The notes under the pieces are model-generated. The model was not told the origin of the DNA and did no database searches. It worked only from the letters and a program-made list of their open reading frames with translations. Shown here piece after piece: positions 1-64,000 of a DNA stretch of 64,000 nt; positions within the stretch are counted from its first letter, which is position 1; the number at the start of each line of letters is the position of its first letter. This DNA is from Leptolyngbya ohadii IS1 (GTDB taxonomy: Bacteria; Cyanobacteriota; Cyanobacteriia; Elainellales; Elainellaceae): NCBI RefSeq assembly GCF_002215035.1, contig NZ_NKFP01000006.1, positions 1,562,530 to 1,626,529 of the forward strand, written 5' to 3'. The translations under genes were made by a program, and so were the position numbers.

Positions 1-47
1 GCGCTAGTAGAGGCGACTTAGCTCTTCTAATTCAAACACTTAATACT

Positions 48-1466
48 ATGCAAGTAATCGTATTTGGTAACTATATATTCGCAAAGACTATAGCAATCAT
101 TCTAACTGATAGAGGTTATAGAGTTGCCTGTTTTTGCAATCGTATTACTGATGATGACAAATACGGAGCAGGAATACAGAGATCTGCTGATAGTTACAAC
201 TTTGAGTTATACATTGGTCATAAAGATGAGCATTTGAAGCAATTAGAAAATTTTAACCCTGTTTTTGCTATAAGTGCAGCATACAAATACTTAATACCAG
301 TTGAGAATCTTAAATTTCCTGTTTACGGAGTTCACTTTGGTGGTCTATATGGTCATGATTCAATCCGGGGTAAAAGTTCTTCTGTATGGTACAGGCTTCG
401 CCAAATCAAAAAATCCACTATTGCTTTATATAGGATGTCAGCAGATGAATTTGATGTAGGAAGTGTAATCAATACGGTAACCTTTCAACTTGGTGATATT
501 AAGGATGACCCATACAAGCAGGTTGATAGTTATGAGGAACTGTTGCAGCCATTATTGGATTCCTCGAATACCGATATATACCCTAAATCAAGTATTGATA
601 AACTTGCAAGCTATTTTCCTAAGGCAACTATAAATCGTTATTCAAAAAAATATTTTGACGAGTCTGAAGCCGCAGTTTTTAGGAATGTTCAGTTTGAAGA
701 AAATGAAGAGAATGTTGATATTGAGATTGATGATAAGAAGTACATATTTGATGACTTGAATGAATGCTATTTCTATAGAGCTAAGGGTGAGAAGAATGAC
801 ACCAACATAATTTATCTGCATGGGTTTGGCAGTGTTTTCTCTAAAACTTTGCAAAATAATAAACTGGTTAAATTGTCTAGCTTACTTGGACAAAGTATTA
901 TTGCGCCAGTTCTAAAGGGGTTAAATGGTTTGGATTGTGATGGAACCCAAAAATCTGTAGAAGTAATTGAGCAGTTTCATAAAATATTCTCGTTCGCAAA
1001 CGAGAATGAGTCTATTGTGGTATGCACAAGTATAGCCTGCCTGATCGCATCTGATATTTTGCGTTTCTATAAAAACATAAAGCATATTATATTTGTTACT
1101 CCCATTGTTGAACTGCTGAAAGCATCCTTTGATCCTGCTATAACTAATTTCTTAACTTCGGATGAGTATATGGCTCATTATGTAAATCTTGAAAGTAAAC
1201 ATTTGTCTGGTTATAAAATTAGCACTGAACTTTTAAACTATTTAAGTGGAATTTCTATGTTAGATAGTTTAAGAGAGTACTCCTCTAACTATCAAGTCAT
1301 CTTTTCAAGACATGATGACTTCATTGATGCGGCATATTGGAGAAGTAAATTCATTGATATGGGTGCTAATATCAATAGCGTTAATGTTATCGATGGGGAA
1401 CATCCTTTTAGATCTCCGTTGCAGCTTTACTATTTAGCATGTCAAATAAGAAAGATAGTTAAATAG
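48..1466 (+). CDS. Formyltransferase-like / alpha-beta hydrolase fusion protein
   Basis: Two parts can be seen. Residues about 1-190 look like a formyltransferase N-domain: a beta-strand start VIVFGNYIFAK, then GVHFGG followed by a D/S-x-RG-x-SS segment and TIALYRMSADEFDVGSVI, which matches the layout of methionyl-tRNA and sugar formyltransferases. Residues about 255-472 look like an alpha/beta hydrolase, with IIYLHGFGS (oxyanion region), a VVCTSIACL nucleophile-elbow-like segment, a late Asp in FSRHDDF and a late His in GEHPF. Substrate and pathway are unknown. The gene looks more AT-rich than the Dnd genes beside it, which suggests separate acquisition. The frame stays open upstream to base 3, so the true start could lie outside the window; no clear Shine-Dalgarno site precedes the ATG at 48. 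An upstream gene may instead end at the stop in another frame at 19-21. Confidence 0.6.
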   Translation: MQVIVFGNYIFAKTIAIILTDRGYRVACFCNRITDDDKYGAGIQRSADSYNFELYIGHKDEHLKQLENFNPVFAISAAYKYLIPVENLKFPVYGVHFGGLYGHDSIRGKSSSVWYRLRQIKKSTIALYRMSADEFDVGSVINTVTFQLGDIKDDPYKQVDSYEELLQPLLDSSNTDIYPKSSIDKLASYFPKATINRYSKKYFDESEAAVFRNVQFEENEENVDIEIDDKKYIFDDLNECYFYRAKGEKNDTNIIYLHGFGSVFSKTLQNNKLVKLSSLLGQSIIAPVLKGLNGLDCDGTQKSVEVIEQFHKIFSFANENESIVVCTSIACLIASDILRFYKNIKHIIFVTPIVELLKASFDPAITNFLTSDEYMAHYVNLESKHLSGYKISTELLNYLSGISMLDSLREYSSNYQVIFSRHDDFIDAAYWRSKFIDMGANINSVNVIDGEHPFRSPLQLYYLACQIRKIVK

Positions 1467-1609
1467 CTTATTAGATGAGCAAAGCGTATTCATCATGAAT
1501 GGTCCGCTCCATGCTTGCAACACCTGATATTGCTTAATTTAAGGATGACCCGACTGCAACTGAACGTCACAGGTTGAATTATGAAGCTGTCTGTGCCGAA
1601 GTTCATCCT

Positions 1610-3727
1610 TTAATTATTAATTCGATTTGTTTGTTTGGCTCGAATTAAGGAACGCAGCAACTTTACTCGATAAGGATCAGCATCTTTCCTCCACACCACC
1701 CGATGCCCTTTTAATTCAGCACAATACTCCTCTAGGCATTTTTGCCACCCTCTTCGATCGCGCACCCTCCCCAAATCATCCAGTAACCCCCAATCCGCCT
1801 CCTGCCGACTCAGCTTGGCAAACTTCTCATAGAGCGGATAGTCTGACTGCACCAACAACTCCTTCTGGTGCAATACAGGTGGGTTGTCCTCCGGGTCATA
1901 GTCTCGGTAGCTAACGTGCAGGTCTTGCAGATCAATTTGCATACTGGTGCGAAGACAGGGGTGTGGGTCGCGATCGAAATCTGGGTAGAACAGGTAGGTA
2001 ATTTTGGGTTTGCTGGTGTGGAACTTGACCACAGTTGCTTCTTCTGGACGACCGATCGTGCGAGAAGCGCAGCCTTCGTAAAGCCGGAGCAGGGGATCAA
2101 GAGCATCTAGGGCTGAGACATGAACCCAGAGGGAGTTCGATAGCTTCTTGCCGATCGCACTGGACTTACACCGCTCCGCCATCACCTCTAAATTTCCCAA
2201 GCTCAACAGCATCAAATCTGCTGCGGTACAGGCTTGCTGATAGTTGCCGAATAATGCCTTGATATCGTGCTGAACGATCGGAGCGAGATGTCGTAGCTTG
2301 GGGCGAGTCTCAAAGTGGCTAAGGGCAAGGTAGACGAGCAAATCCTGACGGCGTTTCTCACTGATAGCATCCCATTCCCGCGCCTCCGTTGCCTGGAGAA
2401 CCACCTGGAAAGCTCGTCGTAGCGTTCCAAATTCGGCTTGCAATTCTGTAAATTCCTGAAGCTCCTCCTCGATTGGCAACCGCCCCCGCTCGGTGAAAAA
2501 TGCCATCAGGGGAACCAGCATTTCCTTATATTGCTCAAACCGCTTCACGCTGGCTTTTACTCTTGGCGTTGTCGCACGCGATCGAAAGCGGGAGGCTCGG
2601 AAGCTTTGTGCCTGTACCTCATCCCGAAACACCAGATAAATCCCCAGTGCTACCGGAATCGCGTCCACACCAAGCACCTGATCGATATAGCTCTTGAGTT
2701 CCTCCTGGCTGTAATTTTTCTGGAAGGTGTTGCGGCGAGTAATCACCCCATCGCTGTAAGTCATCATGCCGCGCACCCGGTCTTCGATCAGCACTTGAGC
2801 CGCGACAATTAACACCCGTCCCGTCAACGCCCAGGCTTTCAGCAATGCTTCGCGCCGTTCTGCCGGATCTTCAATGACGTTGATGATGTACCCCAGGTTG
2901 ACAATATCTGCTGTTATACAGGCAGCATCAGGACGATAGTAAGGGTCCCAGCCGGAACTGTTGAACCCCCGATCGCCCATTTGCTCCACATCCCCACCAT
3001 GTCCACAGCCATAGTCAAAGAAGGTCGTTTGGGGAGTGAAGAGTCCGGCTTCCAGTGCAACCCTCACAGGTTTAGAGAGTTCTGTGCGGACGAGAGCAGC
3101 TTTGTGGCGATCGATTTTGGGCTGGCTGATGACAGTCGTGCGATCGATCGGGCAAGCCAGGACATGACCGTGAATCTCAATGGCGCAGTCTGATAGTCGC
3201 TTGAGCCAAGCATCACGAGTGCCGATCTCCCGCGATTGATTCAGTAGACCCAGAGCTTCTTCCTGCCGGGTCAGTTGGGCAAACGGCTGGTATAGGGGAT
3301 AGTCTGAGGTGACAAAGGTTTCTTTGCGGTGCAGAATGGGGGGATTATCAGTGCCGTTGTAGTTCCGCACGCCCACTTGGGAAGTTGCCAGGTCAACCTG
3401 AACGCTCCATTGCAGGGCAGGATGGGCATCAGTGTCGAAATGGGGATACGACAGATAGGACACTCTGGGCTGGTCGGTGCTGAACTTCACCAGCGTCGCG
3501 CCGTCCAGCTTCTTCAGATGTTGACGCGCCAGCTTTTCGTAATCCTGTAGCGGTTGCTCCAGAGCAGAGAGAGCAGAAACATGGACGTAGAGGGCAGCGG
3601 GTAGCCGTTTTCCAATCGGACTGCGATCGCAATAAGCAATCAATTGGTCGAGATGAGTCACAAGGAAATGAGCCTGCGATCGAGCGGTGCAGACCTCTTG
3701 CTGTAATCCCGGTTCCGCTATGTCCAT
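1610..3727 (-). CDS. DNA phosphorothioation-associated putative methyltransferase with duplicated flanking domain
   Basis: A 705-aa protein. The centre (about 200-390) is a Rossmann methyltransferase: motif I FDYGCGHGGD at 237-246, then GWDPYYRP, with acidic residues placed for SAM binding. It fits the family annotated as the DNA phosphorothioation-associated methyltransferase, which accompanies dnd genes; its substrate is not established. Residues about 23-192 and about 509-690 are clear copies of each other: both carry IGK(R/K)L, (L/Y)(Y/W)VHVSAL, VKF(S/H)T, YP(H/D)FD and NPP(I/V)LH(R/Q)KE, followed by SDYPLY and a GLL segment. The methyltransferase domain is therefore bracketed by two related modules. 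The gene diverges from the 3788 gene over a 60-bp gap that must hold both promoters. The methyltransferase call is firm; the biological role is inferred from family and neighbours. Confidence 0.85.
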   Translation of the reverse strand: MDIAEPGLQQEVCTARSQAHFLVTHLDQLIAYCDRSPIGKRLPAALYVHVSALSALEQPLQDYEKLARQHLKKLDGATLVKFSTDQPRVSYLSYPHFDTDAHPALQWSVQVDLATSQVGVRNYNGTDNPPILHRKETFVTSDYPLYQPFAQLTRQEEALGLLNQSREIGTRDAWLKRLSDCAIEIHGHVLACPIDRTTVISQPKIDRHKAALVRTELSKPVRVALEAGLFTPQTTFFDYGCGHGGDVEQMGDRGFNSSGWDPYYRPDAACITADIVNLGYIINVIEDPAERREALLKAWALTGRVLIVAAQVLIEDRVRGMMTYSDGVITRRNTFQKNYSQEELKSYIDQVLGVDAIPVALGIYLVFRDEVQAQSFRASRFRSRATTPRVKASVKRFEQYKEMLVPLMAFFTERGRLPIEEELQEFTELQAEFGTLRRAFQVVLQATEAREWDAISEKRRQDLLVYLALSHFETRPKLRHLAPIVQHDIKALFGNYQQACTAADLMLLSLGNLEVMAERCKSSAIGKKLSNSLWVHVSALDALDPLLRLYEGCASRTIGRPEEATVVKFHTSKPKITYLFYPDFDRDPHPCLRTSMQIDLQDLHVSYRDYDPEDNPPVLHQKELLVQSDYPLYEKFAKLSRQEADWGLLDDLGRVRDRRGWQKCLEEYCAELKGHRVVWRKDADPYRVKLLRSLIRAKQTNRINN

Positions 3728-3787
3728 GCGTTTCCCTCAGGGTCGCATAGAATTCAGGATAAAAGGTCAAACCCGAAAATACCACCC

Positions 3788-4534
3788 ATGCCCCTGCCTC
3801 CTTCTGACCGTCTCGATATTGAGGCGTTGAGTCGTTTATTCGATCGCACCACAAACTCCTACAAATACCTGTTCTTTTTAGGACTGTTGGATGAGCTACA
3901 GCAGCGACAGTTCGACGCGGCTACGCCGATTCCGCTCAAGGATGTGATCGTAGAGATGCTAGCCAGGGCGTGGAGAGCGCACCATACCCATCACCTCAAG
4001 TTTGGCACTCAAGACCAAATCGTTGAGAAACTGAACGAATTAGATGCTGCCCTACCCAAGCCCCTGTTCAGGGTCAAGGATGTCAGTCCGACCGATCTCA
4101 GGGGCATGATTCGAGGACGAGTCGCGGATTCAACCGTCGAACTCCTGCGCTACGTTCCCTTTCGCCTGATTCGTCCCTTCTTCGAGGAGGAACTACGGGG
4201 TGCTAGAGATGCTCAGGTGAACCAAAAGATTCTGGTGCTATCTCAGGCAGAGTTTGAAACCCGCAAGCCGCTCTACACCTTTACTGACGATCAGCAGGCA
4301 ATCATCCTTCACCCCGCTTGGGCTACCTACCTGAAAGAGAATCACGCTGAGGTCCAACAATGGGCATTTGAAGCATGGGTGGAATACATGGAGCGGTGCA
4401 ACCCAGGGATTGACAGTATTGCCAGTAAGCTCCCGCTGACGCTATTGCTCCTCACGTTGCATACAGGTGGCTTAAGTTGGCAGCATCACCTCACGCATCT
4501 TGTTAGCCTATTGGACTCCAATATTGCCAGTTAG
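3788..4534 (+). CDS. Hypothetical protein resembling the N-terminal region of HNH-endonuclease-type proteins
   Basis: 248 aa. The start (RLDIEALSRLF, then TTNSYKYLFFLGLLDEL and EMLARAWRAHHTHHLKFG) resembles, from memory, the helical N-terminal region of a family in which an HNH nuclease domain follows. No HNH histidine/asparagine motif can be seen before the stop, and reading the other frames past 4534 showed me no continuation. It may be a naturally short member or a truncated one. It is divergent from the methyltransferase and on the same strand as the PAPS-reductase-like gene 188 bp downstream, so it is probably part of the phosphorothioation-associated set. Function is not known. Confidence 0.6.
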   Translation: MPLPPSDRLDIEALSRLFDRTTNSYKYLFFLGLLDELQQRQFDAATPIPLKDVIVEMLARAWRAHHTHHLKFGTQDQIVEKLNELDAALPKPLFRVKDVSPTDLRGMIRGRVADSTVELLRYVPFRLIRPFFEEELRGARDAQVNQKILVLSQAEFETRKPLYTFTDDQQAIILHPAWATYLKENHAEVQQWAFEAWVEYMERCNPGIDSIASKLPLTLLLLTLHTGGLSWQHHLTHLVSLLDSNIAS

Positions 4535-4615
4535 GGTTCTCCTAAATGGGCAAGTACGACTATACTATTAGCACAGTAAATCGATCGACAGCCAAAATTT
4601 CTGTTCTAATCGGCA

Positions 4616-4636
4616 CTACACTAGATATAGTGGTAG
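4616..4636. promoter_or_regulatory. Imperfect inverted repeat upstream of the PAPS-reductase-like gene
   Basis: A near-palindrome with half-sites CTACACTA and TAGTGGTAG around a GATA centre; the arms match except for one missing base. It lies about 90 bp before the ATG at 4723, in a gap with no gene. It could be an operator or a small hairpin, and nothing else supports it. Confidence 0.25.
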
Positions 4637-4722
4637 TCGGTTCAGTGACGGAAAAAATATGCAGTGGCAGAGCTTTGACCCCATGAAGCTCTTCATCTGC
4701 TGGTTAGGTGGAGGGAGAGGTG

Positions 4723-5919
4723 ATGAGAACACTAAGTCTATTTGACGAGGAGCGGCTATCCCTGCCCAGAGCGATCGCACTATCCATCGAATCGCTACAG
4801 CACTACGGTTCGTTCTACAAGCACTGGGCGATCGCCTTCTCTGGCGGCAAGGATTCCTCGGCAACCGTTACCCTGATCGCGAACCTGATCGAAACAGGCG
4901 AGATCCCTAGACCTGAAAGCCTCACGATTCTCTATGCCGATACCCGTCAAGAACTGCCACCGCTTCACTCGGCAGCAATGGGCATATTGAAAGAACTGCA
5001 AGAGCGAGGATTTGATACCCGCATCGTCCTGCCTGATCTCGACTACCGCTACTTTGTCTATATGCTGGGTCGGGGAGTGCCACCGCCATCGAACACCTTC
5101 CGCTGGTGTACTCCCAAGCTTAAGGTCATGAGCATGGAGCGAGAACTGGAGAAACTGCGGGAGGAGCGGGGTGAAAAGTTTCTGATGCTGACAGGTGTCC
5201 GCATCGGCGAGAGTGCTGCCCGTGACCAGCGGATTGCCATTAGCTGCACGAAGGATGGTGGCGAATGCGGTCAGGGCTGGTTTCAGCAAAGCTCAACCGG
5301 CGCGATCGCTGACACCCTGGCACCGATCGTTCACTGGCGGGTCTGCCATGTGTGGGACTGGCTGGTGAAGGCAGACGTAGAGCTAGGATTCCCGACGTTT
5401 GAGATTGCCAAGGTCTATGGACAAGACGTAAGTGATGGGGAAGAGCCGCTGAACGCGAGAACGGGCTGTATTGGTTGTCCTCTGGTGCAGAAGGATGCTG
5501 CCCTCGATCGCGTCATTGCTCAGCCGGAATGGGCGTACTTAGCACCCCTACAGAAGTTGAGACCCCTGTACTGGGAGATTAAGAAGCCTCAGTATCGTCT
5601 CCGCAAGCACGGCGAGGAAAGGAAAGCCGCGACCAAATACATCGGTCGAAATCGATTGGGTCCGCTTCACCTGGATGCAAGACGATGGATGCTGGAGCAG
5701 GTGTTAGCCATTCAGACTGAGGTGAACACAGCAGCGCGATCGCTCAACAAGCCAGAAATCAGCCTGATTAATGACGAGGAGTTGGTGCGGATTGAAGAAC
5801 TGATCGCAGCAAACACCTACCCGGAACGCTGGGACGGGACAGAACATCGAGGCGACGAGTGGCTTCCTGAAATCCTTCCCGATGGAAGTGTTCAACAATT
5901 ACTATTTGATGAGATTTGA
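4723..5919 (+). CDS. PAPS reductase-family protein (second DndC-like sulfurtransferase candidate)
   Basis: A 398-aa adenine-nucleotide alpha-hydrolase/PAPS-reductase fold protein. The PP-loop AFSGGKDSS is at about residues 38-46. LYADTRQE matches the strand after the loop, followed by NTFRWCTPKLK (a family-typical W-C-T segment) and GVRIGES. A later TGCIGCP pair of cysteines could bind an Fe-S cluster, as in DndC. By family, such proteins activate or transfer sulfur. It is distinct from the 520-aa DndC in this window, so the island has two such enzymes. I chose the ATG at 4723 over the in-frame GTG at 4708 because a strong GAGGGAGAGG lies just before it. The HARE-HTH gene follows after 20 bp, so the two are probably co-transcribed. 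Whether it takes part in phosphorothioation or in another nucleic-acid modification cannot be told from sequence. Confidence 0.8.
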   Translation: MRTLSLFDEERLSLPRAIALSIESLQHYGSFYKHWAIAFSGGKDSSATVTLIANLIETGEIPRPESLTILYADTRQELPPLHSAAMGILKELQERGFDTRIVLPDLDYRYFVYMLGRGVPPPSNTFRWCTPKLKVMSMERELEKLREERGEKFLMLTGVRIGESAARDQRIAISCTKDGGECGQGWFQQSSTGAIADTLAPIVHWRVCHVWDWLVKADVELGFPTFEIAKVYGQDVSDGEEPLNARTGCIGCPLVQKDAALDRVIAQPEWAYLAPLQKLRPLYWEIKKPQYRLRKHGEERKAATKYIGRNRLGPLHLDARRWMLEQVLAIQTEVNTAARSLNKPEISLINDEELVRIEELIAANTYPERWDGTEHRGDEWLPEILPDGSVQQLLFDEI

Positions 5920-5939
5920 AGTAGCACGAAGGAGACTGT

Positions 5940-6185
5940 ATGGAGAAGCGAACTATTGCTCAAGCAGTGATCGAGGTTTTGAGGGAAGCTAAGCAGCCTA
6001 TGACAGCAGCCGAAATTACTCAGGTAATCCTAGATAAAGGGCTGTACACCTTTAATACGAAAGATCCAAGAGCAATGGTGCGCGGGGCGATTGAGCGACG
6101 AGCCGAGGGGATTGATCGTAAGAATTCGACTGAAATTAGGTTGTTTAAGAAGCTCCCAGACGGCAAGTACCAATTGAAAAATTGA
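5940..6185 (+). CDS. HARE-HTH winged-helix domain protein
   Basis: An 81-aa protein that is almost entirely one HARE-HTH (HB1/ASXL/restriction-endonuclease helix-turn-helix) domain: TIAQAVIEVLREAKQPMTAAEI, then VILDKGLY, the TKDPRAMVRGAI helix, and a final beta wing LFKKLPDGKYQL. This domain is fused to restriction endonucleases and chromatin factors and is thought to bind DNA or sense modified DNA. Here it stands alone, 20 bp after the PAPS-reductase-like gene and on the same strand, so it could guide or regulate that enzyme. It converges with the Argonaute gene (6244) over 58 bp. Confidence 0.75.
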   Translation: MEKRTIAQAVIEVLREAKQPMTAAEITQVILDKGLYTFNTKDPRAMVRGAIERRAEGIDRKNSTEIRLFKKLPDGKYQLKN

Positions 6186-6243
6186 TGTGCAAGGCAAACT
6201 ACTCAGGCTCAAGGCGTTCCTGTCTACGTACTCGCAACTTGAG

Positions 6244-7710
6244 TTACATATAGAAGCGGTAATGAAATTCTAGTTGATCATTCTTATCTATGTACTTGAG
6301 TATTTGCCCTACCTGTCTTGCCGCCCGGATTGTGATTGGATCACTTCGATCGAACTGCGTATTGTTCCAGTTCATTTTAGTCAGTGCTAGGATCTCTTGT
6401 GCCAACGCCTTTGGTGTTCCCTCCACACTTTCACAGCGGAATTTTAATGGACGCGGTACATACATGCCAGGATATGTCGAGAAAAAATCGATGCTTCCTC
6501 GTGTGTAGAGAATATGCGTCGATTCATCTAAACTCATGAATGTTCCTCGTAAAGGTGGATACTTCCCAGATCGAAACAAACGAGTTCCGCCTGTGCGATC
6601 AAAACTAATAAATTCTGCTACGTCAACACCGTGTTTGTCTAAAGCATCCTGAAACCCTTCTAATTCTTCTGGTATAAAGCGGGAAGTTTTGTGGAGAACA
6701 ACCCTGGCAGGTAGCGTCCGATGCTCACGACGGTATAGAGCGAAAGCATTTGAAAGTAGCTCTGCTGCGTCCGAAGCAGGCAGATAAGGTTGCTTGTCAT
6801 CTTTAGATAACTCTGCCTGACCCCCTCTAAGAATCACACCTTCACCGCGTTCATTGAAGATTTGGGCAGTACTGGTGAGCAACTTCGACCGATCCAACGT
6901 GCGATAGAAACTCACGCCGATATAGCAAGTGGTAAGCTCTCTTGGATCACGAACGAGTCGCCAGGGAGTACCCAACGCCTTGTAGTAAAGTGCTGTATAA
7001 AGATTCCAAGCACGAGTTGCCTCATCTTGAATCGGCTGATTTTTCTGTTTGCGAACGCTATTCTTTTTGGTTCTCTTGGCTGCGTTATAGGTGGCTGGCA
7101 AAACAACTTGCGTCGGATTTTTCAACGTCATTGCTTTGGCTTTGAGTAGATCGTGAAAATCTAGCTCGATTTTCGGCTCATGCTTACGTTTAAGAATTGG
7201 AGCTTCTTGACTGTCCTCTGGCTCCGGGATGTCTAACATTCGTTCTAATAACGACTCAGGTAATGCACAAATCAGCACATCCGGGCTTGTTTTTTCATCA
7301 ATATAACGAAATTCCTCAATAAAAAGCTCAACCGTTTTTTGAATCAGCGTATTGCGATCGTCACACTTCAATAATTTCTCAATTTCTTTACTAGAAATCG
7401 TTCCATTTCGTCGAGTGTCAAAGCTAATTGTCATCGGCAGATTATCATCCTCGCCGAAGCCAGGAAACTCAGGAAAGAGATAGGGTTGTTTGCTTTGCTT
7501 TGGCTCAATTCCTTGTCTACATTTCTCTAGCCAAGCTTCTAATCCCTCAATTGTTTCAGCAGTTCCAACCAGTCCAAGTTGGATTTTTTTCGGGGCATCA
7601 TTGCTATCGTAATCCAGTGGCTTATGTTGCATCATGCCAAACCGGATATCAATGTGCCGTCCGCTATCCCCAAATTCAAGCTCTGGTTCCTGTAAAAAGT
7701 CGATTTTCAT
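6244..7710 (-). CDS. Short prokaryotic Argonaute (MID-PIWI), SPARDA-type guide-binding subunit
   Basis: A 488-aa protein with the layout of short pAgos, which keep only MID and PIWI. Recognisable PIWI segments are EATRAWNLYTALYYKALGTPWRL, YIGVSFYRTLD, RVVLHKTSRF, FDRTGGTRLFRSG and the C-terminal WNNTQFDRSDPITIRAARQVGQ helix. The first catalytic Asp of active PIWI domains is replaced (YIGVSFY), so it should bind a guide and target without slicing, as is usual for short pAgos. The ATG overlaps the stop of the upstream DREN-APAZ gene by ATGA, so the two are translationally coupled. By analogy with characterised short pAgo systems, guide-directed recognition of plasmid or phage nucleic acid would activate the partner nuclease. 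Pairing with a DUF4365-type nuclease points to SPARDA rather than the TIR (SPARTA) type. Confidence 0.88.
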   Translation of the reverse strand: MKIDFLQEPELEFGDSGRHIDIRFGMMQHKPLDYDSNDAPKKIQLGLVGTAETIEGLEAWLEKCRQGIEPKQSKQPYLFPEFPGFGEDDNLPMTISFDTRRNGTISSKEIEKLLKCDDRNTLIQKTVELFIEEFRYIDEKTSPDVLICALPESLLERMLDIPEPEDSQEAPILKRKHEPKIELDFHDLLKAKAMTLKNPTQVVLPATYNAAKRTKKNSVRKQKNQPIQDEATRAWNLYTALYYKALGTPWRLVRDPRELTTCYIGVSFYRTLDRSKLLTSTAQIFNERGEGVILRGGQAELSKDDKQPYLPASDAAELLSNAFALYRREHRTLPARVVLHKTSRFIPEELEGFQDALDKHGVDVAEFISFDRTGGTRLFRSGKYPPLRGTFMSLDESTHILYTRGSIDFFSTYPGMYVPRPLKFRCESVEGTPKALAQEILALTKMNWNNTQFDRSDPITIRAARQVGQILKYIDKNDQLEFHYRFYM

Positions 7711-9059
7711 GAGTCAGCCTGAAATAGTGGTAAATCATTCAGTATGTCTTCTAGGACAGCAATTACTTCGTCGTCCTCACTGCGTAACCATGCTTTGTCG
7801 TCAATTCCAACCTCCATCTCAAACTCCTCTAATTGGTCAAACTGTAAAAATGGAGAGTTGGAAACAAAAAACTCGCCTTGAGCCGGAGTGATTAAAAATT
7901 CTGCCCACATAACCAGTTGACCCAGCACAGCCGAATTCTTCTCAAGTTTCTTGATACCCGATAGATGTTCTTGCTCAAAGCGATCACGCATATAACCGTC
8001 CCTTGTGAAGAAATAGGTTGGTGTAATTTCAAGAAACCAGTTTGTCTCCACACGAATAAACTGTCCTTTAAAGGCAGAATGACGGTAATAAGCGATGTTT
8101 TCAGAGTTTTTCTTGTAGTAGGGCTGAAAGACATCTCGATGTGTCTTCTTCTCCAAGCTGCGGTAATGATAAGTACGAATGGATAGATCGGTTGTTGGCT
8201 TGAAGTAATACAATTCCTTTTTGCGATCGAAGAACAAATCCTCTTTGACTTTCTCCAAAAGCGTTCTGTTCAGAAGCCAGACGAATTCCTGTTGCCGCTC
8301 CAATCGATTAGAAAGCGACCATTCCGTGATGTCATGCTGCTCAACCGTACCGCGATCACAGATACTGGACCAAGGTGACTGTCGCAGATCGTGAAAGCTG
8401 AGGACAAAATTTTCTTTCAGGACCCACTCCTGCCCTAATTCTCGCCCAATTTTTTGCAGGGCTGAGTAAGCTTTAGATTCATCTTCGGTTGCTGTGTGAG
8501 CAGTATAAACGTGTTGAGGTAGTTGAGAAACTCGCAGGAGATTAGAATATAACTTTTCCTGCTTAGGGCGAGGTGCAAGATAAACGCCCGAAGTTTTTGG
8601 AACAGCGAGTTGAATTAAGGCAGTTCTGGCATTGGTATCAAAGCGGTCGCGCTGCTTATCAAACACTACCTTCTGCGATTGCCGTCGTTTTGGATCGCTA
8701 AAGTAGTCCTTAAGAGATACCCAATAAGCTTCACGGCTTTGAGTTCTAGCAATAATCAGAATTACGGGTGCATTGCCCTGCAACCAGTAAGTCAGGTCTC
8801 GGTCTTTACATTTATATTCAAAACTGCTGTCCGTCTCCGTTGGAAGTCGCTCTTGTTGAGTCGCTTTACTCTGAACCTGAATGATGCAATTTGTGACTTC
8901 ACTCGTTTCAGCATCCCGAATTTCAATTAGTCCATCAATGCCTGCTTCGACACCACCAGTCGGATACCAAAGAAAGCCCATTCCAAGGACGATCTCTTCA
9001 ATCAGATTAATCCCTTGCTGTCCGATCATGTCGGACTGGCTAATCTTCTTTCTCGGCAC
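7707..9059 (-). CDS. DREN-APAZ effector nuclease (DUF4365-type) partner of the short Argonaute
   Basis: 450 aa. Residues about 10-150 form a DUF4365-like PD-(D/E)xK nuclease domain: IGQQGINLIEEIVLGMGF, then AGIDGLIEIRD (D42), then IIQVQSK with Q63-x-K65, the Q-for-E variant usual in DUF4365, and DLTYWLQGNAPVILII. The remaining 300 residues have no domain I can name but sit where the APAZ (N/L1-like) region should be, and they precede the Argonaute gene directly. In SPARDA systems this subunit degrades DNA and RNA indiscriminately once the Argonaute binds its target, killing or stalling the invaded cell. The start is GTG at 9059; an ATG at 9029 is possible but would cut into the nuclease fold. 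The gene starts 114 bp after dndE on the same strand, with its own candidate promoter. Confidence 0.85.
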   Translation of the reverse strand: MPRKKISQSDMIGQQGINLIEEIVLGMGFLWYPTGGVEAGIDGLIEIRDAETSEVTNCIIQVQSKATQQERLPTETDSSFEYKCKDRDLTYWLQGNAPVILIIARTQSREAYWVSLKDYFSDPKRRQSQKVVFDKQRDRFDTNARTALIQLAVPKTSGVYLAPRPKQEKLYSNLLRVSQLPQHVYTAHTATEDESKAYSALQKIGRELGQEWVLKENFVLSFHDLRQSPWSSICDRGTVEQHDITEWSLSNRLERQQEFVWLLNRTLLEKVKEDLFFDRKKELYYFKPTTDLSIRTYHYRSLEKKTHRDVFQPYYKKNSENIAYYRHSAFKGQFIRVETNWFLEITPTYFFTRDGYMRDRFEQEHLSGIKKLEKNSAVLGQLVMWAEFLITPAQGEFFVSNSPFLQFDQLEEFEMEVGIDDKAWLRSEDDEVIAVLEDILNDLPLFQADS

Positions 9060-9101
9060 GCTACAATTTCTGTCCCGTCAGGAAAAATACAAAGGTACTG
9101 A

Positions 9102-9107
9102 ATTATA
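9102..9107 (-). promoter_or_regulatory. Candidate -10 box for the SPARDA operon
   Basis: On the minus strand the 114-bp gap between dndE and the DREN-APAZ gene contains a perfect TATAAT, about 42 bp before the GTG start. No convincing -35 element is seen at 17 bp. The site would let the Argonaute pair be expressed apart from dnd. Confidence 0.35.
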
Positions 9108-9173
9108 ACCTGTAACACGCAGATGAGTTGAGACAGAACTGAAAGGGTTCAGTGGTTAGTGAATATTGCAAGC

Positions 9174-9554
9174 CTAGTTTGCAATTGTGATAAAATCCTC
9201 GCTGCTTTTGATGTTTGGAGTGGCAGCCAAATAACCAATTCCTCGATGCAAGTGGAGACGAAACTGTGTTGCTAACGTTTCAACATCTAGGTTTAAGTGA
9301 TCCGTATAGCAACGTTGCTTGAGAGCAATAATAAGCAGATCCGCAATCTCTCCTCCGAACACCTGCCAAGTCATCTCCACGTTACTATCGGCAGGAATGG
9401 CTACTGGCGAAGGAGGGGTAGGTTCTGCCAAGGAACGGCAGAATGCCCAGCGGCAGAGAATATTCCATTGGTCAATTTTAGTGACGCGCTTAAGTTTGAT
9501 CAACTGATCCTTGGCAGCTTGAGAAATACGAACTCGATCGACAGGGGGTTCCAT
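9174..9554 (-). CDS. dndE: DNA phosphorothioation protein DndE
   Basis: 126 aa, the usual size for DndE. The family opening is clear: VDRVRISQAAKDQLIKLKR followed by WNILCRWAFCRSLAEP, then VFGGEIADLL and HLHRGIGYLA. DndE is a small helical protein that binds nicked DNA and is needed with DndC and DndD to exchange a non-bridging phosphate oxygen for sulfur in the DNA backbone. The ATG lies 5 bp after the dndD stop, so it is the last gene of the dndB-(125 aa)-C-D-E operon. SPARDA genes follow on the same strand. Confidence 0.93.
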   Translation of the reverse strand: MEPPVDRVRISQAAKDQLIKLKRVTKIDQWNILCRWAFCRSLAEPTPPSPVAIPADSNVEMTWQVFGGEIADLLIIALKQRCYTDHLNLDVETLATQFRLHLHRGIGYLAATPNIKSSEDFITIAN

Positions 9555-9559
9555 AGTCT

Positions 9560-11521
9560 TTACCAGAAATAACCGGGTTTTACTCGTGTTTGGTGCTCGG
9601 TGCGATCGTACTTAAGCAAGTATTCACGCGCGATCGCCCTATTCTCCCGCAACCGCTTTACCTCTGCCTTACCAATCTCAGTGTCCGTCGAGAGGAGCAG
9701 TACTTGATGGCTGGCTTGTGGAAAGTAGCGATCGACCAGATTATTGCGGTGAGAGGAGTCAAGCCGCCCCAGAGGAGTATCGATCGCCACAGGCAATTGC
9801 CGACCAGAGGCACGAGCCAATCCCCACAGTAAGGAGATTGCTAGTAGCTGCTTCTCTCCAGCAGACAGCCGATGTTTAGGGACAGGCTGCCCCTCATAAT
9901 CAAACAGCGAGAGGCTAAAGGTTTCGGTGTCGATTTGGACGCGATGCACCAAGTTTGACTTGTGCAGTAAGTAAAGGAAGCACTCTGTCACCAGAGCCTC
10001 AAGCTGATTGAGCTTGCGGAGTTTCAGCTTCTGCTTAAACACTTTAAGAGTGTCCTGAACTTTCGCGATCGCCGCCAGGGTATGCTCATCGTTTTTTCGG
10101 TCGATCGCCAGCTTGCCATAGTCCATCAGTTCTTGCCTGGTACGAGCAATAGCTTGTTCCATTTGCTCAAGAAGACGGTGGCTTTGTTCCCGGTCAGCTT
10201 TGAGGGTTACGACTTCTGTTTGTGCCTGGCGTACCTGCTGCACTAACTTGTCGTACATTTCTGGAGGGGCGGCAGTCGCCAAGTAGCGTTCAATCGTCTC
10301 AATTTCCTCCTGGCAAATCTCAAGCTGTTCTAGTTCCTCTGCTGCCACCCGCTGTTGATGTGGTAAGGCATATTGCAGTGTGTTGGTTAGTTGGTGTAAC
10401 GTCTCTGCGTCCGAGCCGAGCCAGGAATCACCCACATTCTGTGAAATCTCCTTGTCTTGCTTTGCTAGGAACGATCGGATTTGCTTAAGCTGTTTTGCCT
10501 CTAAATCCAGCGATTTAACAAACTGGAGCAGGTTCTCGCTGCGTTCCTTCAACAACTCCCTGGCAACCTCTAACTGTTGCTGCCGAATCTCTTGTTGAGC
10601 CTGGACTTCCGCCTGTTGAAGCAAGGGCTGAATTAAGGCGAGAGGCAAAACTCCGCCTGCCATCTCTCGTAGGGCAGCACGATGAGCATCGGCTTTATTC
10701 CTTGCCTGCTGTAACTGTTGCTCCTGTTGGGTTTTCTCTGCCGCAATCTTGCCGCCCTCAGACAGAAAACGTTCTTCCGCCTGCCGCAATTTCTCCTCTG
10801 CCTTGTCCAGTTTGGGCTGAATCGCGGCAATCTTCTTTTTGATCGACAGCCGCTCCCGTTCTTGAGCTTCCAATCGCTGCTCAATCTCCGATAATTTTGC
10901 CTGGTCTTGAGCCGTTGCAAGGGCTTTACGTTTGCGAGAGGTCAGCACATCGAGATCGGCAGCGAGGCGATCGGGCAATTCGAGTCCCAGCAGCGATCGG
11001 ATCGCCGTTGTGACGGATTGGGGCAGAGTATCCTGATCCGCTAATTCACCGACCTGCTCACCATCGAACAGGAACAAGCGAGAAATACCCAGAGGCAGTA
11101 AGTCCTCAATGCGCTCGTCCCATTTTTTGGCTAGGTCCAGGGCATCCTCACCGTTCTCTTGAATTCGTAGGATGTCTCGATTACTGATCTGCTGATTCCA
11201 GGTGCGATAGATCCTAAATTCTGTCGGTCGCGCCTCGTTGTTCAGAGTTTGCCGGAAAACTAATTCAATTGAGGCATCTTGCGCCTGTCGATTAATGCAC
11301 TGCTTAAGAAAGTCCGAATAGCTGAGGTTCCCGCGCGTGGAACAGGGGGCACGGTGTCCATAGAGTGCCAGACGGATTGCATCCATCAGGGTTGTTTTGC
11401 CACCTCCATTCATACCGCCAAACAGGATAATGGTTTGCTGGCTCTCACCGGGGCGCAGATCGAAAGCCTGCCGTCCCTTGTAGGGACCGAAGTTTTCCAA
11501 CACTAATTCTTGAAAAATCAT
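9560..11521 (-). CDS. dndD: DNA phosphorothioation ATPase DndD (SMC/RecF-like)
   Basis: 653 aa. The N-terminal ATPase half has MIFQELVLENFGPYKGRQAF and Walker A GGMNGGGKTT at about 35-44. A long coiled-coil middle rich in E, Q, K and R runs from about 190 to 520. The C-terminal half has the ABC signature LSAGEKQLLAISLLWG and Walker B LPVAIDTPLGRLD. DndD is the ATPase of the sulfur-modification complex with DndC and DndE. I chose the ATG at 11521, not the upstream 11551 codon, because it overlaps the dndC stop as ATGA and begins exactly at the conserved MIFQELVLENFG start. It is probably translationally coupled to dndC. Confidence 0.93.
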   Translation of the reverse strand: MIFQELVLENFGPYKGRQAFDLRPGESQQTIILFGGMNGGGKTTLMDAIRLALYGHRAPCSTRGNLSYSDFLKQCINRQAQDASIELVFRQTLNNEARPTEFRIYRTWNQQISNRDILRIQENGEDALDLAKKWDERIEDLLPLGISRLFLFDGEQVGELADQDTLPQSVTTAIRSLLGLELPDRLAADLDVLTSRKRKALATAQDQAKLSEIEQRLEAQERERLSIKKKIAAIQPKLDKAEEKLRQAEERFLSEGGKIAAEKTQQEQQLQQARNKADAHRAALREMAGGVLPLALIQPLLQQAEVQAQQEIRQQQLEVARELLKERSENLLQFVKSLDLEAKQLKQIRSFLAKQDKEISQNVGDSWLGSDAETLHQLTNTLQYALPHQQRVAAEELEQLEICQEEIETIERYLATAAPPEMYDKLVQQVRQAQTEVVTLKADREQSHRLLEQMEQAIARTRQELMDYGKLAIDRKNDEHTLAAIAKVQDTLKVFKQKLKLRKLNQLEALVTECFLYLLHKSNLVHRVQIDTETFSLSLFDYEGQPVPKHRLSAGEKQLLAISLLWGLARASGRQLPVAIDTPLGRLDSSHRNNLVDRYFPQASHQVLLLSTDTEIGKAEVKRLRENRAIAREYLLKYDRTEHQTRVKPGYFW

Positions 11522-13080
11522 CCCCGTCCCTTGAATTTCATATCTGCCCAAGACACCGCTGGCTGATCGGTTAACTGTTTGACAGCTTCTACATCTCCAG
11601 CTTTGGCGGCTTTTTTAATGTTCCAATTTCGGTGGGCGTTTTCGATCGCCGCCTCCTTAGGACGGGAACTGGTTTCAAAGTGCTTTTCAAGGGCATCAAT
11701 AATGCCGACCCGCCGCGACATCGTTTGAAATTTGCGCTCCGTGCTGAGGAGCCGCGTCATCAGTTCAAAATGCATCGGGTCGTCGCAGATTTCTTCCAGA
11801 ATGCTCCACTCATCCAATCCGAGATAAGTACTGCCAGCATTCGGGCGGGGATCGATAAAGTCTTGTCCTGTCACCTGGGAGTAGATTCTGGGTAAAGCAT
11901 CGTCAAACTCATGAAACTCCTCCAGCCAAATGCGGCGAATTTCGCTCAGTTCTTCAACTGTAATTAGCTCGATACCCTGCATCTCAATCGGTGCATTTTG
12001 ACGAGCCTCCGTCTGCGTTTGCAGCACTCGCCGCAACCATTCCTCCCGCCACTGCTTTGTGTAGGGACCCGGAATATTGACAATCTCTTTGGCATCCAGC
12101 CCTTCCACATCGCGCTCGTAAAGCTGGATTTGTCCCTGTCGCCGCCGAAAATCACGGCGATCGAGGTCGTCTTCTACGTCTAGTTCGTTCCGCAGATCCA
12201 GAAGCGGTTGCATCCACTCTTTCTCCTCATCGTTCTGGATCATGGCTTCCATCGATTTGTCTGCGCTCACTAAAGTACAGACCCAGCAACCGAAGCGGGA
12301 GCTACCGCAGCTTGGGGTAGAGGTATCAACAACCAGAGGACACTCGTTATCTGCTGTTGCGCCCCGGTACATGGCAAACAACTCTTTGTTGTTATTGCCC
12401 CAGGGGTTCTGCCATTGCATCAGGTAGAGCCAAACTTCATCGGTGCGCCAGTCTTCGATCGGAGTATAGATCAGGGAATTTGGGCGACTGGGATTGTAAT
12501 TGAGGTGCGAGAAGACGCGCCAGTTGCGGTGTTTCTCCATCAGGGCAGCCCGCGATGCGCTCTCAGCCTTGCGCGTTCCCAGAACCAAGATTACTTCACC
12601 GCTTTCCCGGATTTTTTCCCGAATATAGTTATCCGAGGGTCGGATTTTGAGCCGTTCAGTACACCAACGAAAACCCTGTCTTGGGGCTGGATAACCCTTA
12701 CCAATCAAATTGACCCAAAAGCTGTCTTTCACAGCAGGTTTTAGCAAAATCGGTTCGATGGGAATACCCTGCTCCTGAGCAACTCTGCCCATTTGCTCTA
12801 ATGATCGGCTAACCCATGCAGACACAACCGGGTTTTCAACCATCGTGTCTGTGGTAATGACATGAATGGTTTTCTTGCGCTTTTCGACTGGGAGAGCCGC
12901 GATCGCATCCCACACTAGCTGAAGTATCGCTGTCGAATCTTTGCCGCCAGAATAGCCCACAATCCAGGGCAATTGGTCCTGGCAGTACAGTTCTTGAATT
13001 TCGGTCGTAAGAGCTTTCAAAGTCTCGACAAATTCAGGAACCGATCGTTGAGAGCTTTCTAATTCAACTGCTTCAGTCAT
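11518..13080 (-). CDS. dndC: DNA phosphorothioation sulfurtransferase DndC
   Basis: 520 aa. The PP-loop GYSGGKDST is at about 42-50. VITTDTMVENPVV, GFRWCTERLKI and LVLGTRKAES follow, and then the cysteine cluster STPSCGSSRFGCWVC that carries the 4Fe-4S cluster in DndC. The long C-terminal helical part (VNIPGPYTKQWREEWL and onward) is DndC-specific. It is the ATP-pyrophosphatase of the sulfur-incorporation complex and takes sulfur from a cysteine desulfurase (DndA, or a host IscS; neither is encoded here). I prefer the ATG at 13080 to the GTG at 13089 because AGGGTGAG sits at good spacing before it. The stop overlaps the dndD start. Confidence 0.94.
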   Translation of the reverse strand: MTEAVELESSQRSVPEFVETLKALTTEIQELYCQDQLPWIVGYSGGKDSTAILQLVWDAIAALPVEKRKKTIHVITTDTMVENPVVSAWVSRSLEQMGRVAQEQGIPIEPILLKPAVKDSFWVNLIGKGYPAPRQGFRWCTERLKIRPSDNYIREKIRESGEVILVLGTRKAESASRAALMEKHRNWRVFSHLNYNPSRPNSLIYTPIEDWRTDEVWLYLMQWQNPWGNNNKELFAMYRGATADNECPLVVDTSTPSCGSSRFGCWVCTLVSADKSMEAMIQNDEEKEWMQPLLDLRNELDVEDDLDRRDFRRRQGQIQLYERDVEGLDAKEIVNIPGPYTKQWREEWLRRVLQTQTEARQNAPIEMQGIELITVEELSEIRRIWLEEFHEFDDALPRIYSQVTGQDFIDPRPNAGSTYLGLDEWSILEEICDDPMHFELMTRLLSTERKFQTMSRRVGIIDALEKHFETSSRPKEAAIENAHRNWNIKKAAKAGDVEAVKQLTDQPAVSWADMKFKGRG

Positions 13081-13128
13081 CACACTCACCCTAAGTAAAA
13101 CCCAGTCAACACCCTTGCAATACTTAGA

Positions 13129-13506
13129 CTACTCAGCTTCGCCCTGCTCCAACCGCCTGTAGGTTTCCAACATCTGATGCAGAATCTCCCGTTCTGAGGT
13201 TAAATTCATGGCTTCGACAACCTCCCGCGCCCGCATCACTCGTTGTACTAACTGATCGGATTCCTGTTCCACTGCCTCCTGGTTCTTGGCATAGGCAAGA
13301 ACAACGCCCATCTCGTCGGCAAATCGCTGAAGTTGTTTGGGCGAATAATGCGTCACTCCAAACCCGTAGCATTCCTGCTTCTCGGTCGATGTCCCCACGT
13401 CATACTCCCATTCCTCGATATTCACATCGTTAGCCTGGACTGCTGTCATGAATTGCTGGGCTTCCTTTGCGGTGTCAGAAACAATCTGAAACTCAAACAT
13501 GGGCAT
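13129..13506 (-). CDS. Uncharacterised 125-aa protein inserted between dndB and dndC
   Basis: I do not recognise this protein. It starts MPMFEFQIVSDTAKEAQQFM, has a central acidic strand (NIEEWEYDVG), a YSPKQLQRFADEMGV segment and an all-helical C-terminal third (VMRAREVVEAMNL onward). There is no membrane segment and no obvious catalytic motif. A strong GGGGAGG lies before the ATG, inside the end of dndB; the dndB stop is only 2 bp away, so it is part of the operon. Its position suggests an accessory subunit or regulator of the sulfur-modification complex, by context only. Confidence 0.75.
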   Translation of the reverse strand: MPMFEFQIVSDTAKEAQQFMTAVQANDVNIEEWEYDVGTSTEKQECYGFGVTHYSPKQLQRFADEMGVVLAYAKNQEAVEQESDQLVQRVMRAREVVEAMNLTSEREILHQMLETYRRLEQGEAE

Positions 13507-13508
13507 GG

Positions 13509-14585
13509 CTACCTCCCCGCTAGAGCATACGCTTTTTCTAACCGTTCCTCCTCCGCTGTCATTGGCAACTTCATTGCCTTCTTGAGATATGCCGTCATGA
13601 AGGACACGCAGGTTCTTGACTTAGAAAGCCGCCCCCCGAACATGACTCGACCTTCCCAATCAGGATTAGAGCGTGACCAATCTATTTTCCGTAGAGCTTT
13701 TAGCTGGGCTTCCCACTTCTCCGGATGGGTCGATAGTAAAACTGCCCCCGCTCCTCCCATGCCCGCTAACGTAACTGCGTGGCTGTGAATGTATTCTCGG
13801 CGAATTTCGCCAGGACTGACCTTCTTATCAAATACCTGCTGCCAGTCTGGAATATTGCTGCTCACCGCTCTCCAGAAGCGGACGCTAATCTCAACCTGCT
13901 TCTCTATCTCTGCGTCCCTGTGATTCACCAGAAGTGCTTGAGTGGCATTGTAGATACTACTCAGCGTAAACAGCTTGCTGGAACGGACTGGCAGGTTGCT
14001 TCGTTCCATATCAGTAAGCCTGTCGAAAATTTTGACCTCTTTAACCAGCGACTTTGACAAAATTGCTTTTCGGTCGCGGCTGTCATACAGAATATTCAGC
14101 GAGGGATCAGGGTGAACCGCGTAACGGTTCAAATCCGTAAACATCTGCTGCGATCGCTTCAACCCGATGTCTAAAAAGAAAACGACAGCGATCGTCTCGT
14201 CCCCCAGATCGGGGTTTTCTTTCAAGGCTTGTTCAAAGGCAGCACGCCGATGCTGTCCGTCATTTATTACAAACCGAGCATCCATCGGAACGGTTAGCTT
14301 ACCAATGTCTTCTGAACCGAACGGCTCAAAGGTAATGTCGGCATTGATAGAGACAGTAATTGCCGAGAAAACGTAGTCCGCCGGATTATTCACAATGTAG
14401 CGAGCGATCTCAGGGACACGGCTCCGATTAAGAATTCGTTGCGCTCGCATTTCAGGCGGAATTTCCTCGTCGTCAAACGAGAAAATCTTTGGAATCAGCC
14501 TCACAGGACACATCGAGACATAATACTCGCGCCCTGCCTGGATTCCTCTAATCGCTGGAAAAACGTACTCGAATGGGAGAGCCAT
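13509..14585 (-). CDS. dndB: DNA phosphorothioation regulator DndB (DGQHR domain)
   Basis: 358 aa. It carries the family signature DGQHR at 109-113 (FVINDGQHRRAAFEQAL), preceded by EMRAQRILNRSRVPEIARYI and followed by VVFFLDIGLKRSQQMFTDLNR, all typical of DndB. DndB-type proteins are reported as negative regulators of dnd transcription and as modulators of how much DNA becomes sulfur-modified; they are not strictly needed for modification. It is the first gene of the operon. The promoter must lie in the 210-bp gap toward the divergent AIPR gene, where a pair of GTATGTTA boxes is present, so autoregulation is plausible. Confidence 0.92.
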   Translation of the reverse strand: MALPFEYVFPAIRGIQAGREYYVSMCPVRLIPKIFSFDDEEIPPEMRAQRILNRSRVPEIARYIVNNPADYVFSAITVSINADITFEPFGSEDIGKLTVPMDARFVINDGQHRRAAFEQALKENPDLGDETIAVVFFLDIGLKRSQQMFTDLNRYAVHPDPSLNILYDSRDRKAILSKSLVKEVKIFDRLTDMERSNLPVRSSKLFTLSSIYNATQALLVNHRDAEIEKQVEISVRFWRAVSSNIPDWQQVFDKKVSPGEIRREYIHSHAVTLAGMGGAGAVLLSTHPEKWEAQLKALRKIDWSRSNPDWEGRVMFGGRLSKSRTCVSFMTAYLKKAMKLPMTAEEERLEKAYALAGR

Positions 14586-14614
14586 AAAACTTTCAGCAGT
14601 TTAGGAAATAGTAT

Positions 14615-14660
14615 CATACTGTATGTTATTTATTGAGTTCGTATGTTAAATTAAACATAC
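14615..14660. promoter_or_regulatory. Two GTATGTTA boxes with inverted partners in the dndB/AIPR intergenic region
   Basis: GTATGTTA occurs at 14621 and again at 14641, exactly 20 bp apart. The first belongs to CATAC-T-GTATG (14615-14625); the second belongs to GTATGTT-AAATTA-AACATAC (14641-14660), with perfect 7-bp arms. This AT-rich strip lies 30-75 bp before the dndB start and between divergent genes, as expected of an operator. Likely binders are DndB itself or the XRE regulator at 16272. Confidence 0.5.
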
Positions 14661-14795
14661 AAAGTAAATCCTCAGCATAGACTTGTCACTTCCCCAGAAG
14701 AAGTGCTAGTCTCTATTTGGCACCGACATAAATTGTCAGCGCCATTAAAAATCGCAGCGGAGAGTTTCCACTGCACTATCCTGAGGAAAAACCAA

Positions 14796-16034
14796 ATGAA
14801 TGAATTCAACTTTTCTCTTCCCACGGAAGAGTATCGCTCGTTGCCTGTGCCTTTCGGTGATTCTGCAATCCGAAAGCTTCAGTTGGCAACTTTTTTTGTG
14901 CCTGTTGATTCGCTTCCAGACGAGCTTAGAGACTGGATGGAAGTTAATCCTCGTGTCCCTCGATTCAACAAGAAGGACCAATTGTCGGGGGTTGTTGCAA
15001 AAGAAATTGTGAGAACTCTAAAAGAAGACCCTGAAAAGTTTGCCCTAAAGAATCAGGGAATTTATGTAATTGCAGAGGATGCAGAGTTCAAGAAAGAGTC
15101 TGGTGGGCAAGGTTGGGTTCATATCAGGCTTAGCGACCCGAAAAAGCACGGTGTTGTAAATGGTGGACATACTTTTCGTGCTATTCGAGAAGTTGCAGAG
15201 GATGAAGAGCGTCCTGATCCTTGGACAGCCTACGTTCGGATGCATATCTTTAAAGCTGATAATCCAGACGCAGCTTTGATCGCAGAAATGGCAGAAGGCT
15301 TGAACCGTTCCTTACAAGTTGATGATCCAAGTCTTGAAAACCTCCGTGGGTCCTTCGACAGGATTAAGAAGCAGCTTTCTGGCAAACAGGGTGAGCAGCA
15401 AATTGCTTACCGTCAGGGTGATTCGGGAGACATTGATGTACAGCAGGTTATTACGTACATGAGTATGCTTAACCTTAATGAGTTTCCTGATCGCAAGAAA
15501 CATCCGTACACTCTCTTTGGTCAACCCAAATCTGTGCTGCAATCTTTCATTGAGGAAATCAATAAGGAGAATTCTGCTTTCGATTTAATCCTGCCGCGCC
15601 TGCATGAGATCCTAGTCTTGACAGATCGAATTCAGATGTTGACGGCTCCAAGCTTTGGAAAAATCAAGATTAGCAATGCTAAGAAAAACAATCGTGTTGG
15701 TTCTGCAACAAAGAAAAAAATTCCAGCCTATTTTGCAGGAGGCAACATTGGTGGAGATGTACCTCTCGGTTTCCTGTACCCAATGCTAGCTGCCTTTAGA
15801 GCCAATATTTCCCACTCAGCTTGGCAAGCAGGGAAATTTGAATGGCTTACTGATCCCAACGATCTCCTGAAGGCGACCTACGAGGAGATGGCGCAGATCA
15901 TCAAGCAGGAGTATGAGGACAATAATAGGAAGCCTGCTGAGGTTGGGCGCAAGGAAGCAGCCTATAGAGGTTGCTACACAGTCGTAACTTTGGAACTTGC
16001 TCATAAAGGGGTACTTCAGCCAGCAGAGATGTAG
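14796..16034 (+). CDS. AIPR family (abortive infection phage resistance) protein
   Basis: 412 aa. It matches the AIPR core: NQGIYVIAEDAEF, then VVNGGHTFRAIRE, then AEMAEGLNRSLQVDDPSLENLRGSF and IAYRQGDSGDIDVQQVITYMSMLN. AIPR proteins come from abortive-infection phage-resistance loci; the biochemical activity of this branch is unclear to me. I chose the ATG at 14796 (MNEFNFSLP) over the GTG at 14703, because GAGG lies 9 bp before it and the upstream 31 residues look non-native. The gene is divergent from dndB, shares its regulatory gap, and ends in a strong terminator. An XRE regulator follows on the same strand. Confidence 0.8.
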   Translation: MNEFNFSLPTEEYRSLPVPFGDSAIRKLQLATFFVPVDSLPDELRDWMEVNPRVPRFNKKDQLSGVVAKEIVRTLKEDPEKFALKNQGIYVIAEDAEFKKESGGQGWVHIRLSDPKKHGVVNGGHTFRAIREVAEDEERPDPWTAYVRMHIFKADNPDAALIAEMAEGLNRSLQVDDPSLENLRGSFDRIKKQLSGKQGEQQIAYRQGDSGDIDVQQVITYMSMLNLNEFPDRKKHPYTLFGQPKSVLQSFIEEINKENSAFDLILPRLHEILVLTDRIQMLTAPSFGKIKISNAKKNNRVGSATKKKIPAYFAGGNIGGDVPLGFLYPMLAAFRANISHSAWQAGKFEWLTDPNDLLKATYEEMAQIIKQEYEDNNRKPAEVGRKEAAYRGCYTVVTLELAHKGVLQPAEM

Positions 16035-16064
16035 TTGATCTAATCCATACCTTCAATTAAACGG

Positions 16065-16103
16065 GGTTCAAACTGGTCTAGAGTTTGAACCTCTTTTTCT
16101 TTT
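16065..16103 (+). terminator. Rho-independent terminator after the AIPR gene
   Basis: A perfect 10-bp stem (GGTTCAAACT pairing with AGTTTGAACC) around a 7-nt loop is followed directly by the T-rich run TCTTTTTCTTTT. It starts 30 bp after the AIPR stop codon and separates that gene from the XRE regulator. Confidence 0.85.
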
Positions 16104-16271
16104 GAGCAGTCCATGTGTGCAATACAAGAGTTGCGAATGTGATTGAGTCCTCCCAAACAAACTGTCTGCATACAACCTACTAGCAAGCTAACAATCCCTA
16201 TCTTAGTAGACTATCTGGTATACGTCAACCAGTAGGTGTACTTTCGTGACTTATCATCCTCTGCCACTATC

Positions 16272-16526
16272 ATGGGCATGGGAAAAGCCGGTAGAGTGCT
16301 CAAGCAAATTCTGGAAATGTACGACATCACCCAGTACAGCCTTGCTGCTGCACTGAAAACTGAGCGTACCAATGTTTACCGTTGGGTTCATGAACAGAGA
16401 GACCCAACGGCAGATAAAGTCGTTGATATCGTTGCAGCCCTTAGAAAACTTAATCCAGAAGCAGCAAGGGAATTTGTCGAGCTCTACTTAGGCGATGTAG
16501 CTCAAGGTAATCAGGATGGAGAGTAG
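16272..16526 (+). CDS. XRE-family helix-turn-helix regulator
   Basis: About 84 aa, essentially one lambda-repressor-like HTH: GRVLKQILEMYDITQYSLAAALKTERTNVYRWVHEQRDPTADKVVDIVAALRKLNP, with helices 2-3 at YSLAAALKTERTNVYRW. A short acidic tail follows. The reading frame could start at a GTG at 16236, but MGMGKAGRV is the usual beginning of such proteins, so ATG 16272 (or 16278) is preferred; no clear Shine-Dalgarno sequence is visible. It lies between AIPR and the convergent five-gene operon and is a candidate regulator of the defence island. Confidence 0.75.
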   Translation: MGMGKAGRVLKQILEMYDITQYSLAAALKTERTNVYRWVHEQRDPTADKVVDIVAALRKLNPEAAREFVELYLGDVAQGNQDGE

Positions 16527-16533
16527 TAAATCC

Positions 16534-17031
16534 TCAACTCCCTTTCCAATTTGGATTTTGGGCTACTGCGCCCCTTAATAATCTTGCATAGGTTCTGAGG
16601 AATTCTTCCACATGGTAGGGCTTTGAGTCGAGCTTCTCCGCCAGGTAGTCGTAGCCGCCGCTGGAGTACTCATTGAGTCTGTCCATGCCTGAGTCGGTCA
16701 AATTAGTCGGGTTTTGGGGATTCACCAGATCGACAAAGAGTTTGCGGACTTCATCCTTTTCGGTCACACTTACCCCCAAACGGGAAAGCTCCGCCCTGAT
16801 CAGCAAACCAATAATCAACCTCTGGTAGGGTTTATAGTCACTGACGAAGTTATCTGTAAAATCCGTAACTTCAGGACAGTGCTTGGTCGGTTCGCTTCTA
16901 CGGTTCGCTGCCAACCCAAGCATGAGGCAGAAATAGTAGAGATCGAATTTCGTTCGGATTGGCTTCTGGTCTCGAATGTTAGAAAACCAGTTTTCGGCAT
17001 CCTGTCGCATCCGAAAGTTTTTGAACGCCAT
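16534..17031 (-). CDS. 165-aa Dnd-island protein (possibly a dnd system-associated protein)
   Basis: No motif with a known catalytic role is seen. It is a mostly helical protein beginning MAFKNFRMRQDAENWFSNI, with FDLYYFCLMLGLAANRRSEP and GLLIRAELSRLGV segments. The style recalls the small dnd system-associated proteins that sit beside phosphorothioate restriction genes, but I cannot confirm the family. The start lies 5 bp after the SMC-like ATPase stop and it is the last gene of the 21544-to-16534 operon. It converges on the XRE gene with a 7-bp gap. Most likely it is a structural partner of the ATPase/helicase complex; this is context-based. Confidence 0.7.
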   Translation of the reverse strand: MAFKNFRMRQDAENWFSNIRDQKPIRTKFDLYYFCLMLGLAANRRSEPTKHCPEVTDFTDNFVSDYKPYQRLIIGLLIRAELSRLGVSVTEKDEVRKLFVDLVNPQNPTNLTDSGMDRLNEYSSGGYDYLAEKLDSKPYHVEEFLRTYARLLRGAVAQNPNWKGS

Positions 17032-17036
17032 AATTT

Positions 17037-19010
17037 CTAGCCCTCTGCCTCGTTCAAATCAAAGTGGTCGAAATATTCCTTGCCCTCCACTAAAACGGCA
17101 TTCGGTGTTTTCTGCACCCCTGTCTTAGGCAGTGATCGCACTAATGCCTCAGTGCCCGGCGTTTTCCTAAATACGGTCAGAAATTTCGTCGTATTTCCAG
17201 AACTGGTATGGATCACATCTGTGAACCCAGCCCGCTCCGATGAGATTGTGAAAGCCACGAACTGCTTGCACAGGCTTGGAATTAGCTTGGCAATTTCTCG
17301 TCGCACTTCCATCGAGAGCGGGTTTGCCGGACTGTCCACAATTAGCGGAAATTGATGCTGTCCCCGGCTTAAAAGGGTCGTCAGGAAGGTGTAGCCTACT
17401 GACAGAGTTTGACCGACGCTGGCTCCCTCCTGGTTCAGCAGATTGAGAGAGCGATCGATTTTCTCAATCCGAATGGGGTCACGCGACAGCACCTTTTCCA
17501 GGCGTTGATTGCATTCCTCTGCGATCGCCACCCGTAAATTCGCCTGAGCTTTTTTTAGGGCTTGCTCTGCGATCGTTTGTAAAACATCGGTTTTGGCTCG
17601 AAGCTCCAGCGTCCCTGTAATTTCTGCCAGATCGTCGCCTGCTTCCTTCAACTGTTTCTTGAGGGATGCTAAACAGAAAGTTTTTTCGTCGTCACTGGAG
17701 CTTGCAGCCCGATTGGTGTCCCTAAGAAAATTTTCTAGCTCCTGTTTGCGTTTGATTTTGCGATCGCGCTCCTCAGTCCACGCTCTCAACTCGTCGTCAC
17801 CCTGATCGATGAGTTCCTGCTCTAGTGCCCTAACAGCCGTGTCCGCCAATTTATTTGCCGTGACCGCTTCTTCAAGCTGCTCTAATTTCTGGGTTAAATC
17901 TGCCGCTGTTTCATTGCCGCCCTGCCGCACCTGAACATCAATATCTTGCTTCAGAGCATTCAAAATACCCGACGTATCCTCAGCAAGGTAAAGTTCGCGC
18001 CGTTTGCCAATGACCTCACGGGAATGATGATCCAGAGGGCGACCACAGATGCACTCATTCTCCTCCAGAAGCTCATTAAAAAATTGGCTGGAGGTGCTGG
18101 CAGGCAATCGCAGACGGTCTAGCTGAAGCTTCAGTTTGTTCAGCGATTGGGCAAAAGCCTCATGCAATAAATGCGGCTGTCGCATTCGGGTCATGACCTC
18201 TGAGGCTGCTAGTTCAACCTGATTACGCGCATCGCGTGCCTCCTCCTTTTTCGTATCAAATTCCTCCCGAAGGCTTTGCTCAGCCCCAATCTGCTCGCTA
18301 ATTTTCTGCTCCAGTATGTCTAATTCGGGCTTGAGAAGGTCTAACTCTGCGCTCGCTTTATCCCGCGCCTCTTTTACCTGAGCGATGCGGGCTTTTAGGG
18401 CTTCAACTTTTTTCCTGCGCTGACTCAGCCCCTTCTCAGCCTTGGCAGTTTTATTTTTGGTTGCTTTCTCCCAGGCATCTTCTGCAATTTTGTGAATGTC
18501 TTGCAGCAGGTAGAGTTGGAATAATGCGTCGATCGCCTTCGATGCCTCAGACTCACTGGAGTCCAGCAGCTTGTCGGCAAACTCACCGTCAAATACAAAC
18601 AATTGGACAAATCGGCTGTCCAGAAATCGCTTTACTTGGGGTGGTGGCTCCCAGCCCGGTTTGATGCCCCCGCTACCCACGGAGGTCGTTCGATATTCGG
18701 CTTTTCCCGTATCAAAATTGAGCGTCAGTTCAAATGTCAGAGGTTGATCGTCAACTCTCAGGTGCAAAATAAACTTGCCCTCTGAATGGGATTCCCCAGG
18801 ACGACGCAAACCCCTAATTTTGTCTGAACTCCACTCATGAGCCTTGCCGGTCATCGCGGCTCGAATCATCGTCAGAGTTGTGGTTTTGCCCGTGCCATTT
18901 GGCATTTGAATTAGGGACACAGGCGCAATCCTGTCACCTGTCCTCAAATCAATTTCAACATCGGGACAGCGCAACCCCTCGCTGCTCCAGCCTGCTAACT
19001 CAATCCTCAT
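17037..19010 (-). CDS. SMC/RecN-like ATPase of the putative phosphorothioate-restriction operon
   Basis: 657 aa. The N-terminal lobe begins MRIELAGWSSEGLRCPDVEIDL with Walker A IQMPNGTGKTTTL at about 36-46. Long coiled coils flank a hinge-like NECICGRPLDHHS segment with a C-x-C pair, reminiscent of a zinc-hook motif. The C-terminal lobe has GASVGQTLSVGYTFLTTLL (signature-like) and FPLIVDSPANPLS (Walker B). Its design parallels DndD, but the sequence is clearly different. The coding start overlaps the end of the 68-aa gene by 11 bp, so the two are coupled. Beside a PLD-nuclease/helicase it is likely to sense or move along DNA in restriction of unmodified DNA. The ATPase call is firm, the role inferred. 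Confidence 0.8.
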   Translation of the reverse strand: MRIELAGWSSEGLRCPDVEIDLRTGDRIAPVSLIQMPNGTGKTTTLTMIRAAMTGKAHEWSSDKIRGLRRPGESHSEGKFILHLRVDDQPLTFELTLNFDTGKAEYRTTSVGSGGIKPGWEPPPQVKRFLDSRFVQLFVFDGEFADKLLDSSESEASKAIDALFQLYLLQDIHKIAEDAWEKATKNKTAKAEKGLSQRRKKVEALKARIAQVKEARDKASAELDLLKPELDILEQKISEQIGAEQSLREEFDTKKEEARDARNQVELAASEVMTRMRQPHLLHEAFAQSLNKLKLQLDRLRLPASTSSQFFNELLEENECICGRPLDHHSREVIGKRRELYLAEDTSGILNALKQDIDVQVRQGGNETAADLTQKLEQLEEAVTANKLADTAVRALEQELIDQGDDELRAWTEERDRKIKRKQELENFLRDTNRAASSSDDEKTFCLASLKKQLKEAGDDLAEITGTLELRAKTDVLQTIAEQALKKAQANLRVAIAEECNQRLEKVLSRDPIRIEKIDRSLNLLNQEGASVGQTLSVGYTFLTTLLSRGQHQFPLIVDSPANPLSMEVRREIAKLIPSLCKQFVAFTISSERAGFTDVIHTSSGNTTKFLTVFRKTPGTEALVRSLPKTGVQKTPNAVLVEGKEYFDHFDLNEAEG

Positions 19011-19206
19011 CGCTGCCCCCAGCTATGTTAACGGTAATTGCTGATCGGACGTTTTCCAGATATTCCTGTTCATCGCTCGCACTGAGTTCGGATGTGCTCA
19101 TCGCGTTCAGCCATGCCTCAATCCGCTTGGCAACTTTTGGGGGCTGCTCTGCCTCGCTCACTGCTTCTTGAATCGCCTTGATCACTTCGCGATCTAAACT
19201 GGACAT
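19000..19206 (-). CDS. Small 68-aa protein between helicase and ATPase
   Basis: Not recognised. It is an acidic, helical protein, MSSLDREVIKAIQEAVSEAEQ, then AKRIEAWLNAMSTSEL and YLENVRSAITV. It begins 2 bp after the helicase stop and its end overlaps the ATPase start by 11 bp, which strongly supports it being a real, translationally coupled gene despite its size. A bridging subunit or adaptor between helicase and ATPase is possible. Confidence 0.7.
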   Translation of the reverse strand: MSSLDREVIKAIQEAVSEAEQPPKVAKRIEAWLNAMSTSELSASDEQEYLENVRSAITVNIAGGSDED

Positions 19207-19208
19207 TT

Positions 19209-21212
19209 TTACTCCATCCTCCTGATTTGAGCGAGTTCAGACAGCCAAATGCAGCGATCGTCATCGGCATTAAACTCACCCTCGTCATCCTCTGCCGATC
19301 GCACAAAATCAATAACCGTCGCCCGTTTAGCAGGAAAATTAGGATCAGAGCGCAGACATCGCCCAATCCGCTGAATCGTTTCCAGGCGTGCCCGTGCCGA
19401 CGAAAATAAAATGACATTTTTTAGATTTCGGATATCAATTCCCTGCGAAATTCGGTGGCAGGTGATCAGGCAATCAATTTTGCCCCTTGAAAAATCGATT
19501 AAATTACGGCGATCGTCCTCCGCATAATAAGTCCGGTAGCGATGGGTGTAATGCTGCAATATTTCTAGGATCGGCTCTCCGTAAGCTCTATCCTCCACAA
19601 ATAAAATGGCAGACTCAATAATGTGAGAGTTTTTTTGCAGAAATTCAGCGAAAATTTCTGGCTTTTTCTCAGCCGTTTTATAAACCCGCGCAAGCTCTGT
19701 CCACAATTCTTGCTTGGTCATGGGTTTGCCCTCCCGCTGCCGTGCCGAGCGTTTCGCGTAGACCTGCCGCAGCCTTTGGCGATCGCCATCTGTGAGGGAG
19801 TATGCTAGCGGCACATAATCAAACTCACACAAAATTCCCCGCTCGATCGCTTCTTGCAAGCCGAACTGGAAAAAGACTCCGCCAATTTCAGCAAATATAA
19901 ATTGCGTGCCTTCCTGGTCATACTCCCGTTCCGGTGTCGCGCTCAAACCCAGACGATAGCCAAACGCCTGATGCTGCCCTGCTAATTGCGATCGCAGCGA
20001 CGGGCTTCCCAAGCCATGCACCTCGTCATGAATAATAATCAGCCGCTCTTTTTGATCGGGGTCGAGGCGGTTAAATAGGGAAGCCAGTTGTTCGCGAGAA
20101 ATAACCAGGACAGCCCGCTTTGGATTTAATGCAAAATCGCCCAGTTCGTGATGTTGGGCAAAATGCCTGAGGACTCGATATGGCTGGGGACGCCTGACTG
20201 CCCAGAATTCAATTTCCTTGCGCCATTGATCCAATAAATCGGTGCCGTCAGTGCTGATAATAATTCCGTTAATCTGTCCCTGTTCGTCCAGGGCGGTCAG
20301 GACTTTAATCGCAGTGCGCGTTTTACCTGTGCCCGTCGCCATTTCCAAAACCCCATGCTTTACCGCCAAAAATCGCGCAACCGCTTCATCCTGATGTCGC
20401 CATTTACGATCGCCCTGCTCTTGTCCATAAGCGGCAGCCTTTTCCTTGACAGCAGGCGGAGTAATTTCAGCGTTAAGGGTGTTGAGCGGTTTTTCTAACG
20501 GAGCTTTATTCCGGATTAATGCTGCCAGTTCGGGCGATAAAGGCAGAACCCTCAGCCCATCCGCCTTTCCTGACCATGCCTCCTCGAATTCTTCGACCTT
20601 TGTCGTGACGCGATCTGCATCCTGATCAATCCAACTGCGGTACACGTCGATCGACTCATAATTCCGCTCATACCCATGCTCAGACTCGTTTGCTGACCCC
20701 GTAAATGCAACGCGATCGCCCCAGGAAAATTGGAAAACGCCAATTTTGGTATGAAAAATTGCAGGGCGCTCTACATGCTCCGGAAAAGCGAATTTTAGAA
20801 CCAGGTGGTCATTTGCCACCATCCAGGTAAATAACCTGACTTGCACAGACTCGCTAGCGGTCGATTCGTCTAAAAGCTCTTGAATTAGGCGATCGGCTGC
20901 AATCTGCCTCAGCTTCTGCCTTTCCACTTCATCCATTGCTTTTTCGAGCGCCGCCCGATCTTCCGTCGAAAGCTCCGGAGAAATAAGCAAATAAATTCTA
21001 ATAGAGTCTGTCGCAAAGCGTGGTAACGCTTCCAGCCACGCCATTAGAGCCTTGCTCGAAAAATAGCCCACGGCACGTTGGTATCCGGTGCAGTATTTTA
21101 GGCAGGGGGAAAAGAAGTCTCTGCCCAGGCTATTTCTGCCACTGCGGTAATGGCTCAACAACCCTCGTATTGCGCTTTGTCCCTCTAAATCATTAATAAG
21201 TTCCCCTGCCAT
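19209..21212 (-). CDS. Phosphorothioation-system restriction enzyme: PLD nuclease fused to SF2 helicase
   Basis: 667 aa. The N-terminus (about 1-230) is a phospholipase-D-type nuclease, with the HxK motif IFHTKIGVFQF followed by AFTGSANES (H-x-K...G-S-x-N). Residues about 260-667 are a superfamily 2 helicase: RKWRHQDEAVARFL (Q-like), Walker A MATGTGKTRTAI, DEVH box IIHDEVHGLGSP, motif III LSATPERE, and motif VI IQRIGRCLR. This architecture corresponds to the family named the DNA phosphorothioation system restriction enzyme. DptF/G/H-type proteins are not in the window, so this is the probable nuclease that attacks DNA lacking sulfur marks. It is the second gene of the operon, 5 bp after the winged-helix gene. 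Confidence 0.87.
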   Translation of the reverse strand: MAGELINDLEGQSAIRGLLSHYRSGRNSLGRDFFSPCLKYCTGYQRAVGYFSSKALMAWLEALPRFATDSIRIYLLISPELSTEDRAALEKAMDEVERQKLRQIAADRLIQELLDESTASESVQVRLFTWMVANDHLVLKFAFPEHVERPAIFHTKIGVFQFSWGDRVAFTGSANESEHGYERNYESIDVYRSWIDQDADRVTTKVEEFEEAWSGKADGLRVLPLSPELAALIRNKAPLEKPLNTLNAEITPPAVKEKAAAYGQEQGDRKWRHQDEAVARFLAVKHGVLEMATGTGKTRTAIKVLTALDEQGQINGIIISTDGTDLLDQWRKEIEFWAVRRPQPYRVLRHFAQHHELGDFALNPKRAVLVISREQLASLFNRLDPDQKERLIIIHDEVHGLGSPSLRSQLAGQHQAFGYRLGLSATPEREYDQEGTQFIFAEIGGVFFQFGLQEAIERGILCEFDYVPLAYSLTDGDRQRLRQVYAKRSARQREGKPMTKQELWTELARVYKTAEKKPEIFAEFLQKNSHIIESAILFVEDRAYGEPILEILQHYTHRYRTYYAEDDRRNLIDFSRGKIDCLITCHRISQGIDIRNLKNVILFSSARARLETIQRIGRCLRSDPNFPAKRATVIDFVRSAEDDEGEFNADDDRCIWLSELAQIRRME

Positions 21213-21217
21213 ACGTG

Positions 21218-21544
21218 CTACTCTCCAGGAGAATTTATTAACGACTTTAGAGTGTCCTCAAGGGCAGCCTCCTGCTGGAATTGTTTGTGCTGCATTATTA
21301 GCTCGTCTAAGGGCGACCTTAGGGACACCTCAAAAGGGATTAAAAGCTGCTCGCAATTCTCCTGTGAAACTGATTTCAACATCCACCTGTACTGGGAGTC
21401 CTGCACAACAAGTCCGCTTAGGGACGTGTAGAGATAGCAATTTACCTCTCGACGTGACACGTTGAGAGCTTTGGCAATGTCGCCAGCCCGAAGTGGAACG
21501 CCCTGCTTTAGCACGTTAACAATCCCAATTTCAGTTTGATTCAT
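21218..21544 (-). CDS. Winged-helix protein, first gene of the restriction operon
   Basis: 108 aa. Residues about 1-65 form a winged helix: EIGIVNVLKQGVPLRAGDIAKALNVSRREVNCYLYTSLSGLVVQDSQYRWML, with recognition helix SRREVNCYLYTSL and a wing ending in YRWML. The rest (SPLDELIMQHKQFQQEAALEDTL) is helical. It could be an autoregulator or the DNA-binding subunit of the nuclease complex. It is followed after 5 bp by the PLD-helicase. The promoter must lie in the 166-bp gap 21545-21710, which also covers the 3' end of the upstream region; I see no clear boxes there. Confidence 0.75.
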   Translation of the reverse strand: MNQTEIGIVNVLKQGVPLRAGDIAKALNVSRREVNCYLYTSLSGLVVQDSQYRWMLKSVSQENCEQLLIPFEVSLRSPLDELIMQHKQFQQEAALEDTLKSLINSPGE

Positions 21545-21710
21545 CCAGCAGCCCAGTGTCCCTAAGCCAGGAAATTTCCATGCTCAGGAATGCTTTTTAT
21601 TCAGGATGCCCAATTCCGCCAGCGATTCTCGCTGTTGAAAGCACCCTAATACCTGTTTAAGCGTAAATTCAGCGATCGTCAATTCTGCCAGCCGACGTAA
21701 TTTTCCGAAT

Positions 21711-22037
21711 TCAGCTTTTCTCGCTCCAGAGCAGGAAAACGCGCTGATCAAACCCGCCTCGCTCAAGCCTCCGCTGTTCCTGCATGTCGATCACGCTGGA
21801 TTTCTCGATATTGTGAGCGGTTAACAGGGCGTCGATCACCTCATACAGGTCAGCTATTTCCGAAATTAACTCAGCAGAACTGGCAGTTGCAGCTTCCTGC
21901 GCCTCTTCAACTAGCTTGCTGCGAAGGGCTTGATAATACTCCTCTTCAGGGAGCGTCTTGACCTCGCACTGTCCCCCCGTTGCACGAATAATTTCAGGGA
22001 TGCGATCGCGCACCAGCTTGCGGTAATTCAATTTCAC
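21711..22037 (-). CDS. MazG-like nucleoside triphosphate pyrophosphohydrolase
   Basis: 108 aa. It has the all-alpha NTP pyrophosphohydrolase pattern: YRKLVRDRIPEIIRATGG at the start, EEYYQALRSKLVEEAQEA with the paired Glu residues of the metal site, ELISEIADLYEVIDALL with E-x-x-D for the second helix pair, and a final RGGFDQRVFLL. Such enzymes hydrolyse NTPs or dNTPs to monophosphates, for house-cleaning or in phage-response settings. The start is GTG with a strong GGAGG 8 bp upstream. It lies at the edge of the defence island on the same strand as the restriction operon, 166 bp before it. Confidence 0.85.
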   Translation of the reverse strand: MKLNYRKLVRDRIPEIIRATGGQCEVKTLPEEEYYQALRSKLVEEAQEAATASSAELISEIADLYEVIDALLTAHNIEKSSVIDMQEQRRLERGGFDQRVFLLWSEKS

Positions 22038-22146
22038 CCAGGAATCCTCCGCAATAGCCCAGTATGTTTATTAATTCTGCCCTGAAAGTCCTTGTCAGAC
22101 AGCATTTCGAGCGTTATTGAGAGTGGTAACGCGAAGGCACTTCTCT

Positions 22147-22221
22147 GGTGCTCAATTTTCATATATCTTGAGATATATGAAAATTGAGCACCTCCGGCAA
22201 AACTTTAATATCTCAAGATAT
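22147..22221. repeat. Perfect 46-bp palindrome and a related smaller palindrome
   Basis: 22147-22192 has 22-bp arms that match perfectly around a 2-nt TG centre. A second, shorter copy of the core (ATATCT-CA-AGATAT) is at 22208-22221, in the opposite orientation and centred 45 bp further on. Both lie in the roughly 300-bp gap between the divergent MazG-like and recombinase-like genes. They could be operators, recombinase binding sites or a strong hairpin. The gap shows no other feature. Confidence 0.7.
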
Positions 22222-22335
22222 CTGAAATAAAATGTTGAATAGCTCGCCCTCCATCGGTGAGCTAAAAACACGAGCCGCTCTGCATCAGAGGGTTGTTAAT
22301 GCCAGCAGCTTCACCAGGAGAGTCTGCGTCATATT

Positions 22336-23766
22336 ATGCTGCCAGAAAATGTTTTAGATGCATATCAGCAATTTGCTCAGGCGTGTGATGGTCAGGCTAG
22401 CCCTCGCTTGATTCCAAACCTCAGAACGGCTCTAAGGGTCTGCATCCTGCCTCAGCACGGTATGTTACCTTCTGCCCCAAAGCAGGACTTAGAAGATTGT
22501 CTGGCTCAAATTTCGCTGGATAAATTCGTCAAAGATACAGAACAATTCGTTAGTCAGCCTTTAGACTCTGAAGCTTGGCAGAAATATCTGCAAGGAGTCT
22601 CGCAGGGAACTATCCAAAACTACCGCTCAGTTCTGTCGCGATTTCTGCGTTGGATAAACAAATACATCATCCATCCTGATAAGGCTGAAAACACCATTGC
22701 AATTTATGCCCCTGAGATGCCGAGTGGGCGATCTCGTGAAAAAGTACAAACAAAAACTAATCTCATCCCTTACGCTGTGCAGGAGAAGGAGTTGCCCGAT
22801 AAGTTAAGGCAACAGCTAGAACAGCTTCAGGATTTCTGGATTAACCCATGTCATCCTCAACGCAAAGAGAAGGCTCTTGAGGAGTTAACTTTCAAAACGT
22901 ACAAAAAACTGTTACTGAGCTACTTAGGCTGGCTAAGGAATGTCCAGCATAGCAATCTAGAAACGGTAGATCTCGTTGCTCTAGCCAACTCGCAACAGTT
23001 AGAGAAGTTTGTTACATGGGGCGTTGATTGCAGAAATAATACCTATGGATGGGCACTACAGGTTGCTCAGGCAGTGGTTCTCATAGCTAAAGGCAACTCC
23101 CAAAACTTGGTTGCTCAGACAGAGGATTTGATGCGCGATTTGCGGCTGAAGGCTCGGCATGAACAACTCACACGTAAATCAGAACAGATCCAGACGTTAG
23201 AGTTTGAGGAGTGTGTAGAGATTCTGAATTACCTTAGACAATGCTGTGCAAGTCGTAACCATTCTGGCGATAAGAGGTCTGAGCTAGCAATCCTTAGGTC
23301 TTGGCAGCGGTACTTGATGATTGCACTGTTGACCTACTGCCCAATACGGCAGCGTGAGATCGCGCTACTAGATTTGTCTGAGTCTGTATCTAAGCAGGAA
23401 TGTGGAGAACTTGCTCTCATCGTTCAGCGTGCTGCTAGACATCAAACTAAAACACTTCAATATGCACTACCACAGCAGTTGTCAAAGGATTTGCAGGTGT
23501 GGATTGATGAATGGCGACCTAAAGTAATCACTGAGCATAACCGAATTTTTATTCGGCTGGGATCTAACCGCACTCCCGAAAGCTTAGGTCAGCCTTTAAC
23601 CGATCGCGATATCAGCGAGACGATTTCTGTCGCTTTGCGTAGTGCCACGGCTGCACTACTTGGTGCTCCCTTGGAAATAAATGCACAAGCAATGCATCAC
23701 TCTATGAGTCGCCATCTGTCTCAAATAGGATTTTCTTCAGATAAACAGCCTGCTGAAATCCTCTAG
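22336..23766 (+). CDS. Tyrosine-recombinase-like protein lacking a visible catalytic Tyr
   Basis: 476 aa. An N-terminal SAM-like core-binding region (SEAWQKYLQGVSQGTIQNYRSVLSRFLRWI) is followed by a catalytic-domain-like half. This has the Arg box YCPIRQREIALLDL and an HxxR-like HHSMSRHL near the end. The protein stops 15 residues after that Arg, with no Tyr, where active enzymes continue to the nucleophile. Frames after the stop did not show me an obvious continuation. It may be a truncated integrase, or a Tyr-less protein adapted to regulation or target choice. It is the first gene of the plus-strand mobile block and is preceded by the 46-bp palindrome. Confidence 0.6.
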   Translation: MLPENVLDAYQQFAQACDGQASPRLIPNLRTALRVCILPQHGMLPSAPKQDLEDCLAQISLDKFVKDTEQFVSQPLDSEAWQKYLQGVSQGTIQNYRSVLSRFLRWINKYIIHPDKAENTIAIYAPEMPSGRSREKVQTKTNLIPYAVQEKELPDKLRQQLEQLQDFWINPCHPQRKEKALEELTFKTYKKLLLSYLGWLRNVQHSNLETVDLVALANSQQLEKFVTWGVDCRNNTYGWALQVAQAVVLIAKGNSQNLVAQTEDLMRDLRLKARHEQLTRKSEQIQTLEFEECVEILNYLRQCCASRNHSGDKRSELAILRSWQRYLMIALLTYCPIRQREIALLDLSESVSKQECGELALIVQRAARHQTKTLQYALPQQLSKDLQVWIDEWRPKVITEHNRIFIRLGSNRTPESLGQPLTDRDISETISVALRSATAALLGAPLEINAQAMHHSMSRHLSQIGFSSDKQPAEIL

Positions 23767-24050
23767 AGAAGTTTTGCTGGCAGCACGAAAGCCTAACCTT
23801 CCTGCTGTTAATCGAATAATAGTCAATGGTGTGAGAGATGAGCAGAGCGCAGCGTTCAGAGCGTTTCAACTCCTCTCTGCCTAATTTTTTGCAGAATATG
23901 TAGCTTCTTTGAGAAGGACACAAAGTTCTTTAGCAAACTTAAGTATCCACTTCCGGCTTTTTAAATTAGGATCTTTTTTAACGGAACTTTTATACCTATA
24001 GGAGAATCTCACGTCCTGATTGAAACCATTTGTCCTCGTGTTAGCAAGCT

Positions 24051-24239
24051 TTGGAGAGTGGCAGACCTATGAAAAACTTGCGTACTTCTTGGTACGTAAA
24101 GGTGTTGGTCTTGGACATGCCCGGAGTTTTAGAAACAGAGCCGATCGCCAAAGGACGTAAGTGGAAGGAATTTTTTCTACAGATTTCACAAACTCTAGAC
24201 CAAACGACAGAAGCAGGAGAAAGGAGAAAACTATTATGA
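24051..24239 (+). pseudogene. Remnant of a TnsC-like ATPase gene
   Basis: A 62-codon open stretch reads VKVLVLDMPGVLETEP, then KGRKWKEFFLQISQTLDQTTE. The second part lines up with RKWRELFLHGLDTLRQSTGE inside the next gene (24236), so this appears to be a leftover piece of a second, related ATPase. It overlaps the next start codon. The rest of the 469-bp gap 23767-24235 holds nothing else I can identify. Confidence 0.5.
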
Positions 24240-25207
24240 AGGATTTAGCACCTTTTCACCAGAATCAATCAGATCCTATTACTGCACTCAAGGCATTGAC
24301 GATCCCACATCCTTTTTTTCGGGAGGCATTCAGAGGGGCAGTACGCTGTCTTCAATCAGGTACACCAGCTTTAATAATTGGATACTGTAGCGGTTTAACT
24401 ACCCTAGCGAAGACGCTGGAGAGCCATCACCCGAACTCTCTAGCTATCCAAGTTCCTTTCTGTCTTCCAACAGAACGTAAGTGGAGAGAGCTTTTCCTAC
24501 ATGGTTTAGACACTTTGAGGCAATCAACAGGAGAATCACAGGGCGTCGTTAAATCCGCCTCGCTTTCAGAGTTACATAATCGATTTTTGTTGAGCCTGGT
24601 ACAGCATCAAAAGAGTTCAGTAATTCTCGATGATGCTTCTAATCTGCTTTGTGCTTCTAGTCCTCGTAGATTTTCTGAAGACTTGAATTACCTCAAATTT
24701 CTGCTTCACTCAAGAACCAATTATTTGCTGAGTGGCAACTGCGAACTACTAAAAATTCTTGATTTTGGTCCAATCTTTCAGCAACTCAATGTAATCCATT
24801 TACCTCCTCGTTACCGAGGTCCTGAGGGACTAAAAGTATTTCAAGTGTTTCTTGAAATACTCAAGCCGTCTTTATTAATAGAAGAACCACCAGCTTTAGG
24901 AGACGTAGAGTTTTTCTTTGAAGGTAGCCTTGCGAACATTCCCTTGCTTAAAAACTGGTTTATTCGAGCCTTATCTGTCGCCATACAAGAAAGAGCTTGT
25001 TCTGTACAAAAAAGGCACTTTGAAGTAACTGTTCTATCAGTTGCAAGACGCCGAAAAATTCTGGATTCAATTCTACAACATGAGAGCTTTGTGGCTGCTT
25101 TAAGCGATAGCGAATTGCCCGAATTAACAGGAAAAGTTATGTGGAGAAAATGTCAGCATTCACAAGTTGAACAAAGGGCAAGCAAGGCTCCTCGAAGTAA
25201 AGCCTGA
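24236..25207 (+). CDS. TnsC/TniB-like ATPase with degenerate Walker A
   Basis: 323 aa. The order of elements follows AAA+ transposition ATPases: PHPFFREAFRGAVRCL, then LIIGYCSGLTTLAKTL in the Walker A place, then RKWRELFLHGLDTL, then SSVILDDASNLLC as Walker B, a sensor-like NYLLSGNCELLKIL, and a helical C-terminus. The Walker A Lys is missing (GYCSGLTT instead of G-x-x-x-x-G-K-T), so ATP hydrolysis is doubtful. I chose the ATG at 24236 because AAAGGAGAAAA precedes it and MKDLAPFHQNQ resembles TnsC-like beginnings. It sits upstream of tnsAB on the same strand, next to an intact TnsC at 28072, so it may be a regulatory paralog. Confidence 0.65.
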   Translation: MKDLAPFHQNQSDPITALKALTIPHPFFREAFRGAVRCLQSGTPALIIGYCSGLTTLAKTLESHHPNSLAIQVPFCLPTERKWRELFLHGLDTLRQSTGESQGVVKSASLSELHNRFLLSLVQHQKSSVILDDASNLLCASSPRRFSEDLNYLKFLLHSRTNYLLSGNCELLKILDFGPIFQQLNVIHLPPRYRGPEGLKVFQVFLEILKPSLLIEEPPALGDVEFFFEGSLANIPLLKNWFIRALSVAIQERACSVQKRHFEVTVLSVARRRKILDSILQHESFVAALSDSELPELTGKVMWRKCQHSQVEQRASKAPRSKA

Positions 25208-25338
25208 AGAGCTTGATATTGCGCTTGTAATTGCTGTATTTGATCCGATTACTTGCTCGATATGAAAATTTCAGCAGACTCGGTAATGTGAATAAATTTG
25301 AATGAACGTAGGTAGACCCCATACTGTGGAATAGAAAA

Positions 25339-27591
25339 ATGCCCTCAAAAAAGCTTTCAGATAAAGAAGTTGATGCATTGTGCGATCGCCTTGGTCTCCT
25401 AAATCAAGGAAGAGAACTGCTGAAGAAAATCCGCTCTGGCAAACCAGTACGAAAAGAAAGTAGCGGAGTCGGCAATACTCCTGGCTTCTACTCCAGCCGC
25501 AAAATGAACGAGACGATTGGATTTGAATCTGGCACCGTTGAAGCTGCTGGAATAGAGCAGTTTTATGAGTATAACGATGATGTTTTTGAATTCTACAACC
25601 AACCGTACACGTTCACGCTCAAATATAAATCGAAAAGTGGAAGACCTGTTACACCAGGGTACACTCCTGACTTCTGCGTTGTCCGCCGTGATTCTGTGGG
25701 TTTTGAGGAATGGAAACCAGAACAGAAGTTGTTGCAACTAGCCGAGGAACAGCCAACCCGTTATTACAAGGACGAGGAGGGGCAATGGCGAAGTCCGCCA
25801 GTCGAGGATGTGATAGAGCAATACGGGTTGTATTATCGTATCCGCTCAGATGCAGAGATCAATTGGGTGAAAGTCAGAAACATTAAATGTCTTCGAGCCT
25901 ACTGGGATCACAAGCATTCCGTTCGTGAAGAGATCGCTGACAGCATTTGCGAAATTGTTGCGGCTCATCCTGAGGGGATCTCCTTAACTCAACTACGTCA
26001 AGAAGCTAGCGAAGCAACAATCGATGATATCTTTGCACTTCTTGCTGAGAAGGTGATTTGGTTCGACGATAATTCTGTCGATTTGATAGATGATCAGAAA
26101 CGAGTACAGATTTTCAGCAGTCAGCAGGTAGCAGAAGCTCTTGTCCTAATTCAGCAAACGCAAACTTCCTCACTTGCTGATACTCTGCAAATTACAGATA
26201 TCGTCGAAGGGCTAAACTTCTACTGGGGAGGGAAGTTACTAACGATCGTTCATATTGGAGAAGGTTTACTATTTGTTCGTGGGGACGGCGATCTAATTCG
26301 TTTAAGTTATGCAGAATTTCAGTCCCTGGTTAAGCAGGGGGACATCGCCTACCCTAAAAAGCAGACAACAGAAGTCTTCTCGGAGGAAGTTCGAGATATA
26401 TTACTGCAAGCAAGCCCGGCAGACTATGCCGAGGCGAATCTCCGATATTGGATTATTGCTCCTGAACTTCATGGACAACCTCCCAATGAGGATGTACCCG
26501 ATCGCACCCGTCGAGCATACAAAGCTAACTATCGGGCTGCTGAGGCAAAATACGGGCTTGGATTTCTTGGGCTATTACCTAAAAACAACCCAAGAAATCA
26601 CTTTCCACGGTATTCTCAAGAAGTTTGGGACTTTGTTGACCACATTATCAAAACAGAATACGAATCGGGCACTCAGCCAACTAGGCTCGCTGCATATGGT
26701 GTACTAAAAGCAAAGTGGGAAGAGGAAAAGCAAATTGGTGAACCTCCAACCTACCAAAGCTTCTGCAAAAGAATCCACAGCCGCCCTCTAGAGCAGCAAG
26801 TTCATGCACGCCAGGGTAAGCGTGCTGCCTATCAAGTATCTGCCTTCTACTGGGAACTTGAATACAAAACACCTAGACACGGCAGTCGCCCATTCGAGAT
26901 TTGTCATATCGATCATACCCAAGAAGATATTGAAGTATTTTGTCCTCGAACTGGTAAAAGTCTTGGACGACCGTGGACGACAGTGCTAATTGATGCATAT
27001 AGCAGGCGTATTCTTGCTGTCTATATGAGCTTCGATCCACCAAGTTATCGAAGCTGCATGATGGTGCTGAGAATTTGCGTACAACGCTTTAATCGCTTCC
27101 CAGAGATGATTGTTGTTGACAATGGGAAGGAATTTAGAAGCGTTTACTTTGATACTCTACTCGCCGCTTTCGGATGCCACAAGAAACACCGTCCACCAGG
27201 TCAACCTCGATTTGGTTCAATTATTGAGCGTTTCTTCGGGACGAGTCATACTCAATTCTTCTACAACTTGAGAGGCAACACTCAGATTACTAAGTTTGTT
27301 CGCATAATGACTAAATCACATGACCCTAAGCTTGAAGGATGCTGGGTTTTGGGCGAGCTTTATGAGCACTATGCTTTTGGATACTGTTACGGGTTCTATG
27401 ATGAAAGAACTCATCCTGCACTAGGTCAAAGTCCCAAAGAGGCTTTTGATAGTGCAATTTTAAATACTGGTAGTCGCCCACAACAATCTATTGAGTATAA
27501 CGAGGCATTTCTCATCTTAACACTCCCATCCACCCGCAAGGGAACAGCAAAAGTACAGGGTGGTCGAGGAGCCAAAATTAATGGCTTTTAA
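25339..27591 (+). CDS. tnsAB: TnsA-TnsB fusion transposase (main part; C-terminal domain continues in +1 frame)
   Basis: 750 aa. The N-terminal 130 residues are a TnsA-type endonuclease: FESGTVE with E63, GYTPDF with D111, and FEEWKP with E124-x-K126. The following region to about 500 is helical, DNA-binding and TnsB-like. The DDE integrase core has D525 (ICHIDHT), D594 (VVDNGKEF) and E630 (GSIIERFFG), all intact. It ends after KVQGGRGAKINGF, in the middle of the Mu-type beta-barrel. The rest of that barrel is in the next reading frame. TnsA cleaves the 5' ends and TnsB cuts and joins the 3' ends, giving cut-and-paste transposition. Fused TnsAB is known from some Tn7-like and I-B CAST elements. 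No cas gene is seen here. Confidence 0.9.
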   Translation: MPSKKLSDKEVDALCDRLGLLNQGRELLKKIRSGKPVRKESSGVGNTPGFYSSRKMNETIGFESGTVEAAGIEQFYEYNDDVFEFYNQPYTFTLKYKSKSGRPVTPGYTPDFCVVRRDSVGFEEWKPEQKLLQLAEEQPTRYYKDEEGQWRSPPVEDVIEQYGLYYRIRSDAEINWVKVRNIKCLRAYWDHKHSVREEIADSICEIVAAHPEGISLTQLRQEASEATIDDIFALLAEKVIWFDDNSVDLIDDQKRVQIFSSQQVAEALVLIQQTQTSSLADTLQITDIVEGLNFYWGGKLLTIVHIGEGLLFVRGDGDLIRLSYAEFQSLVKQGDIAYPKKQTTEVFSEEVRDILLQASPADYAEANLRYWIIAPELHGQPPNEDVPDRTRRAYKANYRAAEAKYGLGFLGLLPKNNPRNHFPRYSQEVWDFVDHIIKTEYESGTQPTRLAAYGVLKAKWEEEKQIGEPPTYQSFCKRIHSRPLEQQVHARQGKRAAYQVSAFYWELEYKTPRHGSRPFEICHIDHTQEDIEVFCPRTGKSLGRPWTTVLIDAYSRRILAVYMSFDPPSYRSCMMVLRICVQRFNRFPEMIVVDNGKEFRSVYFDTLLAAFGCHKKHRPPGQPRFGSIIERFFGTSHTQFFYNLRGNTQITKFVRIMTKSHDPKLEGCWVLGELYEHYAFGYCYGFYDERTHPALGQSPKEAFDSAILNTGSRPQQSIEYNEAFLILTLPSTRKGTAKVQGGRGAKINGF

Positions 27592-28084
27592 CAGTGCCAA
27601 AGATGGTTCCTTCAACCATCAAGGAGTTGAAGGTACTCAAGTACCAGTACGCTACAACCCATTCGATTTAGGCGAGGCATTTGCTTTTGTTTTGAAGAAG
27701 TGGGTTCGATGTATCTCGGAACATTATGCTGCCCTGAGAGGACGCACAGAGCGGGAACTACAAGTCTATGCTACAGAGAAGCGTCAGGAGAAACGCAAGT
27801 ACGGGCAAGAATTACCAGAAATAGCTAAGACCAATGCAATTCGCTTTCTTTCTTCCGATCAACCTACCGAGAAACAAGCACTACAACGTCAGAGAGATTT
27901 ATCCTCAGGAGACGTAATGCAACTGATTAACGGTCAGTACTCTCCACCAACTTCGATACCGCTTGAGACAACACAGGTGGAAAACGACGATGAGGATTTG
28001 AATGATCTAGTGGATGAGGAGTTTGAGGAAACGAAGCTTGAAGACATTGAACCTTACGAGAATGACGACCTATGGCAGTTGTAG
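27581..28084 (+). CDS. C-terminal domain of TnsB, in +1 frame relative to tnsAB
   Basis: 167 codons from the ATG at 27581, with the frame open from before it. It contains the usual end of TnsB: VEGTQVPVRYNPFDLGEAFAFVLKKWVRCISEHYAALRGRTEREL, a basic helix, and an acidic tail that normally contacts TnsC. The tnsAB stop TAA (27589-27591) lies 8 nt into it. With a +1 slip at TTT-TAA-C the joint protein reads KINGFNSAKDGSF and keeps the normal distance to VEGT. Either ribosomal frameshifting or re-initiation at this ATG could supply the domain; a plain 1-nt mutation is also possible. It overlaps tnsC by 13 bp. Confidence 0.85.
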   Translation: MAFNSAKDGSFNHQGVEGTQVPVRYNPFDLGEAFAFVLKKWVRCISEHYAALRGRTERELQVYATEKRQEKRKYGQELPEIAKTNAIRFLSSDQPTEKQALQRQRDLSSGDVMQLINGQYSPPTSIPLETTQVENDDEDLNDLVDEEFEETKLEDIEPYENDDLWQL

Positions 28085-29259
28085 ATGAACGCCCATTTTC
28101 TAGTGAGCTTTTGCTGAAGCCAAAGTCAGAGCTTATGAAATACTTTAAAGATACTTTCGTGCCCCACGAGAAGGCTAAAGCAGTACTCAAGTTGTTAATC
28201 AGTTCACTATGTGAACCCGCTGGCACATCTTTGTTCTTATTATTTGGATGTACTGGTTCTGGAAAATCGATGTTGCTCAAGCAACTCCACAAACAGATCA
28301 ACGAATTGTTTAAACACGAGTTAATTAATGACCCAGGAAAAATTGTTTCTGCGAACATGGAAGTTCCCGAACAGCCAGGTCGATTTAATTACAAGGACTA
28401 CTACTGGCGTGGGTTAGAGGCTTTACATGAAGTTCTGATTGAGTACAAAGTCTACTACCCAACTTTAGCATCGGAAGAAGATGCCGAGCTAATAGTTACA
28501 CCCTCGGAAAGGAATGCTGCTGGTTACCGACGAGCACTAGAGAATACTCTAAAGAACAGGAAGTTGGTCTTCTTCAGCTTAGATGAAGCTCAACACGCTC
28601 TGATGGCAGCGAATTCAGGGCAGATGCTACGTCAATTTAACTGGATTAAGTCGATGGCTAACATTAGCAAGACAACACATCTCCTATGTGGTACTTATGA
28701 ACTTTTGAATTGCCGCACTTGGAATGGTCAAACGGGAAGACGAAGTGAGGATATCCATCTCGAACGCTACCATGCTGATGTAAAGGAGGATTATGCTGAA
28801 ATCGTTCGAGTTATTAAAACTCTTCTCCGGCGCATGCCTGTGCAGAACGAGCCAGACACCTCAAAATTTGCGCGCAAATATGACTACATTATTGAATACT
28901 GCATCGGCTGCGTAGGGGTGCTCAAAGACTGGTTTCACAGGGCGTTAAGACGTGCTTTGGACGATGGTGCAACAACTCTCCTATTGAAACATTTGAAGCA
29001 GACAGAACTTTCTCCTGTCCGACGCAAGCAGATTCGTGATGAGGCTGAGAGGGGTGAACAGATTCTCAGAGATGAAGTATCAGGTAGTCCAGCAGCGACG
29101 AATCTTACTGCCACACAAAGCAGAAACTCATCCAACAAAGGTAGAAAGGACAGTACTCGTCCTGGTGAGCGTCTTCCTAACCGGGATACCGTAGGAACAG
29201 ACCAATTTGCTGCTGAAGCGATGGATGAAAAGGGTTCGAGCCGAGAGGAGCAGGAATGA
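28072..29259 (+). CDS. tnsC: TnsC transposition ATPase
   Basis: 395 aa. AAA+ ATPase: Walker A LFGCTGSGKSMLLKQL at about 60-75, Walker B LVFFSLDEAQHAL, sensor-1-like HLLCGTYELLNC, and a C-terminal arginine-rich region with a long polar tail. TnsC links target-site selection by TniQ/TnsD to the TnsAB transposase and gives target immunity. Its ATG lies inside the end of the TnsB C-terminal frame, and its TGA overlaps the tniQ start as ATGA, so the whole set is one translationally coupled operon. Confidence 0.9.
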   Translation: MAVVDERPFSSELLLKPKSELMKYFKDTFVPHEKAKAVLKLLISSLCEPAGTSLFLLFGCTGSGKSMLLKQLHKQINELFKHELINDPGKIVSANMEVPEQPGRFNYKDYYWRGLEALHEVLIEYKVYYPTLASEEDAELIVTPSERNAAGYRRALENTLKNRKLVFFSLDEAQHALMAANSGQMLRQFNWIKSMANISKTTHLLCGTYELLNCRTWNGQTGRRSEDIHLERYHADVKEDYAEIVRVIKTLLRRMPVQNEPDTSKFARKYDYIIEYCIGCVGVLKDWFHRALRRALDDGATTLLLKHLKQTELSPVRRKQIRDEAERGEQILRDEVSGSPAATNLTATQSRNSSNKGRKDSTRPGERLPNRDTVGTDQFAAEAMDEKGSSREEQE

Positions 29260-30974
29260 TGCTTAGTCCATCTACTGGTAGTGAGAATCTTGAGGATGAC
29301 TTATGGCATGATGAGCTTGCAACTATACCGCCTAGAAGCAGGCTGTTTCATCTAGAACCCGTAGGCGTTGGTACTCCTCTCGTAGAGAGCTTAACCTCCT
29401 ATTTCATCAGGTTAGCTGATGCTCATAGCGTGGCTCCTGTGAATCTCATCAGAGAAGTTTTACCCCTCTTCAAGGACGGGAAATTCCAGCACGTAACTTA
29501 CAAAGCTCCTACTGAAGTTTTTAATTTATCAACTTGGGCATTAAATGGAACTAGCTCAAGAGCTATTGAATTAGTCAATTCACTGCAAACCTTAACGGCA
29601 CGACAAGATTTGCGCGCCCTCACTTTACTGCCGTTAGCTGGAATACTGAACACGAGTAGAGATTGCTTATTTCATAAATACAGAAGGTGGTGCCCATTCT
29701 GCTACGAGGATTGGAGGGTTGCAAGCAAAACGATTTACGAGCCGTTACTCTGGTCAATTAAGCATACCGATGTATGCCTTAAGCATAAGAAGCAACTGCA
29801 AGATCGCTGTCCGCACTGCATGAAAGCGACGCAACCGCTAATGGGATATTCAAGACCCGGCTGTTGTGCAAAATGCCAAAACTGGTTAGGAATAGCTTTG
29901 GAGAGCCATAGCTGTGATGATGAAGTAGATACAAGCAATACACTTCTGTGGAGTTTATACGTTGCAGCAACCTTAGGAGAAGCTATTGCTAATGCTTCCT
30001 ATGAACCATCCCTTTTTTGCAGAAAAATTGTTGTTAGTGCAATTTCTACTTATATTGAGAACCTTTCTGAAGGTAATATGAGTCGTTTCTGTAGATTAGT
30101 TGACTTGCCAGACAGAGCACTCAGAGAAGCATTAACGGATGGAACCCCTCCAATGCTGCAAAAGCTATTAAAAATTTGTCATAAATTAAACATTGGACTT
30201 GTTGATTTCCTAACTGCAAAATCAGTCTCTACAAATAACCTTCTATCCTTTCAACCTGCCCCTAAGAAACTAGAAGAGCAATTGAAAAGATCCATTGGGA
30301 AACGAGTTGATAAAGAAGAGCTACAGTTAATTTTAGAAGCAGCAGTAGAAGAGAATCCACCTCCTCTGATAACTGAAGTTGTTAACCGTACTCACTACAT
30401 TGCGTCTACTGTTCGTAATTATTTTCCCGAACTATATGAATCAATTAAAAATCGTTCTGGTCAGTGGGTAGATAAGCCCAGAATTGAGAGAATAATAGCA
30501 GAGGCACTAGAAGAGAATCCACCACCGCCCCTGACGACAGTTGCTGAGCGGACTGGTTTTTGTGTCCAGACAGTACGCAAATATTTCTCGAAAGAATGTC
30601 ATAGAATCATAGAGCGAGTAAATCAATCAAGAGATGAAAGAATTCAGGCTGCACTTATAGCCGCAGCAGATGAGAATCCGCCACCAGCACTTGCAGAAGT
30701 TGCGCGAAGGCTAGGCTATAGTGGTAGTTCTTCATACATTCGTAGAGTTGCTCCAGATGCTTGCAAAATTATTATTGAGCATTACAATGCTCATCGTAAC
30801 CATCTTGCCAGATTAAGAATAGAGCATCACATTGCAGAAGTAAAAGAGGTTATTGAAAGGCTCTCGCTTTTAGGAAAACCTTTCACCAAGTACACCGTCA
30901 AGGTTAATCTCCAAAATCCACACATTATTCGCAAGAAGTATATTCAAGAGATGCTGCGTGATGTTTTGCAGTAG
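29256..30974 (+). CDS. tniQ: TniQ/TnsD-type target-selection protein with C-terminal HTH repeats
   Basis: 572 aa. The N-terminal TniQ domain has VGVGTPLVESLTSYFIRLADAHSV. A zinc-binding part follows: WCPFCYEDW, CLKHKKQL, RCPHCMKA and CCAKCQNW supply several C-x-x-C pairs. The C-terminal 230 residues contain three related units of about 60-65 residues with EENPPP (or DENPPP), then L-x-x-VA-x-R-x-G and VRKYFP-like helices, which look like tandem HTH DNA-binding modules. This length and tail fit a TnsD-like protein that reads a fixed attachment site, here possibly the nearby tRNA-Ala gene. It is coupled to tnsC by ATGA. Confidence 0.87.
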   Translation: MMLSPSTGSENLEDDLWHDELATIPPRSRLFHLEPVGVGTPLVESLTSYFIRLADAHSVAPVNLIREVLPLFKDGKFQHVTYKAPTEVFNLSTWALNGTSSRAIELVNSLQTLTARQDLRALTLLPLAGILNTSRDCLFHKYRRWCPFCYEDWRVASKTIYEPLLWSIKHTDVCLKHKKQLQDRCPHCMKATQPLMGYSRPGCCAKCQNWLGIALESHSCDDEVDTSNTLLWSLYVAATLGEAIANASYEPSLFCRKIVVSAISTYIENLSEGNMSRFCRLVDLPDRALREALTDGTPPMLQKLLKICHKLNIGLVDFLTAKSVSTNNLLSFQPAPKKLEEQLKRSIGKRVDKEELQLILEAAVEENPPPLITEVVNRTHYIASTVRNYFPELYESIKNRSGQWVDKPRIERIIAEALEENPPPPLTTVAERTGFCVQTVRKYFSKECHRIIERVNQSRDERIQAALIAAADENPPPALAEVARRLGYSGSSSYIRRVAPDACKIIIEHYNAHRNHLARLRIEHHIAEVKEVIERLSLLGKPFTKYTVKVNLQNPHIIRKKYIQEMLRDVLQ

Positions 30975-31092
30975 AAGCAAGAACCTCAAAGCAATTTCAA
31001 ATTTGTATTAGTCCCAAATTAAGTTTAGTACTTGTTGTCAGTAAGGCTTTGCAATCGAGACTAACCTCTATTTTTACAACTAATTTCTAAAC

Positions 31093-32451
31093 ATGGATGA
31101 ACTCTGGGAACCACCTGAAAGTCCTGTCCAGAGGTGCAGCATACTGCACTATTTGAATCTGGTTGGTATTAACACACCATACGTTGAAAGTTTAACAAGT
31201 CACATTAGCCGCCTAGCAGAAGCACATAGTCTATATCCAGGTGTGCTTATGGAAAGAGGAATCGCACCACTTATTGCAAAGCAGTACACAGGTGGCAATT
31301 TACATACAATATACAGTCACACTTGTGCCCTAAACGGCACGGGTGTGATGGCGTCCGATTTAGTTCAAGCTCTGAACAACTTAACTGGTCATCGTCAACT
31401 TCACCTATTAACGATGTTGCCTTGGGTAGAAGTGGTACCGCAGAGAGAATTACTATACTCTTCTAGATTCTGGTGTCCGCAATGTTATGAGGAGAATCGT
31501 ATTAGTGGTTTTGAAATTCATGAACCTTTACTGTGGACACTAAAGATAGTAAAAATTTGCCCAATTCATCAGCAGCTATTGTTTAACCTATGTCCTCACT
31601 GTGGACAAACAAACTATCTATTATCTTGGCGATCGAGAGTAGGATATTGTTCCAAGTGTCAAAAGTGGTTGGGAGCTTCACGGTCAGGTTCACTATATGA
31701 ATACAACAGCGTACCAGAAGTAGAAATGCAGCGATTAGTTTGGTCAGCGAATGCTGTCGGGGAATTGATTGCATCGGCTCCTAGTTTACCAACTCTGATC
31801 GCTAGGGAAAATGTGGCGAGGGGTCTAGGTAACTGCGTGGAATTCTTTGCAGACGGCAATATTGCCGAGTTTGCTCGATTAGTTCAGGCACCCAAAAACA
31901 CTGTATGGCTTTGGTGTAAAGGAAAAAACTTACCACAACTGGATACGCTTGTTGCCCTATGTTTCCGCTTGAAGATATCAGTTCTGGATCTGCTGATGAA
32001 CGAGAAGATCGAGACGCTGGAGAGCGTTATTCGACTATCACCCGGAAAGCCTATCTCCACGAGGCGTAGTCCTGATACTAGATTGGCTGACTTGGATCGG
32101 GTAGAATCTCACCTAGCAGCAGTATTGCTAGACCACAAGCTTCCACCTCCATCTCTTGAGGCAGCATCAAAGGCTTTGGGATTCCATCGGGAGACACTCT
32201 ATCGAAACTTTAAAGAGTTATGCCGTGCTATTTCTGCAAGGTATGACCAGTATGAGCAGATTCGTTATTTACGCTCTATCGAGGAATGTTGTGAGGAGGT
32301 AAGGCAGGTCGTCCATCGGCTTCATCGTGAAGGCACTTACCCTTCAGAAGCTCGCGTTTCGCAACACCTGACTAAGCCTGGTTATTTGAGAAACAAAAGA
32401 GTCCGCTCGGTTTTACAGGAAACCCGTCAGGGGCTTGGGCTAACGAAATAG
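31093..32451 (+). CDS. tniQ: Second TniQ-family protein
   Basis: 452 aa. The TniQ domain is clear: LVGINTPYVESLTSHISRLAEAHSLYPG, then WCPQCYEEN, CPIHQQLLFNLCPHCGQ and YCSKCQKW for zinc. Behind it sits an XRE-like piece (FARLVQAPKNTVWLWCKGKNLPQLDTLVALC) and one unit of the HTH repeat seen in the first TniQ (LPPPSLEAASKALGFHRETLYRNF). It starts 118 bp after the first tniQ, so the two proteins are paralogs of different length. In I-B CASTs two TniQ proteins serve two target pathways; here no Cascade gene is near. It may serve another fixed site or have lost its CRISPR partner. Confidence 0.87.
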   Translation: MDELWEPPESPVQRCSILHYLNLVGINTPYVESLTSHISRLAEAHSLYPGVLMERGIAPLIAKQYTGGNLHTIYSHTCALNGTGVMASDLVQALNNLTGHRQLHLLTMLPWVEVVPQRELLYSSRFWCPQCYEENRISGFEIHEPLLWTLKIVKICPIHQQLLFNLCPHCGQTNYLLSWRSRVGYCSKCQKWLGASRSGSLYEYNSVPEVEMQRLVWSANAVGELIASAPSLPTLIARENVARGLGNCVEFFADGNIAEFARLVQAPKNTVWLWCKGKNLPQLDTLVALCFRLKISVLDLLMNEKIETLESVIRLSPGKPISTRRSPDTRLADLDRVESHLAAVLLDHKLPPPSLEAASKALGFHRETLYRNFKELCRAISARYDQYEQIRYLRSIEECCEEVRQVVHRLHREGTYPSEARVSQHLTKPGYLRNKRVRSVLQETRQGLGLTK

Positions 32452-32565
32452 AGGCGTGGCGATCGAGATCTAGGCGCAGGCTTGGACTCGTGCTGATTGA
32501 TAATAAAGCATACGTCTGCCGTTCCACTGTTAAAGCAAATGCCTGCCAGGGCGGCAATCATATGG

Positions 32566-32597
32566 TTTAAGGCACACATTTAAGGTGCGAGTGTACA
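32566..32597. other. Candidate right end of the Tn7-like element
   Basis: Reading inward from the tRNA side on the minus strand, the sequence begins TGTACA at 32597, then CGCACCTTAAA and TGTGCCTTAAA, two similar 10-11 bp boxes spaced 13 bp apart. TGTACA termini and short repeated transposase boxes are normal at Tn7-like ends. The terminus would be 8 bp from the tRNA-Ala 3' end. I found no matching left end, so this is only a candidate. Confidence 0.25.
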
Positions 32598-32605
32598 AAA
32601 CCTAA

Positions 32606-32678
32606 TGGAGCTAAGCGGACTCGAACCGCTGACCTTCTCAATGCCATTGAGACGCGCTACCAACTGTGCTATAGCCCC
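32606..32678 (-). tRNA. tRNA-Ala (anticodon GGC)
   Basis: 73 nt including the discriminator A; CCA is not encoded. It folds as a full cloverleaf: acceptor GGGGCTA/TAGCTCC with the G3-U70 wobble pair that identifies tRNA-Ala, D arm GCAC...GCGC, anticodon stem TCTCA/TGAGA with loop ATGGCAT (anticodon GGC), and T arm AGCGG-TTCGAGT-CCGCT. The Tn7-like genes lie just downstream of its 3' end, so the tRNA is the likely insertion landmark. Confidence 0.95.
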
Positions 32679-33152
32679 TTACACACAGACTATCATGCCC
32701 TAAATTGGGTCAACCGTCAACTTCAGGTCGTCAAAGAATGAGGTTTTCCCAGACTTCTTGTCAGGAGAAATAAGTAATTATACTTATCTGAGAAGTCGAG
32801 GGAAGAGCGGATTTCCAGGCTGGTGCTTCCTCAAACGTGATCTTTGGGGGAAATCACCGTTGTCATCGCCGTTCTATGCTTTGGGCTTTGGGTGCTCGAC
32901 TGGGGACGAAGGATTCCTCTACAACTCAGACTTCAAGGTGTCGATCGCAATCGAGGTACCGGGCATCCAGGTAGGGGCTTTGGGATGCGGCAAATCCTGA
33001 GCGCGACTGTATTAACCTGGACTGTATTGACCCAGGAGGTCGAATAATTGACCCTACAATTGACCTCATAAATGGGGGAAGTTTGGCATATAGCTGGGCA
33101 GGCGACTGTCCGGGAATGATTACGGTTGTCCTGGAATCGTTTGGGATGAGCG
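32679..33152. other. Intergenic region without a supportable gene; contains a hairpin
   Basis: I see no convincing coding sequence here; short open frames have poor composition and no start signals. One perfect hairpin is present at 32770-32787 (ATAAGTA-ATTA-TACTTAT), flanked by ACTTCT and AGAAGT outside it, which could be a small regulatory stem or part of an old mobile end. Confidence 0.5.
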
Positions 33153-33614
33153 TCAAGGCAGCTGCCGTTCCTGGGTTGGGCACAGCTGCTGGAGGATGGA
33201 CTTCAACTGTTCCCCATCTTCCAGGTAGGTTACATACTCGTTGTCATTGACCTGAACGTTTTGCCCTTCGAGATCTGCGCCATACTGCTCAGCCATAATC
33301 AGCATAGGAATGGGACTGTTTAGTTTGGTGGCTCGGCGAATCTGCTGTCCGATCGCCATCATTTTATCCAGGGAATACTCACCCTGGTTGAGCAAAATTA
33401 AGTCAAAGTGCTTCTGTCCTGCCTGAATTCGTTGTATGGCATCTTCTTGATCGATCGCCATAATCACCTGATATCCCCAATGTTGCAGGTTATGCCGCAA
33501 GGCGGGTCGAACATTGTCATCCGGCTCTAGGACGAAGATGCAGGGTGTTTTCGTTGAGTGCTGATCCAGCATTTGAGGGAGGGAGCACAGAATTGGCGAG
33601 GCTGAATGCGCCAT
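33153..33614 (-). CDS. Pseudo-receiver (REC-like) protein lacking the phospho-acceptor Asp
   Basis: 153 aa. A CheY-like fold can be followed: CIFVLEPDDNVRPALRHNL (acidic pair kept), then HFDLILLNQGEYSLDKM, where the phospho-acceptor Asp is Asn at about residue 76, then PIPMLIMAEQY. The usual switch Lys is also absent (NEYVTYLED). It is therefore unlikely to be phosphorylated by a kinase and may act by binding alone. No output domain is present. It stands alone on the minus strand between the tRNA and the Crp/Fnr gene; 33615-33861 upstream of it holds nothing I can identify. Confidence 0.75.
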   Translation of the reverse strand: MAHSASPILCSLPQMLDQHSTKTPCIFVLEPDDNVRPALRHNLQHWGYQVIMAIDQEDAIQRIQAGQKHFDLILLNQGEYSLDKMMAIGQQIRRATKLNSPIPMLIMAEQYGADLEGQNVQVNDNEYVTYLEDGEQLKSILQQLCPTQERQLP

Positions 33615-33861
33615 GAATTTTTATCTCAACTGAGATCGTTTTGAGCTTGGACTGCTTAGAAACGTCAGCAGAGTTTTATCAGGGTCACAATTGATTGCAG
33701 CACCTACCGCGATTTCTTGAGGCTGCTCAGTGACACAAGGTGTTTTAATGAATGAACTGCTTTTACTCTAATGCTGATTGAGATCGATCTCTGTACAGTT
33801 TCGTACTCCAGGAAGGAATCCAGTACCGTAGACCTCCTCTGCCTGAAGAAACGGAACAACC

Positions 33862-34575
33862 CTACGGTAAGCTGCCGGAAGTCGTTCCCAACAGGCGATC
33901 GTATTCGTCCTTGACCGTTAGAAAACATTCACAAGCACAGGCTTGTAACCCAGGTCGATTCAAGATATGGACGTGCCCCCGCTGGTAGCGAATTAAACCC
34001 TCACTTTGAAGCTGTTGAGCTGTTTGCGTCACCCCTGCACGCCGAACTCCCAGCATTTCTGCAATAAATTCCTGGGTCAGACTCAACTCATCTTTATCAA
34101 GACGGTCATGCACTTCCAAGAGCCAGCGGGCTAATCGTTGGTCTAATCTGTGCAAGCTGTTGCAGGCTGTTGTTTGGGAGGTTTGAGCGATGAACGCTTG
34201 CGTGTAGCGCAGCATCACATCACGCAGATCCTTATTACGATCGAACTCTTCCCGTAAAATCTGAGCGTCGATTTTCATGGCACTGCCGGGAATCTGGACG
34301 ATGTACGTGGTCTGTGTGGTTTCCCGACCGCCCATAAGGGCGTTGATGCCAATGACCTCTCGCTTGCCAACCAGCCCAGTTTCAGCGGTTGTGCCATTAC
34401 TCAGGGTGAGGGTAATTGATAAAACGCAATCCAGCGGAAAGTAAAGATTTTGGATCACTTCCTCCGGTTCGTGCAGGCAAGCGCCTCGTTGCAGTTCAAC
34501 CCGCTTCAAGCCAGGGGCAAGCTTGTCGTACAATGCTTGAGACATCACACTGAGCAGGCGGTTTTGAGCCGTCAT
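33862..34575 (-). CDS. Crp/Fnr-family transcriptional regulator
   Basis: 237 aa. Residues about 15-145 form a cyclic-nucleotide-binding-like beta-roll (LKRVELQRGACLHEPEEVIQNLYFPLDCVLSI, then GLVGKREVIGINAL). The C-terminal winged helix (about 150-220) has SLTQEFIAEMLGVRRAGVTQTAQQLQSEGLIRYQRGHVHIL. The arginine pattern of true cAMP sites is not evident. The tail ACECFLTVKDEYDRLL is typical of a cyanobacterial subgroup of unknown ligand. Its target genes are unknown; it is divergent from the CheR-like gene over 231 bp. Confidence 0.88.
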   Translation of the reverse strand: MTAQNRLLSVMSQALYDKLAPGLKRVELQRGACLHEPEEVIQNLYFPLDCVLSITLTLSNGTTAETGLVGKREVIGINALMGGRETTQTTYIVQIPGSAMKIDAQILREEFDRNKDLRDVMLRYTQAFIAQTSQTTACNSLHRLDQRLARWLLEVHDRLDKDELSLTQEFIAEMLGVRRAGVTQTAQQLQSEGLIRYQRGHVHILNRPGLQACACECFLTVKDEYDRLLGTTSGSLP

Positions 34576-34806
34576 AGATATCCGTCAATTTGCACCTAAA
34601 GCTTATTTCAAAGGCGTAGAAAGCACCTCGCTCACAGGTTAGAAATCATTCTCAAAGAATTTTGAAGCAGGCGAGAGGATAGGCTGTCTGCTGCTCCTTG
34701 CGTCGCGGCTTGCTCTTTGTACGAAACTGGACAGAGCATTTTTTTGCATAAGTTCTATGATTTAGGAACATTGAATTTGTTGAGTTAATCCCGACTGTTG
34801 TCGTTG

Positions 34807-35682
34807 ATGACTAATTTTTCCCTGATCAAGTCTGTTGCCCCATGCCTAGAAGAAGCTGAGCTAGAAGACTTGTTGCACTATTTCAAGCAAGTCTTGCAGG
34901 TTGATCTGACGGGTTATAAACGTCCTAGCCTGATGCGGCGAACGCTGGTACGGATGCAGCAAGTTGGAATTGAGCGTTATCCGGACTATCTTGACCATTT
35001 GCAGCAGCAACAGGATGAGGTCAAACACTTCTTGGATGCGATTTACATCAACTACAGCTATTTCTTTCGCGATCGCCCGGTCTGGGATCAGCTAGCAAAC
35101 CACATTATTCCGCAGCTCGTTGCTAATAAAGCACTGGATGAGCCAATTCGGGTCTGGAGTGCGGCTTGTGCGACCGGAGAAGAGGTTTATTCTCTAGCAA
35201 TATTGCTAATAGAGGCACTGGGAGTAGAACAATTTCAACAGCGGGTGCAAATTTACGGAACAGACGTTGACTCGATTGTGATTCAGCAAGCGCATCAGGG
35301 ACATTATCCAGCTCACAGCACAAAACACATTCCGCTTGCCCTACAGGAGCAGTATTTTGAGCGTAGGCATAATTATTACTGCTGGCGACAGGAATTCCGC
35401 CACTCAATCTACTTTCAGCTTCACAATCTAATTCACGATCCGCCTCTATCCCCTATCGATCTGCTGGTTTGTCGCAATCTACTCATATACCTCACAACAG
35501 AAACTCAACTTCAAGTCCTGGCAAACTTCTATTGCAGTCTGGAGAAAAATGGCTTTCTACTGCTTGGGAAAGTGGAGAATTTGATCACTCGTCCGCAATT
35601 GTCTTTATTTACACCAATCCATCGGCAAAGCAGGATATTTAAGAAAGTGACGCAGGCGGAGCAAGATGATAAAGCTTCATGA
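34807..35682 (+). CDS. CheR-like protein methyltransferase
   Basis: About 291 aa. The CheR N-domain is present (FKQVLQVDLTGYKRPSLMRRTLVRMQQVG, then FLDAIYINYSYFFRD), followed by the SAM-binding domain: IRVWSAACATGEEVYSLAILL, IYGTDVDS, and DLLVCRNLLIYL. CheR methylates glutamates of chemoreceptors; in cyanobacteria such domains are often part of CheB-CheR-PAS-kinase chains. Here the following PAS/REC and kinase genes are on the same strand but broken, so this may be the surviving first part of such a chain. The start is uncertain: a TTG at 34798 and the ATG at 34807 are both open and neither has a clear Shine-Dalgarno site. Confidence 0.85.
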   Translation: MTNFSLIKSVAPCLEEAELEDLLHYFKQVLQVDLTGYKRPSLMRRTLVRMQQVGIERYPDYLDHLQQQQDEVKHFLDAIYINYSYFFRDRPVWDQLANHIIPQLVANKALDEPIRVWSAACATGEEVYSLAILLIEALGVEQFQQRVQIYGTDVDSIVIQQAHQGHYPAHSTKHIPLALQEQYFERRHNYYCWRQEFRHSIYFQLHNLIHDPPLSPIDLLVCRNLLIYLTTETQLQVLANFYCSLEKNGFLLLGKVENLITRPQLSLFTPIHRQSRIFKKVTQAEQDDKAS

Positions 35683-35816
35683 GTGCAAAGCTGCATGAGT
35701 ACAAAGCTTCATGAGCGAAAAAGGAGTACCGCTTCATCCCCCGGCTTAAGTGATACGGCGATGGCGATAGAAACTCTTAGAATGAATGCTTGGGAGGTTG
35801 CTAGCAAATTAACAGG

Positions 35817-36896
35817 ATGACTAGCCAGAAGGGTGATATGAGCGAAGAGCAAATTGAGCATCATCTTCAGTTCCTCAGACAGCAGATTTTGGCGTTGCGG
35901 GAAGAAGCTCTCGTAGATTGGGAGGCAATGGACGCGGCACTTGAAGATCTGCAAGTAACCTATGAGCAAATGCAGACGAACTTAGAGTCAGCCGAAATCA
36001 TCCAGGCAGAGCTACTTTAGCAGCAGCAGTATTATCAAGACTTATTTCAGTTTTTCCCGATCGCGTCCTTAGTCACCGATGCTAACGGCGTCATCATAGA
36101 AGCAAATCAGGCGATCGCCCAACTGTTCAATGTGGCTCAGAGCTACCTGGTTGGTAAACCTCTGATCGTGTTTATCGACGATGGCGATTCCTTCTTTGGG
36201 AAACTGAAAAGCAACCGCACCGCCTTTCGGACTCATCTCAATCAGCTGTCTCAAGGGACGGGCACCCCCCTCTGGCGAACCCGCCTGCGTCCTCGTGACG
36301 GTGAACCCATTACAGCCGAACTGCATGTGGCAATTGCCCATAGCACCGATGGACTGATTGAACACCTGAGAATAGGGGTGTACAACTTGAGCCAATCTCA
36401 AGCAGCCCCTGTCGCCGAGAGAGCCTTTATTCCTTCCCTGCAACAGCCGCGTCTGGACTCTGTGCAGAAGCAGCCCGTATCACAATTGCCTTTGCCACTC
36501 GACAGCTTACAGGTGCTTGTCGTGGATGACGAAGCAGATATCCGGGAATTTCTGACGATGGTGCTGGAGGCACATGGCATTGCGGTGAGGGCAGTCGCAA
36601 GTGCAGCGGCAGCGCTAGAGACGTTAGAGCGCTCTCGTCCAGATGTTTTGCTGAGTGACATTCGGATGCCGGGGGAAGACGGCTATCACTTAATTCGACA
36701 AATTCGCGCATTAGAAGCAGAACAGGGCGGTCATCTTCCTGCTGCTGCCATTACGGCTTACCTCGATGAAGACCGGGAAAAGTCGCTGCAAGCCGGATTT
36801 GAAGCCCAGTTGCACAAGCTGGCTCAACCAAGTCAATGGGTAGAAATGGTGACTCAATTAGCGAAGCAAGCGTTCAACTCAGAGCGAGGTTTGTAG
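35817..36896 (+). pseudogene. Coiled-coil/PAS/REC signalling gene split by an in-frame TAG
   Basis: One frame runs from 35817 to 36896 and is broken only by TAG at 36018-36020. The TAG sits before CAGCAGCAG, so a CAG-to-TAG change is the simplest cause. The first 67 codons are a coiled coil (MSEEQIEHHLQFLRQQILAL). After the stop come a PAS domain (YQDLFQFFPIASLVTDANGVIIEANQAIAQLF) and a receiver domain with VLVVDDEADIREFL and phospho-acceptor Asp in LLSDIRMPGEDG. The receiver is intact and could still be made from a later start. No kinase domain is included. It follows the CheR-like gene by 134 bp. Confidence 0.75.
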
Positions 36897-36932
36897 GATT
36901 TAAAGGCAAAAGAGGGAGAATATTTTCCCGCC

Positions 36933-37085
36933 CCTGCGGTTACGGGTTATCAAGATCAGAGCCGGGAGGAGTCGCTGAAGTCTAGATTTGAGGCACCTCT
37001 ACACAACTATGCTCAGCCGGGCAAGTGGGTTGAGACGATCGCGCAATTCCCTGGGCAACCCTCTAGCCAAAAGCAAGATTCATAG
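36933..37085 (+). pseudogene. Remnant of a second receiver domain (C-terminal third)
   Basis: The frame starting at 36933 reads PAVTGYQDQSREESLKSRFEAPLHNYAQP, then GKWVETIAQF. It lines up with the end of the preceding receiver (AAITAYLDEDREKSLQAGF, then EAQLHKLAQPSQWVEMVTQL). This is a tandem copy of which only the last third survives, ending at 37083-37085. Confidence 0.65.
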
Positions 37086-37140
37086 AATTTATTTTGCCGA
37101 AATTACTTTAAAAGCTCTACCACTGCGAGGAGAGTCACGT

Positions 37141-37632
37141 ATGACGATCGCTCCTGAAACCCCAAATCCTTTATATGAATCCGCTTTTTGGGGAAGTGGT
37201 GAGATGGCAACCCTGACGCGAGAACGCTTTGTAGAATTTAGCGACGTTGTGGCAGATGGCGATCGTCTCAAACAAGCCATTGCTAACCTACTGGAGAACG
37301 CCCTCAAATTTACCCCTCAGGGAGGGCAAGTCACCATCCAGTTAGGGTATGTTGGTGCCGATGTTGAAATCACGGTGAGCGATACCGGAATTGGTATTCA
37401 TCCTGATTTCTTACCCCATGTGTTCGATCGCTTCACCCAGGCAGAAGTGCCCAGTCGTCATACCCCTGGTGGCGTGGGAATTGGGCTGGCAATCGCCCGT
37501 CACATCGTCGAGTTACACCACGGTACGATCGAGGGAGTCAGTCAGGGAGAAGGGCAAGGAACAACCTTTACCGTCAGAATTCCATTGACCAGTGCGGCTC
37601 AAATCAAGTCAGATCCTCAAGGGCAGGAGTGA
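37141..37632 (+). CDS. HATPase-only histidine-kinase fragment
   Basis: 163 aa. A complete HATPase_c domain is visible: N box IANLLENALKF, G1 VSDTGIGI, F box VFDRFTQ and G2 [16 protein letters not shown], then GTTFTVRIPL. No HisKA phospho-acceptor domain precedes it; the first 35 residues are unrelated filler. I chose the ATG at 37141 because GAGGAGA lies just before it. It follows the receiver remnant and probably derives from the 3' end of a former hybrid kinase. It could still bind ATP but cannot autophosphorylate in cis. Confidence 0.65.
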   Translation: MTIAPETPNPLYESAFWGSGEMATLTRERFVEFSDVVADGDRLKQAIANLLENALKFTPQGGQVTIQLGYVGADVEITVSDTGIGIHPDFLPHVFDRFTQAEVPSRHTPGGVGIGLAIARHIVELHHGTIEGVSQGEGQGTTFTVRIPLTSAAQIKSDPQGQE

Positions 37633-37641
37633 CCCCGTTCT

Positions 37642-40600
37642 ATGCAGCCCCCCAATTCTAAAACCGCTATGCCAAACCCTGTCTTGATGACCGAAGAGCT
37701 ATCACGGGCTTTAATCGCAAATCTTCCGGATGGAGCGGCGTTTGTGGTCGATCGCGATCTGCGCTATGTGCTGGCGGAAGGAGAAGCCCTGGCAACTGCC
37801 GGATACAAACCGGAGGATTTCGTTGGGCGAACAATTTTCGAGGTGCTGTCGCCTAATCTAGCCGTAGGCTACGAGCCGATGTTCCGTCAAGCGCTTGCAG
37901 GCAAACCGTTTGAGCATGAACACCCTGCCCACGATCGCACCTACATTTCACGGGGAACCCCGCTGTGGGCTGAAGATGGGGAAATTTATGCGGTGCTGGT
38001 GGTTTCCTATGACATTACCGATCGAAAGCGCATCGAAGACGAACGCAAATGCACCGAAGAGCGGCAGGCATTTTTGCTAAAGCTCGGCGATATTCTGCAA
38101 CGATTTGTGCAGCCGAATGACATCAAAGCGGCTGCGATGCGCTTGCTGGGTGAGTATCTCGGCGTGAGCCGGGCGCAGTATCACGAGTGCGATAGTAGCG
38201 GTAAATACTATAGTGCCGATGGGGTGGGCTATGCGAACGGCTTGCCGCTGCTGGATTTGAAGTACCGAATCGATGCTTTCGGCACCTTTGTGAACGAGGA
38301 TTTTGCCGCTGGACGCCTCTACAGGAGCGACGACCTAACGGTTGATCCGCGGGTCAGCGCCGAAGAACGCGATGCCTATCGCAGCTACCAGATCAGGGCG
38401 GGGGCTCTGGTATACCGTTGATCAGAGGGGGGAAGCTCGTCGCCATTCTCGCCATTCACGATGTGCATCCCCATTCATGGACAGACTTTGAAATGGATTT
38501 AATCCGCGAGACAGCGGAACGGATTTGGACATCCCTCGAACGTGCCCGCGTCGAAGCAATCTCTACGTGCCTCAGAAGCCAAATATCGATCGCTCTTCAC
38601 ATCAATTGACGAAGGCTTTAACCTGCTCGAAATGATTCCCGATGAGTCAGGTCATCCCATTGACTTTCGGATTGTGGAAACGAATCCAGCCTGGGAGCAG
38701 CAAACTGGCTTAACCGATGCTACTGGCAAGACGCTGTTGGAAATCGCCCCCAATTTTGAACAGCATTGGCTTGACTTCTACAGCGATGTCTTAATTTCTG
38801 GCAGAGGGAGGCGGACTGAATACTACACAGCAGCCGTTAACCGTTGGTTTACCGTCTTTGCCTCGCGGATCGGCGGTGAAGGGAGCCGTCAAGTTGCCGT
38901 AGTGTTCAACGATATCACTGAACGCAAGCGCTCAGAAATCCAGTTACGCCGCGCGGCTGAGAGGGATGCATTCCGGTTGAAGTTGTCGGATGCATTGCGA
39001 TCGCTCACAGACCCGGTGCAAATTCAGGCAGAAGCGTGTCGTCTCCTGGGTGAACAGTTGGGTACTGATCGCGCCTACTACGTCGAAGTCCACGAGCCGG
39101 AGGGGTATGCCCGCGTCAATCAACATTATTCGCGCGGCGGTTCACCTGCGATCGTCGGAAATTATCGGCTGTCGGAATACGGCTGGAGTTTGCCGCTCAT
39201 GCGGAGAGGCGAAACTATCGTTATCACCGATACGCAATCTACCGATATCATTCCCGATGTTGAACGGGCGGCGATGGCAAGGATCGGAATGATTGGGTTT
39301 GTTGCCATACCGCTAATTAAGGGAGAAGTTTTAGTCGGCTCACTCGCTGTAAACGAACCTACACCCCGCGAATGGACAGAGGCGGAAGTTGACCTGGTGC
39401 GCGAAACCGCCGAGCGGATCTGGGCAGACATCCAACGCGCCCATGCTGAAACTGCCCTACGCGACTCGGAACTTCAGCGAATTCGAGAGCAAGCTGCCCG
39501 TGAAGAGGAACGCCAACGCGCCGAATCTCTGGCAGAACTTGATCGCGCCAAAACGCTTTTCTTCAGCAACGTTAGCCACGAATTTCGGACTCCCCTGACA
39601 CTATCCCTGGCTCCGTTGCAAGATGCGTTGAAGACTGTGGATGAGTGGATGAGTAACGGAGTGGATGAGAACCCATCGACCCATCGACCCATCGACGCTC
39701 AAACCCAATCTTGAACTCGTCCACCGCAACAGCCTTCGCCTGCTGAAACTAGTCAACACCCTGCTCGACTTCTCGCGTATTGAAGCCGGACGCATGGAAG
39801 CGGTGTATGAACCGACGGACTTAGCAACCTACACCGCAGAACTCAGCAGTGTTTTTCGGTCTGCGATCGAACGGGCAGGTTTACAGCTAATAGTTGATTG
39901 CCCACCCCTACCCGAACCTGTTTTTGTCGATCGGGAGATGTGGGAAAAGATTGTTCTCAATCTACTTTCCAACGCCTTCAAGTTCACTTTGCAAGGCGAA
40001 ATTACAGTGTCCCTGCGTGTTGAATCGAGGTCAGATCTTCAAGCTTCAACTTCAACGCTTCAAGCTTCAACTTCAGCCCCTCACGATTCGACCCTAGACC
40101 CTCAATCTTCAACCTCCAAACTCGACCCTGCGACCTCTGAGCTTGAAACATTGACTTCCACAGTTGAAATATCAAGCACTGAACACGACCCTTCGACCTC
40201 AAACCTGCGTGTCATTCTCCAAATACGGGACACCGGAGCCGGAATTGCTCCCGAACATTTGCCCCATCTGTTTGAACGGTTCTATCAGATTCGAGAAACA
40301 CAAGCACGAACTCACGAAGGATTAGGAATTGGTCTTGCGCTCGTCCACGAACTGGTTGACCTTGGGATTGCAGCCGACTTTCTGCCCCGTGTATTCGATC
40401 GCTTCAGTCAAGCAGGTGCAAATGCAGCAAAAGGATTGGGATTAGGGCTGGCGACCGGGCACCGATACCCGCAGCCCTGCGGGATCGCCCGTCACATTGT
40501 CGAACTTCACCACGGCACCATTCATGCCCACAGTGCAGGAGGAGGGCAGGGAGCTACCTTTACAGTCACACTACCGCTCCTACAGAACGGCGAGGGCTAA
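37642..40600 (+). pseudogene. PAS-GAF-PAS-GAF-HisKA-HATPase sensor kinase broken by three frameshifts
   Basis: The domains follow each other but in changing frames. PAS (ALIANLPDGAAFVVDRDLRYVL) and the start of a GAF lie in the first frame until about 38420. The end of that GAF (LIRGGKLVAILAIHDVH) is in another frame until about 38550. PAS-GAF-HisKA (KYRSLFTSIDEGF, then phospho-acceptor His in FFSNVSHEFRTPL) follows until 39714. The HATPase is in the third frame (39665-40600). The first break looks like one extra T near 38410; the last lies in an 8-bp tandem repeat. The HATPase carries a low-complexity insert of about 50 residues and appears chimeric, with two F boxes and two G2 boxes. It converges with the 1778-aa kinase gene, overlapping by 4 bp. 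Confidence 0.75.
39672..39695. repeat. Three 8-bp tandem repeats (CCCATCGA) at a frameshift
   Basis: Three perfect head-to-tail copies lie between the HisKA and HATPase parts of the broken kinase. The downstream frame is off by one; gain of one more 8-bp copy, or loss of two, would restore it at this point. Confidence 0.8.
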
Positions 40601-43600
40601 TTGGGAGCCATTAAATGAATGATTGTCTGAATCAGTAGCTCTGGTTCAATCGGCTTCGAGATGTGCTTTTGGAACCCTGCGGCAATCACCTGTTGTTGAT
40701 TGGTATCTCCTGCATAGGCAGTGAGGGCGATCGCTGGAATTTGCCCCCCCTGTTCGGGGGCTAAGGCTCTCACCTGCCGGATCAGCATATAGCCATCCAT
40801 CTCTGGCATCCCAATGTCGCTGAGTAGAATATCGGGCTTGGCTTGAGGCAGCATCAGCAGTGCTTCGCGGGCAGACGTAACGGCTGTCACCTGTGCCCCT
40901 TGCTGCTCTAAAACAAACGCCACCAGGTCTCTTGTATCCGGTTCATCGTCCACCACCAGGATTTTGCAGCCATTTAAGTCGAGGGACGGCTGGGGCGGTC
41001 TCTCCTCCCGATCTGCCTGGGATGGACTGGGCATGAGCGGAAGCCGAATCGTGAAGGTTGCTCCTTGCCCCTCTCCTAAGCTGTCAGCTCTCACCGTCCC
41101 TCCATGCAGCTCGACTAAATGACGCACGATCGCGAGTCCTAATCCCAGTCCACCAAATTTGCGCGTGGTTGCCCCATCTGCCTGACGGAAGTAGTCAAAC
41201 ACATAGGGCAGAAAGTCAGGCGCAATTCCCTGTCCCGTATCACTGACGGTAATTTGGGCAGATGAGTCAAAGCATTCTAATTGAATGTTGACTTGCCCTC
41301 CTGAGGGTGTAAACTTCACCGCGTTAGACAGGAGATTCCAAATCACCTGCTGCAAGCGAGTAGAATCGCCCAAAACCAGCCCGATATCGGGTGTAAGCGT
41401 TGCTTCTACGGTAATGGATTTAGCTTCTGCCGCCAGCCGTACCGTTTCCATCGCTGCCCGAATGGTATTGGCAAGATTCACTGGAGCCACATTCAGGCTC
41501 AATTTACCGCGCAAAATCCGCGACACATCCAGCAGGTCTTCAATTAATTCCGATTGCAGTTTGGCATTGCGTTCGATCGTCGCTAACGCCTGTGCAGTTT
41601 TCGCTGAGTCTAGCTTGCCGTTTTGCAGCAGTTTTGACCAACCGAGGATCGGGTTGAGAGGCGATCGCAACTCATGGGACAACACCGCCAAAAATTCGTC
41701 TTTGATGCGGTTAGCCCGTTCGGCTTCTTCCCGTGCCGCTTGCTCGCGTTCTAAAAGCTGTTTCCGCTGGACGGCATCCTGTCGCTGTTCAATCAAGTCC
41801 GCCGCTTGCCGTGCCAGCAAATCCAGAAATCGCAATTCCCGCTCGCTGGGGCGATGGCGCGTATGCCAGTGGGTGGAAACCATGCCAATTGGCTTGCCCG
41901 ATCGCGAAATTAGAGGGGTGGACTGGGCAGAAAGAAGTCCGCCTTCGACATGGAACCGCATCGATCCATCCGGGTCTTCGCTATCGGGGACATCAAAATC
42001 GACAAAACTGCGAACGCCGCTCCTCAAGGCAATTCCGCAGGGTGTGTTAGAACTGGCATTAATCCGATGGAAATGCTCAACCGTTTTCTGGCTAATGCCC
42101 TGGGTCTCCAGCAGCACCAGCTCTTGCGTCGCTTCATCTAAAATTTGCACCGTTCCCGCATCTGCATGGGTCAGCACAATGGCAGCTGCCATAATCTCTT
42201 GATAAAGTGCCTGAATGCTCTCTTCGGTAGCCAGTTTTGCGCTCAAGTCCCGCAGCAGTTGGGTATCTCTCAGGTCAGCGGCGATCGTTGCTTCGACCTG
42301 TTTGCGTTCAGTGATGTCGTTAAACAGGACAGCGACACGACGGCAGCCCTCTCCGCCCAGACGGAAAACATAAAGGTCGAAAATGCGACCCAGGGTAGCT
42401 TCGCCTTCTTCAAACCGGATCGGTTCACCCGTTTCGGCAACCTGCCCATACACTTCTGCCCACCTTGGGTTGGGTGTCCCTAAAAGTTCCGTGGCTTTGC
42501 GTCCAACCGGATACTCCATGCCGGTCTGCTTCACAAACGCAGGGTTGACTTCCAGAAAGAGAAAGTCGTTCCACTTGCCGTTATCATCAGCCATGACTTC
42601 CACCACCGCATAGGCTTCATCCATCGACTCAAACAGCGATCGATATTTCTCCTCTGATTTCCGCAGGGAGGCTTCTGCATAGGCACGCTCCAGACGGGGG
42701 AACAGGCGATTAGACAGTTCTTGGATCAGTTCAAGTTCATCGTCTCGCCAGTGTCGCACCTGCAACGTGGTAATCGAGAGCAAATATTTCCATTTGCCAA
42801 AGCGGTGGAAGGGCACGGTCACAAACCCTCGAATACCCGTTGGCGCATAGGCGTCTGCTTTGACTCGTGAACTGTTTAGCGTATCGCTGACCGCAACGGT
42901 TTCACCCGCCCGTAAGGTACGGTGAATTTCGGGGGTGAGAAAATCCGAGATGCGGTAAATTCCAGCTAACTCTGGTGCTTCAGGCACCCGCCAGCAATCA
43001 AAAACGCTCGATCGATCAGCCGCTTCATCAATTTCCACAACATGGCAAGTCGCCAGGTTTAGATAAGAGCCGAGTTTGGCTCCAACGGTTTGAATAATCT
43101 CTTGAGCCGTTGAAAGCTGGGAGAATGCTTCGGAAACTTCGGCTAACAGAGTCAGATTCGCGTCCCGGCGTTTGCGCTCAGTGATGTCCTTGAAAACCAC
43201 GGAGACGCGACGGCTATTTCGATCGCCAACTTTGAACACATAAAAGTCATACCATTTCTGATCCGGCTCGGCGTATTGCTCCAACCGTTCACCCAGTCCT
43301 GTTTGGACAACGCGACCAAAGATTTCATACCAGTACGCTTCATAATTGGGGGCAATTTCCTTCAACTGCCGTCCGGTAAAATCTTGCCCAACCATGCGAG
43401 TCGCCGCTGGATTTGCCTCCAGGTAAAAGATGTCAATGGGGCGATCGTCCTCATCGAACAGCACATCCGCCAGAAAGTATCCTTCGTCTAAGGACTCGAA
43501 CAGTCCGCGATACTTGGCTTCGGATTCGCGCAGGGCAGCTTCAGCGCGGGCACGTTCCACAGCAGCCCAGGTGCGTTCAGCGACTTCCTCAGCCAGGGCA

Positions 43601-45933
43601 ATTTCTTCGGGTGTCCAATTTCGAGAATGGGCAGAATGAATTGCCAATCCGGCGACAAACTCACCCTGTTTGACCAGTGGAACACCGATATGGGCAGCAT
43701 TTTGGACAGCAGTGTAAGCCGATTGCTGAGCCGGGGATAGATAGGAGTCAGCCGCCACATCCGAGGCTACAACGGTACGACCTTTGCGGAAAGCATCCAG
43801 TAATTCCGCTCCAAAGGACTCAATCGAGTAGCCTCCTCGCAAAGATTTGACTCCGTTGACATAATCCTGTTCCACCACATAATCCGCATCCCGCACCTCA
43901 AAGTACGTCACGCGATTTGCCCCCAGATGTTCGCCCAGTATCCGACTAGCGGTTGCCTGAATCTGGAGGGAGTCATTCAACGGACGAAGTGCATCGTTCA
44001 GGGTGACGAGGAAGGCATCGCGATCGCCATTGCGTCGAACAATCTCTTCGGCTCGTTTGATTTCCGAGAGGTCATAAAAGTAGCAGACCACCCCATAGCT
44101 GCCGTCGGATAACGTGATGCGGTGGAGTTGCCAATCGTAGGACTGAATTTCGTCAATATCGGCTCTGGGTTCAACGATCGGCTGCGAGTAGAACGGTTCT
44201 CCCGTCGCAAGGGTATGGCGAAAGCGATCGATCGCTTCAGTTGCAAAGGGTTCTTGCCAGATGATTCGCAGTGCCTCAGCCAGATCGCGCCCAATCAATG
44301 GTTGAAGATTAAAGGCTCTAACCGCCGTTTGATTTGCCTGCTGAAAGCGAAATTCGGCATCGATCGTGTACACCCCCAATGGGGCATCCGCAACTAAAGT
44401 GGAGAACATCTCCTGGCTCTGGCGTAGAGCAATCTCAATCCGAGTTCGTTCCAGTTTCGTCCAGATGCGGTTTGCCAATTCGCGCATTAATCCAATCTCA
44501 TCGCTGCGCCAGTTGTAAGGCGCTTGATGATAAATACCGAGCGTAAACTTCCATGCACCGTCTCGAATTAACGGGATATTAATCAGCGAACCAATTTTGA
44601 GGGCGGCGAATTGCGCTGGATCAACGATGCGCGGATCGGTTTTGACATCGCGAACAACGAAAATTTGTCCAAGTTTAGCAGCCTGACAAAATTCTGCTGT
44701 GACAAATTCTGGTAAGTAATAAACTCCGACTAAACTCGGTTCATTCTGCTGGTGCCAGCAGTGATCGATCGTCACCAGCTCTGCGCTTTCATCGATTTCA
44801 ATAAACGCACAAACGGATGCTTGTAAATAACGGTGCAGCTGTTCGCCGACGATCTGGATAATGTCTTCAACGCAGGTTGCTTCAGCCAGGTTTTGAGTCA
44901 CCAATGCCAGAAACTCTGCGCCTAACTCTGCCTGCTTGCGAACCGTGACATTACTCGCTGCACCCAGCCACTCAACGATTTCATTCTGGTCGTTCAATAG
45001 AGGGATTGCCCGCGAAAACGTCCAGCCGATCGTTCCATCCTGTTGAATCACCTGATGTTCTAGCTGAAAGGTGCTTTTGGTGCGAATAGCTTCCCCGATC
45101 GCAGCCCTTACCCGCCCCTGCTCCTCCGTGGGAATATATTGCTCAAGCCAGGCTTGATTGGGGTTCTGGGTGCTCGCAAGAAAATTTTTGCCCTCAATCA
45201 GACGCACCTCACGCCAATCCGCACTCATTTTGTACACGATGTCTGAGCTGGCGGTGGTGAACAAGCGGAACTGCTTTTCTGATGCCTGTAACGCTGCCTC
45301 TGCTTGTTTGCTTCTGGTAATGTCGCGCGAGATGCACAAGAGCCGCTCAACCTGCCCATCATTTCCTCGCATCGGGCTAATTTTGATATCCCACCACTTC
45401 AGCTCGCCAGTGAGGGTTGGACCATTGCCCTGAAACGTGTAAACTTCCCCCGCCCTGGCTTGGGCGATCGCCTCGCGTGCTGCCTGCTGGTCTGTTCCCT
45501 GCCAAAATTCTGTCCAGGCGGTGTTGAGGAATGGCTTTATGTCCTGGATGCCCAGCAACACCTGCCCTCCCCGACTCATAAACAGGATTCGCCCCTCCAG
45601 ATCCAGGATCTTGATACAGTCATCGCTGCTGTTGAGAACTTGCAGTACCTGAATGTCCAGGGCTAGATCTGTTTGTTGGGGAGAATCTGCTTCTGCTGTG
45701 GCTTCTGCTGCGGCTTTTCCGGCTATTGGATCATGAGGTGGATTATAGGTTGGATCGTGGGCTGGATTATAGGTTGGATCGTGGGCTGGGTCATGGGCTG
45801 TTAAATCATGGGCTTCAGCCATCCCTTGAGGCACGTTTTGAGATAAACCGTTCCCTGCCGAGCCATTACCTGCCGAGCCATTACCTGCCAAACCATGACT
45901 TGAGGACGTAGAGCGGTACAGTCGATCGGTCAT
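40597..45933 (-). CDS. Hybrid histidine kinase with five PAS and four GAF domains
   Basis: 1778 aa, no membrane segment seen, so probably a cytoplasmic sensor. The first 95 residues are low-complexity, with short tandem repeats ([13 protein letters not shown]). Sensory domains then alternate: two PAS (about 96-335), GAF, PAS ([21 protein letters not shown]), GAF, PAS ([15 protein letters not shown]), GAF, PAS ([15 protein letters not shown]) and GAF to about 1375. HisKA has the phospho-acceptor His in [16 protein letters not shown]. The HATPase has [19 protein letters not shown] and [12 protein letters not shown]. The last 125 residues are a receiver with Asp in [12 protein letters not shown]. 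The broken kinase opposite it shares the same domain types. Ligand and output partner are unknown. Confidence 0.92.
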
Positions 45934-46061
45934 AGCATCCCCATCTCACGCTGGACAGTAATCCACAAATCGTGACCCGCCTCCCCCGTCTGAGGCAGTT
46001 CCAAACGCTGTCGCATCTCTTGTACGAGATTGGCTAACTGGGGAGGGTCGATTTCAGGCAT
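45930..46061 (-). CDS. Small 43-aa protein coupled to the hybrid kinase
   Basis: [43 protein letters not shown] in outline: a short helical, acidic peptide. Its TGA overlaps the kinase ATG as ATGA, which suggests translational coupling. In-frame ATGs at 46073 and 46079 are other possible starts; no good Shine-Dalgarno site marks any of them. Not recognised. Confidence 0.45.
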   Translation of the reverse strand: MPEIDPPQLANLVQEMRQRLELPQTGEAGHDLWITVQREMGML

Positions 46062-46192
46062 AGGGCACGACATCACCATTTTAAGTAGACATACCACGTG
46101 ATATGTCCCCTCCTCTTCTGCCTCAAGACACAAAAGCTTGCTCAGCAGGTATGGCGACTGTATTGTGAGAACTGTATTGTGAGAACTGTGGG

Positions 46193-46957
46193 TTAACTTG
46201 CAACAACTGCTGCCATCCACTTTTCAACAGCTTTGGGGTCCTGAAGCAATTGGGCTTGCATTTGCTGCGCCTGCTCTCCAGGATAGACATCCTCCACTTC
46301 ATCAATCACAGCCTGAAGAGCTGCCCGTACCACTTCCTCCGGGGCAACTTTGGGCGGTGGAAAATTCTTACTCATCCCGGTGTCCACGGTTCCAGGCATC
46401 ACCCCAACCACCAGCGTTTTTTGTGAGGCAAGCTCAGCCCGAATTCCCTGCGTTACCAGTAGTGCTGCTGCTTTAGACGCGCAGTAAGAGGCATTCAAGG
46501 GGAAATTAACCTTTGCCAGCATGGTGAGCATATTGACGATGCACGATGTCGTGCCGCCAGAGACGATCGCCTCACGTCCATTCGCTTTCAGCACTGGAGC
46601 AAACGCCAGAGACATTCGCAGTGTCCCCAGGTAATTGACTTCAATCTCCGATCGCACCTTGTCAAAATTAATCTCTGCAACCAATCGCTGATTGAATCCC
46701 ACCCCGGCATTGTTAATCAGGAGATTCACATCTGAACATGACTCAGCGGCTGCTTTAACCGAAACTTCATCCGTGATATCGAGTGGAATTGGAATAATGC
46801 GATCGGGATCTGTTGCTGCAATATCTTTCAAGCTATCTGGATTACGTGCCCCCGCATAAATGCGATTTGCTCCTGCCGCCTGTAGACCCTGAATGTAGTA
46901 TTGCCCGATACCACCGTTTGCCCCTGTCACTAATGCGATCGAACCTTGAACTTGCAT
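46193..46957 (-). CDS. Short-chain dehydrogenase/reductase (SDR)
   Basis: 254 aa. Classical SDR: cofactor loop VTGANGGIGQ at about 9-18, LLINNAGVG, and the catalytic YCASK with the usual upstream strand, then VMPGTVDTGMS. In the usual Ser position the sequence is VNMLTMLAKVNFPLNASYCASK, so the catalytic Ser is not obvious in this copy. The substrate is unknown. It is divergent from an HxlR-type regulator with a shared 183-bp promoter region, a common pairing in which the regulator controls the enzyme. Confidence 0.9.
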   Translation of the reverse strand: MQVQGSIALVTGANGGIGQYYIQGLQAAGANRIYAGARNPDSLKDIAATDPDRIIPIPLDITDEVSVKAAAESCSDVNLLINNAGVGFNQRLVAEINFDKVRSEIEVNYLGTLRMSLAFAPVLKANGREAIVSGGTTSCIVNMLTMLAKVNFPLNASYCASKAAALLVTQGIRAELASQKTLVVGVMPGTVDTGMSKNFPPPKVAPEEVVRAALQAVIDEVEDVYPGEQAQQMQAQLLQDPKAVEKWMAAVVAS

Positions 46958-47095
46958 GGTGTCTTATCCTTGTGAAGTTTGTCATTCGTCATAGAGATTT
47001 GCCATTGGAGATTTGTCACTTCACGTAATCCGGATCAATGACCTATGACCAGTGACCATGTTCAGGGTATACTCCTACTCACTTTTTCGGAAGTA

Positions 47096-47111
47096 CTTAC
47101 TTTTTTGTAAG
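47096..47111. promoter_or_regulatory. Candidate HxlR operator (CTTAC-N6-GTAAG)
   Basis: An inverted repeat CTTAC-TTTTTT-GTAAG lies in the gap between the divergent SDR and HxlR genes, 30 bp before the regulator ATG. A half-site-like AAGTACTTAC overlaps its left edge. Position and shape fit an operator of the neighbouring regulator. Confidence 0.45.
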
Positions 47112-47140
47112 CTCTCGTGTGAAATGGGAAAGTAACGTAG

Positions 47141-47464
47141 ATGACCAATGAGCTGACTCAGGGCACTGTGTTTGTACAAGCGACGTTGAAAGTGCTGGGT
47201 GGAAAGTGGAAAATTCTGATTTTGTGGCATCTTAAGGACGAGCAGAAACGATTCAGCGAACTCAAACGGCTAATGCCGGAGATCACAGAAAAGATGCTCA
47301 TTCAACAGCTGAGAGAATTAGAAAAAGACGGCGTTGTGAATCGCACCGTTCATGCAAACGTGCCGCCTAAAGTAGAATACTCGTTTACAGAATACGGTCT
47401 AACTCTAAAGCCTGTTCTGCAAGCCCTTTGTAATTGGGGCGAAAATCACTTGAAGCGTAGTTAG
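47141..47464 (+). CDS. HxlR-family transcriptional regulator
   Basis: 107 aa, a single winged-helix domain: VFVQATLKVLGGKWKILILWHL, the recognition region RFSELKRLMPEITEKMLIQQLRELEKDGVVNRTVH, and the wing PPKVEYSFTEYGLTLKPVLQALCNWG. HxlR proteins act as dimers and often sense reactive aldehydes, quinones or oxidants; no N-terminal Cys is present here, so a thiol switch at that position is unlikely. It is divergent from the SDR gene, which is its probable target. Confidence 0.9.
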   Translation: MTNELTQGTVFVQATLKVLGGKWKILILWHLKDEQKRFSELKRLMPEITEKMLIQQLRELEKDGVVNRTVHANVPPKVEYSFTEYGLTLKPVLQALCNWGENHLKRS

Positions 47465-47568
47465 GAAAGTAGCTGAGAAAAGTAACTGAGAAAAGTAGCT
47501 GAGAAAAGTAGCTGAGAAAAGTAGCTGAGAAAAGTAGCTGAGAAAAGTAGCTGAGAAAAGTAGCTGAG
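47465..47568. repeat. Eight tandem copies of a 13-bp unit
   Basis: The unit AAAAGTAGCTGAG is repeated eight times head to tail with only two single-base differences (G in the first unit, A for G in the second). The array begins right after the HxlR stop codon and lies between two convergent genes. A role as spacer, terminator-like element or slippage-prone marker is possible. Confidence 0.95.
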
Positions 47569-47632
47569 GAATCTGAGTCCCTGAATCGCCCTCGAAATGA
47601 AGTTCTCGTCCCTATCCAGCAGCTTGTCTGGA

Positions 47633-50600
47633 TTAATCGGATGGTGGACGTACAGCATTGCAAAGTGTGCGATCGCTCTGCACAACCGCCAAGGGCAGAT
47701 CGCCCTGATTTGCTGCCTGACTTGCTGCCTGTTGCCGATGGTTTAGATAGTCGCTGAGAAGATTGCAGCCTCTAGAAAGCAGTGGATCGAATGCTTCTAG
47801 CCGCCAGAGTTTGGCAGTGCCGTCATCGGATGCGGTTGCGACCAGCTTGCTGTCTGGGCTAAAGGTGACTCTGCGGACGATCGCGTTAGGATGGGCGATC
47901 CATTCTGCTGCCTGCTGCTGAATCTGCAAATTCCACAGTTGAGCGTTGCCGAAATTATCGCCGCTGGCTAAAAACTTGCCGTCCGGGCTAAATGCCACTG
48001 AGTTGACTTCGGCATCGTAAAGCTGGAAGAGATGACTTTGGCGGCGGTTCTGCAAATCCCAGAGGCGGATCGTGCCATCCTGACCAGAACTGGCAAGCCG
48101 CTTTCCGTCTGGACTAAACGCCACGCTATAAGCCGAGCCGAGATGTCCTCCAAGTGCGACGAGGGGCTGACCCTGCAAGTCCCAAAGCCGAACAACGCCA
48201 TCCTGTCCTGCACTGGCGATCTGCTGTCCATCGGGGCTGAATGCCACTTGCCAGACTCGCTGCTGATCTGCCCTCCAGTTCGCTAATGGCTGTCCCTGTA
48301 CACTCCACCGCCGAATCGAGCCATCGTCTGCCGAACTGATAATCTGCTGTCCATCGGGACTGAACTGGACGCTTCTCACCAATCCCTGATGTCCCTCCAG
48401 TGCGATCGCGGGCTGCTCGGAACCTGTCCAGAGGCGAACGGTTTGTCCCTGGGCACTGGCGATCTGCTGTCCGTTGGGGTGGAAGGCGATCGATCGAACC
48501 GCGCCTAAATCTCCCGTGACCGTCGCCAGGGATTCTCCCTGCAAATTCCAGAGCCGAATCGTAGCATCTTCACCGCTGGTTACAAGCTGCTGCCCGTTAG
48601 GACGATTAGCGGGACTGAATTGAATTGCCTGCACCGAGCCTTGGTGTCCTTTTAGCGTGACCTGCTGCTGCCCCTGCAAATCCCACAGGCGCACGGTTCC
48701 ATCATCGCCGCTGCTGACGATCCGCTGTCCATCTGCGCTAAAACTTACCGATCGCGCGGGTCCTGCGTGTCCCTGAAAAACGGCGATCGCTTGACCTGTC
48801 CTGCTCCAGAGCCAAACTCTGCTATCTCCGGCAGCGCTGGTTAGGCGGGTTCCGTCTGGGCTGAAAGCAACGTTCCAGATCTGGCGTTGATGTCCTGGTA
48901 AATTGGCTAACCGCTGTCCCTGCAAGTCCCACAGGCTTAAGTAGCCGTTATCGCCTCCCACCGCCAGAATTTGTCCATCGGGGCTGAAGCGAATAGTGTG
49001 GAGGTCGTCTTCTCCTGCTGGAACGGTTTTGAGTAAATTGCCCTGCAAATCCCACAGGCGGAAGGTTTTATCCTCGGCGGCACTGGCGATCGTTTGGCTA
49101 TCGGGGCTGAAGGCGACCGACCACACATCCTGTTCATGTCCGCTAAACACACGAGACGATCGATCCTGGAGGTTCCACAGGCGCACGGTGCGATCGCGTC
49201 CTGAGCTGGCAAGCCACCGACCATTTGGACTGAAGCTCAGCCCCTTGACCATATCCGTGTGTCCCTGCAATTGCGCCAGGAGGTTTCCCTGCAAGTCCCA
49301 GAGGCGAACCGTGCTATCCCCCCCGGCAGTGGCAATCGTTTGGCTATCCGGGCTGAAGCTGACGTTGAGAATGTGCCCCTGACCCGAATCCCATTCCGTT
49401 TGTTTTTGCCCCTGCCAGTTCCACACGACGACTCTGCCATCCTCCCCGGCACTGGCGATTAGCCTTCCATTGGGGCTGGCGATACTTCTGGCAATGCCCT
49501 GGGATGCATCCAGCCGATTGCGTTCCTGAACGGAAAAGATAGCCTTTTGCAGCGATCCCTGGACTTCCTGCTGGAGACGATCGCTGGGCTGGAAGACTTG
49601 CAGCAGCGGGTGATTGAAGGAATGGGCAGCTCGCAGGGCATCGAGAAACGCATTGAGGGACTGTCCGGCGCGAAAGTTGGCTTCTGCCGATTCTCTGGAG
49701 GCTTGGATTTGATTAATCAATGCACTTCGCTGTCCAATCAAGGCGATCGCCGTTAATCCGCTCAGTCCTGCGATGACGCTAATCACAATTCGCCAGCGCC
49801 AGCTGACATTGCGGCGTTTTTGCAGCACGCTTTCCCGCACAAATTCGCCTTCGATCTGGTTAAACCAGAGGTCGTTGGCATGGAGTTCCTGGTCTAGCAC
49901 GCTCAGATAGGGATTGCTGTCCCAGAGGAAGTGGGTGGGTTTGTCTCCGGGGCGATCCGCTTTTGGCTGCTGGGATGCAGTGCGGCGAGCAAGATGCTGG
50001 AATTCTCGCAATAGATGAGCCGAAATTTGCGCTGCGGTGGTTTCGATCGTGAGAAGCTGTCGATCGATCCAGTTTCCCAGGGGAGCCGCTTTTTCTAAAA
50101 CACCTTTGGGCTGTTCGCGGTGCTGATTTCTCACCTGTGCCCACTCGAATGCCGCCGGAGTGAGTCGCCGCTGCAAAATCAGTTTCTCTTCTTCCTCTTT
50201 TTTCCAGGTCAGCAGTTTTTGCCAGCCTCGCACCAGCGCATCGTGGGCAGGTTCAATGTAAGGGATATTCTCCGCATCCGTGCCTCGCACCAGCAGACGG
50301 GCAGATGAAAAGCGATCGATCGCCGTTTGAACTCTGGTATTTTCTGGTTCCGGATACCTTAGTTCCGCTTCGGGGACTCGCCTTCTTGCCAGTTCACTGC
50401 CCACGGCGACTAAGCGCAGCATCACATGACGAATGGTTTGTGCGTAGGCGCGATCGCTTTCCACTAACGCATCGTAGATTTCATCGGCTCGGCGGGTGAG
50501 GGATTGGGTAACGCCGCCCAGATCGTCGTAGTCTGCCCAGGTCATCGATCGATCGACGGGATCGCCTGTAATCTGCGCGTCCTGGTAGCGGCGGGCGAGT

Positions 50601-52273
50601 TTGAGATACAGTTCGCTCAGGGTAAACGACAGCAGCGGTAACGCTCCTGGCATTCCTGCGACTTCATCAATAAGCCGATTGACCAGATCGCCTCGCGGCT
50701 CGGAGGACTCAAAATACACGACCTTTGCCGACGCGGGTTCCTCGATTACTGCCTGCAATTCGTCGCGGGTCATGGGAGGAACGACAAACCGACCTGCCTG
50801 CCATTGCGGTTCCAGGGGGGTGTTTCTAAACTGGGGTTCAAAGTCCGATCGCAGCGTCATGACCAGATGTACTGCCTGAATTTCCAGTAAGGCTGCCAGT
50901 ACCGCGAGAAACTGCTGTCTTTCCGATTCTTGCTGACAAAGGGTAATTAGCTCCTCCAGTTGATCGATCACCAGCAACAGTTGGGTCTGCGGATGGGATT
51001 GGCTCCAGGCGGCGATCGTTTCTTTGATGGCGGTTGGGTCGGGCGTTTCTGAGGAACCGATAATTTCTTCCTGGAGCAGGCTGTTCAGACTGTTCACCAA
51101 ACCATTCAGCGGCGATTCTCCGGGGCGAAGTGGCGGCAGGATTTTCCAGGACGACTGTTTGCACGGATGATGCTGAGGTTTGAGGCGATCGAGGTGGGGA
51201 ATTAATCCGGCTTTGACTAAGCTCGACTTCCCCGAACCGGACGCACCCAGAACGATGGTCAACGGACGATCGCTCACGGCATCGCAAAGCGTTTCGATCA
51301 GGGCAGTGCGACCAAAAAAGAGGGCGCTATCCTGGACTTCGTAGGATTTTAAGCCGCGATAGGGGTTATTTGCCTCCAGCTCATCCAGGGAGGGGGCGGC
51401 AGGCAGGTTAAGTGGATGACCGGGGGGAAGGAAAATGAATTCGCCTTTGTCGTGCTGCTTTAGGCACCAGATTTGCGGCGTTTGACGGTGGTGGCGATGA
51501 TCGGTTGGAACTTCGATCGCGTCTCGCAGGTACAGGTAGAGTTCGGTGGCGGTAATGATGCCATCGCCTGCGGGTTTTCCGGAACGGGAGGGCGGATAAA
51601 TATCGGCTGCGCCTCGAAGTGCGTCAACCAGGGCGGCGGCAAAGGGGGAATGTTGGGTGTCCTGGGGGGCGGTTCCTCGATCGTTTCTCAGCTCCAGATT
51701 GTCCAGCGCATATTGATCGGATGCGGCAGAGGTAATCACCTGCCAGGCGGGATCTTGAATGAAGCGATCGTAGCGTTCTTTGTGAATGGTTTGGGGAATG
51801 GCAACCAGTTTGCGAGTGCTTGACCAGCGAAACGCGCCTGCAAAACAGCAGTCTAAAATCACGAGGCAATGGCGGCAGGCAAGCTGACTGAGGGCGGCTT
51901 CAACTTCCTGCATAGAAAGGTAGGTGGAGGCATCTCCCAGTCGGGCATCCTGGGGAATCAGATAGCCCTGCGGACCTTCATCTCCGTTGAGGGCGATGCC
52001 GTGACCTGCGAAGTAAAACAAAAGGCGGCTGGGCGTGACCTGGGTAACTGCGGCGGGCAGTTCGACTTCGAGCCAATGTTTGAGGTTCTGGCGGGTGGGC
52101 GAGGGATGGGTGGCATCGGTGATCAGCGTGACCTGATACTGATACTCGCTCTGCAAAATTTCGGCGATCGCTTCTGCGTCCGATCGGGCGGTTCCCAGCG
52201 GGGGAATGCCGTTTTGGTAATGGTTAATCCCAATGACGACGGCAAGGTTGAGTCTGAATTCTGGAGTACCCAT
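47633..52273 (-). CDS. Caspase / nSTAND NTPase / WD40-repeat protein
   Basis: 1546 aa. N-terminal caspase (C14) domain, residues about 1-260, with catalytic His in LLFYFAGHGIAL and Cys in LVILDCCFAGAF. Then comes an nSTAND-type NTPase: NPYRGLKSYEVQDSALFFGR, Walker A VLGASGSGKSSLVKAG and Walker B LLVIDQLEELI. One membrane-spanning segment, VISVIAGLSGLTAIALIG, is at about 822-840. The C-terminus has 14 WD40 repeats, each ending like RLWDLQG, enough for two seven-bladed propellers. By analogy with NLR-like proteins, propellers would sense a ligand, the NTPase oligomerise, and the caspase cleave proteins. The target is unknown. Its neighbour (52447) has a related logic. Confidence 0.92.
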   Translation of the reverse strand: MGTPEFRLNLAVVIGINHYQNGIPPLGTARSDAEAIAEILQSEYQYQVTLITDATHPSPTRQNLKHWLEVELPAAVTQVTPSRLLFYFAGHGIALNGDEGPQGYLIPQDARLGDASTYLSMQEVEAALSQLACRHCLVILDCCFAGAFRWSSTRKLVAIPQTIHKERYDRFIQDPAWQVITSAASDQYALDNLELRNDRGTAPQDTQHSPFAAALVDALRGAADIYPPSRSGKPAGDGIITATELYLYLRDAIEVPTDHRHHRQTPQIWCLKQHDKGEFIFLPPGHPLNLPAAPSLDELEANNPYRGLKSYEVQDSALFFGRTALIETLCDAVSDRPLTIVLGASGSGKSSLVKAGLIPHLDRLKPQHHPCKQSSWKILPPLRPGESPLNGLVNSLNSLLQEEIIGSSETPDPTAIKETIAAWSQSHPQTQLLLVIDQLEELITLCQQESERQQFLAVLAALLEIQAVHLVMTLRSDFEPQFRNTPLEPQWQAGRFVVPPMTRDELQAVIEEPASAKVVYFESSEPRGDLVNRLIDEVAGMPGALPLLSFTLSELYLKLARRYQDAQITGDPVDRSMTWADYDDLGGVTQSLTRRADEIYDALVESDRAYAQTIRHVMLRLVAVGSELARRRVPEAELRYPEPENTRVQTAIDRFSSARLLVRGTDAENIPYIEPAHDALVRGWQKLLTWKKEEEEKLILQRRLTPAAFEWAQVRNQHREQPKGVLEKAAPLGNWIDRQLLTIETTAAQISAHLLREFQHLARRTASQQPKADRPGDKPTHFLWDSNPYLSVLDQELHANDLWFNQIEGEFVRESVLQKRRNVSWRWRIVISVIAGLSGLTAIALIGQRSALINQIQASRESAEANFRAGQSLNAFLDALRAAHSFNHPLLQVFQPSDRLQQEVQGSLQKAIFSVQERNRLDASQGIARSIASPNGRLIASAGEDGRVVVWNWQGQKQTEWDSGQGHILNVSFSPDSQTIATAGGDSTVRLWDLQGNLLAQLQGHTDMVKGLSFSPNGRWLASSGRDRTVRLWNLQDRSSRVFSGHEQDVWSVAFSPDSQTIASAAEDKTFRLWDLQGNLLKTVPAGEDDLHTIRFSPDGQILAVGGDNGYLSLWDLQGQRLANLPGHQRQIWNVAFSPDGTRLTSAAGDSRVWLWSRTGQAIAVFQGHAGPARSVSFSADGQRIVSSGDDGTVRLWDLQGQQQVTLKGHQGSVQAIQFSPANRPNGQQLVTSGEDATIRLWNLQGESLATVTGDLGAVRSIAFHPNGQQIASAQGQTVRLWTGSEQPAIALEGHQGLVRSVQFSPDGQQIISSADDGSIRRWSVQGQPLANWRADQQRVWQVAFSPDGQQIASAGQDGVVRLWDLQGQPLVALGGHLGSAYSVAFSPDGKRLASSGQDGTIRLWDLQNRRQSHLFQLYDAEVNSVAFSPDGKFLASGDNFGNAQLWNLQIQQQAAEWIAHPNAIVRRVTFSPDSKLVATASDDGTAKLWRLEAFDPLLSRGCNLLSDYLNHRQQAASQAANQGDLPLAVVQSDRTLCNAVRPPSD

Positions 52274-52446
52274 AAGCGTAAAAGACCCTGATTCCTTTCA
52301 CGATCAATTTCAGGTTTGATGTCGCGTACCCCTATTGAATTGATGAAGTAGGGCGATCGAGCTTTTTCTACTCAGATCAATTTGAATTCCTCAGTGTACC
52401 TCCAATCCTATTTTCAGCACCACTAAAACAAGATAAAAGAAGTCCC

Positions 52447-55400
52447 TCACTCCTCCATTGAATCAACAGTTTCAGATTTCCGGATCAATTCTGGATAGGC
52501 GGGAATATGAGATGAGCTTACCTTGCGGAATCGAATTGCCCAGCTTCTTAATAAAAGAAAAATGTCTGAGCGGTAAATTAAAGCAGGTTGTAGTAACTGA
52601 AGCGATCGTTCTAAACAAATGATATTGTCTATCTCGTTTAGAACTTCTGCTATCTCTTCATCTCTAGATCTCAGCGCTAAGATGAGAACATCAATCGCCT
52701 CTTCATTACAATGTCTTCCTAGTACTACTGCTGCTTTTACTCTAAGTCTTCTGTCTTGATCCTTAAGAACTGAGATAAGGGCATCGATCGCTCTGCTACT
52801 TTGACTTCTGCTCAATATCCCCACTGCAAGTGATCTTTCATGATCATCTCCATTTTTAAGCAGTGAGATAGCAAAATCAACAATTCTATCATTGCAAAAC
52901 ATTTTTACCGTTCTGGACAACTTTGATCTAAAGTTTATCGATTCAAACCATAGTCCATTTTTAGGCATTGAAATAAAAGCATCAGCAACCTTATCATCAT
53001 TAATTTCTGCTAATGCTGATAAAGCGCTAGATCGAACATCTATACCTTCATCACTAAGCGCTGATATGAGAGCATCAATTACTCTGCTGTTAGCATCAAT
53101 TTGTCTTAACAGTAATGTAACTCTTTTTCTAATTCTATAGTCTTTGTGTTGTAGTTCTGAGATAAGAGTGTCAATCGCTTCTTTGTTACCAGTTTTACCT
53201 AAGACTTTAGCCGCGCTTAATCTGACATCTATATCCTTATCTTTCAGCATTGGAACAAGTTCATCAGTCACTTTGTTACTATTAATTTTTTCTAGCTCTT
53301 CCACTGCAATTCTTCTGACACTGCTGTCCTTATCTTGAAGAGCTGAGATGAGAACATCTAGTGCTTTGCTACCCCGTACTCTTCCTAGTACTTCCACTGC
53401 AATTCTTCTAACACTGCTGTCCTTATCTTGAAGAGCTGAGATGAGAGCATTTAGTGCTCTGTCGCTCCCTATTCTTCCTAATGCTTGTACCGTCGCCCTT
53501 CTGACATGGCTATCCTTATTTTCGAGAGCTAAAACAAGATGAGTAATATTTTTTCCACTGCAAATTCGCTCTAATGCCCCTAGTGCTCTTCTCCTAACAT
53601 GGCTATCCCTATCGTTGAGAGCTGAGATAAGAGGCTTAATAGCTTTGCTGTTTCCAGTTTGCCCCAATGCTTCCGCTGCACTTAACCTAACACTGCTATC
53701 TTTATCTTGAAGAGCTGAGATAAGAGGATAGGTTACTTGTTCACTACCAATTTGTCCTAAGGCTTCTGCTGCATTGAACCTAACACTACCATCCTGGTCT
53801 TCAAGCGCAGAGATGAGAGCAGCGATAGCTTTATTACTGCCGATTTGTGCTAGTGCTCTTGTTGCAGCTCTTCTAGTATTGCTATCTTGATCCTTAAGGG
53901 CAGAGATGAGTAGCTCAGTGGCATTGTCATTTCCGATCTTCCCTAGTGCTGCTAGTGCTGTTCTCCTAACGTAGCCATCTTCATCGTTGAGAACAGAGAT
54001 GAGAGGCTCTACGGCTCTGTTGTCTCTAATTTGTCCTAATTTTTCTGCTGCCATTCCTCTAACATAACTATTTTCGTCTTTAAGTAATGAAATAAGAAGC
54101 CCAATGGCTTTGCTAGTACCGTTTTTTTCTAGTGCATCTAAAACACCATTTCTGATGTAACTGTCCCTATTTTCGAGGGTTAGCATGAGAGCATCAAGTG
54201 CTTTATTAGTTCCAACTCGTCTCAGTGCTTTTACTGCTTCCAATCTAACGTTTCGTTCTTTATGATTGAGTGCCTGAGACAACTTTTCTACAACCTCTTC
54301 GTAAACCTGACCAACTGCTATCAAAACCGATCGAATAAATTCAGCATCTGGATAAGCCAACCAGAACTCATAAATCTGATCGATTATCTCATCAACCCTT
54401 GCATTTGAAAGTTCGCCGCACTCGGCAAGACACTGACCCGCCAGAAGTAACTGGGTTTTGAAGATATCGTCTTTTTGGGTAGCGATCGCTTCAATTAGTA
54501 GCATTGGCTTTTCCATCAAGCCTGCTATCAAAATCAGGGATTCGTGCCAGTCGTAATTCCAGAAATATTGTTTAACGAGTTGAATTCCTGTAAGGCGATC
54601 GCTCTCAATTTCCTGATTGAGGTAGGAAGCAGTGAAGTACTCCTGGAAGGTGCGGTGTAAGAAGATGTATTGATGCCGCCTGGGATTTCGCTCACTAGGG
54701 TTGAGCTTTTGCAGAATGCCATCCTGTTCAGAGAGTTCGTTGATCAATTGATTGACTCTTTCATCCAAATTAGTTGGATTTCTCGGTCTTAAATAATCCT
54801 CAATTTCCTGTCGCAGTTCTGATGCTGAGAAAACCTGTGACTCCTTACAACTCAATTGGTAAGCCAGTTTTTCAAGCAGTTTAATTTTGCCTAAGACCTG
54901 CCCATCTTGTGGTCTTTGCCTCCGATTGTCACCGTGCCACCCCTGTAGCATGTAGGTGACAGCTTCCTCATAAATTTGGCTGCGTCGGGCAGGGAAGGTG
55001 AGATGGTCGTGCTGAAACAAACTACAAATCAACGAGAGCAGGAGCGGATTTTGTGCCAGTCCTGCCAGTTGGGGACGTTCTCGCAACGCCTGAATCAGTC
55101 CCTGCGCCTTTGCCTGCTTATCCTGGATCGTGTCCTGCGCGTTCTTAAACCACTTGCGAATATACTCCTCCGTTTCCCGCTGACTAAAGGGCACAATTTC
55201 CATATCCTTTGCCCCATCCACCAGTCTGCCCCCATAGCCCACAATTCGCGACGTTCCCACGATCGGGCAGTTCGGATAGTCGTTGGCAAACAGATTCAGC
55301 TTTTCCAGCAGCTTCAGCCGTTTCTCGTTCGGCACTTCATCCAGCGCATCCAGCAGCAGCAACCCCTTACCGCCCAACAACTGTCGCTTCAGAAACCCAT

Positions 55401-56601
55401 TCAGAAACGTCATCACCTCCGGCTTCTCGTGATGTTTCAGCAGATTAGAATGCCGCTCCTGCATCACCTTCAGAATTGCCTCCTCGATCGTCATAACGTC
55501 AATTTCATCCGCCAGCGTCGAGAGCCGAATCAAAAAAGGAACGATCGTTTCGTCCAGCGGTCTATCCTGCTCCAATGACTGATAAGCCTGCTGAATCGTA
55601 ATGCCCACTTCCCGTCGCAGCAGCGTAGACTTCCCCATGCCCGGATCTGCCAAAACGACAATCCGCGACTCTTGCTTGCGGGCTTCCTGCCAATCCACCT
55701 GCTGACGTTTAATTTCCTCCTCCCCCATGCCCTTCATGGCATAAATACGCCGCAGTTCCGCCTCCGATTCCGCATAGCCGCCGATCGTCTCCACCGAATG
55801 CTGATACCGTCGCTCCAGCGTTACCTGAACCGGAATGTACTGATCCGCCAGCACAACTTCCTCGCGGGTATGAAACAGCCGAATTGTATTAAACCCACTT
55901 TCGATCGCCTTCAACAACTCCCGCACCGCATCCCGCTCCACCTCTGGACTCAGCCACAAAGACTTAATGTGCCTCGGATTAGGATTAACTTTGATAACGG
56001 GAATCAAATGCTCCAAGTTCTGAGCCGCCACAGGTTGACCCTGCTGATCCACTTCAGCTTTACGAGTGTCACTCCTACGAAACGCAGCAATATCGCGCAT
56101 CGCATTGCTGCCCAGCTCAAACGCCAGCTCATAGGTTTCTCCCGCCCCCAGAGCATCATAAAACGCTTCCGCAAACTCGATCGCCGCATCATCCCGAACT
56201 TCCCGATTCATCCCGATCGCATAGTTAAGGTGCTGCCCCAGATCATTCGCCAGATGCTCTGAATCACAGGCGTTGAGGACAACACACTCAATGCGATCGG
56301 CAAAGGGTCTGAGTAAGTTAGTCAAGAACTCATTGCTTGCCAGTTCAACCTTCCCGCCCAGATTGTCCAGCCACAGCCCTTGCTGAGAAGCATGTCCGCA
56401 AAAGTGAATGATTTGGGGTCTTTCATCCAAAATGTGTCGCCGCAAATCGGTTTTAGTCGCAGCAAACTTTATGACAACCGTGAAATAATCCCGCTGCTTC
56501 GATCGCTCCACCGCCTCCTGCAACTTCTTCAACTCCAGCGGAAGATTTAGGGAAGTCGTTCCCTCAGGATTTGATACCAGAACCAGGATTTTCTTCTGCA
56601 T
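52447..56601 (-). CDS. CHAT / NACHT / HEAT-repeat NLR-like protein
   Basis: 1384 aa. The N-terminal about 190 residues form a CHAT-type caspase-like protease: His in PQIIHFCGHASQQGLWL and Cys in CVVLNACDSEHLA. The NACHT ATPase follows: Walker A VVLADPGMGKSTLL at about 315 and Walker B LLLLDALDEVPNEKRL at about 415, then a winged helical part and FLHRTFQEYFTASYL. From about 790 to 1330 there are about 17 HEAT/PBS-type repeats of 31 residues (consensus DKDSSVR, then A-x-x-LG-x-IG, then AI-x-LISAL). Two of the repeats are nearly identical at DNA level. The architecture fits an anti-phage or stress NLR-like sensor: HEAT repeats bind a trigger, NACHT assembles, CHAT cleaves. No transmembrane segment. 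Confidence 0.9.
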   Translation of the reverse strand: MQKKILVLVSNPEGTTSLNLPLELKKLQEAVERSKQRDYFTVVIKFAATKTDLRRHILDERPQIIHFCGHASQQGLWLDNLGGKVELASNEFLTNLLRPFADRIECVVLNACDSEHLANDLGQHLNYAIGMNREVRDDAAIEFAEAFYDALGAGETYELAFELGSNAMRDIAAFRRSDTRKAEVDQQGQPVAAQNLEHLIPVIKVNPNPRHIKSLWLSPEVERDAVRELLKAIESGFNTIRLFHTREEVVLADQYIPVQVTLERRYQHSVETIGGYAESEAELRRIYAMKGMGEEEIKRQQVDWQEARKQESRIVVLADPGMGKSTLLRREVGITIQQAYQSLEQDRPLDETIVPFLIRLSTLADEIDVMTIEEAILKVMQERHSNLLKHHEKPEVMTFLNGFLKRQLLGGKGLLLLDALDEVPNEKRLKLLEKLNLFANDYPNCPIVGTSRIVGYGGRLVDGAKDMEIVPFSQRETEEYIRKWFKNAQDTIQDKQAKAQGLIQALRERPQLAGLAQNPLLLSLICSLFQHDHLTFPARRSQIYEEAVTYMLQGWHGDNRRQRPQDGQVLGKIKLLEKLAYQLSCKESQVFSASELRQEIEDYLRPRNPTNLDERVNQLINELSEQDGILQKLNPSERNPRRHQYIFLHRTFQEYFTASYLNQEIESDRLTGIQLVKQYFWNYDWHESLILIAGLMEKPMLLIEAIATQKDDIFKTQLLLAGQCLAECGELSNARVDEIIDQIYEFWLAYPDAEFIRSVLIAVGQVYEEVVEKLSQALNHKERNVRLEAVKALRRVGTNKALDALMLTLENRDSYIRNGVLDALEKNGTSKAIGLLISLLKDENSYVRGMAAEKLGQIRDNRAVEPLISVLNDEDGYVRRTALAALGKIGNDNATELLISALKDQDSNTRRAATRALAQIGSNKAIAALISALEDQDGSVRFNAAEALGQIGSEQVTYPLISALQDKDSSVRLSAAEALGQTGNSKAIKPLISALNDRDSHVRRRALGALERICSGKNITHLVLALENKDSHVRRATVQALGRIGSDRALNALISALQDKDSSVRRIAVEVLGRVRGSKALDVLISALQDKDSSVRRIAVEELEKINSNKVTDELVPMLKDKDIDVRLSAAKVLGKTGNKEAIDTLISELQHKDYRIRKRVTLLLRQIDANSRVIDALISALSDEGIDVRSSALSALAEINDDKVADAFISMPKNGLWFESINFRSKLSRTVKMFCNDRIVDFAISLLKNGDDHERSLAVGILSRSQSSRAIDALISVLKDQDRRLRVKAAVVLGRHCNEEAIDVLILALRSRDEEIAEVLNEIDNIICLERSLQLLQPALIYRSDIFLLLRSWAIRFRKVSSSHIPAYPELIRKSETVDSMEE

Positions 56602-57646
56602 TGGAGGAATCAGCAGCCGATTTCAGTCCAGTATATTCCACTCAATCTGTTGAGGTCATCGGGCTTTCAGGACTCTGAATTTGCGAAAGAGGGGGGATCG
56701 ATCGCCAAGGTTCGCCCCAATCGATATCCTTTCATGCGGTCAGATACTCATTTCCACCATTCATGCTATCGGTAACTTGCCTCTTCACCGTTTATCTTCA
56801 ACGGAGCTGAGACAAATAGAAACGACTGCAACACAGCACAGCAAACAGATGGAGCAGACATCAAAGTTTTCTTAAAAGCTGAGTATTTCGCGGGAAGTGT
56901 AGCAGCCTAATTAGTTCTCAACTCATTTCTAGCGATCGTTAGGGGATAAACCTGAAGGCATTTCTAAATCCTGGAAGGCATTCCTATCTTGCTCCCATTT
57001 ACAGCCGCATCCCGGCATGGAATAAGAACGATTAATGCGCGTAATAAGCGTGGCGAGCGCAAGTTCCAGTCGTCTATCCCTTATGTTTCCCTTTGTGATT
57101 AAGCTCTGACAATTCGGGCAAGAGTACCCGTGGGGGGACTACGAGAAATCATAGAGTAGATCCGAAAATTAAAAAGCCTGAGCTGAAGCAGGACGATCGC
57201 CCTCGCAAAGAACAATTTAGGATTTAAGACGATGACTCATAAGACAACGGATCTTCCACACAAGGCAGGAGGACTTTTGGAACAGGATTTCCAGAAAAAC
57301 TACAGAAAACCGTCTAATTCTGGCGAAAAACCAGAATGGAGGTTAAGACTTGCTAAAAAACAGCCTACCTGTAAAGGTCAAAGCTTAGGATCTTACTGAC
57401 CAAAAAATCCATACTCAAAATCTATCTCCTCATCCTTTGCTCCTCATTCCTTAATTGAGAGTGCGATATTAAGATTGCGATATTAAGTGCTTTAGATTGG
57501 CAACCCTGCATAAGCCGCGAAACCAATGCAGAAACTCATTTTGAACCCCTAACCCCAACTTACAAACTTTATCTGTACTCCCATACCTCCCCCAGCTCGG
57601 CAGAGGTAGAGAATTTGTACAACTATTTCAGGATGGAGAATATTCT
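56602..57646. other. 1-kb intergenic region, no feature recognised
   Basis: No convincing gene, RNA or repeat is visible. The short open frame on the plus strand at 56681-56875 has no Shine-Dalgarno site and no recognisable content. Part of this stretch must hold the promoters of the divergent CHAT-NACHT-HEAT and lysozyme genes. Confidence 0.5.
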
Positions 57647-58546
57647 ATGGTACGCTCGCTTGAACTTTTTCCAGATGGTCGCTTATACGAACTCGAAGGA
57701 GACTACGCGGTTAAAGTCACAGAAACCCAGGGACAAGTCGATGCCATTATTGAGGCACTCCGGTTTAGCACTGCCCAAACCCTGACCGTTGCTCCTCCTG
57801 GAAAAGAACCTCCAGATGTCATTACGCCGAAGGGGACGCGCCGCATCAACGATGAAGGATTTAAGCTCCTGACCACCTTTGAAGGCTGCGAACTAGAAGC
57901 CTACGATGACGGAGGTGGGGTCTGGACGATCGGTTATGGGCATACCAAAGGGGTGTTCAAAGGCATGAGGATTACCCAGGCACAGGCAGAACAGCTGCTC
58001 CACGAAGACCTGGAACGGTTTGAATCCTACGTCGAAGATGCCGTGCAGTCCGAAATCAACGAAGACCAATTCTCTTCTTTGGTTTGCTTCTGTTTTAATG
58101 TGGGACCCGGAAGCGATGGCTTTGGGGGTTCGACCTTGCTGAAAAAGCTTAACGCCGGGGATCATGGGAGCGCAACCCATGAGTTTCCTCGCTGGAATAA
58201 GGTAAATGGCGAACCCTGGCTTGGACTGACGCGCAGGCGACTGGCAGAACAAGCACTCTTCCTCAGTCAACCCTGGAAGCCTTTCCTCACCTATGAAGGA
58301 GATGGCACAACAGGTCGGACTGTCGGGACTCGGACATTAAAACTAACCAGCCCAATCATGCAGGGTGAAGATGTGCGTCGCGTGCAAGAAGCACTCATTA
58401 AAGCAGGATTGAGTGTTGGAGCGGACGGTGCAGATGGCTTCTTTGGAAAAGCGACCGAGACTGCCGTTCGACAGTTTCAGCAAAAGAAAGGGCTGACGGT
58501 GGATGGATCGGTGGGAAATCAAACCCGGCAAGCGTTAGGACTGTAA
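57647..58546 (+). CDS. GH24 phage-type lysozyme with peptidoglycan-binding domain
   Basis: 299 aa. Residues about 70-205 are a T4-lysozyme-like GH24 domain: GFKLLTTFEGCELEAYDDGGGVWTIGYGHT with the catalytic Glu in TFEG and Thr in GYGHT, then FSSLVCFCFNVG and GLTRRRLAEQALF. The C-terminal 70 residues are a PG_binding_1 domain (GEDVRRVQEALIKAG, then DGFFGKATETAVRQFQQKKGL). No signal peptide is seen at the N-terminus. It should cleave the glycan strand of peptidoglycan. Such genes come from phage, but here the neighbour is a peptidase with the same binding domain, so the pair may be a secreted or lytic effector set beside caspase genes. Confidence 0.9.
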   Translation: MVRSLELFPDGRLYELEGDYAVKVTETQGQVDAIIEALRFSTAQTLTVAPPGKEPPDVITPKGTRRINDEGFKLLTTFEGCELEAYDDGGGVWTIGYGHTKGVFKGMRITQAQAEQLLHEDLERFESYVEDAVQSEINEDQFSSLVCFCFNVGPGSDGFGGSTLLKKLNAGDHGSATHEFPRWNKVNGEPWLGLTRRRLAEQALFLSQPWKPFLTYEGDGTTGRTVGTRTLKLTSPIMQGEDVRRVQEALIKAGLSVGADGADGFFGKATETAVRQFQQKKGLTVDGSVGNQTRQALGL

Positions 58547-58585
58547 CCAATTCGTTTCTTGGAAAAGATCATTGGGGGAAATATC

Positions 58586-59461
58586 ATGACTGACATTATC
58601 ATTGAACTCTGTACAGAAATTAACGATCGCGACAAAGTTGGAATCAAAGCCAGTTTTCGGGGACCGCTGCGGAATGTCCCCAGTTCCACTTCAACGGCGA
58701 TCGTCAACGCCCTATCCCAGCAGTTAATTCATCAGCTGCAACTGCTTCTGCCCAACGCCTTCGCCAGCTTTGACGACCTCAATGTCGATTTGCTGGATGC
58801 TGCCTATCCCTATGTGCAAACCGCTGCCCGCCAGGGACTCCAGCGCGCCATCCAGGATCGGGGCACAAAAATGCTGGTTAATTCCTGCTATCGAACGATC
58901 GCCCAGCAAATGTTGCTCTACAACGATCGCCACAATAACTCTAATCCTGTTGCACCACCAGGAGCCAGCAATCACCAAACGGGACTGGCGATCGACATTG
59001 AAGATGCAAGAGGTTGGGAACCCTACTTAATGCGCTATGGCTGGAATCCGCTGCCCGGCGATCCGCCCCACTTTGACTTTCAGGGAAGCGGCACGACAGA
59101 CATTCGCAGCAAATCGATCCTGGCATTCCAGCAGCTCTGGAATAAGAACAACCCCAACGACCGGATTGGCGAAGATGGTGCATTTGGACCACAGACGGAA
59201 AATGCGCTCAATGCATCGCCGGCAAACGGTTTCGCCAAAGCTCCCTGGGATGACAAACCCAGAATCCTCAAACTCACACAACCCCGCATGGAGGGATCGG
59301 ATGTGGAGCGCCTGCAAGATGCCTTAAAGAAAGCAGGCATTAATGTTGCTGTGGACGGTGAATTTGGTCCTGCAACGGATAAAGCGGTTAAGGAATTTCA
59401 ACAAAAGAAAAGCCTGACCACAGATGGCATCGTGGGACCCAATACTCGCGCCGTGATGTAA
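58586..59461 (+). CDS. M15-type (VanY-like) peptidase with peptidoglycan-binding domain
   Basis: 291 aa. The M15 zinc-peptidase pattern is present: SCYRTIAQQMLLYNDRH, SNHQTGLAIDIED (His and Asp ligands), W-x-x-Y-x-x-RYGW, then DPPHFDF with the last His. This family cuts D-Ala-D-Ala or L-Ala-D-Glu bonds in cell wall. A PG_binding_1 domain ends the protein (GSDVERLQDALKKAG, then GEFGPATDKAVKEFQQKK). A second PG-binding-like stretch lies in the middle (GEDGAFGPQTENAL). I chose the ATG at 58586, which has GGGGGAAA before it, over the TTG at 58559. It follows the lysozyme gene by 39 bp, so co-transcription is likely. Confidence 0.88.
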   Translation: MTDIIIELCTEINDRDKVGIKASFRGPLRNVPSSTSTAIVNALSQQLIHQLQLLLPNAFASFDDLNVDLLDAAYPYVQTAARQGLQRAIQDRGTKMLVNSCYRTIAQQMLLYNDRHNNSNPVAPPGASNHQTGLAIDIEDARGWEPYLMRYGWNPLPGDPPHFDFQGSGTTDIRSKSILAFQQLWNKNNPNDRIGEDGAFGPQTENALNASPANGFAKAPWDDKPRILKLTQPRMEGSDVERLQDALKKAGINVAVDGEFGPATDKAVKEFQQKKSLTTDGIVGPNTRAVM

Positions 59462-59562
59462 AGATCACTGCAATCCCTTCTCAAGCTCAAAGCATTGCTG
59501 CATCCACGTCACTGAACCTGAACTCTATTGTTCAGCCTGCGGGTGCAGCAGCTCTCAATATA

Positions 59563-59616
59563 TCCAATTGTCTCGATGTATCCAATTATTTCGATACGTC
59601 CAATTGTCTCGATACA
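59563..59616. repeat. Three imperfect 18-bp tandem repeats
   Basis: Units of the type TCCAATTGTCTCGATGTA are repeated three times with a few changes. They lie in the 265-bp gap between the M15 peptidase and the first orthocaspase, where nothing else is recognised. Confidence 0.8.
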
Positions 59617-59726
59617 TCAATCTTTGCCGCTGCTGACTTAACTCATTCAGCTAAACTCATTCAGCGAACAGATACTTTGCGTGAATGGTTGAGTTCGTCA
59701 AGAAAAATTGATTTAGGAAAAACCCT

Positions 59727-61787
59727 ATGTCTGAGCAAACACCCGCAACCTACGCCTTATTAATTGGTATTAACTACTATATTCCTAATCGGTTATACAG
59801 GAGCCTTAACGGTGCCGTTGGAGATGTTGAGCTAGTAGAAGACTACCTGAAAAACACCGTCCATCCTAAGCGCATCTGGAAACTCACTTCTTCCAATCCT
59901 GACATTTCTGATATCAGGTCTGCACAGGAACCAACCGCCTTACCGACCTACGACAACATTATCAAAGCCTTTAACGAAATCACCGAAATTGCCCAGCAAA
60001 ATGATCTGGTTTACATTCATTACTCCGGTCACGGGGGACGGGCTATCACAACTTACCAGGAGATTAAGGGCGAGGGGCAATATGACGAAGCGATCGTGCC
60101 AATGGATATTGGGAATGAGGAAAACCGCTATATTCGCGATGTAGAAATGACTACGCTGCTCAAGCGAATGACGGACAAGGGATTGATTGTCACATTCGTA
60201 CTCGATAGCTGCCATTCTGGAGGCGCAACGCGCGGGGATGTAGACATTCGCAGTAGCGAGGAGGATGATAGCCAACCGCGATCGGCTGTCGGTGCCAATA
60301 TTTTGGGTGAGTCGCGAGAAAAACTCATCGAAACCTGGATGAAGGTCGTGGAATCCCCTCAGGACAAAAATGCCGTTGTGCTGGCAGCCTGTCGTCCCAC
60401 GGAGTTTGCCTATGAAGCCCCCTTCGAGGGTAAAAAGCATGGTGCGCTCACCTACTGGATGCTGGATACGCTGAAAAGCGGTGGTTCCGCCCTAACGTTT
60501 AAATCCCTATACGATCGCATCAGCGCTAAGATTCAAAGTCGGTTTCGCGATCAGCTTCCCATGTTGCAGGGACAGGATACCCGCTTCATCTTTGGGAGTG
60601 CCCAAGCCGCTGTTCAGTATGCCGTTACGGTGGGCAAGGTAGACAGAGATCAGCAAACGGTAACGGTCAATGCAGGAATAGCTCAGGGGTTGCAGAGCGG
60701 CACTCGTCTCGCAATTTACCCGCTGAACACCATTGACTTTGCAGACAAGCAGAAACGGGTCGCGATCGTTGAAGTGACCGAAGATGATATTCAAGCATCC
60801 AGCGCCGTCGCAAAAATTCTCCCTGCCGAGGAATCGGGGGTTGAACTCCACGGAGAAGTTGAGGTTGGGGCACCGGCGATCGTTCTCTCTGCACCACCGG
60901 ATTTAGTTCGGCGCGTGCGCTTGATCGCAGATAAGAAACTGGGTGACAAGGACAATGAATTGCCAACTCAGGCGTTAGTTGACCAGCAGGAGAAAGCGAT
61001 CGCTGCCGTTCAGCAGGCGTTAAAGGAGAATGGCTGGGTAGTCGAAGTGAAGGAGGGGGAACATTACCAGGTCGCCGTAGGACGGAACGGGGAATATGAA
61101 ATCAGTACAGGAATGCCGCTCAACAGTCTGAAAGCGCCCAAAATCGATCAGCCAAATGCTGTAAAAGAAGTGGTTGAGCGCTTAGTTCATCTGGCAAAGT
61201 ATCAGGCAGTTCAGGAACTTGACAATTCCAGCTCAGAGTTAAAGGATGCGCTTGAGTTTGAATTGTGTGATATTAACAAAAAGCCGCTCCCCAATAGCGG
61301 AAATCATTCGGCTCTCGGCAATAACGAACGAGTTTTCCTGCGGGTCAAAAATATCTCAAAGCAGTCCCTCAATATTGCAGTTTTAGATTTGGCTCCCGAC
61401 TGGAGCATTTCCCAATTTCCCGTTCAAGGGCAGGAAGGTCAATTTTTCCAGTTAGTCAGCGATGCTGAGATTTTTATCGGAAAAATCCGTCTTGTTTTTC
61501 CTGAGGGCGAGGGGGAAACCTATCAGCAGGGGGTACCCGAAACATTCAAGCTGTTTGCGACGCGCGGACCTGCGGATTTTCGCTGGCTGAGACTGCCTCC
61601 GATCGATCAATCGCTGCAAAGTGATGAGAGGAGTGCAACAAGGGGAATCGACAGTCCGCTTGCCAAACTGCTAGAAGCGGTGGGTGGAGACCCAGATGCC
61701 GAACCGTCCATGACACGAGCTGTTCTGGAACCCGACCCTAGCGCAGAGTTTGTCACCAAGCAAATCCACATTATGGTGAAGCCGTAG
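59727..61787 (+). CDS. Orthocaspase (peptidase C14) with C-terminal accessory region
   Basis: 686 aa. The caspase p20-like domain at the N-terminus begins YALLIGINYY, with catalytic His in IHYSGHGGRA and Cys in VLDSCHSGGATRGD; both are intact. An insert of about 60 residues follows (GANILGESREKLIE), then AACRPTEFAYEAP. The long C-terminal region (about 290-686) has a conserved strand-rich part (VFLRVKNISKQSLNIAVLDLAPDW, then FKLFATRGPADFRWLRLPP) similar to DUF4384-type domains. Orthocaspases are Ca- or autocleavage-activated, Arg/Lys-specific proteases involved in stress and cell-death-like responses. A close paralog follows at 62093. Confidence 0.9.
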   Translation: MSEQTPATYALLIGINYYIPNRLYRSLNGAVGDVELVEDYLKNTVHPKRIWKLTSSNPDISDIRSAQEPTALPTYDNIIKAFNEITEIAQQNDLVYIHYSGHGGRAITTYQEIKGEGQYDEAIVPMDIGNEENRYIRDVEMTTLLKRMTDKGLIVTFVLDSCHSGGATRGDVDIRSSEEDDSQPRSAVGANILGESREKLIETWMKVVESPQDKNAVVLAACRPTEFAYEAPFEGKKHGALTYWMLDTLKSGGSALTFKSLYDRISAKIQSRFRDQLPMLQGQDTRFIFGSAQAAVQYAVTVGKVDRDQQTVTVNAGIAQGLQSGTRLAIYPLNTIDFADKQKRVAIVEVTEDDIQASSAVAKILPAEESGVELHGEVEVGAPAIVLSAPPDLVRRVRLIADKKLGDKDNELPTQALVDQQEKAIAAVQQALKENGWVVEVKEGEHYQVAVGRNGEYEISTGMPLNSLKAPKIDQPNAVKEVVERLVHLAKYQAVQELDNSSSELKDALEFELCDINKKPLPNSGNHSALGNNERVFLRVKNISKQSLNIAVLDLAPDWSISQFPVQGQEGQFFQLVSDAEIFIGKIRLVFPEGEGETYQQGVPETFKLFATRGPADFRWLRLPPIDQSLQSDERSATRGIDSPLAKLLEAVGGDPDAEPSMTRAVLEPDPSAEFVTKQIHIMVKP

Positions 61788-61830
61788 TCTGGAAATAGGA
61801 AGTCTGGAAATAGGGAGACTAGAAATAGGG
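61786..61830. repeat. Three 15-bp tandem repeats after the first orthocaspase gene
   Basis: AGTCTGGAAATAGGA is repeated three times with up to three changes. The first copy overlaps the stop codon. Confidence 0.8.
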
Positions 61831-61953
61831 CTATCCGAAGTCAAAAGCAGCATGCATGATGTTTTGCACGAACTGAATACAGCGTTTTTCACTCTCGTAA
61901 GGGACTGGGGGTGTGGGGGCTGTGCCCTATTTCTTGTACTCTATTAGCCTGGA

Positions 61954-61969
61954 AAAGGCTGTAGCCTTT
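61954..61969 (+). terminator. Weak terminator-like hairpin between the caspase genes
   Basis: A perfect 7-bp stem AAAGGCT-GT-AGCCTTT is followed by AATTGTT. It has a very short loop and only a partial T tail, so it may or may not terminate transcription. It lies about 125 bp before the next start codon. Confidence 0.35.
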
Positions 61970-62092
61970 AATTGTTAAAGCACCTGAAATCTCTACTCTC
62001 CAGACTATTTACGCTTCTTCAGCTCATCGAAAGGCAGAGAGAAACTTGCTAAGCTTCAGAGTAGGACTGCATCAGTGATAAGGAAAAAATGA

Positions 62093-64000
62093 ATGGAAAG
62101 CCGCGCTAATCTATCGGCAAACCTGTATGCCCTTCTAATTGGCATTGATTATTACAAGCCAAATCAGCTATACAAAAGTCTTAAAGGATGTGTGCGCGAT
62201 ATTAATCTGGTAGATACCTATATTAGACAAACGCTTCAGGTTTCACCCGATCAAATTTATCGATTAACTTCGCCTAATTTAGAGGATTCGGCGTCAAAGC
62301 GTGGGGCAGCACAGGAACCCGATCGCTTGTCCACCAAAGACATTTTGCCAACCTACGAAAATATCGTTAGAGCATTCCAGCAAATTACCGACAGGGCAAA
62401 ACCCGGAGAACAGGTTTATATCCACTACTCCGGTCATGGGGGACGGGCAAGAACCGTTTATCCTAACCTGAAGGGAAACAACCAGTTGGATGAAGGACTG
62501 GTGCCAATGGATATTGGAGATACTCCGGAAGGACGTTATCTGCGGGATGTGGAGATGACCACGCTGCTCAGGCGGATGACGGATAAGGGATTGATTGTCA
62601 CGCTCGTTTTGGATAGCTGCCATTCCGGTGGCGCAACCCGTGGAGACTTGGAAATTCGCAGCGGTGCCGACCTGGATACTCTGGAACGGACGGATGAGAG
62701 CCTGGTTGCAAGTCGGGAAGAACTGGAACGCAACTGGTCGGAAGTGACGGGCAACAGCAGTATCCGAGTTGCAGGACTGCCCGAAACCCGTGAATATGTA
62801 TTAATCGCAGCCTGCCGTCCTACAGAATATGCCTATGAGTATGCAGTCAACGGACAGGAACGAAACGGGGCACTGACCTACTGGATGATGGATACGCTCA
62901 AGACGCTGTCTGGACGGTTGAACTATAAAACGCTACACAGCCGCATCAGCGCCAAAGTACAGAGCAAGTTTGCACAGCAGGTTCCCATGCTTCTGGGGGA
63001 GAGCGATCGCGCCGTTTTTGAAGCAGAAATGCTGCCTACCCAACATGCGGTGACTGTTATGAAAGTAGATGCGAATCAGCAGACCCTTCAGCTAAACGCA
63101 GGACAGGCACAGGGACTAACCAGCAGAACGCTGTTTGCAATCTATCCCCTCAACACAACCGACTTTACCAATAAAGAAGCACAAATTGCGATCGCCGAAA
63201 TTACAGAAGTTGAAGCGACCAGTTCCTTCGCCCGAATTTTAGCTGAAACAGAAGGCGGCATTGGCATCAAAGGCAAAGTTGAGCAGGGCGCGCCTGCCAC
63301 GATGCTTTCTGCCCCAACCGATCTGGTACGTCGGGTGCGGTTATTCGATCAAAAAACCCTGGGCGATGCGGAGCATGAGTTACCCACTCAAGCACTGGTT
63401 GAGCAGCAAACGGAAGCACTGAATAAGGTGCGGCAATCCCTGGCAGGATGCGGCTGGGTGGTTGAAGTACAGGAGGGCGAGGAGTCGCACTTTCAAGTGG
63501 CGATCGATCGGGACGGCAACTATGAGATCTGTGCGGGAATGCCGATTTCTAACCTCAGACCTGCCCTGACAATTCAGGATTCCAGAGCGGCAGAGGGAGT
63601 CGTCAATCGTTTAGTTCACCTGGCAAAATATCAGTCGATTCAAGAGCTGGACAATCCAGAGTCAGAATTAAGAGATGCGATCGAGTTTGAATTGCTGAAT
63701 AAGAGCTTACAGGCTTTTTCTGATCCCGCAAACCCCTGTCTGGAGCCGGGAACCTTGGTGATCATGCGAATCAAAAATAACTCCTCCACTCCCTTAAACA
63801 TCGCTGTTCTCGACCTGGAACCCACCTGGGAGATTTCTCAGATTCCACTGCGGGGCATTGAGGCACCATTCTACCAGATCGCACCCGACGAAGAAGTATC
63901 GGCAAGGCTGCGCTTTGCAATTCCTGATGGGGAGAGCTACAAACAGGTTAGAGAAACGCTGAAGCTATTTGCGACACGCGGACCGGCGGATTTTCGCTGG
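62093..64000 (+). CDS. Second orthocaspase, cut by the window end
   Basis: 636 codons are visible and the frame is still open at 64000. The ATG at 62093 has AAGGA 8 bp before it; an out-of-frame ATG 4 bp earlier ends after a few codons. The caspase domain has NLYALLIGIDYYKPN, His in IHYSGHGGRAR and Cys in VLDSCHSGGATRGD. The C-terminal part follows the same order as the first copy, ending at FATRGPADFRW. The two genes are clear paralogs by tandem duplication, but the linkers have diverged, so the copy is not very recent. Confidence 0.9.
   Translation, partial: MESRANLSANLYALLIGIDYYKPNQLYKSLKGCVRDINLVDTYIRQTLQVSPDQIYRLTSPNLEDSASKRGAAQEPDRLSTKDILPTYENIVRAFQQITDRAKPGEQVYIHYSGHGGRARTVYPNLKGNNQLDEGLVPMDIGDTPEGRYLRDVEMTTLLRRMTDKGLIVTLVLDSCHSGGATRGDLEIRSGADLDTLERTDESLVASREELERNWSEVTGNSSIRVAGLPETREYVLIAACRPTEYAYEYAVNGQERNGALTYWMMDTLKTLSGRLNYKTLHSRISAKVQSKFAQQVPMLLGESDRAVFEAEMLPTQHAVTVMKVDANQQTLQLNAGQAQGLTSRTLFAIYPLNTTDFTNKEAQIAIAEITEVEATSSFARILAETEGGIGIKGKVEQGAPATMLSAPTDLVRRVRLFDQKTLGDAEHELPTQALVEQQTEALNKVRQSLAGCGWVVEVQEGEESHFQVAIDRDGNYEICAGMPISNLRPALTIQDSRAAEGVVNRLVHLAKYQSIQELDNPESELRDAIEFELLNKSLQAFSDPANPCLEPGTLVIMRIKNNSSTPLNIAVLDLEPTWEISQIPLRGIEAPFYQIAPDEEVSARLRFAIPDGESYKQVRETLKLFATRGPADFRW

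Follow-up and report, generated by a model that had tools for sequence, protein, structure and literature searches.

A PbeABCD cassette beside dndBCDE in Leptolyngbya ohadii, headed by a winged-helix gene with Z-alpha-like features

The four-gene PbeABCD cassette was described by Xiong et al. (2019; PMC6459918), and the same arrangement has since been treated as the CxC ABC-ATPase system, among those anchored by DndE, by Rakesh et al. (2024; PMC10853773). As reported in the portions of the first paper cited here, the pbe genes of Haloterrigena jeotgali protect only where the host DNA is modified by phosphorothioate (PT), and a PT-marked virus is spared; pbeB, pbeC and pbeD are essential for protection, pbeB absolutely so, while pbeA is needed only in part. 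This dependence on PT, and the requirement for the pbe genes, are demonstrated in print for that other member of the family, and by analogy would extend to the locus described below.

The four-gene cassette and its dnd neighbours

In the window (the whole 64,000-nucleotide stretch of Leptolyngbya ohadii IS1 DNA that was analysed), a sequence-only reading had recognised five tightly spaced or overlapping reading frames on the minus strand at 16534-21544, and these are indeed present (Table 1). From the head gene to pbeD they are separated by 5 bp, by 2 bp, by an 11-bp overlap of pbeB with pbeC, and by 5 bp. Four of the five constitute the PbeABCD cassette, with the gene order, domains and dnd neighbours given by Xiong et al.; the printed lengths of PbeB (66 aa) and PbeD (152 aa) are near those found here (68 and 165 aa). 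Compared with the cassette as presented in the cited parts of that paper, the window has in addition a Z-alpha-like fifth gene at the head, dndB, and an AIPR/HTH pair that sits between the pbe and dnd modules; there is no desulfurase (dndA) match inside it, and seven desulfurase-like matches elsewhere in the genome. With the systems of Rakesh et al. the operon shares an HKD nuclease fused to an SF2 helicase, a disordered small protein, a CxC ATPase and a DndE cognate, as well as the tandem placement with a DndD system; a Z-alpha-like subunit goes unmentioned in the cited sections of PMC10853773.

Table 1. Genes of the pbe operon and of the dnd module in the window
Feature	Position	Strand	Remarks
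Head gene, NLYW winged-helix protein, 108 aa	21218..21544	-	Z-alpha-like domain at about residues 1-58; predicted helix 78-103
PbeA, PLD/HKD nuclease (H154, K156) fused to SF2 helicase, 667 aa	19209..21212	-	
PbeB, Sp-CxC small protein, 68 aa	19000..19206	-	PF20304 E 5.1e-18
PbeC, CxC-clade ABC ATPase, 657 aa	17037..19010	-	CIC at residues 320-322
PbeD, DndE-like protein, 165 aa	16534..17031	-	
DndB	13509..14585	-	TIGR03233 E 1e-149, above cut-off
DndC sulfurtransferase	11518..13089	-	TIGR03183 E 8e-203, above cut-off
DndD	9560..11551	-	TIGR03185 E 6e-196, above cut-off
DndE	9174..9554	-	PF08870 E 9e-44; TIGR03184 above cut-off

The tightly packed order A-B-C-D recurs in relatives whose PbeA is 35-78% identical to that of the window, so it is not due to chance. 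It is found beside dnd genes in two Rhizobium, in Priestia and in Halorubrum trapanicum CBA1232, the last being a strain named by Xiong et al.; on the Priestia plasmid pbeABCD also lies beside DndFGH, likewise a restriction partner of the dnd PT genes. No relative of PbeA was found in the viral contigs scanned. A promoter and terminator scan returned 11 of each, against 7.7 and 9.6 respectively in shuffled sequence.

PbeA matches the PADLOC PbeA model at E 1e-263. The Pfam domains ResIII and Helicase_C score above their cut-offs, and PLDc_2 falls just below (25.9 bits; cut-off 27). The PLD-site pattern in the family is HxK...S.N...N.E, and the HxK together with the S, N and E is kept in all 28 aligned rows, drawn from cyanobacteria, proteobacteria, Bacillota, one actinomycete, one chloroflexote and archaea. 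Membership of TIGR04095 ('DNA phosphorothioation system restriction enzyme'), whose architecture the helicase had been said to match on first reading, is rejected at 169 bits against a cut-off of 600. The 68-aa protein had been thought essential and had been left without a function: its score with Sp-CxC (PF20304; 65 bits, cut-off 27.5) supplies a family, and its counterpart pbeB is the gene for which an absolute requirement has been published. The 'SMC-like ATPase' of that reading is an ATPase, which can now be placed more precisely in the CxC clade of ABC ATPases; PbeC has its best match to the PADLOC PbeC model at E 2e-22 and bears a CxC motif in mid-chain, which is present in 24 of 24 PbeC rows and in none of 11 DndD rows.

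The 165-aa protein has a predicted structure with a DndE-like fold. The three top entries for the PbeD model are DndE structures (Z 6.5, 5.6 and 5.4) and the next entry drops to Z 2.1; a Foldseek search with the model gave no match at E < 0.001. Support from sequence is weak. A plain profile comparison of PbeD with DndE gave no signal (probability 0.3%); PbeD is linked by profile to dnd_assoc_4 (E 8e-6), and the merged profile scored 26.2 against DndE, with a probability of only 17%, the best of 50 column shuffles scoring 14.5. On the strength of the modelled fold, PbeD is a DndE cognate.

Past pbeD, at a distance of about 2 to 7.4 kb and on the same strand, come dndB, dndC, dndD and dndE. Of the 21 genomes with a PbeA-like match, 14 have dndC; among the 365 remaining genomes the figure is 80 (Fisher's test, one-sided, p 3e-5; p 8e-5 when the window's own genome is left out). 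The enrichment weakens when only matches extending into the PLD domain are counted, of which there are 14: leaving out the genome of the window, dndC occurs in 7 of 13 (p 0.018). It lies within 20 kb of the PbeA-like match in at least 4 of the 21 genomes. At one locus with pbeABCD, L005, no dnd gene was detected over 22 kb, the sole DndD match falling on PbeC. No homologue of dptF or dptG was found in the window's genome, which is weak evidence of absence, the queries having come from one Priestia plasmid and been run with no positive control. The sequence-only reading had asked whether all five genes always travel with dndCDE, which they do not, and had proposed to abandon a PT-linked role if the operon occurred mostly in genomes lacking those genes. 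Taken literally, the published count of 320 out of 553 pbeAC occurrences without dndCD within 10 kb would refute its idea; for the window locus, which has dndBCDE, the idea stands. A phosphorothioate-linked defence machine is well supported here, as a system already described, and the new element is the Z-alpha-like gene at its head.

The winged-helix gene at the head of the operon

This winged-helix gene is found upstream of pbeA in one of 28 other PbeA-family loci (among these, the contig of L027 ends within pbeA and so offers no upstream DNA, and the start of pbeA is broken in L051 and L059). The head gene is therefore outside the PbeABCD core, and the machine consists of four genes rather than the five first supposed. 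It is an accessory, and with only two loci carrying it together with the cassette, there is little from which to deduce its role. In Rhizobium and Ruegeria the DNA ahead of pbeA codes for 'sigma factor-like HTH' proteins, which might play a comparable part.

Relatives of the domain occur in or near genes for BREX, ZorC-like proteins, type I restriction-modification, CBASS and multiubiquitin. It is N-terminal in a helicase-nuclease encoded behind BREX-1 on Acinetobacter plasmids; C-terminal in ZorC-like proteins; and N-terminal in HATPase-like proteins near type I restriction-modification, CBASS and multiubiquitin genes. A search of plasmids with the window's own domain found none of these, which were recovered using the domains of L064, L073 and L004, and no relatives were detected in the viral contigs and phage records searched. 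When the open frames of 101 records were scanned with profile A10, the domain was met in the window and its copies, in L004, in three f6 genomes and in the plasmid loci, which had been collected for this domain itself; the other matches were weak (L072, E 7e-4; a 52-aa frame in PbeA locus L059, E 0.011). The C-terminal stretch of ZorC of Zorya (PADLOC PDLC00623) matches the winged helices of L004 (E 4.7e-8), L064 (E 6.5e-7) and the window (E 6e-6); the remainder of this 687-position EH-signature model is unrelated. In L078, a plasmid ZorC-like protein with the EH signature is followed by a helicase, and the 10-kb stretch has no annotated ZorA or ZorB.

The protein bears the tetrad N35, L38, Y39 and W54, hence NLYW. 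The tetrad, and a winged-helix core as modelled, are held in common with the Z-alpha domains of ADAR1, ZBP1, PKZ, E3 and ORF112 (described by Herbert 2024; PMC11293857), whose animal members are sensors of left-handed (Z-form) DNA and RNA. The NLYW family differs in being bacterial and in having a wing that is shorter (15 residues from Y to W, compared with 18 by residue numbering in ADAR1) and free of proline; it retains the Asn that is replaced by Arg in the bacterial ArsR examples given there. N, L and W are present in all 12 family rows and Y in nine; the divergent A10 rows had been recruited by similarity to the NLYW domain, which favours its conserved motif, and L079 was excluded from A10 for its broken frame.

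The alternative to a Z-alpha role is that the 108-aa protein is a plain autoregulator of the MarR or Lrp type, binding B-form DNA, whose Z-alpha likeness reflects remote ancestry or chance; we give this an even chance. The gene stands first in its operon, as would suit an autoregulator, and an alignment of the upstream DNA with that of L004 revealed no clear operator. In three of the 12 rows the position of Y39 is taken by H or S. The window protein alone has no match to the Pfam z-alpha model, and A8 rows match AsnC-type HTH in five of five cases and z-alpha in four of five (below cut-off where cut-offs are shown), with PF0610-like_N and AsnC-type HTH scoring about equal to z-alpha. Over residues 1-50 the structural model fits Lrp/AsnC at Z 6.4 and Z-alpha at no more than 5.7, the helical core fitting winged helices, Lrp/AsnC and Z-alpha alike; in this model, built from a two-sequence alignment with mean pLDDT 75, the wing is a helix rather than strands, and Foldseek gave no match at E < 0.001. 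Set against this, profiles of the family, when compared with PDB chains, rank Z-alpha ahead of anything from MarR, Lrp or ArsR proteins, the 12-row profile reaching E 3e-8. Non-Z-alpha chains mark a noise floor at E 1e-4 (A9), 3e-4 (A10) and 2e-3 (A12); the best match of profile A8 is a non-Z-alpha chain, PscE, at E 1e-4, and the single control winged-helix profile, A11 (four rows), matched no Z-alpha chain. Also against a stand-alone regulator, the plasmid relatives are domains of helicase-nuclease, HATPase-like and ZorC-like proteins.

The Pfam z-alpha model itself is unselective, since 44 of the 47 genomes with a match at E <= 0.1, among 386 searched, have it on proteins other than the NLYW family. 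It scores above cut-off in two of those genomes, in neither case in an NLYW protein; it has no match across the window's genome and gives E 0.01-0.03 with the three f6 relatives. Of three such other proteins inspected (L081, L083 and L084), none has the full tetrad.

Read as Z-alpha-like, the NLYW winged helix of the PbeABCD head gene, the BREX-1 helicase-nuclease and the ZorC-like and HATPase-like proteins might be one common sensor by which bacterial antiviral systems recognise left-handed or strongly underwound nucleic acid arising as phages replicate and transcribe, and which aims or triggers the effector, in parallel with ZBP1 and PKZ in animals; we consider this proposal improbable.

A proposed mechanism for the cassette, and its alternatives

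It is very probable that the locus encodes a bacterial PbeABCD antiviral cassette acting with the neighbouring dndBCDE. DndCDE would insert phosphorothioates into host DNA, the sulphur probably coming from a cysteine desulfurase encoded elsewhere. PbeC, with its CxC zinc hook, and PbeD, as a DNA-binding partner of the DndE type, would scan DNA for the mark and, on meeting unmarked phage DNA, load PbeA. The SF2 motor of PbeA would then translocate, and its HxK phosphodiesterase site would nick or cut, or else the motor would block replication. PbeB may be a small obligate linker or switch. The 108-aa winged helix would be a lineage-specific addition with affinity for nucleic acid, its likeliest role being to act for the cassette as a sensor or a regulator.

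A possible but doubtful variant is that PbeABCD clamps unmarked phage DNA and halts replication without cutting, the PLD domain being structural. Xiong et al. (PMC6459918) found viral DNA intact, and no cleavage, 6 h post infection, and the partial protection that persists without pbeA points the same way; a dead site would not be expected to be conserved in every PbeA row, however, and Rakesh et al. (PMC10853773) argue for cleavage from the HKD domain. The latter authors also put forward a suicidal mode, in which the nuclease attacks host DNA and PbeB is an inhibitor removed upon infection. The rapid divergence of PbeB (13-79% identity to the window copy across eight relatives) is consistent with this, but pbeABCD showed no toxicity when the PT genes were missing, and loss of pbeB, for which the cited passage of PMC6459918 mentions no toxicity, abolished protection, unlike what a simple inhibitor would do; we think suicide unlikely. 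The adjoining integrase-like gene (22336-23766) and the broken related loci L028 and L038 might suggest that the operon is what remains of a decaying island and no longer serves a function; this is very improbable, given that all nine frames of the operon and dndBCDE are open and that the catalytic motifs are intact wherever they were checked.

Implications for PT-linked and possible Z-form immunity

The preferred reading, of a PbeABCD cassette working with dndBCDE, adds a complete bacterial example of this pairing and brings independent support on two disputed points, the conservation of the PLD active site and the DndE nature of PbeD. With the fifth gene, the question of whether there is a bacterial immune system that responds to nucleic acid in the Z form becomes open to experiment. 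In the cited portion of a 2026 preprint (PMC13174585) on DRT3, which makes a DNA of alternating repeats, it is left undecided whether this product behaves as Z-DNA, and ZBP1 is named as the animal parallel; the NLYW winged helix that bacteria carry in defence loci is a concrete candidate for a reader, and small enough to be assayed for binding with ease.

The pbeABCD operon and its surroundings

The minus strand of the window carries, at 16534-21544, five genes arranged head to tail and encoding proteins of 108, 667, 68, 657 and 165 amino acids. The first two gaps measure 5 and 2 bp, the next pair overlaps by 11 bp and the last gap is again 5 bp, in agreement with the tight five-gene operon seen in the sequence-only reading. 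The four genes that follow the 108-aa head gene are pbeABCD. The 667-aa protein combines a PLD domain with ResIII and Helicase_C and hits PADLOC PbeA (E 1e-263); the 68-aa protein is Pfam Sp-CxC (E 5e-18), described there as a 'small protein from certain CxC ATPase-based DNA modification systems'; and the 657-aa protein matches the PADLOC PbeC models (best E 2e-22). The 165-aa protein gave no credible family match, and nor did 11 PbeD rows against Pfam and NCBIfam, where two Pfam matches at E 0.01-0.03 arose from one row each. Plasmids of two Rhizobium, of Priestia megaterium and of Halorubrum trapanicum CBA1232 show the A-B-C-D order next to dnd genes as well; Xiong et al. (PMC6459918) list the last strain among PbeAC carriers.

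The host genome comprises 7.9 Mb in 8 contigs. Downstream of the operon and on the same strand, beyond an opposite-strand AIPR/HTH pair, lie dndB, a 125-aa gene, dndC, dndD and dndE. The related loci L004 (Lyngbya sp. HA4199-MV5) and L005 (Cyanothece sp. BG0011) encode PbeA proteins 78% and 57% identical to that of the window, and as its two named relatives they point to a cyanobacterial host. The slot between pbeD and dndB may be an exchange site, since in L004 a DGQHR protein and another gene, HNH-like by eye, occupy it in place of the AIPR/HTH pair. Relatives of the XRE-type HTH gene (56-60% identical) occur in two loci that also have dnd genes, L034 (2964-3221) and L035 (4257-4475), and a common dnd regulator is suggested. 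L004 has an 82% identical counterpart of the 125-aa gene, while L035 has a 75-aa relative (46%) directly upstream of its PbeA-family gene.

A PRA-PH/MazG-like gene, scoring just below its cut-off, and an integrase-like gene flank the operon at 21711-23766. In L004, judged by eye, a comparable small gene and an integrase-like one lie upstream of the winged-helix gene, and this shared border suggests one mobile island. The pbe cassettes also decay, since pieces of pbeA remain in two genomes (L028 and L038), the latter with a piece of pbeD.

Coordinates of features in the window and in related loci
Feature	Locus	Position	Strand	Remark
TIGR04096 putative methyltransferase	window	1610-3727		dnd-linked
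Protein without family	window	3788-4534		dnd-linked
Second DndC-like sulfurtransferase	window	4708-5919		dnd-linked; E 1e-39, under cut-off
Protein without family	window	6244-7710		dnd-linked
DUF4365 protein	window	7707-9059		dnd-linked
125-aa gene	window	13129-13506	-	between dndB and dndC; no credible family
AIPR protein (PF10592, E 2e-24) and XRE-type HTH gene	window	14703-16526	+	between pbeD and dndB
HSDR_N-ParA fusion, ParB-like protein, NLYW winged helix	L064	4896-7822		also in L066; likely C-terminal membrane helix on winged helix (by eye)
NLYW winged helix/HATPase-like protein, then DNA-binding protein	L075	6001-7669		two-gene module
As L075	L076	6001-7684		two-gene module
As L075	L077	5989-7648		two-gene module
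As L075	L080	4001-5743		two-gene module

Association with dnd genes and conservation of the Pbe proteins

A survey covering 386 genomes from the phylum gave a PbeA-like match at E ≤ 1e-30 in 21 and DndC over its cut-off in 94. The two co-occur: dndC is present in 14 of the 21 genomes with a PbeA-like match versus 80/365 lacking one (one-sided Fisher p 3e-5, or 8e-5 when the window's genome is left out). Fourteen of the 21 matches reach the PLD domain (two being broken pieces, G105 and G296), with dndC in eight of these genomes; the other seven are confined to the helicase half (G367 being cut by a contig end), with dndC in six. In 4/21 (G000, G116, G193 and G197) dndC lies within 20 kb on the same contig, a lower bound because in some genomes it is on another contig and has no distance; Xiong et al. 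report dndCD within 10 kb in 233/553. Given these counts the association is real but not obligate, and the expectation, put forward earlier as a check, that the pbe genes always travel with dndCDE does not hold.

The PbeA alignment comprised 28 rows, the window and 27 loci, 16 of 43 matches (partial, helicase-only or other helicases) being left out. Every row keeps HxK, both Ser and Asn of GSxN, and an N.E further on; H and K were counted in 28/28. This conservation supports an active phosphodiesterase site, as do Rakesh et al. (PMC10853773); against it, Xiong et al. report no visible cleavage. The CxC motif is present in 24/24 PbeC rows versus 0/11 DndD rows, rows having been selected for their place next to pbeA or within dnd operons, with 15 of 48 ATPase matches left out.

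For PbeD, an AlphaFold2 model was built from a 5-row alignment (mean pLDDT 83, pTM 0.83). Foldseek alone gave nothing at E < 0.001; when its top chains were re-aligned, DndE took ranks 1-3 (7x4e, Z 6.5, rmsd 3.6, 109 aligned; 4lrv, Z 5.6; 5wtu, Z 5.4), the next chain having Z 2.1. By profile PbeD is related to 'DNA phosphorothioation-associated protein 4' (E 8e-6, one comparison). The PbeD profile alone gave no signal against DndE, and among several pairings tried only the merged PbeD and dnd_assoc_4 profile did so (score 26.2, probability 17%; 50 column shuffles reached at most 14.5).

The winged-helix head gene

L004 has the head gene too, 58% identical and likewise 5 bp ahead of pbeA, but it was seen in none of the other 27 PbeA-family loci, of which L027 ends inside pbeA. 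In these loci the upstream neighbour, within 150 bp, is a desulfurase-like gene, dnd_assoc_4, a sigma-factor-like gene, others, or none. Because it is found in only 1/28 other loci, the fifth gene is an accessory of this lineage, and the proposal of a single five-gene machine is not borne out.

The domain formed by its first 60 residues occurs in three more of the 386 genomes, which belong to a single family (f6) and carry it at 54-56% identity, a profile search adding only two weak matches. In the two f6 neighbourhoods read, one of them scanned for domains, the gene is third in an operon after an HSDR_N-carrying ParA and a ParB-like protein; against PADLOC this operon gave weak matches only. 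The f6 sequences led to plasmid relatives, in which the domain forms the N-terminus of a 1576-aa helicase (AAA_11/AAA_12, REase_MTES_1575) directly after BREX-1 brxL (21 plasmids matched, of which two, from Acinetobacter, were read); the C-terminal end of a ZorC-like protein with EH_Signature and a helicase gene next; or the N-terminal part of proteins of 360-390 aa, three out of four showing sub-threshold HATPase_c, each followed by an HTH/DNA-binding gene. The winged-helix profile of this last partner matches PDB 9z71-9z73 (best E 9e-34). In Vibrio gigantis the HATPase-like relative sits beside type I RM and SAVED/nucleotidyltransferase genes, in Citrobacter koseri beside genes for multiubiquitin and ThiF, and in V. 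atlanticus at ~5 kb from a gene for HsdR; the A. johnsonii neighbourhood has no evident defence gene. Independently, the PADLOC ZorC model hits the winged helix both in the L004 protein (E 4.7e-8) and in that encoded in the window (E 6e-6).

In a 12-row alignment the only invariant columns are A24, N35, L38 and W54, three of which are positions of the Z-alpha tetrad N-L-Y-W as defined by Herbert 2024 (PMC11293857). Y39 is kept in 9/12 rows, with His in L075 and L077 and Ser in L076. Profiles were searched against 177,635 PDB sequences. The molecules counted below as Z-alpha are those that we take to be so from their names and titles. Five cyanobacterial rows gave 7 Z-alpha among 8 sequences at E < 0.1, the top being PscE; seven rows gave Z-alpha from E 2e-5, and 14/15 sequences at E < 0.05; twelve rows placed Z-alpha at 1-9, from E 3e-8, as did seven proteobacterial rows with no cyanobacterial member, from E 4e-7. 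The single control profile, from the HTH partner's winged helix at the same loci, listed 25 sequences with E no higher than 1, regulators of the MarR family and IclR coming first, and no Z-alpha. With the NLYW profiles, chains other than Z-alpha come as low as E 1e-4 to 2e-3, the window protein alone gives no z-alpha match, and the Pfam z-alpha model is unselective and silent in the window's genome. In fold comparison Z-alpha ties with Lrp/AsnC, and the wing of the 108-aa model is not predicted as strands. Common descent with Z-alpha, or failing that a common recognition motif, is judged likely, and Z-form sensing by the fifth protein is possible. Among the papers listed in a literature search, mostly from outside the subscription journals and judged by listing and opening of the abstract, none ties a Z-alpha domain to an antiphage system, and the ZorC passages of PMC11890865 mention no such domain.

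A proposed reading counterpart of DndD-DndE

According to PMC6459918, protection depends absolutely on pbeB, on pbeC and on pbeD, and in part on pbeA; it also requires phosphorothioate (PT) itself, since it is lost in a catalytic DndA mutant; PT-marked virus escapes; and pbeABCD in the absence of PT is harmless. In our reading PbeC-PbeD mirror DndD-DndE, so that the same kind of DNA-scanning pair would exist twice. We infer steps of scanning, loading and cutting, in which DndD-DndE would write, PbeC-PbeD would read, and PbeA would be the effector of the reading pair.
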